Part shown: positions 1-47,637 of the stretch, piece by piece
Layout: every line of letters begins with the position of its first letter
Position numbering within the stretch: position 1 is the stretch's first letter
Assembly (NCBI GenBank): GCA_900316995.1
Contig: ONEZ01000017.1
Location: 1-47,637, forward strand
Direction: 5' to 3'
Length of the DNA: 47,637 bases
DNA from: an uncultured Bacteroidales bacterium
GTDB taxonomy: Bacteria; Bacteroidota; Bacteroidia; Bacteroidales; Paludibacteraceae
Translations under genes and position numbers: made by a program
The notes under the pieces: model-generated
The model's input: the letters and a program-made list of their open reading frames with translations, nothing else
What the model was told of the DNA's origin: nothing
Databases searched by the model: none

Positions 1-34
1 AGTTAAAGTGCTAAACAAATAAAATCATAAAGCT

Positions 35-130
35 ATGAATTACAGGAAACCAGAAATTAGAAAAATTCAAATTGAGATGGAATATGGTGTGATGATTCCT
101 TCATCAGACCCAACTCCTCCGGGATCATAA
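35..130 (+). CDS. 31-residue peptide ORF, function unknown
   Basis: A short ORF beginning MNYRKPEIRKIQIE and ending SSDPTPPGS, followed by a strong intrinsic terminator. I see no signal peptide, membrane segment or cysteine. Short peptides of this kind (a KPxI start followed by acidic residues and a Gly/Pro/Ser/Asp-rich tail) are, to my recollection, common as unannotated ORFs in Prevotella and Bacteroides; their role is unknown. The start follows an A-rich stretch rather than a Shine-Dalgarno site, normal for this phylum. The promoter would lie outside the window. It could be the tail of a longer gene that entered a new frame, but the terminator directly after the stop supports a real transcript end. 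Confidence 0.45.
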   Translation: MNYRKPEIRKIQIEMEYGVMIPSSDPTPPGS

Positions 131-155
131 CCAATATCTCATTAAAGCCATCCCC

Positions 156-190
156 AAATCCCGCCCCACTATGCTGAGGCGGGATTTTTA
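156..190 (+). terminator. Intrinsic terminator after the small peptide ORF
   Basis: The stem AAATCCCGCC pairs with GGCGGGATTT around a 12-14 nt loop and is followed by T residues. It separates the peptide ORF from the tRNA promoter. Confidence 0.8.
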
Positions 191-220
191 TCATAAAAAA
201 ATCATTTTTTTTGCTATACT

Positions 221-252
221 ATTGCGTATTAACAATTTTTGCCGTACTTTTG
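221..252 (+). promoter_or_regulatory. Bacteroidetes-type promoter of tRNA-Leu
   Basis: ATTG at 221-224 is followed after 20 nt by TACTTTTG at 245-252, which fits the TAnnTTTG -7 consensus. The mature tRNA starts 11 nt further on, so the 5' leader would be very short. Confidence 0.7.
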
Positions 253-263
253 CAGTCCCTAAT

Positions 264-345
264 GCGGATGTGGCGTAATTGGTAGCCGCGCTAGACTTAG
301 GATCTAGTGTCGAGAGACGTGTGGGTTCGAGTCCCGTCATCCGCA
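264..345 (+). tRNA. tRNA-Leu, anticodon UAG
   Basis: The acceptor arms GCGGATG (264-270) and CATCCGC (338-344) pair fully, with A345 as discriminator. The anticodon stem CTAGA/TCTAG encloses the loop CTTAGGA, so the anticodon is UAG (298-300), reading CUA leucine codons. A long variable arm and the GGTTCGAGTCC T arm fit class II tRNA-Leu. The CCA end is not encoded, so it must be added after transcription. Confidence 0.95.
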
Positions 346-353
346 CAAGACTA

Positions 354-386
354 AGAAGTGAAAGCCGCAAGGTTTTCACTTTTTAG
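354..386 (+). terminator. Terminator downstream of tRNA-Leu
   Basis: AAGTGAAAGCC pairs with GGTTTTCACTT around a GCAA loop, followed by TTTAGTTTT. Its T-run is short, so some read-through into tig is possible; no separate tig promoter is evident. Confidence 0.7.
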
Positions 387-400
387 TTTTAGCAGAACAA

Positions 401-433
401 TAACTGTCAACTATCAACTGTCAACTATCAACT
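401..433 (+). repeat. Heptad array TCAACTG upstream of tig
   Basis: Four to five copies of TCAACTG/TCAACTA in tandem end 8 nt before the tig start codon. This is the first of six arrays of the same family in the window. In this orientation the array contains no stop codon in any frame. Confidence 0.85.
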
Positions 434-441
434 AAAAAAAT

Positions 442-1797
442 ATGAACGTTCTTCAAAACAATTCAGACGCCGTAAACGCAACCCTGCTTGTTCAGGTGAC
501 ATCGGCAGACTACACAGAGAAGGTTAAGAAAGCTATCAACGCCTACAGAAGAAAAGCACAGTTCCCAGGTTTCCGTCCTGGCACATATCCTGTGGCTCTT
601 ATCAAGAAGCAGTTTGGCAGCTCATTCCTTGCAGAGGAGGTTAACAAGCTGGTTTCAGAGGCGCTCTATGACCACATCACCAATAATAAGATTGAGATTC
701 TGGGCGAGCCCCTTCCTACAGCAGATTTCAAGGCTCCTGAACTGGTGGAGGGCAATGATTTTGAGTTCTCATTTGATATAGCCATTGCACCAAGCATTGA
801 CCTTGAACTCACCAAGAAAAACAAAATCACATACTACACCATAGATGTAGATAAGAAGATGATTGAGCAGCAGACAGCATCATACCGCGGACGTTTTGGC
901 AAATATGTCAAAGCAGATGACACCGCTGAAAAAGATGTTATCAAAGGTCTGCTTGTGGAGCTTGATGAAGCAGGAAATGAGAAAGAGGGCGGTGTAAAAG
1001 TGGAGAACGCCATGATTAGCCCTGCTTATATGAAAGACGCCGATGAGCAAAAAAAGTGCTACGGCAAGAAGATTGATGAGAGTTTTGACTTCAACCCTTA
1101 CAAAGCTTTCAACGGAAGTGAGGTGGAGCTTGCATCGCTGCTCAAACTTGACAAAGAGCAGGCTAAGGAGTTCAAATCTGACTGCCGTTTTACTGTTAAG
1201 GAGATTACACGCTTTGCACAGGCTGAGATGAACCAGGAGTTCTTTGACAACTGCTTTGGTAAGGACGTGGTAAAGAGCGAGGCTGAATTTGAGGCTAAGA
1301 TTAAAGAGGAGCTTCAGAAACAGTTTGTAGCCGACAGCGACATTAAGTTCATACTTGATATGCGTCAGACAGTTATTGACGGTCTCAAGGACGTTAAGTT
1401 CCCAGAGGAGTTCCTGAAACGCTGGCTCAAGGAGACAAACAAGGAGATGACCGATGAGAAGATAGAGTCTGAGTTCTCTAAGATGCTTGATGACCTTAAA
1501 TGGCAGCTCTTCAAGGATAAGACAGCCAAGGCCGCCGATGTTAAGGTTGAGAAGGCCGACATTGAGGCTGTTGCCAAGAAGCAGGCAAAGGCACAGTTTG
1601 CCCAGTATGGTATGATAAGCGTACCAGACGATATTCTTGACAACTATGTTCAGGAGATGCTTGGCAACAAGGACGGCCGCAAGAACGCCACAGAGCGTGC
1701 TTTTGAGAACAAGGTTATGGACGTTCTCAAAGAAAAGGTAACCCTTGAGAGCAAGAGCGTCAGCTTTGACGAGTTTAACAAGTTTTTCCAGAATTAA
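442..1797 (+). CDS. tig: Trigger factor, ribosome-associated chaperone
   Basis: Trigger factor binds near the ribosome exit tunnel and shields nascent chains in the cytoplasm. The 451-residue length fits the family. The N-terminal ribosome-binding signature appears as FPGFRPGTYP at residues 41-50, followed by the helix region PVALIKKQFG. The middle region (about 155-245) corresponds to the peptidyl-prolyl isomerase domain but is poorly conserved by eye, as I expect in Bacteroidetes. The C-terminal part is highly charged and helical, as in the substrate cradle. The start is the first ATG after the heptad array; upstream sequence is A-rich. The neighbours clpP and clpX make this a protein-quality-control cluster, an arrangement common in bacteria. 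A BIME-like repeat begins 8 nt after the stop. Confidence 0.95.
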   Translation: MNVLQNNSDAVNATLLVQVTSADYTEKVKKAINAYRRKAQFPGFRPGTYPVALIKKQFGSSFLAEEVNKLVSEALYDHITNNKIEILGEPLPTADFKAPELVEGNDFEFSFDIAIAPSIDLELTKKNKITYYTIDVDKKMIEQQTASYRGRFGKYVKADDTAEKDVIKGLLVELDEAGNEKEGGVKVENAMISPAYMKDADEQKKCYGKKIDESFDFNPYKAFNGSEVELASLLKLDKEQAKEFKSDCRFTVKEITRFAQAEMNQEFFDNCFGKDVVKSEAEFEAKIKEELQKQFVADSDIKFILDMRQTVIDGLKDVKFPEEFLKRWLKETNKEMTDEKIESEFSKMLDDLKWQLFKDKTAKAADVKVEKADIEAVAKKQAKAQFAQYGMISVPDDILDNYVQEMLGNKDGRKNATERAFENKVMDVLKEKVTLESKSVSFDEFNKFFQN

Positions 1798-1804
1798 TAC
1801 AAGC

Positions 1805-1911
1805 TCGTCATCCTGAGTGACGCAAAGCGGAACGAAGGATCTCATAAACATTACTCGAGACAAACCCTCGTCAATTCGTGCGAGATGCTTTGTTAACGCT
1901 CAGCATAACAA
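1805..1911. repeat. BIME-like palindromic repeat, copy 1
   Basis: This is a paired unit: CTCGTCATCCTGAG with GAAGGATCTC on the left, and a diverged inverted unit containing GCGAGATGC and CTCAGCATAAC on the right. Related units occur at 6356-6446, 8512-8602 and 12428-12497. The CATCCTGAG/GAAGGATCT core resembles REP-like repeats seen in many bacterial genomes. No REP-associated transposase is present in this window. Confidence 0.7.
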
Positions 1912-1924
1912 AGATAATCAATAA

Positions 1925-1957
1925 AAAGAGAGATTTTTTACAAATCTCTTTTTTTAT
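1925..1957 (+). terminator. Terminator of the tig transcript
   Basis: AAGAGAGATTT pairs with AAATCTCTT around TTTAC, and is followed by seven T residues. It lies between tig and the clpP promoter. Confidence 0.8.
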
Positions 1958-1971
1958 TTATGTTTTGGCAC

Positions 1972-1979
1972 TATTTTTG
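1972..1979 (+). promoter_or_regulatory. Candidate clpP -7 box, TATTTTTG
   Basis: TATTTTTG matches TAnnTTTG and lies just after the tig terminator. The -33 box is unclear. If used, transcription would start near 1985, giving clpP a leader of roughly 165 nt that contains the whole of composite element A. Confidence 0.45.
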
Positions 1980-2010
1980 TGAGAACATTCGTATAGTGTT
2001 CTATAAGGAG

Positions 2011-2160
2011 CGTTAGCGACAGCGGTCTTCTGACCGCCGCCCTAAGGGCGAAAAGGTTTTGGGAACAAAGTGAGCAAAACCATAATACAAGGAAAGATTT
2101 TCATAAATTTTTCCTTTAAATTGCAGAATATAACAAATAATAATAAAATTTATGAAAAAC
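2011..2160 (+). repeat. Composite start-codon element, copy A (clpP leader)
   Basis: The element has a GC-rich hairpin part and an AT-rich part. The GC part holds AGCGGTC-TTCT-GACCGCC, then GCCC-TAA-GGGC, then GGTTTTG pairing with CAAAACC. The AT part holds AAGGAAA and TTTCCTT arms enclosing TTTTCATAAATTTT (2098-2111). That loop is the exact reverse complement of AAAATTTATGAAAA (2145-2158), which contains the clpP start codon. The loop could pair either locally or with the start codon. Copies B (26407-26550) and C (44549-44694) share this architecture. Confidence 0.8.
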
Positions 2161-2832
2161 GAATTTAGAGATTTTGCTACAAAGCACCTCGGACTTAATT
2201 CATTAGCCCTTGATGATTACATGAAAATCACAAGCAGCTACAGTTACATTAACCCTACCATCATAGAGGAGCGCCAGCTGAATGTGGCGCAGATGGACGT
2301 GTTCTCACGCCTTATGATGGACCGTATCATATTCCTTGGCACACAGATAGATGACTACACCGCCAATGTTATTCAGGCTCAGCTGCTCTACCTGGATTCT
2401 TCAGACCCAGGCAAGGATATATCAATATATCTTAACACTCCAGGCGGCAGCGTATATGCCGGACTTGGCATCTATGACACCATGCAGTTCATACAGAGCG
2501 ATGTGGCTACGATATGCACTGGTATGGCGGCATCGATGGGTGCAGTGCTTATGACAGCCGGAGCCAAGGGCAAACGTTCAGCACTGAAACACTCACGCAT
2601 AATGATTCACCAGCCTATGGGCGGCGCACAGGGTCAGGCATCTGATATTGAGATTACAGCACGTGAAATCCAGAAACTTAAGAAAGAGCTCTACACTATC
2701 ATAGCAGAGCACTCTGGAAACTCATTTGAGAAAATAGAGCAGGATTCAGACCGTGACTACTGGATGACAGCTGAGGAGGCTAAAGCCTACGGTATGATAG
2801 ATGAAGTTCTTATTAAACCAAACAAGAAGTAA
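2152..2832 (+). CDS. clpP: ATP-dependent Clp protease, proteolytic subunit
   Basis: ClpP is the serine protease core that degrades proteins unfolded by ClpX in the cytoplasm. The catalytic triad is visible: Ser128 in GMAASMG, His153 in RIMIHQP and Asp202 in DSDRDYW. The length of 226 residues is slightly above the usual 195-210, the surplus being an N-terminal stretch of about 30 residues ([14 protein letters not shown]) that may be a propeptide. The stop codon overlaps the clpX start by one base (TAATG), so the two are translationally coupled. The start codon lies inside the right arm of composite element A and could be occluded by its left arm, which would make clpPX expression sensitive to leader structure; that regulation is an inference. 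Confidence 0.96.
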
Positions 2833-4046
2833 TGGCAGCAAAGTCAAGTAAGCGTTGCAGTTTCTGTGGTCGCTCTGAGAGCGAGGTTCAACTCATGATT
2901 TACGGCGTTGACGGTAATATTTGCAATGAGTGCGCCCAGCGAGCCAACGAACTTATACGTGAAAATATCAACACTAAAAGCAAATTCAACTTCAGTCTAA
3001 GCGACCTGCCCAAGCCACGTGAGCTTAAAGAGTTCATGGACCAGTATGTCATAGGCCAGGACGATGCCAAAAAGTCACTGGCAGTGGCAGTTTACAACCA
3101 CTACAAGCGCATACTCCAAGACAAAAAGGCAGACGATGTTGAGATAGAGAAGTCAAACATAGTGCTTATAGGCTCCACTGGTACAGGCAAGACCCTGCTG
3201 GCCAAAACTATAGCCCGTAAACTTAATGTACCTTTCACAATAGTTGACGCCACAGTGCTTACACAGGCTGGTTACGTGGGAGAGGATATAGAGAGCATAC
3301 TGTCACGTCTGCTTCAGGAGAGTGACTATGACGTGGCATCGGCGGAGAGAGGAATTGTGTTTATTGATGAAATAGACAAGATAGCCCGCAAGGGAGACAA
3401 TCCATCAATCACCCGCGATGTTAGCGGCGAGGGCGTACAGCAGGGGCTTCTGAAACTGCTTGAGGGTTCTGTAGTGAACGTGCCACCATACGGCGGACGC
3501 AAGCACCCTGAGCAGAAGATGATACCTGTGAACACACAGAATATCTTGTTTATATGCGGAGGAGCCTTCTCTGGCATTGAGCGTAAGATAGGCGCACGCC
3601 TTAACACACGTATGGTAGGCTACGGAGCAAGTGCTGTGACACAGAAAGTGGATAAGGACAACATGATGCAATACGTAACTCCGCAAGATCTTAAAGCATT
3701 TGGCCTTATTCCTGAGATAATAGGACGTCTGCCAATAATAACTCACCTTGACCCTCTTGGGCGTGAGGCTTTGAAGCGCATACTCACCGAACCTAAGAAT
3801 GCTATTACAAAGCAGTATCAAAAACTTTTCAAAATGGACGGAGTGGAACTTGTGTTCAGTGAGGAGGCTCTGGATTATATTGTTGACAAAGCCATAGAAT
3901 TTAACCTTGGCGCACGTGGCTTACGCTCTCTAACTGAGAGTGTTATGATGGACTATATGTACACAGCTCCTACTGATGGCATTAAAAATCTCACCATCAC
4001 ACGTGAAATTGCAGAGGAAAAAATAAGCAAGGCAAATGTTAAATAA
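2832..4046 (+). CDS. clpX: ClpX, ATPase and unfoldase of the Clp protease
   Basis: ClpX is a AAA+ hexamer that recognises, unfolds and feeds substrates to ClpP. A four-cysteine zinc finger (Cys9, Cys12, Cys31, Cys34) begins the protein. Walker A is GSTGTGK(T) at residues 114-121, the pore loop is GYVG at 147-150, and Walker B is IVFIDE at 175-180. The loop that docks on ClpP, IGF in E. coli, appears here as VGY within NTRMVGYGAS; I believe this is a lineage trait rather than a defect. The 404-residue length is typical. The ATG overlaps the clpP stop by one base, so both are made from one message. Confidence 0.96.
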   Translation: MAAKSSKRCSFCGRSESEVQLMIYGVDGNICNECAQRANELIRENINTKSKFNFSLSDLPKPRELKEFMDQYVIGQDDAKKSLAVAVYNHYKRILQDKKADDVEIEKSNIVLIGSTGTGKTLLAKTIARKLNVPFTIVDATVLTQAGYVGEDIESILSRLLQESDYDVASAERGIVFIDEIDKIARKGDNPSITRDVSGEGVQQGLLKLLEGSVVNVPPYGGRKHPEQKMIPVNTQNILFICGGAFSGIERKIGARLNTRMVGYGASAVTQKVDKDNMMQYVTPQDLKAFGLIPEIIGRLPIITHLDPLGREALKRILTEPKNAITKQYQKLFKMDGVELVFSEEALDYIVDKAIEFNLGARGLRSLTESVMMDYMYTAPTDGIKNLTITREIAEEKISKANVK

Positions 4047-4089
4047 TGTAAATTAACAAACATTTTTCATTTTTGTCAAAGCATTTTAT

Positions 4090-4097
4090 TATATTTG
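4090..4097 (+). promoter_or_regulatory. Candidate recQ -7 box, TATATTTG
   Basis: TATATTTG matches the TAnnTTTG consensus, with TTTC 21 nt upstream (4065-4068) as a weak -33 box. Transcription would begin near 4103, just before the ATG at 4106. This argues against the earlier in-frame ATG at 4073. Confidence 0.5.
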
Positions 4098-4105
4098 CTC
4101 TTGTT

Positions 4106-6292
4106 ATGGCAAAGAAATCTGTTTTACTTGATGCGTTAAAGAAGCATTTTGGCTTTGATTCCTTTAAGGGGAATCAAGAGGCTATCATTGAAAACCTGCT
4201 TGAAGGCAAGGATACTTTTGTACTCATGCCAACAGGAGGAGGTAAGTCACTCTGCTACCAGCTGCCGTCACTACTCATGGACGGAATGGCCATTGTCATA
4301 TCACCGCTCATAGCTCTTATGAAGAATCAGGTGGATGCAATGCGCTCATTTAGTGAAGAAGACGGGGTGGCACACTTTATAAACTCATCGCTGACCAAGT
4401 CAGCCATAGATGAGGTGAAGAATGACGTGCTCAGCGGCAAGACAAAACTGCTGTACGTAGCCCCTGAATCCCTTACAAAAGAGGACAATATCAGTTTTCT
4501 GCAAGGCATAAAAATCTCATTCTATGCCGTGGATGAGGCTCACTGTATATCAGAATGGGGGCATGACTTCCGTCCTGAGTACAGGCGCATCCGTCCCATA
4601 ATACAAGAGATTGGAGAAGCCCCTGTAATAGCACTTACAGCCACTGCCACCCCTAAGGTTCAGCATGACATTCAGAAGAATCTGGAGATGACAGACGCCA
4701 CTGTGTTCAAATCTTCCTTTAACCGCCCTAACCTGTATTACGAGGTACGCCCTAAAAACCAGAATATTGACAAGGAGATTATCAAATTTATCAAGACTCA
4801 GGAGGGCAAGTCTGGCATCATATACTGCCTGAGCCGCAAGAAAGTGGAGGATTTGGCAGAGACGCTATGTGTGAACGGAATAAACGCCCTGCCCTACCAC
4901 GCAGGTATGGATTCTTCTGTGAGAACAGAGAACCAGGATAATTTCCTCATGGAGAAGGTTCAGGTTATAGTGGCGACTATAGCGTTTGGTATGGGTATAG
5001 ACAAACCCGATGTCCGCTTTGTAATACACTATGACATTCCTAAGAGCCTTGAAGGCTACTATCAGGAGACTGGTCGTGCCGGACGTGACGGTGGCGAGGG
5101 TCTGTGTATTGCATTCTACTCTAACAAGGATTTACAGAAACTGGAGAAGTTTATGCAAGGCAAGCCTGTGGCTGAACAGGAGATAGGGCGCCAGCTGCTT
5201 GCTGAGACAGCAGCATACGCTGAGTCAAGTGTTTGCCGCCGCAAATTGCTGCTACACTACTTTGGAGAGGAATATACAGAAGACAACTGCGGCAACTGCG
5301 ACAACTGCCTTAACCCTAAGAAACAGGTGGAGGCGCAGGATTTGCTCTGTACCGTGCTTGAAACAATCCTGGCCGTAAAAGAGAAGTTCAAGGCTGACCA
5401 TATAATAAACATAATCTTAGGCAAGAAAAACGCAGAAATCTCTGACTACAAGCATGATGAGCTTGAGAACTTTGGTGTAGGAGAGAAAGAGAGCCCAAGC
5501 TTGTGGCAGGCTGTTGTGCGTCAAGCCATGATTGCTGGCTACATAAACAAGGAGATAGAGAACTATGGTGTTCTTAAGGTTACAGAGGCTGGCAATGAGT
5601 TTCTGAAGAAGCCTTCATCATTTATGGTAAGCAAGGACAACGAGTTTGACGAAGATGAGGATGAAGCCCCAACACGCCGTGGCGGCGGTTCAGGTGCTGC
5701 TGACGAGGCACTCTTCTCCATGCTTAAAGATTTGAGGAAGAAGATGTCAAAGAAGCTGAACGTGCCTCCGTTTGTAATATTCCAAGACCCGTCGCTGGAG
5801 TCAATGGCCACCACATACCCTGTAACCATGGAAGAGTTGCAAGGTATTCCTGGTGTGGGAGCCGGCAAGGCAAAACGCTACGGAGAGGAGTTCCTGCAGC
5901 TTATACAGCGTCACGTTACTGAGAATGAGATTGAGAGGCCGGAGGATATGCGTGTACGCACCAGACCGAAAGAGTCTAACCTTAAAGCCTCTATAATACG
6001 TGCCATAGACCATCGTGTGGGATTGCAGGATATAGCTATATCAAACGGATTGGAAGACCTTTCTGATTTGCTTGATGAACTTGAAGCCATTGTAAACTCA
6101 GGTCTGAAGATTAACATATCATATCTGGTTGACGATGTTATGGATGCCGATAAAGCTGAGGAGATTTATGATTACTTTAGGGAGGCTCACACAGACAACG
6201 TTGATGAAGCTATGACTGAGCTTGGCGGAGACTTTACAGAGGAGGAGATAAGACTCATCAGAGTGAAATTCCTCTCTGAGATGGGAAACTAA
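4106..6292 (+). CDS. recQ: ATP-dependent DNA helicase RecQ
   Basis: RecQ is a 3'-5' DNA helicase acting in recombination and replication-fork repair. From the chosen start it has 728 residues. The Walker A motif is PTGGGKS (42-48), motif II is DEAH (143-146) within AVDEAHCISEWGHDFRPEYR, and motif VI contains QETGRAGRDG. A zinc-binding segment follows (CRRKLLLHYF, then CGNCDNC), then a winged-helix RQC region and an HRDC domain (LQGIPGVGAGKAKRYG). About 120 further residues follow the HRDC, a longer C-terminus than in E. coli RecQ. An in-frame ATG at 4073 adds 11 residues but lies upstream of the likely promoter. Sixty nt separate it from clpX. A heptad array and an inverted repeat follow the stop. 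Confidence 0.94.
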   Translation: MAKKSVLLDALKKHFGFDSFKGNQEAIIENLLEGKDTFVLMPTGGGKSLCYQLPSLLMDGMAIVISPLIALMKNQVDAMRSFSEEDGVAHFINSSLTKSAIDEVKNDVLSGKTKLLYVAPESLTKEDNISFLQGIKISFYAVDEAHCISEWGHDFRPEYRRIRPIIQEIGEAPVIALTATATPKVQHDIQKNLEMTDATVFKSSFNRPNLYYEVRPKNQNIDKEIIKFIKTQEGKSGIIYCLSRKKVEDLAETLCVNGINALPYHAGMDSSVRTENQDNFLMEKVQVIVATIAFGMGIDKPDVRFVIHYDIPKSLEGYYQETGRAGRDGGEGLCIAFYSNKDLQKLEKFMQGKPVAEQEIGRQLLAETAAYAESSVCRRKLLLHYFGEEYTEDNCGNCDNCLNPKKQVEAQDLLCTVLETILAVKEKFKADHIINIILGKKNAEISDYKHDELENFGVGEKESPSLWQAVVRQAMIAGYINKEIENYGVLKVTEAGNEFLKKPSSFMVSKDNEFDEDEDEAPTRRGGGSGAADEALFSMLKDLRKKMSKKLNVPPFVIFQDPSLESMATTYPVTMEELQGIPGVGAGKAKRYGEEFLQLIQRHVTENEIERPEDMRVRTRPKESNLKASIIRAIDHRVGLQDIAISNGLEDLSDLLDELEAIVNSGLKINISYLVDDVMDADKAEEIYDYFREAHTDNVDEAMTELGGDFTEEEIRLIRVKFLSEMGN

Positions 6293-6295
6293 CTC

Positions 6296-6350
6296 AGTTG
6301 ACAGTTGAAAGTTGAAAGTTGACAGTTGAGAGTTGAGAGTTGAGAGTTTA
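6296..6350 (+). repeat. Heptad array GTTGACAG/GTTGAGAG after recQ
   Basis: About seven tandem heptads with variants (AGTTGAC, AGTTGAA, AGTTGAG) begin 3 nt after the recQ stop. In this orientation the TTGACAG heptad carries TGA, so a run of three heptads stops all frames. The array leads directly into the left arm of the inverted repeat. Confidence 0.85.
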
Positions 6351-6355
6351 CAGTG

Positions 6356-6450
6356 GACGTCATCCTGAGGACGCAGTCCGAAGGATCTCCTGTTACATTA
6401 TGAGACTCTTCGTTTCACTCAGAGTGACGAGCATATATAATACATTAAAC
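6356..6450 (+). repeat. Left arm of 95-bp inverted repeat (BIME-like copy 2)
   Basis: The segment is the reverse complement of 8508-8602 with two mismatches over 95 bp. Internally it is an imperfect palindrome: GACGTCATCCTGAG and GAAGGATCTC on one side, GAGACTCTTCG and CTCAGAGTGACG on the other. It ends 1 nt before the GTG start of the gtrA-like gene. Confidence 0.9.
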
Positions 6451-6451
6451 C

Positions 6452-6943
6452 GTGTTTAAGTTCCTGCAAAAAATACTAGATTGGTTTTACCCCCTGTTCA
6501 GCAAAGTTATGAGCAGGGAGTTTTACTATTATTTAGCATCGGGAGGGATAAATACAATACTCAACTGGGTGTTCTACTTTATAATCTACAACTATATAGT
6601 GGCAAAACAGGAGGTTAGCCTGGGGTGGCTGGTTATGTCGCCTCACATAGCATCGCTTGTTATTGTAACGCCTGTAACACTCATCATAGGGTTCCTGTTG
6701 TCAAAAAATATTACGTTCAGCAGTTCAAAAATTAAAACTGGAACACAGTTTTTTAGGTATAGTCTTATTATTTTTGCTAATTTTGCAATATCATATTTGA
6801 GCATGAAATTCTGGGTGGAGGCCGTAGGTCTCTGGGCCACTCCTTCAAATATGCTAACAACAATAATTACAACAATTTTCAGTTATTTAATGCAGAAATT
6901 CTACTCTTTCAGAATGTCTGAAACAGACAATGTAAAACAGTAA
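6452..6943 (+). CDS. GtrA-like small polytopic membrane protein
   Basis: GtrA-like proteins have four membrane helices and are linked to movement or attachment of lipid-linked sugars for surface glycans. Hydrophobic segments are visible at about 34-52, 66-86, 100-118 and 130-148. The family-typical YYLASGGINTILNW near residue 26 and LLSKNITFSSS near 83 support the call. The chosen start is GTG, because the preceding FLQKILDWFYPLF is family-like N-terminal sequence; ATG at codon 20 is an alternative. It is 13 nt upstream of porX and both lie between the arms of an inverted repeat. No promoter of the standard type is visible in the 150 nt upstream of the gene. Confidence 0.82.
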   Translation: MFKFLQKILDWFYPLFSKVMSREFYYYLASGGINTILNWVFYFIIYNYIVAKQEVSLGWLVMSPHIASLVIVTPVTLIIGFLLSKNITFSSSKIKTGTQFFRYSLIIFANFAISYLSMKFWVEAVGLWATPSNMLTTIITTIFSYLMQKFYSFRMSETDNVKQ

Positions 6944-6956
6944 ATAACTTGAGCTT

Positions 6957-8501
6957 ATGATTAAGATTCTTTGGGCCGACGATGAGATAGATCTCCTTAG
7001 GCCACACATTATTTTTTTGGAACAGAAGGGATACTCTGTAACCCCTGTTGTGAGCGGTACTGATGCTATTGAGGCTTGTTCAAACTCCCATTTTGACGTG
7101 GTTTTCCTTGATGAAAACATGCCGGGTCTGAGCGGTCTGGAAACTCTTCTTGAAATTAAGAAGGCTCAACCTGCGCTGCCTGTGGTTATGATTACAAAGA
7201 GTGAGGAGGAGAACATTATGGAGCAGGCCATAGGTCAGAAAATATCAGACTACCTTATAAAGCCTGTAAATCCCAACCAGATTCTCATGTCAATAAAGAA
7301 AGTGGTTCATGCACAGGAGATTATTACTGAGAAGACCACATCGGGGTACCAGTCTGAGTTTATGCGCATAGGTATGCAGATTAATGACTCCATGAGCGCA
7401 GAAGATTGGCAGAAGGTGTATAACAACCTTATATTCTGGGAGATGCAGCTTGATGAGGCAGGAGGCTCTATGGATGAGATGCTACAGATGCAAAAAACAG
7501 AAGCCAACAATCTGTTTGCTAAATACATACGCAAGAACTACGAGAACTGGATAGAGAGTGGCAAGCACCCTGTAATGAGCCCTGACATATTCAAAACCAA
7601 GGTGTTCCCGCTGCTTGACAAAGGTGAAAAGGTATTCTTCATTCTTATTGATAATCTGCGTCAGGACCAGTGGCGTATTATCCAGAGGGAGATTGGCAAT
7701 CTCTACAATTTTGACTCTGACGACACCTTCTACAGTATTCTGCCTACTGCCACACAGTATTCCCGTAACGCCATATTCTCAGGTCTGATGCCTGCGCAGA
7801 TACGCAAGATGTACCCTAACCTTTGGGTTGACGAGGAGGAGGACGAGGGCAAGAACTTGAATGAGGAGGCACTTGTAAAAACGCAGATAGAGCGTTTCAG
7901 AAAGAAATACACATTCTCATATAATAAGATTAATACCAATCAGGCTGGTGAGAAGTACAATGAGAGTGTTAAGGGTCTTCTTGGTAATGACCTTAACGTG
8001 GTGGTTTTCAACTTTGTGGATATGCTGTCACACGCCCGCACGGAGGTGAAACTGTTCCGTGAATTGGCGCCTGACGAGGCTGCATACCGCTCGCTTGTGC
8101 AGTCATGGTTCCGTCACTCATCCATATCTGATTTGTTCAAGATACTGGCGGAGCATAAAATCAAGATAGTTCTCACCACAGATCACGGCTCTATAAGGGT
8201 TAAGAACGCTATAAAGGTGGTGGGTGATAAAAACACAAACGTGAACTTGCGTTACAAGGTAGGTAAGAATTTGGCTTACAACAAGAAAGAGGTTTTCTCA
8301 ATAGTTAAACCAGATGTTGCAGGCCTGCCTTCACCAAACCTTAGCAGCACATATATCTTTGCAGAGGGGCAGGACTTTATAGCCTACCCTAACAACTATA
8401 ATTATTACGTTCAGTATTACAAAGATACGTTCCAGCATGGTGGCGTATCGCTGGAGGAGATGATTATTCCAGTCATCACCATGAGCCCTAAAGGAGCTTA
8501 A
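6957..8501 (+). CDS. porX: PorX-type response regulator with alkaline-phosphatase-like (PglZ) domain
   Basis: The N-terminal receiver domain has acidic pocket residues Asp8 and Asp9, phosphoacceptor Asp52 (FLDENMPG), Thr80 and Lys102. The C-terminal PglZ/alkaline-phosphatase-like part begins near 215, with metal-site candidates in FILIDNLRQD (Asp232) and TTDHGS, and a Thr-containing ILPTATQYS segment. In Porphyromonas gingivalis PorX works with the kinase PorY and a sigma factor to control the type IX secretion system, and its effector domain hydrolyses phosphodiester bonds in cyclic or linear oligonucleotides. No PorY-like kinase or secretion genes are in the window, so the partner is elsewhere. 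Orthologues also occur in Bacteroidales without a clear type IX system, so the exact regulon is unsure. Confidence 0.88.
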   Translation: MIKILWADDEIDLLRPHIIFLEQKGYSVTPVVSGTDAIEACSNSHFDVVFLDENMPGLSGLETLLEIKKAQPALPVVMITKSEEENIMEQAIGQKISDYLIKPVNPNQILMSIKKVVHAQEIITEKTTSGYQSEFMRIGMQINDSMSAEDWQKVYNNLIFWEMQLDEAGGSMDEMLQMQKTEANNLFAKYIRKNYENWIESGKHPVMSPDIFKTKVFPLLDKGEKVFFILIDNLRQDQWRIIQREIGNLYNFDSDDTFYSILPTATQYSRNAIFSGLMPAQIRKMYPNLWVDEEEDEGKNLNEEALVKTQIERFRKKYTFSYNKINTNQAGEKYNESVKGLLGNDLNVVVFNFVDMLSHARTEVKLFRELAPDEAAYRSLVQSWFRHSSISDLFKILAEHKIKIVLTTDHGSIRVKNAIKVVGDKNTNVNLRYKVGKNLAYNKKEVFSIVKPDVAGLPSPNLSSTYIFAEGQDFIAYPNNYNYYVQYYKDTFQHGGVSLEEMIIPVITMSPKGA

Positions 8502-8507
8502 AAAGAA

Positions 8508-8602
8508 GTTAAATGTATTATATATGCTCGTCACTCTGAGTGAAACGAAGAGTCTCATAATGTTACAGGAGATCCTTCGGACTGCGTCCTCAGGATGACG
8601 TC
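8508..8602 (-). repeat. Right arm of 95-bp inverted repeat (BIME-like copy 3)
   Basis: It is the reverse complement of 6356-6450 with two mismatches. It starts 6 nt after the porX stop and runs into a heptad array in the mirrored orientation, so the mirror symmetry covers both the palindrome and the adjoining array. Confidence 0.9.
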
Positions 8603-8636
8603 AACTGTCAAATGTCAACTCTCAACTGTCAACTAT
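8601..8636 (+). repeat. Heptad array TCAACTG overlapping the S66 peptidase start
   Basis: Five heptads: TCAACTG, TCAAATG, TCAACTC, TCAACTG and TCAACTA. The second, with C changed to A, creates the ATG at 8612 used as the start of the following gene. Confidence 0.85.
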
Positions 8637-9514
8637 TCATAGTCTCCCCATCAGGGGCGGTGGACCCGGAATATGTAGCCGGAGCCAAGGCCGTTCTGGA
8701 GCAGTGGGGGTACAAGGTCTATGTGGCGCCCCATGCTTGTGGCAAAATGGGCAGATTCTCCGCATCGGACGATGAGAGAATTTCTGACCTGCAAAGTGCC
8801 ATAAACGCTCCAGGCAGAGGCGTGATTCTCTGTTCACGAGGTGGTTACGGGCTTAGCCGCATCATTGACAAAATTGATTTTTCACCGCTGAAAACTCCTG
8901 ATAACTATAAACTTATAGTGGGATTCAGCGATATTACAGCCTTACATAACGCTGTATCAAACTTAGGGCTGCGCTCACTTCATGCCGCTATGACTAAAAA
9001 CATAGCCACAGAGAGTGGCAGCATCGCTGTGGAGACGCTAAAAAGCGTTCTTGAAGGCAAGCCGCTAAGTTACCGTTTTGGCGGCACTCCTTTTAACCAT
9101 GCAGGATGCGTAAAAGGCAGGCTTATGGGTGGTAACCTAAGCATAATATATGCCTTGCGCGGCACACCGTATGATTTGAACTATGACGGGGCTATATTGT
9201 TTATTGAGGATATAGGAGAGCGTCTCTATCATGTGGACCGTATGATACAGAACCTGAGACTTGGCGGAGTGTTTGACAGGATTTCAGGTCTTGTGGTTGG
9301 ACAATTTACAGAGTGTGACACAGACGACACATTTCCAGGTGGAGCATACGGTATTATAAGTGACGCTGTTAAAGGTTATGATTTTCCAGTGGCCATGAAC
9401 TTCTCCGCAGGACATATAGGAGAGTGCAACCTGCCGCTGTTAATGGGCGCAAATTACAGATTAGATGTTTCTGAATTATCACAAATCGTCACCTTGGAGC
9501 AAACTGCTGATTAG
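8612..9514 (+). CDS. S66-family LD-carboxypeptidase (muropeptide recycling)
   Basis: S66 peptidases cut the bond between meso-diaminopimelate and D-Ala in murein tetrapeptides, or related amide bonds in the MccF branch. The catalytic set is visible: Ser106 in VGFSDIT, Glu199 in LFIEDIGER and His268 in SAGHIGE; CSRGGYGLSR at 74-83 is also typical. The 300-residue protein lacks the usual eight to ten residues before the first strand; it enters the family sequence at IVSPSGAV (residue 10). Residues 1-8 (MSTLNCQL) are translated from the heptad array, so the array appears to have replaced the native start. The gene overlaps the CPBP-Ddl ORF by 50 nt, indicating coupling with D-Ala-D-Ala synthesis. 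Confidence 0.85.
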   Translation: MSTLNCQLFIVSPSGAVDPEYVAGAKAVLEQWGYKVYVAPHACGKMGRFSASDDERISDLQSAINAPGRGVILCSRGGYGLSRIIDKIDFSPLKTPDNYKLIVGFSDITALHNAVSNLGLRSLHAAMTKNIATESGSIAVETLKSVLEGKPLSYRFGGTPFNHAGCVKGRLMGGNLSIIYALRGTPYDLNYDGAILFIEDIGERLYHVDRMIQNLRLGGVFDRISGLVVGQFTECDTDDTFPGGAYGIISDAVKGYDFPVAMNFSAGHIGECNLPLLMGANYRLDVSELSQIVTLEQTAD

Positions 9515-11357
9515 CATTTTGTGTCCAATTTTTCTTGCCTGCATTTTTTCTGTGGCGGAGTACCTCTGTATGCGGATGGCGGGCTATAGCAATGAAGCGT
9601 TACAGAGTTCCAGAGACGCTATGGAGCTGATTCAGAGCATCAGCTCACTATTTGTGTTCTGCGGTGGCGCCGTGCTTGCGGCTTTTATGATAAGCCCCAC
9701 GCCTATGCGATTCCTGAATGCTGACAAGGTGGCAGGCTGGCGTGTTATTCTTATGGCGTGCGCCGCATTAGTGGCGTTCCAGCCTATTGTGGGGGTGACT
9801 GCAACGCTTAATGAGCAGATGACCCTCCCTGAAAGTTTTAGCGACGTACTTAAACTTATGCGGGAGCTGGAGGATGAAGCTAAAGTTATAACAGATCTTA
9901 TGGTAAGGGGCAAGGGGGCAGGTTCACTGCTCAGGGCGCTATTGGTTATGGCGGTTATTCCCGGGCTATGTGAGGAACTCTACTTCAGGGGGCTGCTACA
10001 GAACGTGTTCAAAGGTCTGACCAAATCAGTACACGCCGCTGTTTGGATTACAGCAATACTCTTCAGCTTTATACACTTCCAGTTTTTTGGGTTTGTACCA
10101 AGAGTGCTGCTTGGAGCCATTTTAGGCTATATACTGGTATATTCCGGAAGCGTATGGGTTAACGCCATAGCCCACACACTTAATAACGCTATGGCGGTGG
10201 TAGCGCTGTGGTTTACAGTAAACTACCCTGAGATGGGCAGTGTGTCTGACTTGGGGGCTGAAACTCTGCCTCTTACAGTGGGTGTGATACTGTTTGCCGT
10301 GTGCGGCATAGCTGTGGGAATTGCATGTTTGTATTACATAAAAAAAACTAATCCTATACAAAAGATGGAAAAGAGAAACATTGCAGTAGTCTGCGGAGGC
10401 TACTCATCAGAGGCAGAGGTGTCAATGCGCAGTGCGGCAGGCATTATGTCATTCGTTGACCCTGAGAGGTATAACACCACAATGGTGGTTATAACCAAGA
10501 AAGAATGGTATGCCCAGATTTCAGAGAGTGAGAGATATGACATTGACAAGAACTACTTTGGCTACATCGATGCCAAAGGCAGAAAACACACATTTGACTT
10601 TGCCTATATAACCATTCACGGCACACCTGGTGAGAATGGCATACTGCAAGGCTATTTTGAGCTTATAGGTATGAAGTACTCATGCTGCGGACCTCTGGCG
10701 GCATCGCTGAGCTTTAATAAGTTTGTATGCAACCGCTATTTAGAGGCATTTGGAGCTAAAATTGCAAAATCTATTCTTCTGCGCCGCGGCGATGCCATAA
10801 ACACAGCCTATATTGAGGCGCACCTTGGTCTGCCAATGTTTGTAAAATCTAACGTGGGAGGCAGCAGCTATGGAGTTACCAAGGTTAAAGAGAGCTGCCA
10901 GATTATGCCAGCCATTGAACGAGCATTCAAGGAGGGCGATGAGGTAATAATAGAGTCATTCCTGAAGGGCACGGAGCTTACCTGCGGAATGTACAAGACA
11001 AAAGACAAGACAGTGGTGTTCCCGCTTACAGAGGTGGTCAGCGCCAATGAGTTCTTTGACTACGATGCCAAGTATAACGGTCAGGTTCAGGAGATTACAC
11101 CTGCACGCATATCAGCGGAAAAGACAACTGAGGTACAGGAACTCACAAAGAAGTTTTACTCTATAATGGGCTGCAAAGGCATTGTGCGTATTGACTATAT
11201 CATTACAGAAGATGGCGTGCCACATATTCTTGAGGCTAACACCACCCCTGGCATGACCGCTACAAGTTTTATTCCGCAGCAAGTAAAAGCCGCAGGAATG
11301 GACATAAAAGATGTTATGACAGACATCATAGAGGATCAATTGACAGTTGACAGTTGA
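9465..11357 (+). CDS. ddl: Fused CPBP intramembrane protease and D-alanine--D-alanine ligase
   Basis: One uninterrupted frame of 630 codons joins two enzymes normally encoded separately. Residues 1-300 are a multi-helix CPBP/CAAX-type membrane protease: CEELYFRG (Glu170, Glu171, Arg175), His204 in FIHFQFF, and HTLNNA (His237). Residues 301-630 are a complete Ddl: GGYSSEAEVSMRSA near the start, HGTPGENG, and an ATP-grasp end with EANTTPGM. Ddl makes the dipeptide for murein precursors in the cytoplasm. An internal ATG at 10365 begins a normal 330-residue Ddl, so independent translation is possible. Just before it lies A AAA AAA and, in the -1 frame, an immediate TAA. The last residues (LTVDS) and the stop come from a heptad array. 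A one-base homopolymer error could also explain the fusion. Confidence 0.88.
   Translation: MFLNYHKSSPWSKLLISILCPIFLACIFSVAEYLCMRMAGYSNEALQSSRDAMELIQSISSLFVFCGGAVLAAFMISPTPMRFLNADKVAGWRVILMACAALVAFQPIVGVTATLNEQMTLPESFSDVLKLMRELEDEAKVITDLMVRGKGAGSLLRALLVMAVIPGLCEELYFRGLLQNVFKGLTKSVHAAVWITAILFSFIHFQFFGFVPRVLLGAILGYILVYSGSVWVNAIAHTLNNAMAVVALWFTVNYPEMGSVSDLGAETLPLTVGVILFAVCGIAVGIACLYYIKKTNPIQKMEKRNIAVVCGGYSSEAEVSMRSAAGIMSFVDPERYNTTMVVITKKEWYAQISESERYDIDKNYFGYIDAKGRKHTFDFAYITIHGTPGENGILQGYFELIGMKYSCCGPLAASLSFNKFVCNRYLEAFGAKIAKSILLRRGDAINTAYIEAHLGLPMFVKSNVGGSSYGVTKVKESCQIMPAIERAFKEGDEVIIESFLKGTELTCGMYKTKDKTVVFPLTEVVSANEFFDYDAKYNGQVQEITPARISAEKTTEVQELTKKFYSIMGCKGIVRIDYIITEDGVPHILEANTTPGMTATSFIPQQVKAAGMDIKDVMTDIIEDQLTVDS
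10340..10351 (+). promoter_or_regulatory. Slippery A AAA AAA site with -1 frame stop at the CPBP/Ddl junction
   Basis: Eight A residues (10340-10347) are read as AT-A AAA AAA ACT. A one-base backward slip on A AAA AAA gives AAC and then TAA (10349-10351), which would end the protein right after the CPBP domain. The Ddl ATG lies 13 nt after that stop. The same A-run is also prone to transcriptional slippage and to sequencing or assembly error. Confidence 0.55.
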
Positions 11358-11360
11358 CAG
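11338..11360 (+). repeat. Heptad array TTGACAG forming the ddl 3' end
   Basis: Three TTGACAG heptads encode the last residues of Ddl and its TGA stop. Because three heptads of this orientation contain TGA in each frame in turn, the array can end any frame that enters it. Confidence 0.85.
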
Positions 11361-11370
11361 TTATAATAAC

Positions 11371-11437
11371 TTTCAATTTTCAATTTTCAATTTTCAATTT
11401 AATACGATTCACCGATTCACCGAATAACCGATTCACC
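11371..11437 (+). repeat. TTTCAAT heptads followed by CGATTCAC octads
   Basis: Four TTTCAAT heptads (11371-11400) are followed by four CGATTCAC-type octads with one variant CGAATAAC (11405-11437). With the preceding TTGACAG array, three short tandem families are packed into 100 nt, ending 1 nt before the next start codon. No conventional promoter is visible between them. Confidence 0.85.
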
Positions 11438-11438
11438 A

Positions 11439-12419
11439 ATGATATACTCACAATCTGAATTACTCGCTCTTGTGGAGCAGGCTATAGTGTCAAACAGATG
11501 GAAACGCGAGCCTGAAGGGCTATACGCCCCTATTGAATACGTGCTTTCACTTGGAGGCAAGCGAGTGCGCCCGTCGCTGGTGCTAATGGCGTGCAACCTA
11601 TTCACTGATGACCTCACAGAGGCTCTTAAAGCAGGGCTTGCCATAGAGGTGTTCCACAACTTCACTCTGTTGCATGATGACATCATGGACAATGCCGACA
11701 CACGCCGTGGCTATGCCACTGTTCACAAGCGCTGGAATAACAACACAGCCATTCTGAGCGGCGATGCAATGCTTATAGAGGCGTACAAACTGATTGCAAC
11801 CGTAAAGAGCGAGCGTTTCAGTGAAATTCTGAAGGTGTTCACCACCACTGCCGATGAGGTTTGTAAGGGGCAGCAGTATGACATGGAGTTTGAGAAACGC
11901 AACGATGTGGGGCTTGACGAGTATATGGAGATGATACGCCTCAAGACTGCCGTCCTGCTGGCTTGCAGCCTTAAAATAGGGGCGCTGATAGGGGGCGCAT
12001 CGGAGGCTGACGCAAACACCCTCTATAACTGCGGTATCAATATGGGGCTCAGCTTCCAGCTTCGTGATGACTATCTTGACGCTTTTGGAGACCCTAAGGT
12101 GTTTGGCAAGAACATAGGCGGAGACATTCTCTGCGGCAAGAAGTGTTACCTTCTGCTATCTGCTCTTGAACTTGCAAAGGGAGAAACCAAAGACCAACTT
12201 AACAGCCTGCTCTCACTCAGCAGCGAGACACAAAAAGATGAGAAGATTAACGGGGTTATAGACATCTACCGTAAGCTGGATGTTGACAAACGCTGCGAGG
12301 CTCAGGTATCGGCGTACCTTTTGAAAGCCATGACAGGCCTTGACAAACTTAGCGTACCCGCCGAACGCCTCGAACCCCTGAAAACCTTAATCAAAGCAAT
12401 GGCTAATAGAAAAAAATAA
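11439..12419 (+). CDS. ispA: Polyprenyl (farnesyl/geranylgeranyl-type) diphosphate synthase
   Basis: This enzyme condenses isopentenyl diphosphate with allylic diphosphates to supply precursors of undecaprenol and quinones. The first Asp-rich motif is DDIMD (80-84) followed by RRG, and the second is DDYLD (210-214). LGGKRVRP (38-45) and KTAVLL (169-174) are also family signatures. The length of 326 residues is typical. Phe75, five residues before the first motif, suggests a C15-C20 product, but chain length cannot be fixed by eye. It follows ddl after 81 nt of tandem repeats; both serve the lipid-linked murein pathway. The gene symbol is by family, not by proven orthology. Confidence 0.9.
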   Translation: MIYSQSELLALVEQAIVSNRWKREPEGLYAPIEYVLSLGGKRVRPSLVLMACNLFTDDLTEALKAGLAIEVFHNFTLLHDDIMDNADTRRGYATVHKRWNNNTAILSGDAMLIEAYKLIATVKSERFSEILKVFTTTADEVCKGQQYDMEFEKRNDVGLDEYMEMIRLKTAVLLACSLKIGALIGGASEADANTLYNCGINMGLSFQLRDDYLDAFGDPKVFGKNIGGDILCGKKCYLLLSALELAKGETKDQLNSLLSLSSETQKDEKINGVIDIYRKLDVDKRCEAQVSAYLLKAMTGLDKLSVPAERLEPLKTLIKAMANRKK

Positions 12420-12427
12420 TATAACCA

Positions 12428-12497
12428 ACGTCATGCTGAGGCATGCCGAAGCATCTCGCAAAGATTATGAGACTCTTCGCTAAGCTCAGAGTGACGT
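12428..12497. repeat. BIME-like palindromic repeat, copy 4
   Basis: ACGTCATGCTGAGG with CGAAGCATCTCGC on one side, and GAGACTCTTCG with CTCAGAGTGACGT on the other. The left unit differs from copies 2 and 3 by paired changes (CATCCTGAG to CATGCTGAG, GAAGGATCT to GAAGCATCT), which keep the complementarity within the unit. Confidence 0.75.
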
Positions 12498-12512
12498 ACT
12501 AAATCAAATACC

Positions 12513-13253
12513 ATGCCTTACAGAAGATTACCAAACACTGACGCCGCCCGTCTGCGTGCCATGCGCACTGCAAAAGAGAAGTATGACACCTTAGGTGCAG
12601 GCAACGTTCCCTACAATAACAGGGTTATATATGACATCAGCGCAATTATTCCGCAGTTTGAGAGGGCTATATCAGACCTGCGTATGCAGCAGAACGTGCA
12701 GGCTGGCAAGAACAAGAAATACCAGAATACTGTGAGGATTGCACGTATGTACATATCGCACTTCATTCAGGTGCTCAACCTCTCATGTCTCAGAAATGAG
12801 ATAAAGCCTGAAAAGAAACTGCTCTACAAACTTCTGCCAGACAACTACTCAGTGCCAGACCTCAGCACAGAGACCCTGATACTTGAATGGGGCAAGAACA
12901 TCATAGACGGTGAGAACGAGCGCATTTCAAACGGCGGTTCCCCCATCTATAACCCCACCATAGCCAAAGTAAGGGTGAACTATGAAATCTTCAAAGACGC
13001 ATATCAGCTCAAAAAAGTGAGCCAGAAGAACTCAGACCGCGCCCTTGACATGATAAAGAAACTGCGCCGTCAGGTTGACGCCCTCATACTTGACCTCTGG
13101 AACCAGATAGAGGATAAATACAAGGATTTAGGCATGGACGCCATGCAGGAGGAGGCAAAAAAATATGGCGTGGTGTATTATCTGCGCCGCAAGGAAAAGC
13201 AAGCCCTGCAAGGAGGCTACATTGACACAGATGATGATGTCATAATTCCTTGA
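12513..13253 (+). CDS. Uncharacterised soluble protein, 246 residues
   Basis: I do not recognise a named family. The protein starts MPYRRLPNTDAARLRAM and has no signal peptide or membrane segment, so it is probably cytoplasmic. It is rich in Lys, Arg and charged helical stretches: residues 40-90 and 155-215 look like long amphipathic helices, possibly coiled coil. It ends with an acidic tail (DTDDDVIIP). Base and codon use match the neighbouring housekeeping genes, unlike the lipoprotein that follows, so it is probably native to the lineage. The start follows BIME copy 4 by 15 nt, without an obvious promoter. Long helices alone do not justify a function. Confidence 0.75.
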   Translation: MPYRRLPNTDAARLRAMRTAKEKYDTLGAGNVPYNNRVIYDISAIIPQFERAISDLRMQQNVQAGKNKKYQNTVRIARMYISHFIQVLNLSCLRNEIKPEKKLLYKLLPDNYSVPDLSTETLILEWGKNIIDGENERISNGGSPIYNPTIAKVRVNYEIFKDAYQLKKVSQKNSDRALDMIKKLRRQVDALILDLWNQIEDKYKDLGMDAMQEEAKKYGVVYYLRRKEKQALQGGYIDTDDDVIIP

Positions 13254-13369
13254 CGCAGTGCGTAAATTATACATCTCAACACTTATTCTGTGGCGTCAGC
13301 ATAATAATGGTTCAAATGGGGAAACCGACCATGTAACCGACCATGTAAGTTTCCGCTGGATATGTATCT
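13254..13369. other. Non-coding stretch with a 12-nt direct repeat
   Basis: No gene is evident. ACCGACCATGTA occurs twice in tandem (about 13324-13348). The whole 365-nt space between the 246-residue gene and the lipoprotein gene otherwise holds two short gene remnants described separately. Confidence 0.5.
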
Positions 13370-13462
13370 ATGCTATATCCTGAGTCCGCCAAGCGCCGTG
13401 ATCAAGCCTACTATCTTACAGAGAAAGGATTGAAATTGCTAAAACAAGAGCTTGATGGCTAA
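13370..13462 (+). pseudogene. Probable C-terminal remnant of a winged-helix regulator
   Basis: Thirty codons starting ATG, with the core YYLTEKGLKLLKQEL. The pattern Y-x-L-T-x-K-G-x-x-L is typical of the wing and last helix of PadR/MarR-like winged-helix proteins, but the DNA-recognition helix is missing. A stop lies eight codons upstream of the ATG. It may be a decayed gene or a chance likeness; the motif is short. Confidence 0.35.
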
Positions 13463-13607
13463 CAGGAGACATCTCCATAACATACTCACCGTACACACGA
13501 AGCATCACCTCTTCACACTCAATGGTATATTCCAGTACCAGTGGGTTAACGGAGAGAATGACATATACAGATTTAACTCAACACTTGCATACGCATATAA
13601 CTTTTAA
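13455..13607 (+). pseudogene. Probable C-terminal remnant of an outer-membrane beta-barrel
   Basis: A 50-codon frame beginning ATG and ending in alternating polar and aromatic residues: FTLNGIFQYQW, then FNSTLAYAYNF with a terminal Phe, as in the last strands of outer-membrane barrels. It overlaps the previous remnant by 8 nt. No signal peptide or upstream barrel is present, so a deletion between two former genes is the simplest reading. Short length keeps confidence low. Confidence 0.35.
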
Positions 13608-13618
13608 CAAAATATACC

Positions 13619-14617
13619 ATGACACCGAAACGAACAAACACACTGAAAGTAGTTTTTCTCTTCCTTTCTTTTCTCTTTATCATAACAGGATGCGAAAAGA
13701 AACAACACGCCAAAAACACAGAAGAACAAGTGAATAATATAGAGGGAAGAATCGTTCAATGTAGTTTCAAAGAGCACCAATATTACCTGTACGACGACCA
13801 AGAGCCATTAAAAATTGTCACAACAATAAATTATTCTGATGATAAAGATCCTAAAAAATATGATGTAAAATTCAGTAGCAGTAATGAGGATGTTATTACT
13901 ATTGACGAAAATGGAGTTCTGACTGTCAGGTCACTTGGTAAAGCAGATATATATTTGGAATGTGATAATTTTTATGGAAACTATAAGGACACAGCAAAAG
14001 TTACAGTTTCTATAAACTATGGCAAAGATTTTGAAGAATATCTCATTCAAAACTTTGATTCCGATGGTGACAAAAGAATATCTTTGGAAGAAGCCCTGTC
14101 TATTAAACGGATTAATCTAAGCTATTCTTATATATATATGTTTAGATTTAGATATATGACAAATTTAGAATCCTGCAACATTATTGACGGCCATTTTGGA
14201 ATCCTTGACTTCACTGACAATCCAAACATATCATATGTTAGCGTTGATACAAAATATGCAACCCCAAAAATTATTCTACCAAATAACACCAAGCTACAAA
14301 CATACGCCCAACAAGACGTACGAGAACCTGTGGATCTAAGCAACTGTCCTAACCTTGAGATATTACTATTAAGAGGATCTTCGCAAGATATGTTTTCACT
14401 AAACTACTCAAAAAACACAAAATTAAAAGAAGTATACATATTTATGTACCTTAATGAATTAGACTTGAGCGGTTGCAAACAATTACAAAAAGTAAGAATT
14501 GATACAAGAGGAGAAGAAGCAGTCATATACCTATCTAACGAAACATATCAATTATATATTGATAAGAATGAGAACATAAATATTAGTTCGCCAGCCATTG
14601 TAAAAATTAAAAACTAA
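13619..14617 (+). CDS. Surface lipoprotein with Ig-like (BIG2), EF-hand and leucine-repeat regions
   Basis: A basic N-terminus, a hydrophobic stretch and the lipobox FIITGC predict export and lipid attachment at Cys25. Residues about 55-130 resemble a bacterial Ig-like BIG2 domain (FSSSNEDVITIDENGVLTV, then GKADI). DSDGDKRISLEEA near residue 148 is a complete EF-hand/dockerin-type calcium loop. Residues about 165-320 show irregular leucine-rich repeats (LSNCPNLEILLLRG, LDLSGCKQLQKV). The combination is common in Bacteroidetes surface proteins, but ligand and role are unknown. The gene is clearly AT-richer than its neighbours and lies next to gene remnants, which suggests acquisition by transfer. 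MTPKRTNTL is the chosen start; no Shine-Dalgarno site is seen. Confidence 0.8.
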   Translation: MTPKRTNTLKVVFLFLSFLFIITGCEKKQHAKNTEEQVNNIEGRIVQCSFKEHQYYLYDDQEPLKIVTTINYSDDKDPKKYDVKFSSSNEDVITIDENGVLTVRSLGKADIYLECDNFYGNYKDTAKVTVSINYGKDFEEYLIQNFDSDGDKRISLEEALSIKRINLSYSYIYMFRFRYMTNLESCNIIDGHFGILDFTDNPNISYVSVDTKYATPKIILPNNTKLQTYAQQDVREPVDLSNCPNLEILLLRGSSQDMFSLNYSKNTKLKEVYIFMYLNELDLSGCKQLQKVRIDTRGEEAVIYLSNETYQLYIDKNENINISSPAIVKIKN

Positions 14618-14695
14618 TGTCAGCAAATAAATATTCAAACATATTAAACATACGATAAATAGCTATCATAAGAAAATCACTAAATTTTTTAACAT

Positions 14696-14726
14696 AAAAA
14701 TCCGCCCTGTTTCGGCGGATTTTTTG
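14696..14726 (+). terminator. Terminator upstream of gyrB
   Basis: AAAAATCCGCC pairs with GGCGGATTTTT around CTGTTTC and is followed by T residues. It insulates the lipoprotein gene from gyrB. Confidence 0.85.
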
Positions 14727-14734
14727 TATATTTG
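14727..14734 (+). promoter_or_regulatory. gyrB -7 box, TATATTTG
   Basis: TATATTTG directly follows the terminator T-run. The expected -33 position falls within the terminator stem, without a TTTG. Transcription would start near 14741, leaving a leader of about 43 nt. Confidence 0.5.
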
Positions 14735-14771
14735 TACGTTTAATATATAACCGTGAAATGCGGTTTCTTAA

Positions 14772-16736
<1,965 letters not shown>

Positions 16737-16747
16737 TACAAATCATT

Positions 16748-18052
16748 ATGATGTCGTATATCCTTGCAGTACTTTCAATAATAGTTCCGTTTCTTTACCT
16801 TCTACGCTCGTCAGACTGGGCAAAGGCGGATATTTATGAAAGACTGGTTATGATGTCACTTGCCTCATGGGTGGTGGCATCATTCTTTTCCATACACATG
16901 GGCATTCAGTTTTTCTGCGGAGTTGGAGTGATGGCTGTGACCTACGCCATAAAAAAAAGGCATTACCACCTAAACAAAACCCTTACGTCGCTTTTAATTC
17001 TATACTTTGTATGGAACGCAGTAAGCCTGATATGGGCACCAGACTTTGCGGCAGGAATATCAAGGCTCAGGATATACTTTCTGTTTGTAGTTATTCCGCT
17101 GATATTTGGCTGTGTAAAAATAGACGAGCATACAAAAGTCACAGTACTTACAGCCTCCATAAGGACTATGGGCTTCTATCTGGCGGCCACGTTTGTAACT
17201 TGGCTGTTGTTCTGTTATTACAATAACACAGACCCTGCAGACTGGCTGGAAGTCACCAAATCCACATTTTCAGGCATTCATCCATACGACATAATTCTAT
17301 CCTGGTCAAATTACCACCACCCAACCTATACATCAACAGGATTGATGGTTCTTACCATCATTGGTATTTTGACATCGCAGAAAAAAATAACGGCTGACAG
17401 GCTATGCCATATAGAGGCAGCTCTATTTGCGCTTGGCACTCTTCTATTTATTCTGCTAACCCAAAGCCGCATAGCACTGCTAATGTGGATAGGATTAGTA
17501 CCAGTATCCATTATTTACAGAATTAGGGAGCATAAGAAAACGGTTGTAACAGCCTATGTTGCACTGATAATGGCGGCGGTGGCGTTCTGTGTTTCAGAGC
17601 AGGATAAACTAGAGAGGTTCTTTGATGATGACATAAGAATCCAGAACTTTAAGACGGCACACTACTGCATAAAGAAGCATCCGCTACTTGGAAGCGGCAT
17701 TGAGGGCATCAGGTTTGAAATGGACTCTGATGAGATAGCTAAAGAGATAGGTTTTGAGGCCGCAAATAAAGATTTAGGCAACCCTCACAACCAGTTTGTG
17801 GGAGACTTGATGATGACGGGGGTTGTAGGGCTGACGTTATGCGTAGCCATATATCTGTATGTTATTTTCTTAGGAATAAGAGAGAGGAACTTCCCCCTGC
17901 TGATGTTTATGGCCACGTTCCTAATGCTATCTAACATTGAGATGCCGTTCTACCTGCACAAGGGAGTGATTATATTCCTGATGTTCACGCTTATACTCCT
18001 ATCAGACGGCGATACAGAGCAAATAACGCCTGAAGATTCTTCTCATACGTGA
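16748..18052 (+). CDS. O-antigen ligase / polymerase-like membrane protein
   Basis: The protein has ten or more hydrophobic segments over 434 residues. The periplasmic loop typical of the Wzy_C/O-antigen ligase family is seen near residues 300-360, ending in GNPHNQFVGDLMMTGVVGL, and TQSRIALLMW precedes it. Such proteins join lipid-linked glycan to lipid A core, or polymerise it, at the periplasmic face of the inner membrane. The start could be either of two consecutive ATG codons. The 3' end overlaps the oppositely transcribed GT4 gene by 62 bp. The adjacent glycosyltransferase cluster supports a role in the same surface glycan. Ligase and polymerase activities cannot be told apart by sequence reading. 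Confidence 0.85.
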   Translation: MMSYILAVLSIIVPFLYLLRSSDWAKADIYERLVMMSLASWVVASFFSIHMGIQFFCGVGVMAVTYAIKKRHYHLNKTLTSLLILYFVWNAVSLIWAPDFAAGISRLRIYFLFVVIPLIFGCVKIDEHTKVTVLTASIRTMGFYLAATFVTWLLFCYYNNTDPADWLEVTKSTFSGIHPYDIILSWSNYHHPTYTSTGLMVLTIIGILTSQKKITADRLCHIEAALFALGTLLFILLTQSRIALLMWIGLVPVSIIYRIREHKKTVVTAYVALIMAAVAFCVSEQDKLERFFDDDIRIQNFKTAHYCIKKHPLLGSGIEGIRFEMDSDEIAKEIGFEAANKDLGNPHNQFVGDLMMTGVVGLTLCVAIYLYVIFLGIRERNFPLLMFMATFLMLSNIEMPFYLHKGVIIFLMFTLILLSDGDTEQITPEDSSHT

Positions 18053-19058
18053 AGGACTTCCCGTAACGCTCAATAATCTCAGAAAGGGACGGATTTGTTA
18101 TATACTCTTCAAGTCCTTTCTTTACAACCTCCACCATATAGTCAGGCTCAAAATCAGTCCAGAACCAGGCCTTGTCTGAGCCTATCTCCTTAAGTGATGT
18201 CTTGTCAGAGCAGAACACAGGCTTGCCGAACTGCATAGCCTCAATCACAGGAAGGCCGAATCCTTCAAAAAGAGATGGGAAGAAGAAGGCGGTACAGTTC
18301 TTATAAAGCCATACCTTCTCCTCTGTGCTGACTTTACCCAGCAGTGTTACATTCTTGATGGTCTCCTTATCCAGACGCTGTCTGATGTATTCAGGATACT
18401 CTGATGTAAGAGCACCTGCTATGTAAAGTTCATATTCAGGGAACTTTTTCATAACATCAAGTAGGACATGGAAATTCTTCTTTTTTCTAACCTCTCCTAT
18501 GGTGAAAAAGAACGGCTTTCCACCTTTAACAGCGGCAGGAGACACCGCTTCCTTGCCTGTCAGGCTCTCCACCCCGTCATAAACAACCTCCATGGGCTTT
18601 TCCTTGGCGTAGGAGGCGAATCTGAGTATCTCCGACTTAGTAAACTCAGATATGCATATAATGCTGTCAGAACGCAGCAGAAGAGATTTTATACGCCTAC
18701 GGGCACGTTCAAGCCTGCTGCCACTCTCTTCATACTCATAGTTCAAATCATGTACGGTTATAACATACTTTGTATCTTTGCTGTAAGGCAGAAAACGCGG
18801 CATCTGGTCTGTGGAGTGCCAAACGTCATACTTGGGGAATAGTACGGGGAACCATCTTCTCAGCAAGCCTCCTGTCTGGTATTTCACTTTGTCACCAAAC
18901 GCCCCCTTGTACTTTGCAGGCACAAGCAGTGTCACCTCGATGTTATCATCGGGGGTGTAACTGTCTCTGAACCAACGGGCGTAGTTCCAGGCTATCTGTC
19001 CTAAACCGCAGTAGGGGTATTTTAGTATATGAAGGTCAATCAATACTCTCTTTTTCAT
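17991..19058 (-). CDS. GT4-family glycosyltransferase
   Basis: A retaining GT-B glycosyltransferase acting on the cytoplasmic side during surface polysaccharide assembly. It starts MKKRVLIDLHILKYPYCGLG, has VHDLNYEYEE and CISEFTKSEIL in the N-terminal half, and the donor-site motif FFPSLFEGFGLPVIEAM in the C-terminal half. The start at 19058 overlaps the GT9 stop as ATGA, and fits the family better than an in-frame ATG 17 codons upstream. It is the last gene of the minus-strand operon, and its 3' end overlaps the O-antigen-ligase-like gene. Donor and acceptor sugars are unknown. Confidence 0.88.
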   Translation of the reverse strand: MKKRVLIDLHILKYPYCGLGQIAWNYARWFRDSYTPDDNIEVTLLVPAKYKGAFGDKVKYQTGGLLRRWFPVLFPKYDVWHSTDQMPRFLPYSKDTKYVITVHDLNYEYEESGSRLERARRRIKSLLLRSDSIICISEFTKSEILRFASYAKEKPMEVVYDGVESLTGKEAVSPAAVKGGKPFFFTIGEVRKKKNFHVLLDVMKKFPEYELYIAGALTSEYPEYIRQRLDKETIKNVTLLGKVSTEEKVWLYKNCTAFFFPSLFEGFGLPVIEAMQFGKPVFCSDKTSLKEIGSDKAWFWTDFEPDYMVEVVKKGLEEYITNPSLSEIIERYGKSFTYEKNLQALFALYRRLIGV

Positions 19059-20059
19059 AAAAACTCCTTTATCTTCAAAAGCACATTCTGACAAGGTATG
19101 TCCATACATGCCATATCACCCCTGTAACACGACTCCGCTCCGCACTCAGAGCACGGACGGCACGGCAAATCAAGCTGCACGGCGTTGCTTAAAGGCTGTC
19201 CCCAGGCATAGAAGCCCACATACGGGTGTGACGGCCCCCAGACAGATACAACTGGTGTGCCCACAAGGGAGCATAGATGCATATTTGCAGAGTCCATTGA
19301 GAGCATTACATTTAGTTTCTTCATCACTCCCAACTCCTCAACCATAGAGAAGCGCCCCACCATAGACTCAACATTGCTGAACTCGGCAGCCCATGATTCC
19401 AGTATCTTTTTCTCATTCGCTCCGCCTCCAAACAAAAGAACCTTGACCTGTGGCAGACCGCTTAGCATCTCCACTACACGCTTTGTACGCTCAAGTGAAT
19501 AGACCTTTCTTTCATGAGCAGAGAAAGGCGCCACTCCAACATACTTGAGGCTGCTGTCAAAATCAAATGTTTTGGGGGCAGGTACATCAAAAGGCTTAAA
19601 CTCATACTTAACATCATATCCGAGACTTCTAAACACATCAGCGTAACGGGCGTAATAGGGCTTAAGCGGGGACATATCTTTATTTTCCCTGCGTAGAAGC
19701 TTCTCGCTGTCACGTTTCACCTTCTCCCTGCATCTTACAACAGCACCCCCTGCAATCAGTCTGGCATCAAGTATCCAGGCTCTGAGAATATTGCTTATAT
19801 CAGCCACTTTAGTAATACCAAGAGGCTTTAGATTGGAGTTGTAGAACTTGTTCAGGCCCCAGAAACCGTCACTTACACCAAGGTCTATAGGTATAATGGT
19901 GAGATTTGGCGGTGTATCCACAAAGATAGGCGTAAACTGCTTTTTTGTAAGCAGATAGAACTTATGCTGCGGGTAGTTTAACGCCACATTATAGACTACT
20001 GGTATTGAAATGGCCACATCTCCGAGCGGTCCGAATCTGATGATAAGAACTTTATCCAT
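19055..20059 (-). CDS. GT9-family (heptosyltransferase-like) glycosyltransferase
   Basis: The N-terminus MDKVLIIRFGPLGDVAISIPV and the C-terminal SMDSANMHLCSLVGTPVVSVWGP segment (its conserved SxDSxxMHLA-like core) are hallmarks of the GT9/heptosyltransferase family, which extends the lipopolysaccharide inner core. A cluster of eight cysteines near the C-terminus (CRPCSECGAESC and following) is seen in many Bacteroidetes homologues and may bind metal. Length 334 residues. The start overlaps the DUF4254 stop by one base (TAATG), and the stop overlaps the GT4 start by ATGA. The sugar transferred need not be heptose. Confidence 0.9.
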   Translation of the reverse strand: MDKVLIIRFGPLGDVAISIPVVYNVALNYPQHKFYLLTKKQFTPIFVDTPPNLTIIPIDLGVSDGFWGLNKFYNSNLKPLGITKVADISNILRAWILDARLIAGGAVVRCREKVKRDSEKLLRRENKDMSPLKPYYARYADVFRSLGYDVKYEFKPFDVPAPKTFDFDSSLKYVGVAPFSAHERKVYSLERTKRVVEMLSGLPQVKVLLFGGGANEKKILESWAAEFSNVESMVGRFSMVEELGVMKKLNVMLSMDSANMHLCSLVGTPVVSVWGPSHPYVGFYAWGQPLSNAVQLDLPCRPCSECGAESCYRGDMACMDIPCQNVLLKIKEFL

Positions 20060-20670
20060 TACTTCTGTTTGTAAAGAACAGGGTTAGTATCCACATCATT
20101 GTACATCTTCATCTGCTTGTAGGTCTTCATATATTTTCTACCGGATTCAATGTCAACAAGCAGGGTTGATATGGCCTCTGAAAGGTCTGTCTCCTGCTCC
20201 AGCAGTGTATTAAGCTTCTTGGTGCAGTTTGCCTTATGCTCCTCTGTGCAGTCTGTACGTAAGGTCTCTGCACGCATATGGTATATCTTTAGCTGGAGTA
20301 TTGACAGACGGTCTATAGCCCACGCAGGGCTCTCTGTATTTATTGTTGCGTCAGGAAGAACTGCAACTTTGCTGTATTTCTCAAGAAAATAGCTGTCTAT
20401 TCTCTCTACAAGGTCTGTTCTGTCCTGGTTTGACTTGTCTATACGACGCTTAATGGCCAGAGCCTCCACAGGGTCAATCTGAGGGTCTCTTATTATATCT
20501 TCCAGATGCCACTGAACGGTGTCAATCCACGCCTTAAGGTAGAGAACTGCCTCTATTGAACCCTTCTGATACGGATTTACAAACTCAGCATCCACATTGT
20601 CCTGAATGTGGTAGCGGTCAATAGCCTCTCTGAAAATTAATAACGCCTTGTCAATAAATTTAGTTTCCAT
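20059..20670 (-). CDS. DUF4254 family protein
   Basis: A soluble, mostly helical protein of 203 residues that I recognise as DUF4254, a Bacteroidetes family often found beside heptosyltransferase-like genes. It starts METKFIDKALLIFREAID. The central QWHLEDIIRDPQIDP and SPAWAIDRLSILQLKIYHM segments are conserved by my recollection. No catalytic motif is apparent. One-base TAATG overlaps on both sides show that it is part of the polysaccharide operon and made in step with the GT9 enzyme, which suggests a helper or regulatory role in core assembly; this is inference. Confidence 0.8.
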   Translation of the reverse strand: METKFIDKALLIFREAIDRYHIQDNVDAEFVNPYQKGSIEAVLYLKAWIDTVQWHLEDIIRDPQIDPVEALAIKRRIDKSNQDRTDLVERIDSYFLEKYSKVAVLPDATINTESPAWAIDRLSILQLKIYHMRAETLRTDCTEEHKANCTKKLNTLLEQETDLSEAISTLLVDIESGRKYMKTYKQMKMYNDVDTNPVLYKQK

Positions 20671-21536
20671 TATAGTATGTTTTTAAATCTGTCAGGTATT
20701 CTAATCAGTAGCTTCCAATGGCCCATGGACGGCTTGTTAAGGGCGTATATGGGTCTGAGGAGGGTCTGAATCTTACGGGCGAGCGGCAGATAGCGGTCTC
20801 CGCTTCTAATGTCAGCCTTGGTGTCACTGACCATGTATATGGTCTTGGCTCTGCGAGCTATATGTTTGCCCCAACCTGCCCCCATGCGGTCCTTGTCCTT
20901 AAAGCGGTCTTCTATCATCTTCATGTCAAAACTGCCGAAATGGAACAGGTAGAGGTTCTCATCTATACTGAAATTATGCCCTTTAACCCTATGGAATCCC
21001 GCGCCCCAACGGCACGGTTTGTTCACTATTACAGGTTTTGTGTAACGGGAGCATACGTAGGCGTATGAGCGCTGCTGCAAAAACGGCTTGCTCCAGTCTA
21101 TGGTCTGCTCCTCTGTTAGATGCTGCCCCACATCTACGCCAAGCGCACTCTTGCAGGTGTCAAACTCAAGTGATGAAACATAGTCACTCAGTTTCATCCC
21201 TGTCTTAGGGTCAAGCACAAGAAACTCATCCGCATCACAGCCTATAACAACGTCATACCCGCTTTTCATAAGCTCAGCAGCACGCTCAGAGAGGAATCCA
21301 AGCCTGCCCTTCTCAGCCTGCACCACCTGTCCGCCTATCTTTGGGACTTTGGTCACATTTGAACTGCCTGCCCCGCTGGGAATTTCCTGATCCACGCCGT
21401 CAAGGTATATGTAGAGGTTCTCCTCTCCAAACTCCTGTCCGTAGTAGTTCACCCACTTGTTGAGGAAATCCTCATCATTACGGGCCATGGTTATCACTGC
21501 AATCTTTTTAACTTTATTCACTACGTTCATCAACAC
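20670..21536 (-). CDS. GT2-like glycosyltransferase, tandem paralogue 1
   Basis: The first of three adjacent paralogues, 288 residues. KKIAVITMARNDEDFLNKW begins the catalytic fold, GCDADEFLV holds the DxD-type metal site, and GAGFHRVKGHNF with LYLFHFGSFD is the conserved acceptor-side segment. I place it in the Glyco_tranf_2_4 group, which lacks the usual GT2 first-strand motif. The extra MLMNVVNKV before the shared start is unique to this copy; ATG at 21530 is an alternative. Nineteen nt separate it from paralogue 2, the only gap between the three. Function in surface glycan assembly is inferred from context. Confidence 0.82.
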   Translation of the reverse strand: MLMNVVNKVKKIAVITMARNDEDFLNKWVNYYGQEFGEENLYIYLDGVDQEIPSGAGSSNVTKVPKIGGQVVQAEKGRLGFLSERAAELMKSGYDVVIGCDADEFLVLDPKTGMKLSDYVSSLEFDTCKSALGVDVGQHLTEEQTIDWSKPFLQQRSYAYVCSRYTKPVIVNKPCRWGAGFHRVKGHNFSIDENLYLFHFGSFDMKMIEDRFKDKDRMGAGWGKHIARRAKTIYMVSDTKADIRSGDRYLPLARKIQTLLRPIYALNKPSMGHWKLLIRIPDRFKNIL

Positions 21537-21555
21537 GTCAACTTTTAATTTTCAA

Positions 21556-22395
21556 CTATACCATATTTTCGAACCTTTCAGGAATCCTCACTACCACTTC
21601 CTGCCCAAACATGGCCGGACGGTTCCAATGATACGGCGCGCGGAAAAAACGCTGAATCCATCGGGCAAAAGGGAGGAATTTTTCTCCGTTTTTCGGCTCC
21701 TTAACCTCGCTTACCCTGTCTATTGTATGCCTGCGGAACTTAAGGTGTTTCTCCCATCCCATATTCTGCAGGTCACGGCTTTTCAACTTATTCTCCAAGA
21801 ACTTCAAATCAAAACATCCAAAGTGGAAAAGGTAAAGATTTGAGTCAATATGATAGTTCACACCCTTGATTCTATGAAATCCCACGCCCCAGCGTACAGG
21901 CTTTGTAATGACAACTGGCTTGGTGTAGTCAGGCTCCACCACTGCATAGTGACGCTGCTCCAGAAATCCTCCGCTGTAGTCAAATTCAGGCTCTTCACCC
22001 AGCCTCTGACCCACGTCAAGTCCAAGCCCAGAAACTGTGGTGCCAATCTTTATCTCTGAAAGATACTCTCCAATCTTCTTGTTTAGTCCAGGCTCCACTA
22101 CAAGATACTCATCGGCGTCACAACCTATAACAATATCATACTCTTTAAGATGCTCCGCCGCACGGTCTGAAAGAAACACAAGCCTGCCTGGCTCCGCCTG
22201 TCCTATAGGGCCTGGAATCTTAGGGCAGGGGATTATATGCACCTTCCCCGATGCGTCCTTTGGCACATCTGAGTCAAGCCCGTCAAGGTATATGTAGATA
22301 TGCTCGTAGCCTATCTGCTCACCGTAATACTTTATCCAACGTTCTAAGAAGAAGTTGTCATTACGGGCCATTGTTATCACAGCAATTTTCTTCAT
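21556..22395 (-). CDS. GT2-like glycosyltransferase, tandem paralogue 2
   Basis: The second paralogue, 279 residues, starts MKKIAVITMARNDNFFLERW. It keeps GCDADEYLV, GVGFHRIKGVNY and LYLFHFGCFD, and ends VRIPERFENMV, matching the endings of the other two copies (RIPDRFKNIL, RIPERFKGVI). Its start overlaps the stop of paralogue 3 as ATGA. Differences among copies lie mostly in the middle (acceptor) region, consistent with three successive sugar additions with different specificities; this is an inference. Confidence 0.85.
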   Translation of the reverse strand: MKKIAVITMARNDNFFLERWIKYYGEQIGYEHIYIYLDGLDSDVPKDASGKVHIIPCPKIPGPIGQAEPGRLVFLSDRAAEHLKEYDIVIGCDADEYLVVEPGLNKKIGEYLSEIKIGTTVSGLGLDVGQRLGEEPEFDYSGGFLEQRHYAVVEPDYTKPVVITKPVRWGVGFHRIKGVNYHIDSNLYLFHFGCFDLKFLENKLKSRDLQNMGWEKHLKFRRHTIDRVSEVKEPKNGEKFLPFARWIQRFFRAPYHWNRPAMFGQEVVVRIPERFENMV

Positions 22396-23225
22396 ATTAC
22401 GCCTTTGAACCTCTCAGGAATCCTTACTATCATCTTCCAGTAGTACATATATGGTCTTGTCCACATAAACGGGTGTCTTATCACTCTCTGTAGCACCCTG
22501 GCAAGCTTTATATAGTTCTCGTTTGTATGTATTTTGTTCCGGGTAAGAAGATTTATAGTTCTGAAACGCTGGTTCAGATGCTTGCTCCAACCCTCGCTGC
22601 ACTTCTCCGCATCGGTGGTCTTAGCCATTAGCATATTATAATCAACAGAGCCAAAATGAAACAGGTACAAGTTACTGTCTATATGATAGTTGCAGCCCTT
22701 TACTCTATGAAATCCAGCCCCCCACTCCTTGGCTGACGCCTTAATCACAGGTTTGGTATATTGGGAGTCAAGCAGCGCATATCTACGCTGACTCAAAAAC
22801 GGCTGGCTCCCATCAAGGGCGCTCTCCTCATCCATCTTCTGCCCCACGTCCATACCAAGCCCCGATATGCATATTTTGCATTTAATTGAGCTGAGGTACT
22901 CCTTTAATCCTTTTCCCGCTGCCGGATCAACCACTAAGAACTCATCTGCGTCACAGCCTATTACAAGGTCATAACTCCCGAGAAGCTGCTCCGTCCTGTG
23001 GTTAATGAGCGCTATACGGGTACGGTCTCCCTTTGTCATCTCCTCAGCCTTACGCTCCATAATCTCAATATTCACACCATCAGGACAGGCTGGAGGTGTC
23101 TGGTCCCTACCGTCAAGCATGACATAGAGATTCTCGTAACCTAAGTTTTGCCCGTAATATGCAATCCAACGCTCAAGAAAGAAGTTGTCATTGCGGGCCA
23201 TGGTTATTGCTGCAATACGTTTCAT
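22392..23225 (-). CDS. GT2-like glycosyltransferase, tandem paralogue 3
   Basis: The third paralogue, 277 residues from MKRIAAITMARNDNFFLERW. I choose ATG at 23225 over a TTG four codons upstream because it aligns with the start of paralogue 2. GCDADEFLVVD, GAGFHRVKGCNY and LYLFHFGSVD are conserved. It follows the ABC exporter gene after 8 nt. The near-identical first 20 residues in paralogues 2 and 3 point to these two being the most recent duplication. Confidence 0.85.
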   Translation of the reverse strand: MKRIAAITMARNDNFFLERWIAYYGQNLGYENLYVMLDGRDQTPPACPDGVNIEIMERKAEEMTKGDRTRIALINHRTEQLLGSYDLVIGCDADEFLVVDPAAGKGLKEYLSSIKCKICISGLGMDVGQKMDEESALDGSQPFLSQRRYALLDSQYTKPVIKASAKEWGAGFHRVKGCNYHIDSNLYLFHFGSVDYNMLMAKTTDAEKCSEGWSKHLNQRFRTINLLTRNKIHTNENYIKLARVLQRVIRHPFMWTRPYMYYWKMIVRIPERFKGVI

Positions 23226-23233
23226 AGTCACAA

Positions 23234-25063
23234 TCAACTTATTTTTTGCGCATCCTGCAATTTCTTATATACTCCGCCCCTTGCAATAAGATCCTTATGT
23301 GTGCCACGCTCCACAATGCGTCCGCCTTCAAGTACACATATAGAATCAGCATTGACAACTGTAGAGAGTCTGTGTGCAATGACAATAGTTGTACGGTTCT
23401 TCATTAAACCGTCAAGCGCATCCTGAACAAGGCGCTCGCTCTCTGTATCAAGCGCTGAGGTAGCCTCGTCGAGGATTAAAATAGGCGGATTCTTAAGTAT
23501 TGCGCGGGCGATGCTTATTCTTTGACGCTGTCCGCCGGAGAGTTTGCATCCACGGTCTCCTATGTTACTGTAGTAACCCTCGGGCATTGCAGAGATAAAA
23601 TCATGGGCGTTTGCAATCTTGGCAGCGGCTATAACATCCGCCTCTGTGGCATTCTCAACTCCAAAAGCTATGTTGTTGAACACAGTATCATTAAAGAGTA
23701 TGGCCTCCTGGTTCACATTGCCCATAAATGAGCGCAGATTGTGACGCTCAAAATCTTTAACATTAATGCCGTCAATATAAATTCCACCCTCCTGAACATC
23801 CCAGAATCTTGGCAGAAGGTCAACAAGCGTTGATTTTCCACTTCCTGAGGCTCCCACTATAGCCACTGTCTGACCCTTCTCTATTGTTAGGTCTATGTTC
23901 TTCAAAACCCACTCATCGGCGTATTTGAAGCTCACATTGCGGTACTCAATCTTATCTGTGAAATCTTGAATCACTTGTGGGTTTTCAGGACACGTCAGCG
24001 GGTTTTCAGCAAGCATAATCTTATCTATACGTTCCAGAGAGGCAAGCCCTTTGCGTATGTTATAGCTTGCACGTGACAACTCCTTTATAGGGTTGATTAT
24101 GCTATAGAATATCAACAGAAAATAGATGAACGTAGCTGCATCAAGAGGACTGTCATTTCTCAGAATCAGATATCCGCCGTAGCAAACCACCATAGATATG
24201 ATGGCGGAGCCCATAAACTCACTCATTGGATGTGCCAGGTACTGACGGCGCACCACACCGAGTATGGCGTTTCGCAGACGCTCTGTCTGTTTGTGAAAAC
24301 GCTCGCCTATCCTGCCCTCGGCGTTAAAAGCCTTGATAATTCTCAGACCGCCAAGCATCTCCTCGAGCTGTGATGTGAGGGTACCCTGCTCCTGTCCCAC
24401 CTCCGTAGACTCTCTTTTCAGGTTCTTGCCTATCTTGCCCATTACAAAACCCACAACAGGCAGCATTATAAGCGCAAACAGACTAAGCTGCCAGCTTACA
24501 GATATTAGAACCACAAGATACACTACAATTGCTATAGGGTTCTTTACCAACATCTCCAGTGAACCCATTATTGAGGTCTCCACATCAAGTACGTCAACGC
24601 TAAGCCTTGACATAATGTCACCCTTGCGCTCCTCTGTAAAGAATCCAAGCGGAAGGTCAAGCACCTTGTCAAGTATGGAGTTTCTAAGATCCCGCACAAC
24701 CCCTGTCTGCATAAATGCCATACAGAGTGTGCTTACATAGTAAGTGAGAACCTTGAGCATTGTGAGGAAAATAAACAGCACAGACAGTGCTATAAGTGTC
24801 TGCATCTGTCCGTTCTGCTCCACATAAAGTGTCACATAGTAGAACATCACGGATTTAAGGTAGTCAAAAACGTGCCCCGCCTCATATACAGGAGCTTCAT
24901 GCAAAGGTGAACTTATCCCAAACAGAAGCTCAAGAATGGGCACTATCATTGCAAAAGAGAATAGGCTTAGTATGGTTGAAATAAGGCTGAACACCAGCAC
25001 TCCAACCACAGAGCGCATATAGTTAGGAATAAATCTTAGAAAAAGTGAAATGAAACGCTTCAT
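23234..25063 (-). CDS. MsbA-type ABC exporter, fused membrane and ATPase domains
   Basis: A half-transporter of 609 residues that would act as a homodimer. The N-terminal 340 residues contain about six membrane helices; the ATPase domain has Walker A GASGSGKS (404-411), Q-loop Gln452, signature LSGGQ (508-512) and Walker B ILILDE (528-533) with the H-loop in IAHRLST. Position at the head of a glycosyltransferase operon suggests flipping of lipid A-core or another lipid-linked glycan, but multidrug or peptide export has the same architecture. It starts 31 nt after the TPM gene, so lemA, the TPM gene and this operon may be one transcript. Confidence 0.9.
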   Translation of the reverse strand: MKRFISLFLRFIPNYMRSVVGVLVFSLISTILSLFSFAMIVPILELLFGISSPLHEAPVYEAGHVFDYLKSVMFYYVTLYVEQNGQMQTLIALSVLFIFLTMLKVLTYYVSTLCMAFMQTGVVRDLRNSILDKVLDLPLGFFTEERKGDIMSRLSVDVLDVETSIMGSLEMLVKNPIAIVVYLVVLISVSWQLSLFALIMLPVVGFVMGKIGKNLKRESTEVGQEQGTLTSQLEEMLGGLRIIKAFNAEGRIGERFHKQTERLRNAILGVVRRQYLAHPMSEFMGSAIISMVVCYGGYLILRNDSPLDAATFIYFLLIFYSIINPIKELSRASYNIRKGLASLERIDKIMLAENPLTCPENPQVIQDFTDKIEYRNVSFKYADEWVLKNIDLTIEKGQTVAIVGASGSGKSTLVDLLPRFWDVQEGGIYIDGINVKDFERHNLRSFMGNVNQEAILFNDTVFNNIAFGVENATEADVIAAAKIANAHDFISAMPEGYYSNIGDRGCKLSGGQRQRISIARAILKNPPILILDEATSALDTESERLVQDALDGLMKNRTTIVIAHRLSTVVNADSICVLEGGRIVERGTHKDLIARGGVYKKLQDAQKIS

Positions 25064-25094
25064 CCTAATATATGATTAAACAACTAACTTTACT

Positions 25095-25838
25095 TTACCA
25101 GGAACCTCTTGCGCCGCCACCTCCGGTGCTACCACCTCCATAGCTTCTTCCGCCGCCTCCGCCGCTACTACTGCCACCACCTCTGAGTAAGGCAGACAAT
25201 ACTACATCAAGCAAAAAAGCGTAGTATGCAGACCTATAGCGCTTAGGCAGGAACAGAGGTAATATAAATATGATTCCTAATATTACTAATACAACAACCA
25301 AATCCACCTCATCCTCATCCGATGCTACATCTTCTGCGGTAAACTCACCATCCATTATACGAAAAATGGTAATCAAAGCATCTTCCAATCCCTGATAGTA
25401 GTCACCATCCTTGAATTTAGGGGCTATCTTCTTATTTATAATTGAGATACACGCTGCGTCTGTAAGAGCACCCTCAACACCGTAACCTGTACGTATAACC
25501 ACATCATGGCTGCTCATGACACAGAGAATAAGAACACCTCCGTCTGTTTTTTTGCTGCCTATGCCCCACGCCGTAAAAAGTCCTGTGGCATAGTCATCAA
25601 TATCAGTGTCAACACTTAGCGAATCCATTATAACTGTGGCTATCTGCACATATACAGAATCTTCTATCTGTTCTGAAAGATTCTCCAACGCACGCCTGTC
25701 TGAGGCTGATAAAACACCCGCATAATCATGCACAAAAAGGTACTCTCCGTCATTTGGTGACGGATAACTCTCTGCCGCCACTAAGCAAAGCGTGGCAAGC
25801 AGAGAGATTAATGTTAATATAAAGCGTTTTGGTAACAA
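25095..25838 (-). CDS. TPM-domain (YgcG-like) membrane-anchored protein
   Basis: A signal-like hydrophobic N-terminus (LPKRFILTLISLLATLCLVAA) is followed by a TPM domain with VHDYAGVLSASDRRALENL, then DGGVLILCVMS and RTGYGVEGALTD. A membrane segment of about 20 residues (VVVLVILGIIFILPLFLP) and a Gly/Ser-rich tail (SSGGGGGRSYGGGS) complete the family layout. I choose the TTG at 25838, 1 nt after the lemA stop. An upstream in-frame ATG at 25886 lies inside lemA and would add basic residues before the signal peptide. lemA and TPM genes are paired in many bacteria; the joint role, probably envelope-related, is not established. Confidence 0.85.
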   Translation of the reverse strand: MLPKRFILTLISLLATLCLVAAESYPSPNDGEYLFVHDYAGVLSASDRRALENLSEQIEDSVYVQIATVIMDSLSVDTDIDDYATGLFTAWGIGSKKTDGGVLILCVMSSHDVVIRTGYGVEGALTDAACISIINKKIAPKFKDGDYYQGLEDALITIFRIMDGEFTAEDVASDEDEVDLVVVLVILGIIFILPLFLPKRYRSAYYAFLLDVVLSALLRGGGSSSGGGGGRSYGGGSTGGGGARGSW

Positions 25839-25839
25839 A

Positions 25840-26415
25840 CTAGAACTCCACCTTCGGTGCACTCTTAGCTCCCTCCTCAGCCTCAAAGTAAGCTTTGGTC
25901 TTGAAGCCGAATATACCAGCTATAATGTTGTTAGGGAACTTACGGATAGTTACGTTGTACTCCTTGGCAACTTCATTGAAACGCTTACGTTCTGTGGCAA
26001 TGCGGTTCTCTGTGCCTTCCAACTGTGATTGAAGCTGGAGGAAGTTCTCATTTGCCTTCAAATCAGGATATGCCTCTGCTACAGCCATCAAACGACCCAA
26101 TGCCTGAGAGAGTTCGCCCTGTGCCTTCTGGTACTGTGCAAGAGACTCTGCATCATTAACATCAACTTGAATAGATGTTGCCTTTGCACGTGCGTTAATT
26201 ACGCCCTCAAGAGTGTTCTCCTCATGTTTTGCGTAACCTTTAACTGTGTTTACAAGGTTAGGAATGAGGTCAGCTCTACGCTGATACTGGTTCTCTACTT
26301 GAGACCATGCTGTGTTTACGGTCTCCTCCTGGTTCACCATTCCGTTGTAACCGCTTATAGCCCAAAGAACTATAACTGCTACAACGCCGATAATAATCCA
26401 CGTACTTTTTTTCAT
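25840..26415 (-). CDS. lemA: LemA family membrane protein
   Basis: An N-terminal membrane helix (about residues 5-22, IIIGVVAVIVLWAI) is followed by a helical periplasmic domain of 165 residues. The conserved AWSQVENQYQRRADLIPNLV and VKGYAKHEENTL segments, and FPNNIIAGIFGFK near the C-terminus, define LemA. Function is poorly known; it occurs with TPM genes, as here. The start codon lies in one arm of composite element B, whose other arm (26459-26476) is an 18-nt perfect complement of the start region, so translation may be structure-controlled. Confidence 0.92.
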   Translation of the reverse strand: MKKSTWIIIGVVAVIVLWAISGYNGMVNQEETVNTAWSQVENQYQRRADLIPNLVNTVKGYAKHEENTLEGVINARAKATSIQVDVNDAESLAQYQKAQGELSQALGRLMAVAEAYPDLKANENFLQLQSQLEGTENRIATERKRFNEVAKEYNVTIRKFPNNIIAGIFGFKTKAYFEAEEGAKSAPKVEF

Positions 26416-26550
26416 AAAAAATTTATATTAAGTTATTAATTAAAGTGCAATCATCAAGAAATTTTTTATGAAAAAATTCCTTAACAATGGGCTTCGCCCT
26501 TTTCGCTTCGCGGCGGTCAGAAGACCGCTTTCGCCTAACGGCTCAGTTAA
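26407..26550 (-). repeat. Composite start-codon element, copy B (lemA leader)
   Basis: Read on the minus strand: a GC-rich module with hairpins GCC-GTTA-GGC, AGCGGTC-TTCT-GACCGCC, CGC-GAA-GCG and GGGC-GAA-GCCC, then the arm TTTTTTCATAAAAAATTT (26476-26459), then CTTGATGATTG, and finally the start region AAATTTTTTATGAAAAAA (26424-26407). The two arms are perfectly complementary over 18 nt. Copies A and C have CATAAATTTT paired with AAAATTTATG, whereas this copy has CATAAAAAATTT paired with AAATTTTTTATG: both arms changed together. Confidence 0.85.
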
Positions 26551-26552
26551 TT

Positions 26553-26586
26553 TTCAACTATCAACTGTCAACTGTCAACTATCAAC
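26553..26586 (-). repeat. Heptad array forming the 3' end of the PEP-synthase-like gene
   Basis: Five heptads (AGTTGAT, AGTTGAC and variants when read on the minus strand) encode the terminal AVDS and the TGA stop of the gene ending at 26575, and then adjoin composite element B. Confidence 0.85.
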
Positions 26587-29553
26587 TGCCTTAAGTATCA
26601 CCCCAATATTCTTCTTCCCGTCAACTTTGGTGACCAGCGGAGCAGGAAACCGCACATGGCGTATGTATTTGGTCTCTTCCACAAGCTCTCCCTTCTCCAG
26701 ATAACTGAAGTCACAGAACCCATTACTCTCGCTGTCAACTGTAAAATACACACTCCCACACGATGTCAGGTTCTGAAAAAAGTGGGTGCCCTGGCTTGGG
26801 TCAATATGATATGATGTCTCACCAGCCTCCACTATCACGTGCGCACCTGCTATATTTGGCCATTTCACGGGTATCCCAAGCCATGTGTCACTACTGCCCC
26901 AACGTCCGGGACCAATTAGCATATACGGGACTCCGGCACTTGAAAGTTTACGGTTATACTCGTCAATATCGTATGCTATGAGCTGATTGTTTGACGGAGA
27001 GAACATACCCTCCTTAACATACACCACGTCACATACATCGCCTAAAATACCATTGCCAAGCACATTAGAACTTGTAATGAACGCATCGCTGCGGTCAACC
27101 TTTGTCAAATCCTCATCAATAGACTTGTTTGAATCTACTATAGGACGTATCTGCAAGAGATAGAAGTGGTTATCCTCATTCTTCTCATAGTCCAGATTTA
27201 CAGCGAACTCAATCTCAACAGGCCGTCCCATCTCTCGTTCACCTACCATTAGCGCCTTCTCAAGGATTTTGGCAAGCGGAAACACCTCATGCTCCAGAAT
27301 ATTTGCAAAGGTAATCACTTTTCTGCCTCCTTCATACAATCCGTCCCTAATTATTTGATCGTATGGATCAAATGTAGAGGCAATGTATTTAAGAGTACCG
27401 TCTGCCTCAGCCTCCCTGACATTTAGCTTTAACAAATTAAAACCGTCATCAACCTTTGGTGTAAAGCCCACTCCATTAAGTTCAAGAGCGTTAAAATAGG
27501 TTTGGGTCTGCTGCAAGGCAAACTCCAATGTACTTGTTTGTAAAATGTTTTTACTGTGTTTAGGGGAGAAACGTAAAGTCTGTCCTCCATCCACTATATA
27601 TTTTCCAAGACCAAGCGCCACATTTACAACACCATCCTCACTCTTCTCCTCTCCTATAGGGTAGAAATTAAGCGACCGTGCAACTCCAGAGAAAGACGGG
27701 TAATACCTGTTACCATGCTGCTGGCCGCACACCTCCTGCAAAACCACAGCCATCTTCTCACGGCTGATGACATTTTTTGTGGCGGTCATATATGATTTAC
27801 TTGCCTGATAATAGACAGAAGCATACACTGCCTTAATAGCCTCAGCCACCATGGTTATGGTAGCAGTGCGACTATCCTTTATTGTAGGAACCATGTATGT
27901 GGAATACACTCCTGCAAATGGCTGATAATGAGCATCTTCAAGCAAACTTGAAGAACGTACGGCAATAGGTCTGCCATCCTCCACCGCCCCAAGGAACGCA
28001 TAAAGGTCTCCAATAACACGTTTTGGCAACTGGGCGCTAAGGAAGTGAGAAAGAATCTCATCGTCAGAAAGTGTGTCATCAAGAGCAACGCTGTACAGAC
28101 TGTTCATCTCCATAAACTCATCAAATATGTCAGTACAAACCACAACGGTCTTAGGCACAATAATTTGCGTGGTCTCAAACTCAAGCAGTTCTATATTACG
28201 TTTTGACAATAGATCAAGAAACGCCAAACCTCTGCCCTTGCCTCCCATAGAACCCTCTCCTATACGGGCAAAGTTTGAATATATGTCATAACGGTCACTC
28301 ATAAACACAGCAACCACACCCTTGTTCTTTATCTTTCTGTATGACACAATGGCGTCAAATATCATCTGGCGATGCTCATCCACCTCCTTTATTGAGCCAA
28401 TCTTCTCCTTTCTGATAAACTCAGCCAATGGGAACATAGCTCTGGAGTATAGCCAGCGTGACAGATGGTTATGAGACAGGTGATAATACAACGATGCAGA
28501 CGGAATAGTAAATATCTGGTTCTGCAAGTCCTTTAAGTTACGCACCGTGGCCACAACATTTTTTGTGGAAGGGTCTATGAACTTAAAGTCTCCAAAACCA
28601 AAACTCTCTGTCACGGCCTCCTTTAGCTCCAAATGGAATGTCTCTGAACTCTTGTCAAGAAAACTTACGTGTAGCAGATCCGCCACAGCAGCGTTCTTCA
28701 ACTCAGTGGAGTCCATAATGATGGGAAGGAAAGAATCCTTTGAGCGTATATATGAGCACAAATCTATACCAGCACGCTCATTAAGCTCCCCATCCTTAGG
28801 GAACCTCACATCTGTAACCACGCCTAATATGTTTTTAGCGTACTTGTTATATGTCTCTATGGCCTCCTCGTAGTTACGGGCAAGCAGAATCTTTGGACGT
28901 CCGCGCATACGTAGCATCTGTTCATGGTCATTAAGCGCCTCTGTCATAAAAGAGCGGGACTGCACAAACACATGCTTGTATAGATATGGGAGAATTGTAG
29001 AGTAGAACTGCGGAGAATCCTCCACAAAAAGAATTGCCTGCACTCCCACCGATGCAATGTCTTCATCAACATTCATCTTATCCTCAACAAGTTTTACAAT
29101 AGCAAGCAGCAAATCTGTCTCCCCAAGCCAGGAGAACACATAGTCAATACCGGAGAAATCCTTACCCTCAAACACACGGCGGAACACATCTCTCTGAAAC
29201 GGCGTAAGCAGCACAATGGGCACATGGCTGTTCTGTACCTTACACTCCTTAGCCCACTCAAACATATCACTGCTCTCCCCCGTAGGCATAACTATGATAA
29301 GCTCAAAATTACGGGTCTCAAAATATTCACGAGCCTCATCTATTGTAGATGCAAGGGTGAAACGCGGCGCATACCTTAGATTGAGAGCCGTATATTCATT
29401 AAAGATCTGCTCATCAATACGTCCGTCCTCCTCCAGCATAAATGCATCATACTTGCTTGCCACAAGCAAGATATTGTAGATACGGCTCTTCATAAGTGAT
29501 GCAAAAGAGGTATCCTTAAAATAAAGTTTCTTTATACTGTTTTCCTGACCCAT
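26575..29553 (-). CDS. Receiver-like domains fused to a PEP-synthase-type ATP-grasp domain
   Basis: A 992-residue cytoplasmic protein. Two receiver-like modules come first: YNILLVASKYD at about 28 and AILFVEDSPQFYSTILPYLY at about 170, the latter with TDVRFPKDGE as a possible phosphoacceptor region. From about 460 the sequence matches the nucleotide-binding domain of PEP synthase/pyruvate phosphate dikinase (GEGSMGGKGRGL, then PIAVRSSSLLEDAHYQPFAG, then FYLLQIRPI). The phosphohistidine swivel (TxxGGxxSH type) and the PEP/pyruvate barrel are absent; the last 150 residues instead carry GPGRWGSSDTWLG. A GTG nine nt upstream overlaps the -7 box, so ATG at 29553 is preferred. The final residues derive from a heptad array. 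The substrate is unknown. Confidence 0.8.
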   Translation of the reverse strand: MGQENSIKKLYFKDTSFASLMKSRIYNILLVASKYDAFMLEEDGRIDEQIFNEYTALNLRYAPRFTLASTIDEAREYFETRNFELIIVMPTGESSDMFEWAKECKVQNSHVPIVLLTPFQRDVFRRVFEGKDFSGIDYVFSWLGETDLLLAIVKLVEDKMNVDEDIASVGVQAILFVEDSPQFYSTILPYLYKHVFVQSRSFMTEALNDHEQMLRMRGRPKILLARNYEEAIETYNKYAKNILGVVTDVRFPKDGELNERAGIDLCSYIRSKDSFLPIIMDSTELKNAAVADLLHVSFLDKSSETFHLELKEAVTESFGFGDFKFIDPSTKNVVATVRNLKDLQNQIFTIPSASLYYHLSHNHLSRWLYSRAMFPLAEFIRKEKIGSIKEVDEHRQMIFDAIVSYRKIKNKGVVAVFMSDRYDIYSNFARIGEGSMGGKGRGLAFLDLLSKRNIELLEFETTQIIVPKTVVVCTDIFDEFMEMNSLYSVALDDTLSDDEILSHFLSAQLPKRVIGDLYAFLGAVEDGRPIAVRSSSLLEDAHYQPFAGVYSTYMVPTIKDSRTATITMVAEAIKAVYASVYYQASKSYMTATKNVISREKMAVVLQEVCGQQHGNRYYPSFSGVARSLNFYPIGEEKSEDGVVNVALGLGKYIVDGGQTLRFSPKHSKNILQTSTLEFALQQTQTYFNALELNGVGFTPKVDDGFNLLKLNVREAEADGTLKYIASTFDPYDQIIRDGLYEGGRKVITFANILEHEVFPLAKILEKALMVGEREMGRPVEIEFAVNLDYEKNEDNHFYLLQIRPIVDSNKSIDEDLTKVDRSDAFITSSNVLGNGILGDVCDVVYVKEGMFSPSNNQLIAYDIDEYNRKLSSAGVPYMLIGPGRWGSSDTWLGIPVKWPNIAGAHVIVEAGETSYHIDPSQGTHFFQNLTSCGSVYFTVDSESNGFCDFSYLEKGELVEETKYIRHVRFPAPLVTKVDGKKNIGVILKAVDS

Positions 29554-29561
29554 AATCCCCA

Positions 29562-29569
29562 CAAATATA
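29562..29569 (-). promoter_or_regulatory. -7 box TATATTTG of the PEP-synthase-like gene
   Basis: On the minus strand TATATTTG lies 8 nt before the ATG, with TTCG 20 nt upstream as a partial -33 box. The message would be almost leaderless. Confidence 0.55.
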
Positions 29570-29589
29570 CAAAAAAATTTAACAATGCA

Positions 29590-29622
29590 CGAAAAAAGCA
29601 GACCATTCTGGTCTGCTTTGTA
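29590..29622 (-). terminator. Terminator of the OmpA gene
   Basis: AAAGCAGACC pairs with GGTCTGCTTT around five bases, followed on the minus strand by a T-run. It separates the OmpA gene from the following promoter. Confidence 0.85.
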
Positions 29623-29657
29623 TAATTAAGTAATATATTTTTATTACTAAGCCGTGC

Positions 29658-31034
29658 TTAACGATAGAAGTAGAAATCGCAACGACGGTTCTTCAAATCA
29701 GCTCTTGGAGGATTTTCCATCTTACCTTTTCCTGTAAGAGAAATCCTTGAAGCATCAATACCGTATTTGTTTACAAGTTCATTCTTAACCACTTCAACAC
29801 GACGGTTGCTAAGTTTAAGGTTGTAGTCAGACTTGCCAGGGAAGTCACAGTAACCACGAAGCTCTACCTTATAATCAGGATTGTCTTTCAACTTCTGTGC
29901 CGCCTTCTCTATATTTGCCTTAGCCTCGCCAGTCAAGTTATATTTATCAAAGCCAAAGTAAACTGACATGTCATAGTCAATACCTGCGCCCATCTTATCA
30001 AGAGTCTCCTTGATCTGTTTAACCTCATCACAGCATCCACCATTGTGCTGTGGAATGCTCTCGCCCCAGTAGTTTACAAATGAACCCTTTGGAGTGTTTG
30101 GCTCACGGTCACGGAAATCTGGAACACCGTCACCATCCTCATCTGGCTCAGTAGAGTGCTGTTTCTCAAGTTCCTCTATACGTGGAAGAATATTATTAGC
30201 AACTGTATCCTCCAGAGCCTTTACACGCTTCTCAAGGCTGTCAACCTTGCCGTACAATTCATCATTACCCTCACCAGTGCGCTGTTTGCGGTATGTGAAC
30301 ATAGAGATGTTACGCATGTGACCGCCCTCTTTGCTCTTAACCTGTGGGAACTTGACACGCAAACTTAAAGTGGCGTAAAACTCACCGTCATTCATAGTAC
30401 CACAAGTGTAATCCTCATTCTCAAAGTTATCCTTTGCATGGAAACGGTAGTAACCGCTCAAGCCCACAGCAAGGTATTTATTAATATTATATTCCACCTG
30501 AGTACCTACAGGGAATGACATACAACGAGCGCTGTTAAGAGTTCTTGCACGGCTGTCATCAGTATCCTCCTGTGGACGGTTCTTGACATCGTAGAAAGTA
30601 AATCCAAGACCTCCGTTGATGTACCATGCCCAACGCCATGATTTACGATATTGGCCAAAAAGGTTTAAAACATTAATAGAACCCATTGCAGACAAAGTGT
30701 ACATATTGCCTCTGAAATAGTTACCTTGAGAGCCCTCTACATTGTGCTTGTTAGTATAGCCCTGATATGGCATATACTGGAAGTTCAATATCACACCCCA
30801 TGCAGGATTAAAACTATACTCCACATCAAGACCTACAGTCCACATTATGTGAGAACTTGACAGCAACTGGTTATAACGCTGAAAAGCGTCACCGTCAAAC
30901 TGTGAAAGACCGCCATTAATAGCAATTGACCAATGTGCGTAATCCTTTATCGGGTGTAAAGTGCCGTCGCTCTCCACGGCAAAAGCAGATAACGCAAAAA
31001 AAGCTGCAATAACCGCAGTAAAAAATCTTTTCAT
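29658..31034 (-). CDS. OmpA-family outer membrane protein with peptidoglycan-binding domain
   Basis: MKRFFTAVIAAFFALSAFA is a signal peptide; the in-frame ATG 15 codons upstream would spoil it. Residues about 25-220 form an eight-stranded barrel-like region. Then come a short coiled coil (DSLEKRVKALEDTV), a calcium-binding thrombospondin-3-like stretch (DEDGDGVPDFRDREP) and a Cys pair (GGCCDEV). The C-terminal OmpA domain has SVYFGFDKYNLTGEA and LSNRRVEVVKNELV, which bind diaminopimelate in murein. Length 458 residues. This type anchors the outer membrane to the wall and is abundant in Bacteroidales (compare the Omp40/41 proteins of P. gingivalis). A -7 box TAATTTTG lies at 31084-31091. Confidence 0.92.
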   Translation of the reverse strand: MKRFFTAVIAAFFALSAFAVESDGTLHPIKDYAHWSIAINGGLSQFDGDAFQRYNQLLSSSHIMWTVGLDVEYSFNPAWGVILNFQYMPYQGYTNKHNVEGSQGNYFRGNMYTLSAMGSINVLNLFGQYRKSWRWAWYINGGLGFTFYDVKNRPQEDTDDSRARTLNSARCMSFPVGTQVEYNINKYLAVGLSGYYRFHAKDNFENEDYTCGTMNDGEFYATLSLRVKFPQVKSKEGGHMRNISMFTYRKQRTGEGNDELYGKVDSLEKRVKALEDTVANNILPRIEELEKQHSTEPDEDGDGVPDFRDREPNTPKGSFVNYWGESIPQHNGGCCDEVKQIKETLDKMGAGIDYDMSVYFGFDKYNLTGEAKANIEKAAQKLKDNPDYKVELRGYCDFPGKSDYNLKLSNRRVEVVKNELVNKYGIDASRISLTGKGKMENPPRADLKNRRCDFYFYR

Positions 31035-31083
31035 ATTATATTGATACTTAATTATCTTTAAGGTAAAACACTCATTCAACTGA

Positions 31084-31091
31084 CAAAATTA
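31084..31091 (-). promoter_or_regulatory. -7 box TAATTTTG of the OmpA gene
   Basis: On the minus strand TAATTTTG is followed by a leader of about 45 nt to the ATG at 31034. The -33 box is not clear. Confidence 0.5.
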
Positions 31092-31145
31092 GGCATTTTT
31101 TTTTATACTGCATACATTTTAACATATAAAATTTAAATTTTACCC

Positions 31146-32450
31146 CTATTTTGTTCTTTCACCAAAGAGAGTGGCTGCTGTGGCATCGTTGATTTTAACG
31201 GTAATATAGTCGCCGGTTTTCTCATCGTTGCGATTAAAAAGAACCACTTTGTTCTGCGATGTGCGGCCGAACATCTGCTGTGCTGAACGTTTGGAACGCC
31301 CCTCAACAAGCACTTCAAACTCCTTGCCTATGTCACGTTTGTTACTTGCAAGTGAAAGCTCCAACTGCAAATCAATAGCCTCCTGCAAGCGGCGCAGTTT
31401 CACATCCTCAGGCACATTGTCTGGCAGATTACGGCTGGCAAAAGTTCCCTCACGCTCAGAGTACTTGAACATAAAGGCGTTATCAAACCCAACTTCACGC
31501 ATAAGGCTGAGCGTCATCTGATGGTCCTCCTCTGTCTCACTATGAAAGCCAGTGAACATATCGGTGGTTATGCCGCAATCAGGGATAATACGGCGTATCA
31601 TGGCAATCTTGTCAAGATACCACTCACGGGTGTACTTGCGGTTCATAAGCTGCAAGATACGGCTGCTTCCGCTCTGAACAGGCAGATGTATATGCTTGCA
31701 TAAATTATGATGTCTGGCAATAACCTTAACAGTATCCTCACTCATATCCTTTGGGTGTGATGTGGTGAAGCGAATCCTCATGTCAGGCACCTCTGTGGCC
31801 AGCTTGTCAAGAAGCATGGCAAATGTAAGCCCATCGTAATTATAGGAGTTTACATTCTGTCCAAGTAGTGTAACCTCCTTATATCCACGTTTTTGTAAAT
31901 CCACAACCTCACTCAGTATGCTCTCGTACTCTCTGCTGCGCTCTCTGCCTCTGGTATAGGGCACTATGCAGTAGGTGCAGAAATTATTGCATCCACGCAT
32001 AATGGAAACAAAACCCGATATGGCGTTTCCTCCTATGCGTTTAGGCAGCACATCTTTATAAGTCTCCGTGGTGGAGGGCTCCACATTTATGGCTTTATGC
32101 CCCGATGCAGCCTGCGCCACAAGGTTAGGAAGGTCAAGATATGAGTCTGGGCCCACCACCAGATCCACCACCTTCTCTTTAAGAAGCTCATCCTTGATGC
32201 GCTCCGCCATACAGCCCAGCACACCCACTACAAGCCCCTTCTTCCTTTTCTTCAATGATGAGAAATACTCCAGACGTGACATAGCCTTCTTCTCTGCATG
32301 GTCACGTATGCTGCAGGTGTTGATAAAGATGGCATCGGCGTCAGAAATATTTTCTGTAAGATCATAGTCAGCGGTCTGCATAATGGCTGCAACCACCTCG
32401 CTGTCAGCAAAATTCATCTGACATCCGTATGTTTCAATAAATAATTTCAT
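31146..32450 (-). CDS. miaB: tRNA-2-methylthio-N6-dimethylallyladenosine synthase
   Basis: MiaB is a radical-SAM methylthiotransferase that modifies A37 of tRNAs reading UNN codons. The first iron-sulfur cluster cysteines are Cys10 (YGCQMN), Cys46 (NTCSIR) and Cys80 (LGCMAE); the radical-SAM triad is Cys154, Cys158 and Cys161 in RGCNNFCTYCIVPYTRGRE. A TRAM domain closes the protein (VLVEGRSKRSAQQMFGRTSQ). Length 434 is typical. It is divergent from argF' with 45 nt between start codons, and both promoters share one palindrome. Its -33 TTTG would lie inside the argF' coding region. Confidence 0.96.
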   Translation of the reverse strand: MKLFIETYGCQMNFADSEVVAAIMQTADYDLTENISDADAIFINTCSIRDHAEKKAMSRLEYFSSLKKRKKGLVVGVLGCMAERIKDELLKEKVVDLVVGPDSYLDLPNLVAQAASGHKAINVEPSTTETYKDVLPKRIGGNAISGFVSIMRGCNNFCTYCIVPYTRGRERSREYESILSEVVDLQKRGYKEVTLLGQNVNSYNYDGLTFAMLLDKLATEVPDMRIRFTTSHPKDMSEDTVKVIARHHNLCKHIHLPVQSGSSRILQLMNRKYTREWYLDKIAMIRRIIPDCGITTDMFTGFHSETEEDHQMTLSLMREVGFDNAFMFKYSEREGTFASRNLPDNVPEDVKLRRLQEAIDLQLELSLASNKRDIGKEFEVLVEGRSKRSAQQMFGRTSQNKVVLFNRNDEKTGDYITVKINDATAATLFGERTK

Positions 32451-32510
32451 TATTGCTCTTAAAAATTGTAATTTTGCGCAAAATTAGTAAAAGTTATGAG
32501 AACATACAAA
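32445..32510. promoter_or_regulatory. Symmetric bidirectional promoter of miaB and argF'
   Basis: The 18-bp perfect palindrome TAATTTTGCGCAAAATTA (32469-32486) gives a TAnnTTTG -7 box on each strand. The plus-strand box (32469-32476) has TTTC 20 nt upstream (32445-32448). The minus-strand box (32486-32479) has TTTG 20 nt upstream (32510-32507). The two boxes are 2 bp apart, so only one polymerase should fit at a time. Confidence 0.65.
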
Positions 32511-33449
32511 ACAGCCAAAGATTTAGGCGATTTGAACAAGGCTCTTGCAGAGGCTTTTGAAGTTAAGGCCAACCCTTACAAGTGGGACACAATGGGTAAG
32601 AACAAAACTCTTCTTATGGTATTTTTCAACTCAAGTCTGCGCACTCGTCTCAGCACACAGAAGGCGGGAATGAACCTTGGAATGAACACAATAGTGCTCG
32701 ATGTTAACGCAGGAGCGTGGAAACTTGAAACTGAGCGTGGTGTAATTATGGATGGCGACAAGCCCGAGCACCTGCTTGAGGCCATTCCTGTAATGGGAAG
32801 TTACTGTGACATTATAGGTGTACGCTCTTTTGCACGATTTGAGAACAAGGAGTTTGACTATAATGAGGTGATTCTTGAGCAGTTCATAAAGTATTCTGGC
32901 AAGCCAGTGTTCAGTATGGAGTCTGCCACCTGTCACCCTCTGCAGGCCTTTGCAGACCTTATTACTATAGAGGAGTATAAAGAGAAAAAACGTCCTAAAG
33001 TGGTGCTTACATGGGCTCCCCATCCAAGAGCTCTTCCTCAGGCTGTTCCAAACTCATTTGCTGACTTTATGAACGAGGCTGATGTTGATTTTGTTATAAC
33101 ACACCCTCACGGTTATGAACTCTGCCCTGACTTTGTGCGTGGAGCCAAGGTTGAATATGACCAGCGCAAAGCCTTTGAAGGTGCTGACTTTATCTACGCC
33201 AAGAACTGGTCTGCCTACAATGATGACGTATATGGTCAGATTCTGAGCAAGGATATGAGCTGGACTGTAGATACAGAAAAAATGGCGCTGACAAACAATG
33301 CCTTCTTCATGCACTGCCTGCCTGTGCGCCGTAATATGATTGTCACTGACGATGTTATTGAGAGCCCTCGCAGCATTGTCATTCCAGAGGCCGCCAACCG
33401 TGTGGTTTCAGCGCAGACTGTAATAAAGCGTATGCTGGAGGCGCTATAA
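32496..33449 (+). CDS. argF': N-succinylornithine carbamoyltransferase-type enzyme (arginine biosynthesis)
   Basis: The enzyme transfers carbamoyl phosphate to an acylated ornithine in the Bacteroidetes variant of arginine synthesis. The carbamoyl-phosphate motif is FFNSSLRTRLSTQ (43-55) and the C-terminal catalytic motif is HCLPVRR. Residue 90 is Pro in GDKPEHL; in the Bacteroides fragilis enzyme Pro90 selects N-succinylornithine, whereas the Xanthomonas N-acetylornithine enzyme has Glu at the matching place. The length of 317 fits the family. The other arginine genes are not in the window. An 18-bp palindrome covers its -7 box and may also be a repressor site. Confidence 0.92.
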   Translation: MRTYKTAKDLGDLNKALAEAFEVKANPYKWDTMGKNKTLLMVFFNSSLRTRLSTQKAGMNLGMNTIVLDVNAGAWKLETERGVIMDGDKPEHLLEAIPVMGSYCDIIGVRSFARFENKEFDYNEVILEQFIKYSGKPVFSMESATCHPLQAFADLITIEEYKEKKRPKVVLTWAPHPRALPQAVPNSFADFMNEADVDFVITHPHGYELCPDFVRGAKVEYDQRKAFEGADFIYAKNWSAYNDDVYGQILSKDMSWTVDTEKMALTNNAFFMHCLPVRRNMIVTDDVIESPRSIVIPEAANRVVSAQTVIKRMLEAL

Positions 33450-33483
33450 TAAAAAAGGCTGGCAGCTTGCCAGCCTTTTTTTA
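33450..33483. terminator. Bidirectional terminator between argF' and the HIT gene
   Basis: AAAAAAGGCTGGCA pairs with TTGCCAGCCTTTTTT around a two-base centre. A-run and T-run on the two sides allow it to end both convergent transcripts. Confidence 0.9.
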
Positions 33484-33876
33484 TAGTTTAATCTCCGCTC
33501 TTATCTTAGCAGCAATCTCCTCAAACTCTTCCGGGGTGAGTTTTAGTTTGGGGTTGGAGAAGAGCATATCCTTCTCACTCTGCATAGGGATAAGGTGTAT
33601 GTGGGCGTGAGGAACTTCAAGTCCGAGCACTGCCTGACCCACCTTAATGCATGGGAAGGCGCGCTTGATGGCACCTGCAATTATCTTGGCGAATATCTGC
33701 ATTCCTGCAAGGTCCTCATCGCTGAGGTCAAAGATGTAATCAACCTCCTGCTTAGGAATTACAAGGGTGTGACCCTTTACAAGCGGATTGATATCGAGAA
33801 ATGCAAAAAACTTATCGGTCTCTGCTATTTTGTAGCATGGTATCTCACCTGCCACAATTTTTGAAAAGATAGTCAT
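33481..33876 (-). CDS. HIT-family nucleotide hydrolase
   Basis: HIT proteins hydrolyse or transfer nucleotidyl groups from substrates such as AMP-lysine or AMP-NH2. The histidine triad HAHIH (His90, His92, His94) is intact in VPHAHIHLIPM. The N-terminal TIFSKIVAGEIPCYKI and FLDINPLVKGHTLVIPK segments match the Hint branch. Length 131. A clear Shine-Dalgarno site (GGAGG) stands 8 nt before ATG, unusual in this window. It follows greA after 18 nt, so both are likely co-transcribed. Confidence 0.93.
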   Translation of the reverse strand: MTIFSKIVAGEIPCYKIAETDKFFAFLDINPLVKGHTLVIPKQEVDYIFDLSDEDLAGMQIFAKIIAGAIKRAFPCIKVGQAVLGLEVPHAHIHLIPMQSEKDMLFSNPKLKLTPEEFEEIAAKIRAEIKL

Positions 33877-33894
33877 CTTATTGTCCTCCAGATT

Positions 33895-34368
33895 TTAGAA
33901 TCCAACTTCCACTATCTCAAACTCTATTGTTCCTGACGGAGCGGCAACCTGCACCTTGTCACCTTTCTTCTTGCCTATAAGAGCCTTGGCAATAGGGGTG
34001 CCCACGCTCATCTTGCCCTCACGAAGGTTTGCCTCAGCCTCTGAAACCAATGTATAGGTCATCTGCTGGCCGTTCTTTGTGTTCTTGATTGTAACCTTGC
34101 TAAGAATCTGAACCTCGCCTGATTTAAGGTGGCTCTCATCTATGATGCGCACATTTGCAACTGTAGATTTGAGCTGTGAAATCTTCATTTCAAGCAGGCC
34201 CTGAGCCTCACGGGCTGCATCATACTCCGCGTTCTCTGAAAGATCACCCTTATCACGCGCTTCTGCAATCTGACGTGAAATCTTAGGACGCTCTACACTC
34301 TCAAGATGAGCAATCTCATCCATTAGTTTTTTATAACCCTCCTGGGTCATGTAAGTTATTTCTGCCAT
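33895..34368 (-). CDS. greA: Transcription elongation factor GreA
   Basis: GreA enters the secondary channel of RNA polymerase and stimulates cleavage of backtracked RNA. The N-terminal coiled coil holds the acidic tip DKGDLSENAEYDAAREAQ with the two essential acidic residues (Asp and Glu of DLSENAEYD). The C-terminal domain contains GTPIAKALIGKKKGD. At 157 residues it has the normal length. Its leader, after a TACCTTTG -7 box, contains a hairpin followed by a T-run, which suggests attenuation. HIT follows in the same operon. Confidence 0.96.
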   Translation of the reverse strand: MAEITYMTQEGYKKLMDEIAHLESVERPKISRQIAEARDKGDLSENAEYDAAREAQGLLEMKISQLKSTVANVRIIDESHLKSGEVQILSKVTIKNTKNGQQMTYTLVSEAEANLREGKMSVGTPIAKALIGKKKGDKVQVAAPSGTIEFEIVEVGF

Positions 34369-34401
34369 ATCTTTTAATTTTTAGTTATTTTCAAAAACGA
34401 T

Positions 34402-34433
34402 AAAAAAGATAGAACCCCTTGTTAAGGGATTCT
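34402..34433 (-). terminator. Terminator-like hairpin within the greA leader
   Basis: On the minus strand AGAATCCCTT pairs with AAGGGGTTCT (one mismatch or bulge) and is followed by ATC and six T residues. It sits downstream of the greA -7 box (34465-34472) and upstream of the greA ATG. It may end transcripts from the barrel gene, attenuate greA, or both. Confidence 0.65.
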
Positions 34434-34464
34434 ACAAACACTCCGTGTATTTCTCTTACGAGTG

Positions 34465-34472
34465 CAAAGGTA
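34465..34472 (-). promoter_or_regulatory. greA -7 box TACCTTTG
   Basis: Matches TAnnTTTG on the minus strand. The expected -33 position falls within the neighbouring heptad array and shows no TTTG. Confidence 0.5.
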
Positions 34473-34481
34473 ATAAAAATA

Positions 34482-34509
34482 ATTGACAGTTGACAGTTGA
34501 CAGTTGACA
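34482..34509 (+). repeat. Heptad array TTGACAG upstream of greA
   Basis: Four tandem heptads, reading TTGACAG on the plus strand and TCAACTG in the direction of greA. The array lies about 10 nt upstream of the greA -7 box. Confidence 0.85.
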
Positions 34510-34529
34510 ATTATTTGAAAAATACGGAA

Positions 34530-36206
34530 CTAGAACCTGAATGTGGCTCCTATCATTCCGTTTATTCCCATTGAGGTGTAACCGTAGTAGCTGTCCGCCT
34601 TTACGTTTGCAAGGTTCTTGCCGTTTGCAAATATCTCTAAGAAATCAAGCACCTGATAAGAGAAATAGATATTGAGGTCATGCACGTTCTTCATTTTTAC
34701 AGCCTGACCGTCTATCAGAGCGTAACGTCCGCCAAGGAAATTATAGCTCAGGCCTATGCGCCATTTCTTTTTTATGGTATAATTTGCATCAAAGTTCACC
34801 TCCCACGACGGTCTCTGCCAGGCATACTCCAAATCTTTAAGCCCCCAGAAGTTATACTTGCCTTTAACACTCATCTTAAGGTCCTTTACGTAGGTGAAGT
34901 AGAGCCCCAGCTCTGCTGAAACCTTATTGGTAAGGCCGTCATACACCACATCAAATGTGTTTATGTATTTATTGTTGATTGTGGAATTTACAAAGTAGTA
35001 CTGGTCAAGTATAAGGGTGTATCTGCCTCCTGCCTCAAACAGAAGTCCCTTCATAATGTTTACCTTAAGACCTAAATTAACATCGAGCGGACAGTATGTA
35101 GGCTCAAGCTCCACATCGTTAGCTATATACTTGTTCTCTTTGAAAACATCATAATACATATTCTCACTAAAGTAGCCGCCGATGCCGGCATTCAGGTAAA
35201 GTAGCTCCGGCACCAGCCCAAATGAGCCTTCCAAATCAGCACTACCTGTAATTGGGCGTCTGGTACCCTTCTCACAGTGAATAAACATTTTACCGCCTAT
35301 CTTAAAACTCCAGTCATTACCTCTCATCTTATAGAATGGGGCAAGGGTTATAAGAGCTCCCGCCTCTCTCTCTATTTCTGGTCTTTCACCTGGTTTCTCT
35401 GCTGGTCTCTCACGCTTTTTTATATCCACATCAATCTCAATTTCCGCACCAAGCTCACCTTCTCCTACTTCACCGCCTATCTCAGCCTCAGCAAAGATAT
35501 TATGCTGGGCTATGCCAAAATTACGCCCGAAATAGTGGTAGCCACCGCCAAAGTCGTATGAAAAGGTTGAATATGGGTTTGTGGATTTAAGCCCTATGTT
35601 GAACCCCACTGTGGTATATACGCCAGTGGTGTCCTTCATAATATTTTCTGGTTTGGGCACCTTACTAAGACCATAGTAGTCAAAACCATTATATGAGACA
35701 TCCACTCCACTGTAAAGACGACTCGATGTAAACTGACTCTCAAAGTTCATGTTAAGGCGTGTGTTGTGGTTTGCCGCCCTGGGCGATGTGCCGTCGGCCA
35801 AATCATTATGCGCCCAGTTTGAGAGGTGTTTCAGATTGATGTCAAGCAGATACTTGTTGCTGTGAAGGAGCGGATAGTAAAACTCCCCTAACGCCTGCCA
35901 GTAGAACCCAAGGCCCACTTTTGCCACTCCGTTCTTAGCATCGGCGGTGCGTTTCTCAGTATATTTGTCTGCCTTGGCTTCCTCATTTGAGCAGGAGACA
36001 TCCTCTGCGGCACTCCATGTGGAGTATGTAACCACTGGCGACTCCACACTGAGGTCCTCTTTAGTGGGGATTGGGCTGATTTTGGTGGCGTTTACCGTGG
36101 TAGGGTTATAGTCTCGTTCAACTGTAACATTACGCTTAATATCATTATCCTGGGCCATGACGCAGCACGGGGCAAGAAATGCTAATATCAATACTCTGAA
36201 TTTCAT
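34530..36206 (-). CDS. Outer-membrane beta-barrel protein, uncharacterised
   Basis: MKFRVLILAFLAPCCVMAQ is a signal peptide. The next residues include VTVERDYNPTTVNATKI, which I associate with plug-less TonB-receptor-like barrels of Bacteroidetes. From about 105 the sequence alternates polar and aromatic residues to the end, with a terminal Phe (IGATFRF) as in barrel substrates of the Bam machinery. A charged insertion (KKRERPAEKPGERPEIERE, about 258-276) would be a surface or periplasmic loop. No plug domain is visible. It is 24 nt downstream of a large TPR protein and both are probably one operon. Function unknown. Confidence 0.82.
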   Translation of the reverse strand: MKFRVLILAFLAPCCVMAQDNDIKRNVTVERDYNPTTVNATKISPIPTKEDLSVESPVVTYSTWSAAEDVSCSNEEAKADKYTEKRTADAKNGVAKVGLGFYWQALGEFYYPLLHSNKYLLDINLKHLSNWAHNDLADGTSPRAANHNTRLNMNFESQFTSSRLYSGVDVSYNGFDYYGLSKVPKPENIMKDTTGVYTTVGFNIGLKSTNPYSTFSYDFGGGYHYFGRNFGIAQHNIFAEAEIGGEVGEGELGAEIEIDVDIKKRERPAEKPGERPEIEREAGALITLAPFYKMRGNDWSFKIGGKMFIHCEKGTRRPITGSADLEGSFGLVPELLYLNAGIGGYFSENMYYDVFKENKYIANDVELEPTYCPLDVNLGLKVNIMKGLLFEAGGRYTLILDQYYFVNSTINNKYINTFDVVYDGLTNKVSAELGLYFTYVKDLKMSVKGKYNFWGLKDLEYAWQRPSWEVNFDANYTIKKKWRIGLSYNFLGGRYALIDGQAVKMKNVHDLNIYFSYQVLDFLEIFANGKNLANVKADSYYGYTSMGINGMIGATFRF

Positions 36207-36230
36207 ATTGTTATATAGTGCTTCTGTTTT

Positions 36231-39200
36231 TTATTCTGAAATGTTTACACTCTCTTGGGGTTCTGCCGGAGCCACCTGCTCCGCCTCCTTGTCTGCAATA
36301 ATCTTAAGCCTTGAATCAATGGCCTCCTGAATATCCTGAGGTGCAGGTGAGTAGTTCTGACTCAGTGACAGCAGATACTGCTTGGCGTCAAACCAGTTCT
36401 CCTGCGCCATATAGCAGTCTGCAAGAGTTATGAACGCCTTGGCCAGATAGTATGAATGGGGAGTGCCCCTGTCAACAAACGCAAAGAACTCTTTTTCACA
36501 CTGTGAGTAGTTCTTATTATCATAATAGTGCTTTATGAGCAGCGCCTCAGCCTCTGCTCCGTATTCATTACGTGTGTCTTTGCACAGCTCCTTCATGTCG
36601 GCCATAGCGTCATTTCCGAGTTCTATGTTTGATTTCATGCGCTTGTATTTTGCCTCAAGCAGAAGCTCGGCATCGCTGCTCTCGGCTATAACATTTGAGG
36701 CTGCCGATGCGGCCTTCTGATACTGTTGCAGATTGTACGCACACCTCATTATACCAGTCTTTGCGCTTGCGCGGTTTGTCTTGCCGCCTATCTGGTCCAG
36801 CTCTGTATAGTACCTGAGCGCCTCAGCCCATTCTTGCTTACCATAACATATTGAGGAGGCTTTTGCCAAGGTCTCCTCACGGTTAGGGTTGCCACTGTCA
36901 GAGAGTATTGCACGGTACTGCTCTAATGCGCCGTCCATATTGCCCTGACGGTACATACAAGCGGCAAGATAATATGCGGCAAGTGAATGGTATTTGCCAT
37001 CGGGGTATTTTTCAAGATAGCTCTTAAATGAGCTTTCCGCCTCTTTGAAGTTGTCACGGAAATATACCTTCTCCGCCGCCTTATAGGTGAGGGAATCCTC
37101 TTTAACAGTTATGGTGGCACCGCTATTGCCCTTGTTCAGAGTGTTTGCAAGCTCTGTGAACTCAGCCACACGGTTATTGTCAACCATTATGTTCTCAAGT
37201 GTTTCTATACTTGTCTGAGCCTCTTCGGTACCAGGATAGCCTGTGGCAACTTCCTTGTACATGGCAATGGCGGCATCGGTGTTACCGCTGTTATAGCGGA
37301 GCATGGCTATCTGAAGTTTGGCCTTGCGCACCATTGGATTGGTTTTAGGATATGATGTGGCAACCTTGGTATATGCGGTTATGGCATTCTCATTTTCATT
37401 TAAAGCCACATAGCTGTTTGCTATCTCATACATGGCGTCATCAGCCCATTCAGATTTTGGGTATTTGGCAAGCAGGCTCTGAAGCACCTCTATCTTTTCA
37501 TTGTAGTTCTTCTGTATTCCGGCTATAAGACCAGTCTGATACATGGCGTAGTCTGCGCCAGCCACTTTGTCTGCCACACTCTGGGCGTTAGCGTATGCGC
37601 TCCTTGCCTGAGTGAAGTTTCTGTCTGAGAGATAGATGTCTCCTATACGGTTAAAGGCGTCAGTCTTCATTTGCGGGTCTGTACCGCTAAGCATTGTGAA
37701 CTTGCGCAGCCAAGAGTTCGCCTCACCCTTGTCACCTAATTTCAGATATGCGTAGCCTAAGTCATAGTGGGCGTATCCGTACTCCTCCTGCTCACGCGAT
37801 GTGGTCTTTTCCAGGTATTTCTTCAGATTCTTAACAGACTCACCATATTTCCCCAGACGGTACAGGCACTCTCCGTTCCAGAAATACGAGCGCACTGTGA
37901 GGTCCTCATTATATGATTTATTTGACAGAATGGTCTGGAATGTGGCGGAAGCGTCGGCATAGCGACGGTTTGCTATCTGTGTGGTGCCCATTCCAAAAAG
38001 CACACGCTGCTCCGCCTCTCGTATGGCATCTGTCTTTACATCGATGTTCTGAATGGAGTTATAAGCCGCCTGATAGTTCTTAGTAGTAAGATATACGTTA
38101 ATAAGGTATTCATAAACCTTGGAGCAGTACTCTGAGTTAGGGTACTCCTTAAGGAAACGCTCAAATGCAGAAACGCTCTCATTAAATGGAGAATAAGAGA
38201 GTTCGTATGTTACAAGGGCGTAGTTATAAAGGGCGTCACAACTTATGTTTTTATCAAAATCATACTTTGAGGCTCTCTCAAACGCCATTCTTGCCTTTTT
38301 CTTGTCGCCCAGGGCAAGCTGCGCCATGGCTATATGGAAATAACTGTTCTGTGTGAGTGCGTCATCCTTGTTAGTAACCTTGCTAAGGCACTCCACTGCT
38401 TTTTGCGGGTTATCTGTATTATAGTAGCTAATGCCAAGCATATACCAGTCTTCACGCATAAGCTTATTGTTCCCCTTCTTGTATGCAAGCAGGTTTTCAA
38501 GAGCCTCTGAATGTTTTTTCCCCTTAAACTGACACGATGCCAGAATATGCCTGATAGCCGGAACATACTTGTTCTTTGGCGATGCCTTGACAATACTGTC
38601 AGCCATTACAATAACACGATCACAATTACCAAGATAGTAATGGCACTGGCATATAAGATATGGTGCCGTGGATGCAAAATCAGCCTCGTCTTTAACCTTT
38701 AGCAAATGCTCCAGCGCAGTGCTGTAGTTCTTCATATAAAACTCACAGTAACCATAGTAGTAGTGTGAAGGCAGGGTGTATTCACACTCCTGCTGCTTAA
38801 GAATCTGGGCAAACTCATGCGCACCGCTCTCATATTTGTTCTGCTGCACATAGCAGAAACCACGGTAAAAAACCAGCTGGGTGAACTCATCATCTTTCAA
38901 ATCCTCCGAGCGTATCTTTTCAAAACGCTTGAGTGCAGGCTTGTACTTACCACGTTCAAAATCCAAAACACCCAAGTAAAGTTCTATCTGCTGGGTGTTT
39001 TGTGTATATGGGAAGTCCTCAACGTATGCGCTAAGCAAACTTGCAGCATCAGCCTCCCTAAGGTAATAGGAGGAGAGTGCGATATTCTGACGGGCTATGC
39101 GCACCCTTTCATCAGAAGGCTCCACATCGGTGGGTCTGTAGTTTAGAAAATCCTTGTAATAACGTATAGCGGCATAGTAGTTCTTGCCGTTAAAAAACTG

Positions 39201-39317
39201 GCAGGCTTCACTATACAGGGTGGCAGGTGCGTTGTCAAACACACTTCTGGAGGCTTGCGCCAGCGTGCCAAGCATTAGAAAAGCGGCAGCAAACAGTAGT
39301 TTGGATTTAATATTCAT
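36231..39317 (-). CDS. Large exported TPR-repeat protein
   Basis: A signal peptide (KSKLLFAAAFLMLGTLAQA) precedes about 980 residues of tetratricopeptide repeats, with recurrent Tyr-rich units such as GKNYYAAIRYYKDFL, GKYGESVKNLKKYLE and NFKEAESSFKSYLEKYP. Such solenoids hold protein partners, here in the periplasm. It ends in an acidic Glu/Pro-rich tail (EQVAPAEPQESVN). There is no lipobox, which argues against the PorW-type lipoprotein of type IX secretion. The pairing with a beta-barrel gene 24 nt downstream suggests an envelope complex. A -7 box TATCTTTG at 39359-39366 precedes it, divergent from ribD. Confidence 0.85.
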   Translation of the reverse strand: MNIKSKLLFAAAFLMLGTLAQASRSVFDNAPATLYSEACQFFNGKNYYAAIRYYKDFLNYRPTDVEPSDERVRIARQNIALSSYYLREADAASLLSAYVEDFPYTQNTQQIELYLGVLDFERGKYKPALKRFEKIRSEDLKDDEFTQLVFYRGFCYVQQNKYESGAHEFAQILKQQECEYTLPSHYYYGYCEFYMKNYSTALEHLLKVKDEADFASTAPYLICQCHYYLGNCDRVIVMADSIVKASPKNKYVPAIRHILASCQFKGKKHSEALENLLAYKKGNNKLMREDWYMLGISYYNTDNPQKAVECLSKVTNKDDALTQNSYFHIAMAQLALGDKKKARMAFERASKYDFDKNISCDALYNYALVTYELSYSPFNESVSAFERFLKEYPNSEYCSKVYEYLINVYLTTKNYQAAYNSIQNIDVKTDAIREAEQRVLFGMGTTQIANRRYADASATFQTILSNKSYNEDLTVRSYFWNGECLYRLGKYGESVKNLKKYLEKTTSREQEEYGYAHYDLGYAYLKLGDKGEANSWLRKFTMLSGTDPQMKTDAFNRIGDIYLSDRNFTQARSAYANAQSVADKVAGADYAMYQTGLIAGIQKNYNEKIEVLQSLLAKYPKSEWADDAMYEIANSYVALNENENAITAYTKVATSYPKTNPMVRKAKLQIAMLRYNSGNTDAAIAMYKEVATGYPGTEEAQTSIETLENIMVDNNRVAEFTELANTLNKGNSGATITVKEDSLTYKAAEKVYFRDNFKEAESSFKSYLEKYPDGKYHSLAAYYLAACMYRQGNMDGALEQYRAILSDSGNPNREETLAKASSICYGKQEWAEALRYYTELDQIGGKTNRASAKTGIMRCAYNLQQYQKAASAASNVIAESSDAELLLEAKYKRMKSNIELGNDAMADMKELCKDTRNEYGAEAEALLIKHYYDNKNYSQCEKEFFAFVDRGTPHSYYLAKAFITLADCYMAQENWFDAKQYLLSLSQNYSPAPQDIQEAIDSRLKIIADKEAEQVAPAEPQESVNISE

Positions 39318-39358
39318 ATCTGGATACGGCTTTATTTCTTAATTTTTTTCACAAACCG

Positions 39359-39366
39359 CAAAGATA
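39359..39366 (-). promoter_or_regulatory. -7 box TATCTTTG of the TPR-barrel operon
   Basis: Matches TAnnTTTG on the minus strand, about 42 nt before the ATG. It is back to back with the ribD promoter but does not overlap it. Confidence 0.5.
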
Positions 39367-39401
39367 CATTTTAAATTCGTTAAAAAACAGAATATTTTAG
39401 T

Positions 39402-39409
39402 TAATTTTG
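39402..39409 (+). promoter_or_regulatory. ribD -7 box TAATTTTG
   Basis: Matches TAnnTTTG, 20 nt before the ATG at 39429. The -33 box is not clear. Confidence 0.5.
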
Positions 39410-39428
39410 CAATGAAATATCCCCATTT

Positions 39429-40418
39429 ATGACTATCGATGAAAAATATATGCGCCGATGTCTCCAACTTGCACGCCTTGGAGAGGGACGTACAGCACCA
39501 AACCCCATGGTGGGGTGTGTGGTGGTGCATAACAATATTGTTATAGGTGAGGGGTTTCACCGCTACTGCGGAGGTTGGCACGCTGAGGTGAACGCACTTG
39601 ACAGCGTTAAAGACAAATCACTTATAAAAGAGTCCACATTATATGTAAACCTGGAGCCTTGCAGCCACTACGGGAAAACACCTCCATGCTCACTCAGAAT
39701 CATTAAGGAAGAGGTAAAAAAGGTGGTTATAGCCAATACTGACCCAAACCCACAGGTGAGCGGCAGGGGTATTTCGCTGCTACGCAGCGCAGGCGTCATA
39801 GTTGAGACCGGCCTATTAGAGAAAGAGGCGTGGGAACTGAACCGTCGCTTCTTCACATTTCACGCCAAGCACAGGCCATATATAATACTAAAGTGGGCGC
39901 AGACTTCAGACGGTTTCATAGATGCGTTTGGAGAGAAACCAATACGCATCTCATCCAGTACCACCAAGGCGCTTGTACATCAGATGAGAGCGGAGAACAT
40001 GGCCATAATGGTGGGGACATCCACCGCCGTAAAAGACAATCCGCACCTTAACACACGACGCTGGTTTGGCAAGAATCCCACCCGCATTACAATAGATAAA
40101 AGCGGAAGAATACCTGCCACACACCGTATTTTTGACACCTCCGCCCCCACGCTTCTTATAGACAGGGAGATGACCCCAGCTGAAATTGCAGACTATTTAT
40201 ACAGCAACGGCATACAGAGCGTTATAGTGGAAGGTGGGGAGAACACGCTCAAACGGTTCATAGAGAGTGGTTTGTATGATGAAGTTCAAATTGAGACAGG
40301 TCCTTGCACTTGTGGCAGCGGCACACCTGCGCCAGAAATCAGCATACCAAGCGATGCAGAGATATTAACCATTGGCGGACAGAAACTTATAAGATTCAGG
40401 CACTTGACGGAGCCATGA
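39429..40418 (+). CDS. ribD: Bifunctional riboflavin biosynthesis deaminase/reductase
   Basis: RibD deaminates and then reduces the pyrimidine intermediate of riboflavin synthesis. The N-terminal deaminase zinc site is His51, Glu53 (HAEVNAL), Cys78 (LEPCSH) and Cys87 (PPCSL). The reductase domain starts near 150 (ILKWAQTSDGFID), with MVGTSTAVKDNPHLNTR and VEGGENTL. Length 329, slightly short of the usual 360. The last four bases, ATGA, overlap the prmC start. No FMN riboswitch is recognisable in the 110 nt upstream. Confidence 0.94.
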   Translation: MTIDEKYMRRCLQLARLGEGRTAPNPMVGCVVVHNNIVIGEGFHRYCGGWHAEVNALDSVKDKSLIKESTLYVNLEPCSHYGKTPPCSLRIIKEEVKKVVIANTDPNPQVSGRGISLLRSAGVIVETGLLEKEAWELNRRFFTFHAKHRPYIILKWAQTSDGFIDAFGEKPIRISSSTTKALVHQMRAENMAIMVGTSTAVKDNPHLNTRRWFGKNPTRITIDKSGRIPATHRIFDTSAPTLLIDREMTPAEIADYLYSNGIQSVIVEGGENTLKRFIESGLYDEVQIETGPCTCGSGTPAPEISIPSDAEILTIGGQKLIRFRHLTEP

Positions 40419-41263
40419 GAACATTACGCCACAAATTCATATCTGAGCTTTCAGCTCTCTACACCGCTGAGGAGTGTGCCGTGCTATGGCGACGCTCACT
40501 TGCTCACGTATGCTCCACAGAGTATTCAAACACGTACTTTATTAGAGAGAGCGAACTTAGCCAAGAGCAGCAGGAAGCACTGCTTGACATCCTTAAACGC
40601 CTCTCAGAGGGTGAGCCTTTAGAGTATATTACAGGTTATGCTGAATTCTGCTCTCGCAGATTCATAGTGAACAGCTCTGTTCTAATCCCAAGGCTTGAGA
40701 CTCAGGAAATGGTAGATTTCATCGGGAGAAATTATAACTTAGACCAGGCTTTGGAGATAGTGGATTTAGGCACAGGCAGCGGCTGCATAGCCATAACTCT
40801 GGCTCTAATGTTCCCACACTCAAGTGTTACTGCCGTTGACATTTCCTGGAGCGCCCTGAGAGTGGCAATGGATAACGCAAAACTCCTTTCCGCCACAAAC
40901 GTGGAGTTTATTGAAGCGGATATGCTGAAAGATAACTGCCTTGACGGCAGAAAATTTGACATAATAGTAAGCAACCCGCCTTATGTCCGCCGTTCTGAGA
41001 TATCCACCATGCCCCAAAGAGTACTTGACTACGAACCTCACACGGCACTTTTTGTGGAGGATTCAGATCCTCTCATATTCTACAAAAGCATAGCAGCCCT
41101 GGCCGCCCACGCACTCAAGCCCAAGGGTATGGTCATGGTTGAAACAAACCAGTGGCTTTGCAGTGAGACTGCATCGGTGCTGAAAGAGAGGAATTTTGAG
41201 GCTGAAACACTAAAAGACCTCTTCTCTGAGGAGCGTTTTGTGGTTGCCAGAGCACAATTTTAA
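40415..41263 (+). CDS. prmC: Release-factor glutamine methyltransferase
   Basis: PrmC methylates the GGQ glutamine of peptide-chain release factors. The SAM-binding motif VDLGTGSGCI (116-125) and the catalytic NPPY (187-190) are clear; IPRLETQEMV (91-100) is the usual IPRPETE motif with Leu for Pro and Gln for the final Glu. The length is 282 residues from the ATG at 40415, which overlaps the ribD stop as ATGA. A longer frame reading upstream into ribD is not supported. Confidence 0.93.
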   Translation: MRTLRHKFISELSALYTAEECAVLWRRSLAHVCSTEYSNTYFIRESELSQEQQEALLDILKRLSEGEPLEYITGYAEFCSRRFIVNSSVLIPRLETQEMVDFIGRNYNLDQALEIVDLGTGSGCIAITLALMFPHSSVTAVDISWSALRVAMDNAKLLSATNVEFIEADMLKDNCLDGRKFDIIVSNPPYVRRSEISTMPQRVLDYEPHTALFVEDSDPLIFYKSIAALAAHALKPKGMVMVETNQWLCSETASVLKERNFEAETLKDLFSEERFVVARAQF

Positions 41264-41303
41264 CTTTGTGCAACATTTATTATAGTATTTGACCAGATTT
41301 TTC

Positions 41304-41334
41304 TTTGAAATCTGCTTTTAAATGCTTAATTTTG
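41304..41334 (+). promoter_or_regulatory. Promoter of the glycogen operon
   Basis: TTTG (41304-41307), 19 nt, then TAATTTTG (41327-41334): the best match to the Bacteroidetes consensus in the window. Transcription would start near 41341, 18 nt before the ATG. Confidence 0.75.
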
Positions 41335-41358
41335 CTAACGTATGCATAAATCAGAGCT

Positions 41359-43278
41359 ATGGATTACTTAAATTTTGACAAAAGCACGCTTGTAAACCTT
41401 GAAAAATCCCTTACCAAGGAGATGCTCAGAACCAATCGTTCAGGAGCATATAACAGCACAACAATTGTAGATTGTAATACAAGAAAGTACCACGGACAGC
41501 TGGTTGTTCCGCTACCGGAGATAGATGGTGAGAACTATGTTCTGCTCTCATCACTTGATGAAACCATCATACAGCATAAGGCCGAGTTCAACTTAGGTGT
41601 GCACCAATACGCCGGCAGGCAATACAGCCCTAACGGACACAAGTACATACGTGAGTTCTCTTGTAACGTAATCTCCAAGACGGTGTACAGAGTGGGAGGT
41701 GTGATTATCTCTAAAGAGAGACTTATGGTGAAAAATGACCCTCGCATAATAATAAAATACACCCTGCTGGAGGCGCACTCAGCCACTACTATAAGATTCA
41801 AGCCGTTCCTTGCCTTCCGCAGTGTTCACTCACTTTCTAAAGAGAATAGTTCAGTAGATACCTCATACAGCGATGTTAAAAACGGTATAAGCTGCCGCCT
41901 CTACGAACCGTTTCCAAAACTCTACATGCAGTTTTCAAAGGGAGCCGAATACACACATATACCCTATTGGTACAAGAACTTAGAGTATGAGAAGGAGCAG
42001 GAGCGTGGCTACGATTACCTGGAGGACCTTTTAGTTCCGGGATACTTTGAGATGCCTATAAAGAAAGGCGAGACCATATATTTTACAGCCGGTCTGAGTG
42101 AAATATCGCCTCGCTCACTGAAATCCATTTGGGAGAAGGAGTATTCAGAAAGAAACCCAAGAACAGATATGTTCAACTGCCTCAAGAACGCAGCCCGTCA
42201 GTTTGCCAAGAAACAGACAGAGGGCACGTATCTGCTTGCAGGCTACCCTTGGTTCAAGACCAGAGCAAGAGACGAGTTTATATCACTGCCAGGAGCCACT
42301 TTAAGCATAGGTGACACGGACATGTTCAAGGCAGTGGCGGAAAGCGCCGTAACTGAAATACGTAAATTTATATGCGAAGGTGAGACAAGCAGTCTTATAG
42401 AAGACATTGACCAGCCTGACGCACTTCTATGGTTTATCTGGGCAGTACAGCAGTATGCACAAAGAAACGCCGATGACGCCATAACCTCATATAAGAGCAT
42501 CGTGCTTGACATAATAAGGTTTCTGCAAACCCACAAGCATCCTTACGTGGAGTTCCACAGAAACGGCCTGCTCTACGTTTCTGCTAATGACATCCCAATG
42601 ACATGGATGAACGCCGTAGAGGACGGCAAACCCATAACCCCCAGAACAGGTTTTATTGTAGAGACTAATGCGCTATGGTACAACGCTCTCTGTTTTGCAA
42701 ACTCATTAGAGCCTGACGCTGTTCCTGAAAAACTTATACAGCAGGTTCAGGAATCATTTATACACGTGTTCTGGAACGGATTCTATCTATATGACTTTGT
42801 AGATGGGACATATAAGAACGTGGAGGTCCGTCCTAACATGATTTATGCAGTTTCACTGCCATTCTCACCGCTTGACCGTTATCAGCAGAAGGCTGTGATA
42901 GATATATGCACCAAGGAGCTGCTCACCACAAAAGGCCTAAGAAGCCTCAGCCCTAAGAGCGGAGACTACCGTCCTAACTACGTGGGAGGAATGAAAGAGC
43001 GTAACCGTAACTACCATAACGGACCTGTATGGCCGTTCCTTACAGGAGCCTACAGCGAGGGGTATTTGAGAGTACACAAAATGAGCGGCATATCATTTGT
43101 GGAAAGACTGATGATAGGCATGGAGGCTGAAATGAAAAAACTCTGCATAGGCACGTTATCAGAGCTGTTTGACGGCAACCCTCCGTATAAGGGGCATGGA
43201 GCCATGTCATACGCTCCCACAGTGGCGGAGATTCTGAGAACACTTGAATTGTTAAAAAAATTAGAAGAAACAGAATAA
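41359..43278 (+). CDS. Glycogen debranching enzyme (amylo-alpha-1,6-glucosidase type)
   Basis: It removes branch stubs from glycogen in the cytoplasm. The N-terminal domain has NRSGAYNSTTIVDCNTRKYHG, cut here at its conserved TRKYHGLL-like motif, and the C-terminal catalytic (alpha/alpha)6 domain starts near 280 with AGYPWFKTRARDEFISLPG, where DE is a likely catalytic region. YRPNYVGGMKERNRNYHNG and VWPFLTGAY follow. Length 639 is typical of the short Bacteroidetes form. It starts an operon: the next gene begins 1 nt after its stop. Confidence 0.92.
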   Translation: MDYLNFDKSTLVNLEKSLTKEMLRTNRSGAYNSTTIVDCNTRKYHGQLVVPLPEIDGENYVLLSSLDETIIQHKAEFNLGVHQYAGRQYSPNGHKYIREFSCNVISKTVYRVGGVIISKERLMVKNDPRIIIKYTLLEAHSATTIRFKPFLAFRSVHSLSKENSSVDTSYSDVKNGISCRLYEPFPKLYMQFSKGAEYTHIPYWYKNLEYEKEQERGYDYLEDLLVPGYFEMPIKKGETIYFTAGLSEISPRSLKSIWEKEYSERNPRTDMFNCLKNAARQFAKKQTEGTYLLAGYPWFKTRARDEFISLPGATLSIGDTDMFKAVAESAVTEIRKFICEGETSSLIEDIDQPDALLWFIWAVQQYAQRNADDAITSYKSIVLDIIRFLQTHKHPYVEFHRNGLLYVSANDIPMTWMNAVEDGKPITPRTGFIVETNALWYNALCFANSLEPDAVPEKLIQQVQESFIHVFWNGFYLYDFVDGTYKNVEVRPNMIYAVSLPFSPLDRYQQKAVIDICTKELLTTKGLRSLSPKSGDYRPNYVGGMKERNRNYHNGPVWPFLTGAYSEGYLRVHKMSGISFVERLMIGMEAEMKKLCIGTLSELFDGNPPYKGHGAMSYAPTVAEILRTLELLKKLEETE

Positions 43279-43279
43279 C

Positions 43280-44539
43280 ATGAAAGCATTGATGTTCGGA
43301 TGGGAGTTTCCACCCCACATATTAGGCGGATTGGGAACAGCAAGCTACGGTCTCACAAGAGGAATGTCTGTACAAGAGGATTTGGAAATAACATTTGTTA
43401 TTCCCAAACCATACGGCGATGAGGACCAGAGCTTTGCAAAAATAATAGGAGCGTGTGCCGTTCCCGTGGTTTGGAAGGAGACATCGTGGGACAATGTGCA
43501 GAACCGCATAGGTCATATAATGCACCCCGATGAGTATTTCTGGTACAGAGACCATATACGTTACGATTTCAGGCGCATCTGGACCAACGATATAGGCTGC
43601 ATTGAGTTCTCGGGCCGCTATCCGGATAACCTTGTACAGGAGATAGGCAACTATGAAGCGGTGGCAGGAGTACTTGCACACAGCCTGGAGTTTGACGTTA
43701 TCCACTCACATGACTGGCTTACATACCCTGCCGGCATATTTGCCAAGCAGATTTCTGGCAAGCCGCTTGTGATACACGTTCATGCAACAGACTTTGACCG
43801 CAGCCGTGGCAATGTAAACCCCACTGTATATAGCATAGAGCGCAGAGGAATGGATATTGCAGACCATATTATATGTGTAAGCAACCTTACCCGTAACACT
43901 GTTATTGAGAAATACGGGCAGAACCCTGATAAGGTAACCACAGTGCATAATGCAGTGGATCCAGTGCCAAACGTGGAGAGTTTCAAGAAAACCCCTCGTA
44001 AAGACAAGCTGGTTACATTCCTTGGACGTATCACCATGCAAAAGGGACCTGAATACTTTGTGGAGGCTGCAAGCCGTGTATTGGCAAAAACCAAAAACGT
44101 GCGTTTTGTAATGGCAGGCAGCGGAGACATGATGAACGCCATGATAGACCTTGTGGCGAGCCGTGGCATTGCAGACCGCTTCCATTTCCCAGGCTTTTTG
44201 AAAGGGGCGCAGGTACATCAGATGCTTGCTGACAGCGATGTATATATTATGCCGTCAGTATCAGAACCATTTGGAATCTCGCCACTTGAAGCCATGCAGG
44301 TGGGCACACCTTCCATAATCTCAAAGCAGTCTGGGTGTGCGGAGATTCTAAACCACGCCATAAAGACAGACTATTGGGATATAGACGCCATGGCAGATGC
44401 CATATACTCCATAGTGGAATACCCTGCTATTTACAACACTCTTAGTGAGGAGGGGCGCAAGGAGGTCAACGCCATCACATGGGACAAGGCAGGTCTGAAG
44501 GTGCGAGATATATACAACAAAGTCACAGGATGGAGGTAA
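43280..44539 (+). CDS. Glycogen-synthase-like GT4 glycosyltransferase
   Basis: A GT-B enzyme of 419 residues. It starts MKALMFGWEFPPHILGGLG, with the loop that binds the nucleotide-sugar donor. HSHDWLTYPAG lies mid-domain; MPSVSEPFGISPLEAMQVG is the donor-binding motif with the key Glu residues. Its position between the debranching enzyme and GH57 is a conserved Bacteroidetes glycogen locus, so glycogen or alpha-glucan synthesis is likely. Classic GlgA proteins are longer (about 480), so substrate details may differ. Composite element C occupies the 147-nt gap to the next gene. Confidence 0.9.
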   Translation: MKALMFGWEFPPHILGGLGTASYGLTRGMSVQEDLEITFVIPKPYGDEDQSFAKIIGACAVPVVWKETSWDNVQNRIGHIMHPDEYFWYRDHIRYDFRRIWTNDIGCIEFSGRYPDNLVQEIGNYEAVAGVLAHSLEFDVIHSHDWLTYPAGIFAKQISGKPLVIHVHATDFDRSRGNVNPTVYSIERRGMDIADHIICVSNLTRNTVIEKYGQNPDKVTTVHNAVDPVPNVESFKKTPRKDKLVTFLGRITMQKGPEYFVEAASRVLAKTKNVRFVMAGSGDMMNAMIDLVASRGIADRFHFPGFLKGAQVHQMLADSDVYIMPSVSEPFGISPLEAMQVGTPSIISKQSGCAEILNHAIKTDYWDIDAMADAIYSIVEYPAIYNTLSEEGRKEVNAITWDKAGLKVRDIYNKVTGWR

Positions 44540-44548
44540 AGAAGGAGA

Positions 44549-44694
44549 GTTAACTGAGCCGAAGGCGAAAGCGGTCTTCTGACCGCCGCGAAGCGAAAAA
44601 GGGCGAAGCCCATAAACAAGGAAAATATTTTTCATAAATTTTTCCTTGATGATTGTAAGATGTTAAACACTTAAAATAAAAAATTTATGAAAAA
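44549..44694 (+). repeat. Composite start-codon element, copy C (GH57 gene leader)
   Basis: The GC module (44558-44612) is a chain of small hairpins: GCC-GAA-GGC, AGCGGTC-TTCT-GACCGCC, CGC-GAA-GCG, GGGC-GAA-GCCC. It is nearly identical to copy B. Next come AAGGAAAA and TTTTCCTT arms around TTTTTCATAAATTTTT (44628-44643), then CTTGATGATTG shared with copy B, then AAAAATTTATGAAAAA (44679-44694), a 16-nt perfect complement that contains the GH57 start codon. Confidence 0.85.
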
Positions 44695-45979
44695 GATATG
44701 CTTTTATTTCCAAGTACATTCACCATACGTACTACGCAGATACCGATTCTTTGAAATAGGGAATGATCACTATTACTATGATGACTTTGCCACAGAAGAA
44801 AAAATAAGGGAACTGGCGGAAAAATCATACCTGCCGGCAAATAAAATTATTTTAGACCTGATTAAAAAAACAAACGGCGCATTCAAGTGCGGATTCTCAA
44901 TTTCAGGCACAACATTAGAGCAACTGGAACAGTATGCTCCTGAAGTAATTGACAGTTTCCGTGAACTGGCCGACACTGGTAACGTGGAGTTTTTAGCAGA
45001 AACCTACGGACACTCTCTCAGCTCCATCTATAATGACAAGGAGTTTGAGCTACAGGTTAAGAAGCATAGTGCAAAAATCAAGGAGCTTTTTGGAAAGAAA
45101 CCTACCGCATTCCGCAATGCTGAGCTTATATACAGCGATGAGATGGCTGAGAAAATATCCAAGTTAGGATACAACACCATTCTAATAGAGGGCGCCAAAC
45201 ACATACTTGGCTGGAAGAGTCCTAACTATGTTTACGGTCACCCATATCTGCCAAAGGTAAAACTGCTCACCCGTAACTTCCCTATGAGTAACCATATCCC
45301 TTTCCAGTTCTCAGACAAATCATGGAGCGAGTTCCCGCTTACAGCCGACAAATTCACACAGTGGATTGCAGACGCACCGCAAGAGGAGGAGATATTTAAT
45401 ATATGGTTAGGATATGAGGCTTTTGGTATAATACAGAAAGACTATACTGGAATATTTGAGTTCCTAAAAGCCATACCACAGCAAGCGTTCAACCGTGGCA
45501 TAGGATTCACCACACCTTCAGAAGCGTCAAAAGCCACACCAACCGCCACTCTCAGTGCTCCATATCCGCTATCATGGAGCGGTGAGGAGAAAGACCTGTC
45601 ACCTTGGATGGGTAATCACCTGCAAGAGGAGGCGCTTAACAAACTATACAGCGTGGCTGAACGTGTTAATATGTGTAAGGAGAAGGCACTCAAGCGTGAC
45701 TGGCTTACCATTCAGAACACAGATTATTTCCGCTATATGAGCTTCAAGGACGCATGGGGCAGCACATTTGAATCTCCTTACGACGCATTCACAAACTATA
45801 TGAATATACTTGCTGATTTCTTGCTTCGTGTAGATTCTGAATACCCTACATCAATTGAGAACGAGGAGCTTAACGAGCTTCTGAAGACCATCAATGATCA
45901 GGAGGAGACAATAAGCGAGCTTGAAAAGACTATTAAGAGCCTGCGCAGTAGAAAACAGACAAACAAAACACAGGAGTAA
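44687..45979 (+). CDS. GH57-family alpha-glucan hydrolase/transferase
   Basis: GH57 enzymes act on alpha-1,4 glucans (alpha-amylase, 4-alpha-glucanotransferase or branching activity). The N-terminus KKICFYFQVHSPYVLRRYRF carries the family HxP-like start, AETYGHSLSS the second conserved region, and AFRNAELIYSDEM probably the nucleophile Glu region. The length of 430 is short for the family, without C-terminal extra domains, but a coiled coil (EETISELEKTIKSLRSRK) ends it. Third gene of the glycogen operon; 2 nt precede the next. Start codon lies in the right arm of element C, so it may be regulated separately from the first two genes. Confidence 0.9.
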   Translation: MKKICFYFQVHSPYVLRRYRFFEIGNDHYYYDDFATEEKIRELAEKSYLPANKIILDLIKKTNGAFKCGFSISGTTLEQLEQYAPEVIDSFRELADTGNVEFLAETYGHSLSSIYNDKEFELQVKKHSAKIKELFGKKPTAFRNAELIYSDEMAEKISKLGYNTILIEGAKHILGWKSPNYVYGHPYLPKVKLLTRNFPMSNHIPFQFSDKSWSEFPLTADKFTQWIADAPQEEEIFNIWLGYEAFGIIQKDYTGIFEFLKAIPQQAFNRGIGFTTPSEASKATPTATLSAPYPLSWSGEEKDLSPWMGNHLQEEALNKLYSVAERVNMCKEKALKRDWLTIQNTDYFRYMSFKDAWGSTFESPYDAFTNYMNILADFLLRVDSEYPTSIENEELNELLKTINDQEETISELEKTIKSLRSRKQTNKTQE

Positions 45980-45981
45980 AT

Positions 45982-47520
45982 ATGGTAGAGTTTAAAGAAT
46001 TAACACAAAAAGACCTTGACCAAATAGAGGCAAGAGGTATATCTGTATCTAAGATTAAGATCCAGCTTGAAAATTTTGAAAAAGGCTTTCCTTTTGCAAA
46101 CATATATAACGCCGCCACAGTGGGCGACGGCATTGTAAAGCCTACAGATTTTGAGATACAGACCTGTATAGACAATTTTGAAAGGATGAAGGACAAATAC
46201 AAGATACTCAAATTTGTTCCATCATCAGGAGCAGCGTCACGAATGTTCAAGGAACTTGTAAAATTCTCTCTTGGCAACGGCGATGACATTGATAAATATC
46301 CCGACATAAAAAAAAGCCTCCAAAACATAGAAAAGTTCGCTTTCGCAGATAAACTTAAAAGCAAACTTCGGAAGTACGGTCTTAACCTTGAAACGCTTAC
46401 AGCAAACCAAGACTATAAGACAATAGCAGAGTTTATACTGTTAGATAAAGGTCTTGATTATCAGAAAAAGCCCAAGGCGATGCTTGAATTTCATAAATAT
46501 GATGAAGATTCACGCACTCCGTTTGAAGAGCACTTAGTGGAGGGGGCTGTGTATGCTACAGATACAAACAAAGTAGTGCACCTTCACTATACCATATCCT
46601 CTGAGCATCGCGATATGTTCAATAAGAAAATATTGGAAGTGGTATCAAAGTATGAAGAGAAATACGGCGTTAAGTATGACATTACACTCTCTGAGCAGAA
46701 ACCTAAAACAGATATGCTTGCCATAAACATGGCTGATGGCAAATTAGTAAGAAACTCAGACGGCTCATTACTGTTTCGTCCAGGCGGACATGGTGCACTT
46801 ATAGAAAATCTCAATGACTGCACAGAAGACATTATCTTTATAAAAAACATTGATAACGTAACTGTTGACCGCCTCAAAGGTGACACATACACCTACAAAA
46901 AGTTCCTTGCCGGACTGCTTATGATGCTTGTGGAGCAAACAAACAAGGCCCTTGAAGATCTTGACAGTTTGTCAATAAATAACGCAAGACTGGCGCAGAT
47001 AGAGGCTTTTGCAAGCACCATGCTCCAGATTAAGACCAAGCTTACATATTTCGCCCTGTCGCCGAGAGAGAAGGTGGCATTCTGGCACCAGAAACTAAAC
47101 CGACCTATAAGAGTTTGCGGAATGGTAAGAAACGAGGGCGAGCCTGGCGGCGGTCCATATTGGGTTAAGAACTCCATCGGAGAGACATCACTGCAAATAA
47201 TAGAATCGTCACAAATTGATTTTAATAATCAGTTCCAGAGGGAGTTGGTTCAAAAATCGTCACACTTTAACCCTGTGGATATAGTATGCTCCGTAAAGAA
47301 CTATAAAGGCAATAAGTTTAACCTTAAAAACTATATTGACCCTCAAACCGGCTTTATTTCATCAAAGAGCCAGAACGGCATAGACATGAAGATACAAGAG
47401 CTTCCAGGCCTCTGGAACGGCTCTATGGCAAACTGGATAACTGTGTTTGTGGAGGTTCCCCCATCAACATTCACCCCGGTAAAAACGCTTGTGGATTTGC
47501 TCAGACCGGAGCATCAGTAA
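45982..47520 (+). CDS. DUF4301 family protein
   Basis: A 512-residue cytoplasmic protein that I recognise as DUF4301, found in Bacteroidetes. YNAATVGDGI (39-48) and KFVPSSGAASRMFK (73-86) recall a nucleotide-sugar binding loop, and RPGGHGALIENLND lies further on; a nucleotidyltransferase-like fold is plausible but unproven. WVEVP-like FVEVPPSTFTPVKTLVDLLR closes it. It begins 2 nt after the GH57 stop, so it is co-transcribed with glycogen genes, which suggests a sugar-nucleotide role. That is inference from context. Confidence 0.8.
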   Translation: MVEFKELTQKDLDQIEARGISVSKIKIQLENFEKGFPFANIYNAATVGDGIVKPTDFEIQTCIDNFERMKDKYKILKFVPSSGAASRMFKELVKFSLGNGDDIDKYPDIKKSLQNIEKFAFADKLKSKLRKYGLNLETLTANQDYKTIAEFILLDKGLDYQKKPKAMLEFHKYDEDSRTPFEEHLVEGAVYATDTNKVVHLHYTISSEHRDMFNKKILEVVSKYEEKYGVKYDITLSEQKPKTDMLAINMADGKLVRNSDGSLLFRPGGHGALIENLNDCTEDIIFIKNIDNVTVDRLKGDTYTYKKFLAGLLMMLVEQTNKALEDLDSLSINNARLAQIEAFASTMLQIKTKLTYFALSPREKVAFWHQKLNRPIRVCGMVRNEGEPGGGPYWVKNSIGETSLQIIESSQIDFNNQFQRELVQKSSHFNPVDIVCSVKNYKGNKFNLKNYIDPQTGFISSKSQNGIDMKIQELPGLWNGSMANWITVFVEVPPSTFTPVKTLVDLLRPEHQ

Positions 47521-47540
47521 CTCACCGCCCTTATTGACAG

Positions 47541-47580
47541 GAGGGTGACTAAAAAGTAAAATTTAGTCACTCTCTTTTTC
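47541..47580 (+). terminator. Terminator of the glycogen operon
   Basis: GAGGGTGACTAAA pairs with TTTAGTCACTCTC (one mismatch) around AAGTAAAA or nearby bases, followed by TTTTTC. Confidence 0.85.
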
Positions 47581-47637
47581 TTATCTTTATTACTCCCCTA
47601 AAATCAATATCTTTCAGAAAATGTATCTGTATCTTCA

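Follow-up and report, generated by a model that had tools for sequence, protein, structure and literature searches.

Introduction

Group IIC introns associate with terminator stem-loops, fungal mitochondrial double-hairpin elements are composed of tandem hairpins with variable stems, and erm leaders are start-sequestering translational attenuators. The element described here was recognized in a window of 47,637 nt (the whole stretch of DNA that was analysed, from an uncultured bacterium of the order Bacteroidales), and it can be compared with each of these systems. Like the group IIC introns, it is associated with hairpins at transcript 3' ends; unlike them, it also places arms at start codons, and it gave no Rfam match at the gathering score either in the window (where only a tRNA matched) or in 10 module loci, on which grounds a known RNA family was ruled out. 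Tandem hairpins with variable stems are a feature shared with the mitochondrial elements, in which we know of no host-matched arm.

Translational attenuators of the erm type likewise have two exclusive RNA folds, one of which hides the start (for erm leaders, see PMC11264731). In contrast to these leaders, the present system consists of one element family that precedes many unrelated genes with a gene-specific arm. REP/BIME repeats, as characterized in PMC3733652 and PMC2817692, are also small intergenic palindromic repeats present in tens of copies; compared with the repeats characterized there, the stems of our element vary widely between copies and an arm matching the host is appended. By a published route, perfect hairpins can be made and kept through template switching (PMC8794818). 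The hairpins considered in that source are, like ours, perfect reverse-complement copies with compensatory changes without G-U steps, but they are treated there as mutations in RNA genes, whereas here a single repeat family lies at gene boundaries and shows a repeated geometry at start codons. Searches of an open-access library brought up no description of such an element among the entries listed, although one may exist elsewhere.

Results

Arms and hairpin modules in the window

The initial annotation had described, in front of clpP, lemA and a GH57 gene, an upstream arm that is the perfect reverse complement of the start-codon region. The gene names were upheld by Pfam (CLP_protease, LemA and Glyco_hydro_57, respectively), and the coordinates and lengths of the arms (14, 18 and 16 nt) proved exact, with perfect pairing in all three cases (Table 1). 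The upstream anti-start or boundary arm is referred to below as T', and the host gene edge with which it pairs as T. In the three leaders T' and T are separated by loops of 33, 34 and 35 nt. Only four perfect inverted repeats that are 12 nt or longer (loop up to 80 nt) are present in the window, three of them being these leaders; first-order Markov shuffles yielded three in total at 12 nt in 10 rounds and none at 14 nt in 10 rounds. The fourth repeat (33451-33481; 14 nt, with a 3-nt loop) is located just past the ORF at 32496-33449.

The local hairpin reported around T' is also present at all three genes, in the form AAGGAAA/TTTCCTT at clpP and GH57, and AAGGAA/TTTCTT (with one G-T pair) at lemA. 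What had been overlooked is a hairpin module preceding each of the three arms. The arms are real and belong to a larger hairpin repeat.

Table 1. Features of the three leaders in the window (T', upstream arm; T, gene edge paired by T').
Feature	Position	Strand	Basis
Hairpin module before clpP, 3 stem-loops, ends ACAAGGAA	2015..2094	+	R1 covariance model, 58.8 bits
AAGGAAA, local hairpin 5' side, clpP	2089..2095	+	sequence; fold
clpP anti-start arm T'	2098..2111	+	sequence; inverted-repeat scan
TTTCCTT, local hairpin 3' side, clpP	2110..2116	+	sequence; fold
clpP start region T, partner of T'	2145..2158	+	sequence; inverted-repeat scan
clpP	2152..2832	+	Pfam PF00574
Hairpin module before lemA	26477..26536	-	R1, 54.8 bits
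lemA anti-start arm T'	26459..26476	-	sequence; inverted-repeat scan
TTTCTT, local hairpin 3' side, lemA	26456..26461	-	sequence; fold
lemA start region T	26407..26424	-	sequence; inverted-repeat scan
lemA	25840..26415	-	Pfam PF04011
Hairpin module before GH57 gene	44563..44623	+	R1, 64.4 bits
AAGGAAAA, local hairpin 5' side, GH57	44618..44625	+	sequence; fold
GH57 anti-start arm T'	44628..44643	+	sequence; inverted-repeat scan
TTTTCCTT, local hairpin 3' side, GH57	44640..44647	+	sequence; fold
GH57 start region T	44679..44694	+	sequence; inverted-repeat scan
GH57 gene	44687..45979	+	Pfam PF03065

Other repeats were observed in the same DNA. Seven-base tandem repeats of the TCAACTGTCAACTA type occur in the window at 399-435, 6295-6350, 8586-8650, 11337-11401, 26546-26596 and 34487-34514, and repeats of this type also adjoin several hairpin modules. 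A 127-nt inverted repeat (6324-6450/8508-8634; 94% complementary, 2 kb apart) flanks the ORFs at 6452-8501, and three adjacent ORFs at 20670-23237 contain direct repeats of 117 nt and 85 nt, spaced approximately 830-880 nt apart.

Structure and distribution of the hairpin module

The module is a repeat of approximately 60-80 nt composed of GC hairpins with covarying stems. Aligned copies contain three stem-loops (with loops that are mostly TTCT, GAA and GAA), followed by AAGGAA. This 3' end is regular, while the left end is either GGAGC..GCGACA or a perfect hairpin, which in some copies constitutes a fourth one. Over 11 copies, 97% of the stem cells are paired, both sides have changed in 26 stem cells (shuffled mean 7.7), and G-U accounts for only one of 165 cells.

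A BLAST search with the GH57 leader gave 14 matches in its own genome. A covariance model of the module, R1, gave at least 32 matches there at E up to 1 (150 of 857 candidates being scored), which corresponds to the REP-like pattern of numerous short palindromes between genes. With the threshold set at E up to 0.001, matches were found in 11 of the 16 genomes of the genus, the own genome included: 31 in the own genome, 23 in G001, 18 in G012, 17 in G002 and one to five in each of seven others, the remaining five having none. At the same threshold R1 found no module in 15 genomes of relatives outside the genus. When 247 genomes from across the order were searched under more stringent filters, with scoring limited to 20 candidates in each, the module was detected in the own genome only; this is a weak negative result, since with these settings 20 instead of 31 own copies were found. 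The hairpin repeat is best read as a genus-specific, interspersed sequence adjoining gene boundaries.

The involvement of phages or plasmids in its spread was dropped from consideration after BLAST with the GH57 leader gave no match in phage and plasmid collections and an exact-pattern search of viral contigs with a 35-nt piece of the module was also negative. A REP sequence driven by a RAYT was rejected as well: the Y1 transposase PF01797 had no matches in the four module-rich genomes (G000, G001, G002 and G012), an absence that is not certain given the 78-96% completeness of these MAGs. The domain is present in two of the 16 genus genomes, both of which are module-poor (G005 with two modules, G009 with none).

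Two further observations concern individual copies. Locus L012 (3663-3953) carries two tandem modules in which the arm and the spacer are identical, while all three stems are wholly different. Six loci of G001 (L107, L108, L111, L113, L115 and L116) form a more uniform subfamily, which has the end ATTTTAA..GAGCCGTAGGCGA..TTAAAATGATG and lacks an arm matching the host; it has the look of a repeat that spreads independently.

Host-matched arms across the family

A set of 99 module matches from 83 sources was compiled, which are non-independent, since orthologs and tandem copies are included. It comprises 30 of the 32 own matches (two without a locus were omitted), every listed match of G001, G002 and G012 together with a small number of weaker ones from the same stretches, and seven modules from five other species (G003, G006, G008, G010 and G013), the remaining matches of module-poor genomes being omitted. 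In 64 of the 99 cases the sequence within 25 nt of the module end includes a perfect, flank-matching arm of 11 nt or more; applied to the mirrored left side, the same criterion picks out two of 99. The other 35 modules have no such arm, which counts against the explanation that we favour below.

The initial annotation had interpreted the arm as a start-codon switch. Against a pure switch of this kind, T is a start codon in 32 of the 64 cases and lies elsewhere in the other 32 (stop codon, 9; tRNA 3' end, 8; 5S 3' end, 3; other, unassigned, 12). The anti-start arm recurs in front of many unrelated genes (Pfam provided names for 20); the original observation is solid and much wider than first reported. 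The nine stop-class sites belong to seven genes, with T at the stop codon of a convergent gene. At eight of them the stop codon touches the loop or axis (at L100 it lies inside T'), and at eight of the nine the T'-T spacing is 0-4; at tRNAs it is variable. Inspection by eye revealed a terminator-like hairpin in the loop at several tRNA and 5S ends.

Copies located at the same gene in different species were also compared. Arm and gene change jointly at lemA, GH57, 5S, tRNA-Ala and others, and both are unchanged at a decarboxylase-family gene (L011/L074), aroC, era and others. The claim that pairing is kept while the sequence changes is borne out by lemA and GH57, whose copies in a second species are altered on both sides. 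In 10 of 58 non-Watson-Crick cases the pair just past the arm is G-U, which is approximately the level of random mismatches; in one more case this pair is Watson-Crick. A module may also occur without an arm: at the argininosuccinate synthase start the module is found in L016/L020 (G000) and L122 (G001) and the arm only in G001, and the GH57 copy of G001 has the module and no arm.

Geometry and predicted folding at start codons

Pairing covers positions -6 to +2 at all 29 distinct start loci, and its edges lie at -9 and +8. Between -8 and +7, 440 of the 464 cells are Watson-Crick and seven are G-U; six of the latter fall at +5, which indicates that identity between gene and arm is not maintained in every case. 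Over 35 loci (four of them found by pattern), own pairing exceeded that in all 5000 permutations both at +3 to +7 (155 of 175 versus 108.5) and at -8 to -1 (272 of 280 versus 168.5). The arm thus matches the start of its own gene, as had been claimed, although the loci were picked for a perfect arm, so that the perfection of the pairing and part of the permutation result arise by construction; the centring on ATG does not. Independent drift of the arms had been named beforehand as a result that would contradict the switch reading, and this test does not refute it. The loop is 30-38 nt long in 27 of the 32 start-class copies, 66-70 nt in four and 5 nt in one (the own-genome dapB being counted at its 34-nt arm).

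Two exclusive folds, with one hiding the start as in attenuators, are predicted for most loci. A local hairpin around T' of -8 kcal/mol or lower was obtained at 24 of 35 loci (two pairs among these segments being identical), against a shuffled mean of 1.9 and a maximum of 6. In the folding set of 31 loci, which were likewise picked for a perfect arm and include one stop-class locus (L079) omitted from the pairing and permutation sets, the predicted probability of an unpaired ATG has a median of 0.00 in the presence of T' and 0.51 in its absence, and the value is below 0.1 at 24 loci. For GH57 it is 0.02 with T' and 0.58 without, and for lemA 0.44 and 0.90, respectively. The two folds proposed earlier are predicted for the majority of loci but not for clpP, whose ATG is not hidden (0.60 with T', 0.40 without); L080 has a value of 0.97.

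Copies of coding sequence past +8 are prominent at three genes only (the own-genome dapB, the L086 gene and the glycosyltransferase gene L102/L130), with no general excess over the 35 loci, and a long copy that subsequently decays to the ATG core was consequently rejected as a general model. The Bacteroidetes promoter motif is TAnnTTTG. In a crude motif test it was absent between the module and T in all 32 start-class copies, on which basis a promoter in the loop was rejected. Within 200 nt upstream of the module, the motif occurs in eight of these copies; the other 24 are without a box, which counts against the explanation favoured below. One box lies 43 nt upstream of the clpP module, so the clpP arm is probably transcribed.

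Comparison with relatives lacking the element

The direction of copying is clearest at hisF. Of 16 genomes, 15 have ATGTTAGC at the start of this gene and one has ATGTTGGC, and the module together with a 22-nt arm containing CTAACAT (arms judged by eye) occurs in the own genome only, the nearest species, with 98% protein identity, having neither. Since the hisF start is common to species without the element, it is the arm that copies the host sequence; on this comparison T' is derived and T, from which it was copied, is older. In the own-genome dapB, the pairing of T' extends over the first eight codons and leaves a single base bulged; an ortholog with 92% protein identity has neither module nor arm. 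Two other species have a short arm at dapB, and in a third a 12-nt arm with a 3-nt loop lies beside sequence resembling a truncated module (the G010 copy in this comparison is at a contig end). At era, an arm at the stop codon was seen by eye in two of 15 genomes, exactly those that carry the module (G004 was not part of this comparison). At hisF, dapB and era the arm is thus a copy of an older flank and is absent in close relatives.

For clpP, 14 of 15 leaders lack a module at this position. In leaders without a module, no start-facing arm longer than 8 nt was found for clpP, GH57 (11 evaluable, G004 being left out) or lemA (five, the exact start being approximate in G011 and G005), a comparison that the initial annotation had recommended. 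The element-free sites in close relatives are those of hisF and dapB in G012. By these sequence comparisons, gain of the element is clear at hisF (15 of 16 genomes are without it) and less so at dapB, given the short arms in two other species. Taken together, the alignments show the arm to be a reverse copy of the gene edge.

Discussion

The explanation that we favour, and to which we assign an even chance of being correct, is that a genus-specific hairpin repeat gains an inverted copy of the host boundary beside which it lies and, at start codons, forms a two-state leader. T' would arise by fold-back of synthesis or by a template switch, with the adjoining gene edge serving as the template; the module's stable hairpins may provoke this step. 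Fold-back synthesis or template switching is the known process that fits the arm copies. It is also in keeping with stems that are replaced as entire units and contain few G-U pairs, as in the tandem copies of L012, and the same process may help to keep the stems perfectly Watson-Crick. At start codons, pairing of T' with its local partner would leave ATG free and pairing with the start would hide it; such a copy may be kept because it tunes or times the initiation of translation. At stop codons and at tRNA and 5S ends, the T/T' hairpins may act as terminators.

The initial interpretation is partly supported. Its mobile component is supported by the element-free sites in relatives, although the one transposase family sought (PF01797) was not found in the module-rich genomes; mobility and switching are both best regarded as putative. 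A switch is a plausible reading for one half of the arms, and least so for clpP. Hiding the starts of housekeeping genes (e.g. thymidylate synthase) would be costly if this were the main state, which counts against a switch. A more far-reaching version, in which a portable leader writes the antisense of the host start beside a competing local hairpin on arrival, creating tailor-made switches as well as terminators at gene ends, is put forward as tentative and somewhat doubtful.

An alternative is that the arms are a mutational by-product, the DNA hairpins of the module provoking template switches that reverse-copy the nearest constrained sequence, with no function at starts and at most a terminator role at 3' ends. 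The same type of arm at stops, tRNAs and 5S, the scarcity of G-U in the stems, the random level of G-U just past the arm, the unchanged spacer beside replaced stems in L012 and the exposed clpP start in the predicted fold are all consistent with it; the centring of start pairing on ATG, the near-constant loops and the keeping of a competing local hairpin are left unexplained. The centring and the competing hairpin are best explained by selection on translation initiation, and we regard the by-product view as unlikely, if by no means negligible.

Selection on the leader RNA might, at the other extreme, have acted alone through ordinary compensatory point mutations, without any copying. The two exclusive predicted folds, the ATG-centred pairing and the six tolerated G-U pairs at +5 would be expected of such a pure RNA switch, but the 22-nt arm of hisF and the eight-codon arm of dapB, neither of which is present in the nearest relative, exceed the length that point mutation could build, and arms are also found at stops and at tRNA and 5S ends; this makes the proposal distinctly improbable.

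IS605-type guides and guide-RNA-directed transposons insert at a fixed distance from the guide-paired target. By analogy, T' could guide the element to a target T, and indeed T' sits in a hairpin loop, and most start copies have T at a distance of approximately 33 nt (about double in four). Since the target of T' differs at most sites, however, the guide would have to be rewritten each time; the narrow spacing at stop codons, its variability at tRNAs and the failure to find a transposase (PF01797 being the family sought) also speak against this mode of insertion, which we consider very improbable.

The rival view offered initially, that ATGAAAAA comes from the right end of an inverted-repeat mobile element, draws on the ATGAA that begins most start-class hosts and on a CTTGATNATTGCAG-like sequence common to many loops, but it is scarcely tenable, as element-free orthologs of clpP, GH57, lemA, dapB and hisF start alike, and the arm of hisF matches ATGTTAG and that of U32 ATGGCTCC.

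The element occurs in one group of gut Bacteroidales, where it lies against the edges of many genes. In RNA, its arm could hide a start codon, which may make the element a portable switch of translation. Should the arms be host-derived copies that are subsequently kept for regulation, gene-specific RNA regulation would be obtained in one step, with no need for slow compensatory evolution. The family would, moreover, lend itself naturally to the study of bacterial template switching, because related species reveal the donor, the copy and the sites left unoccupied.
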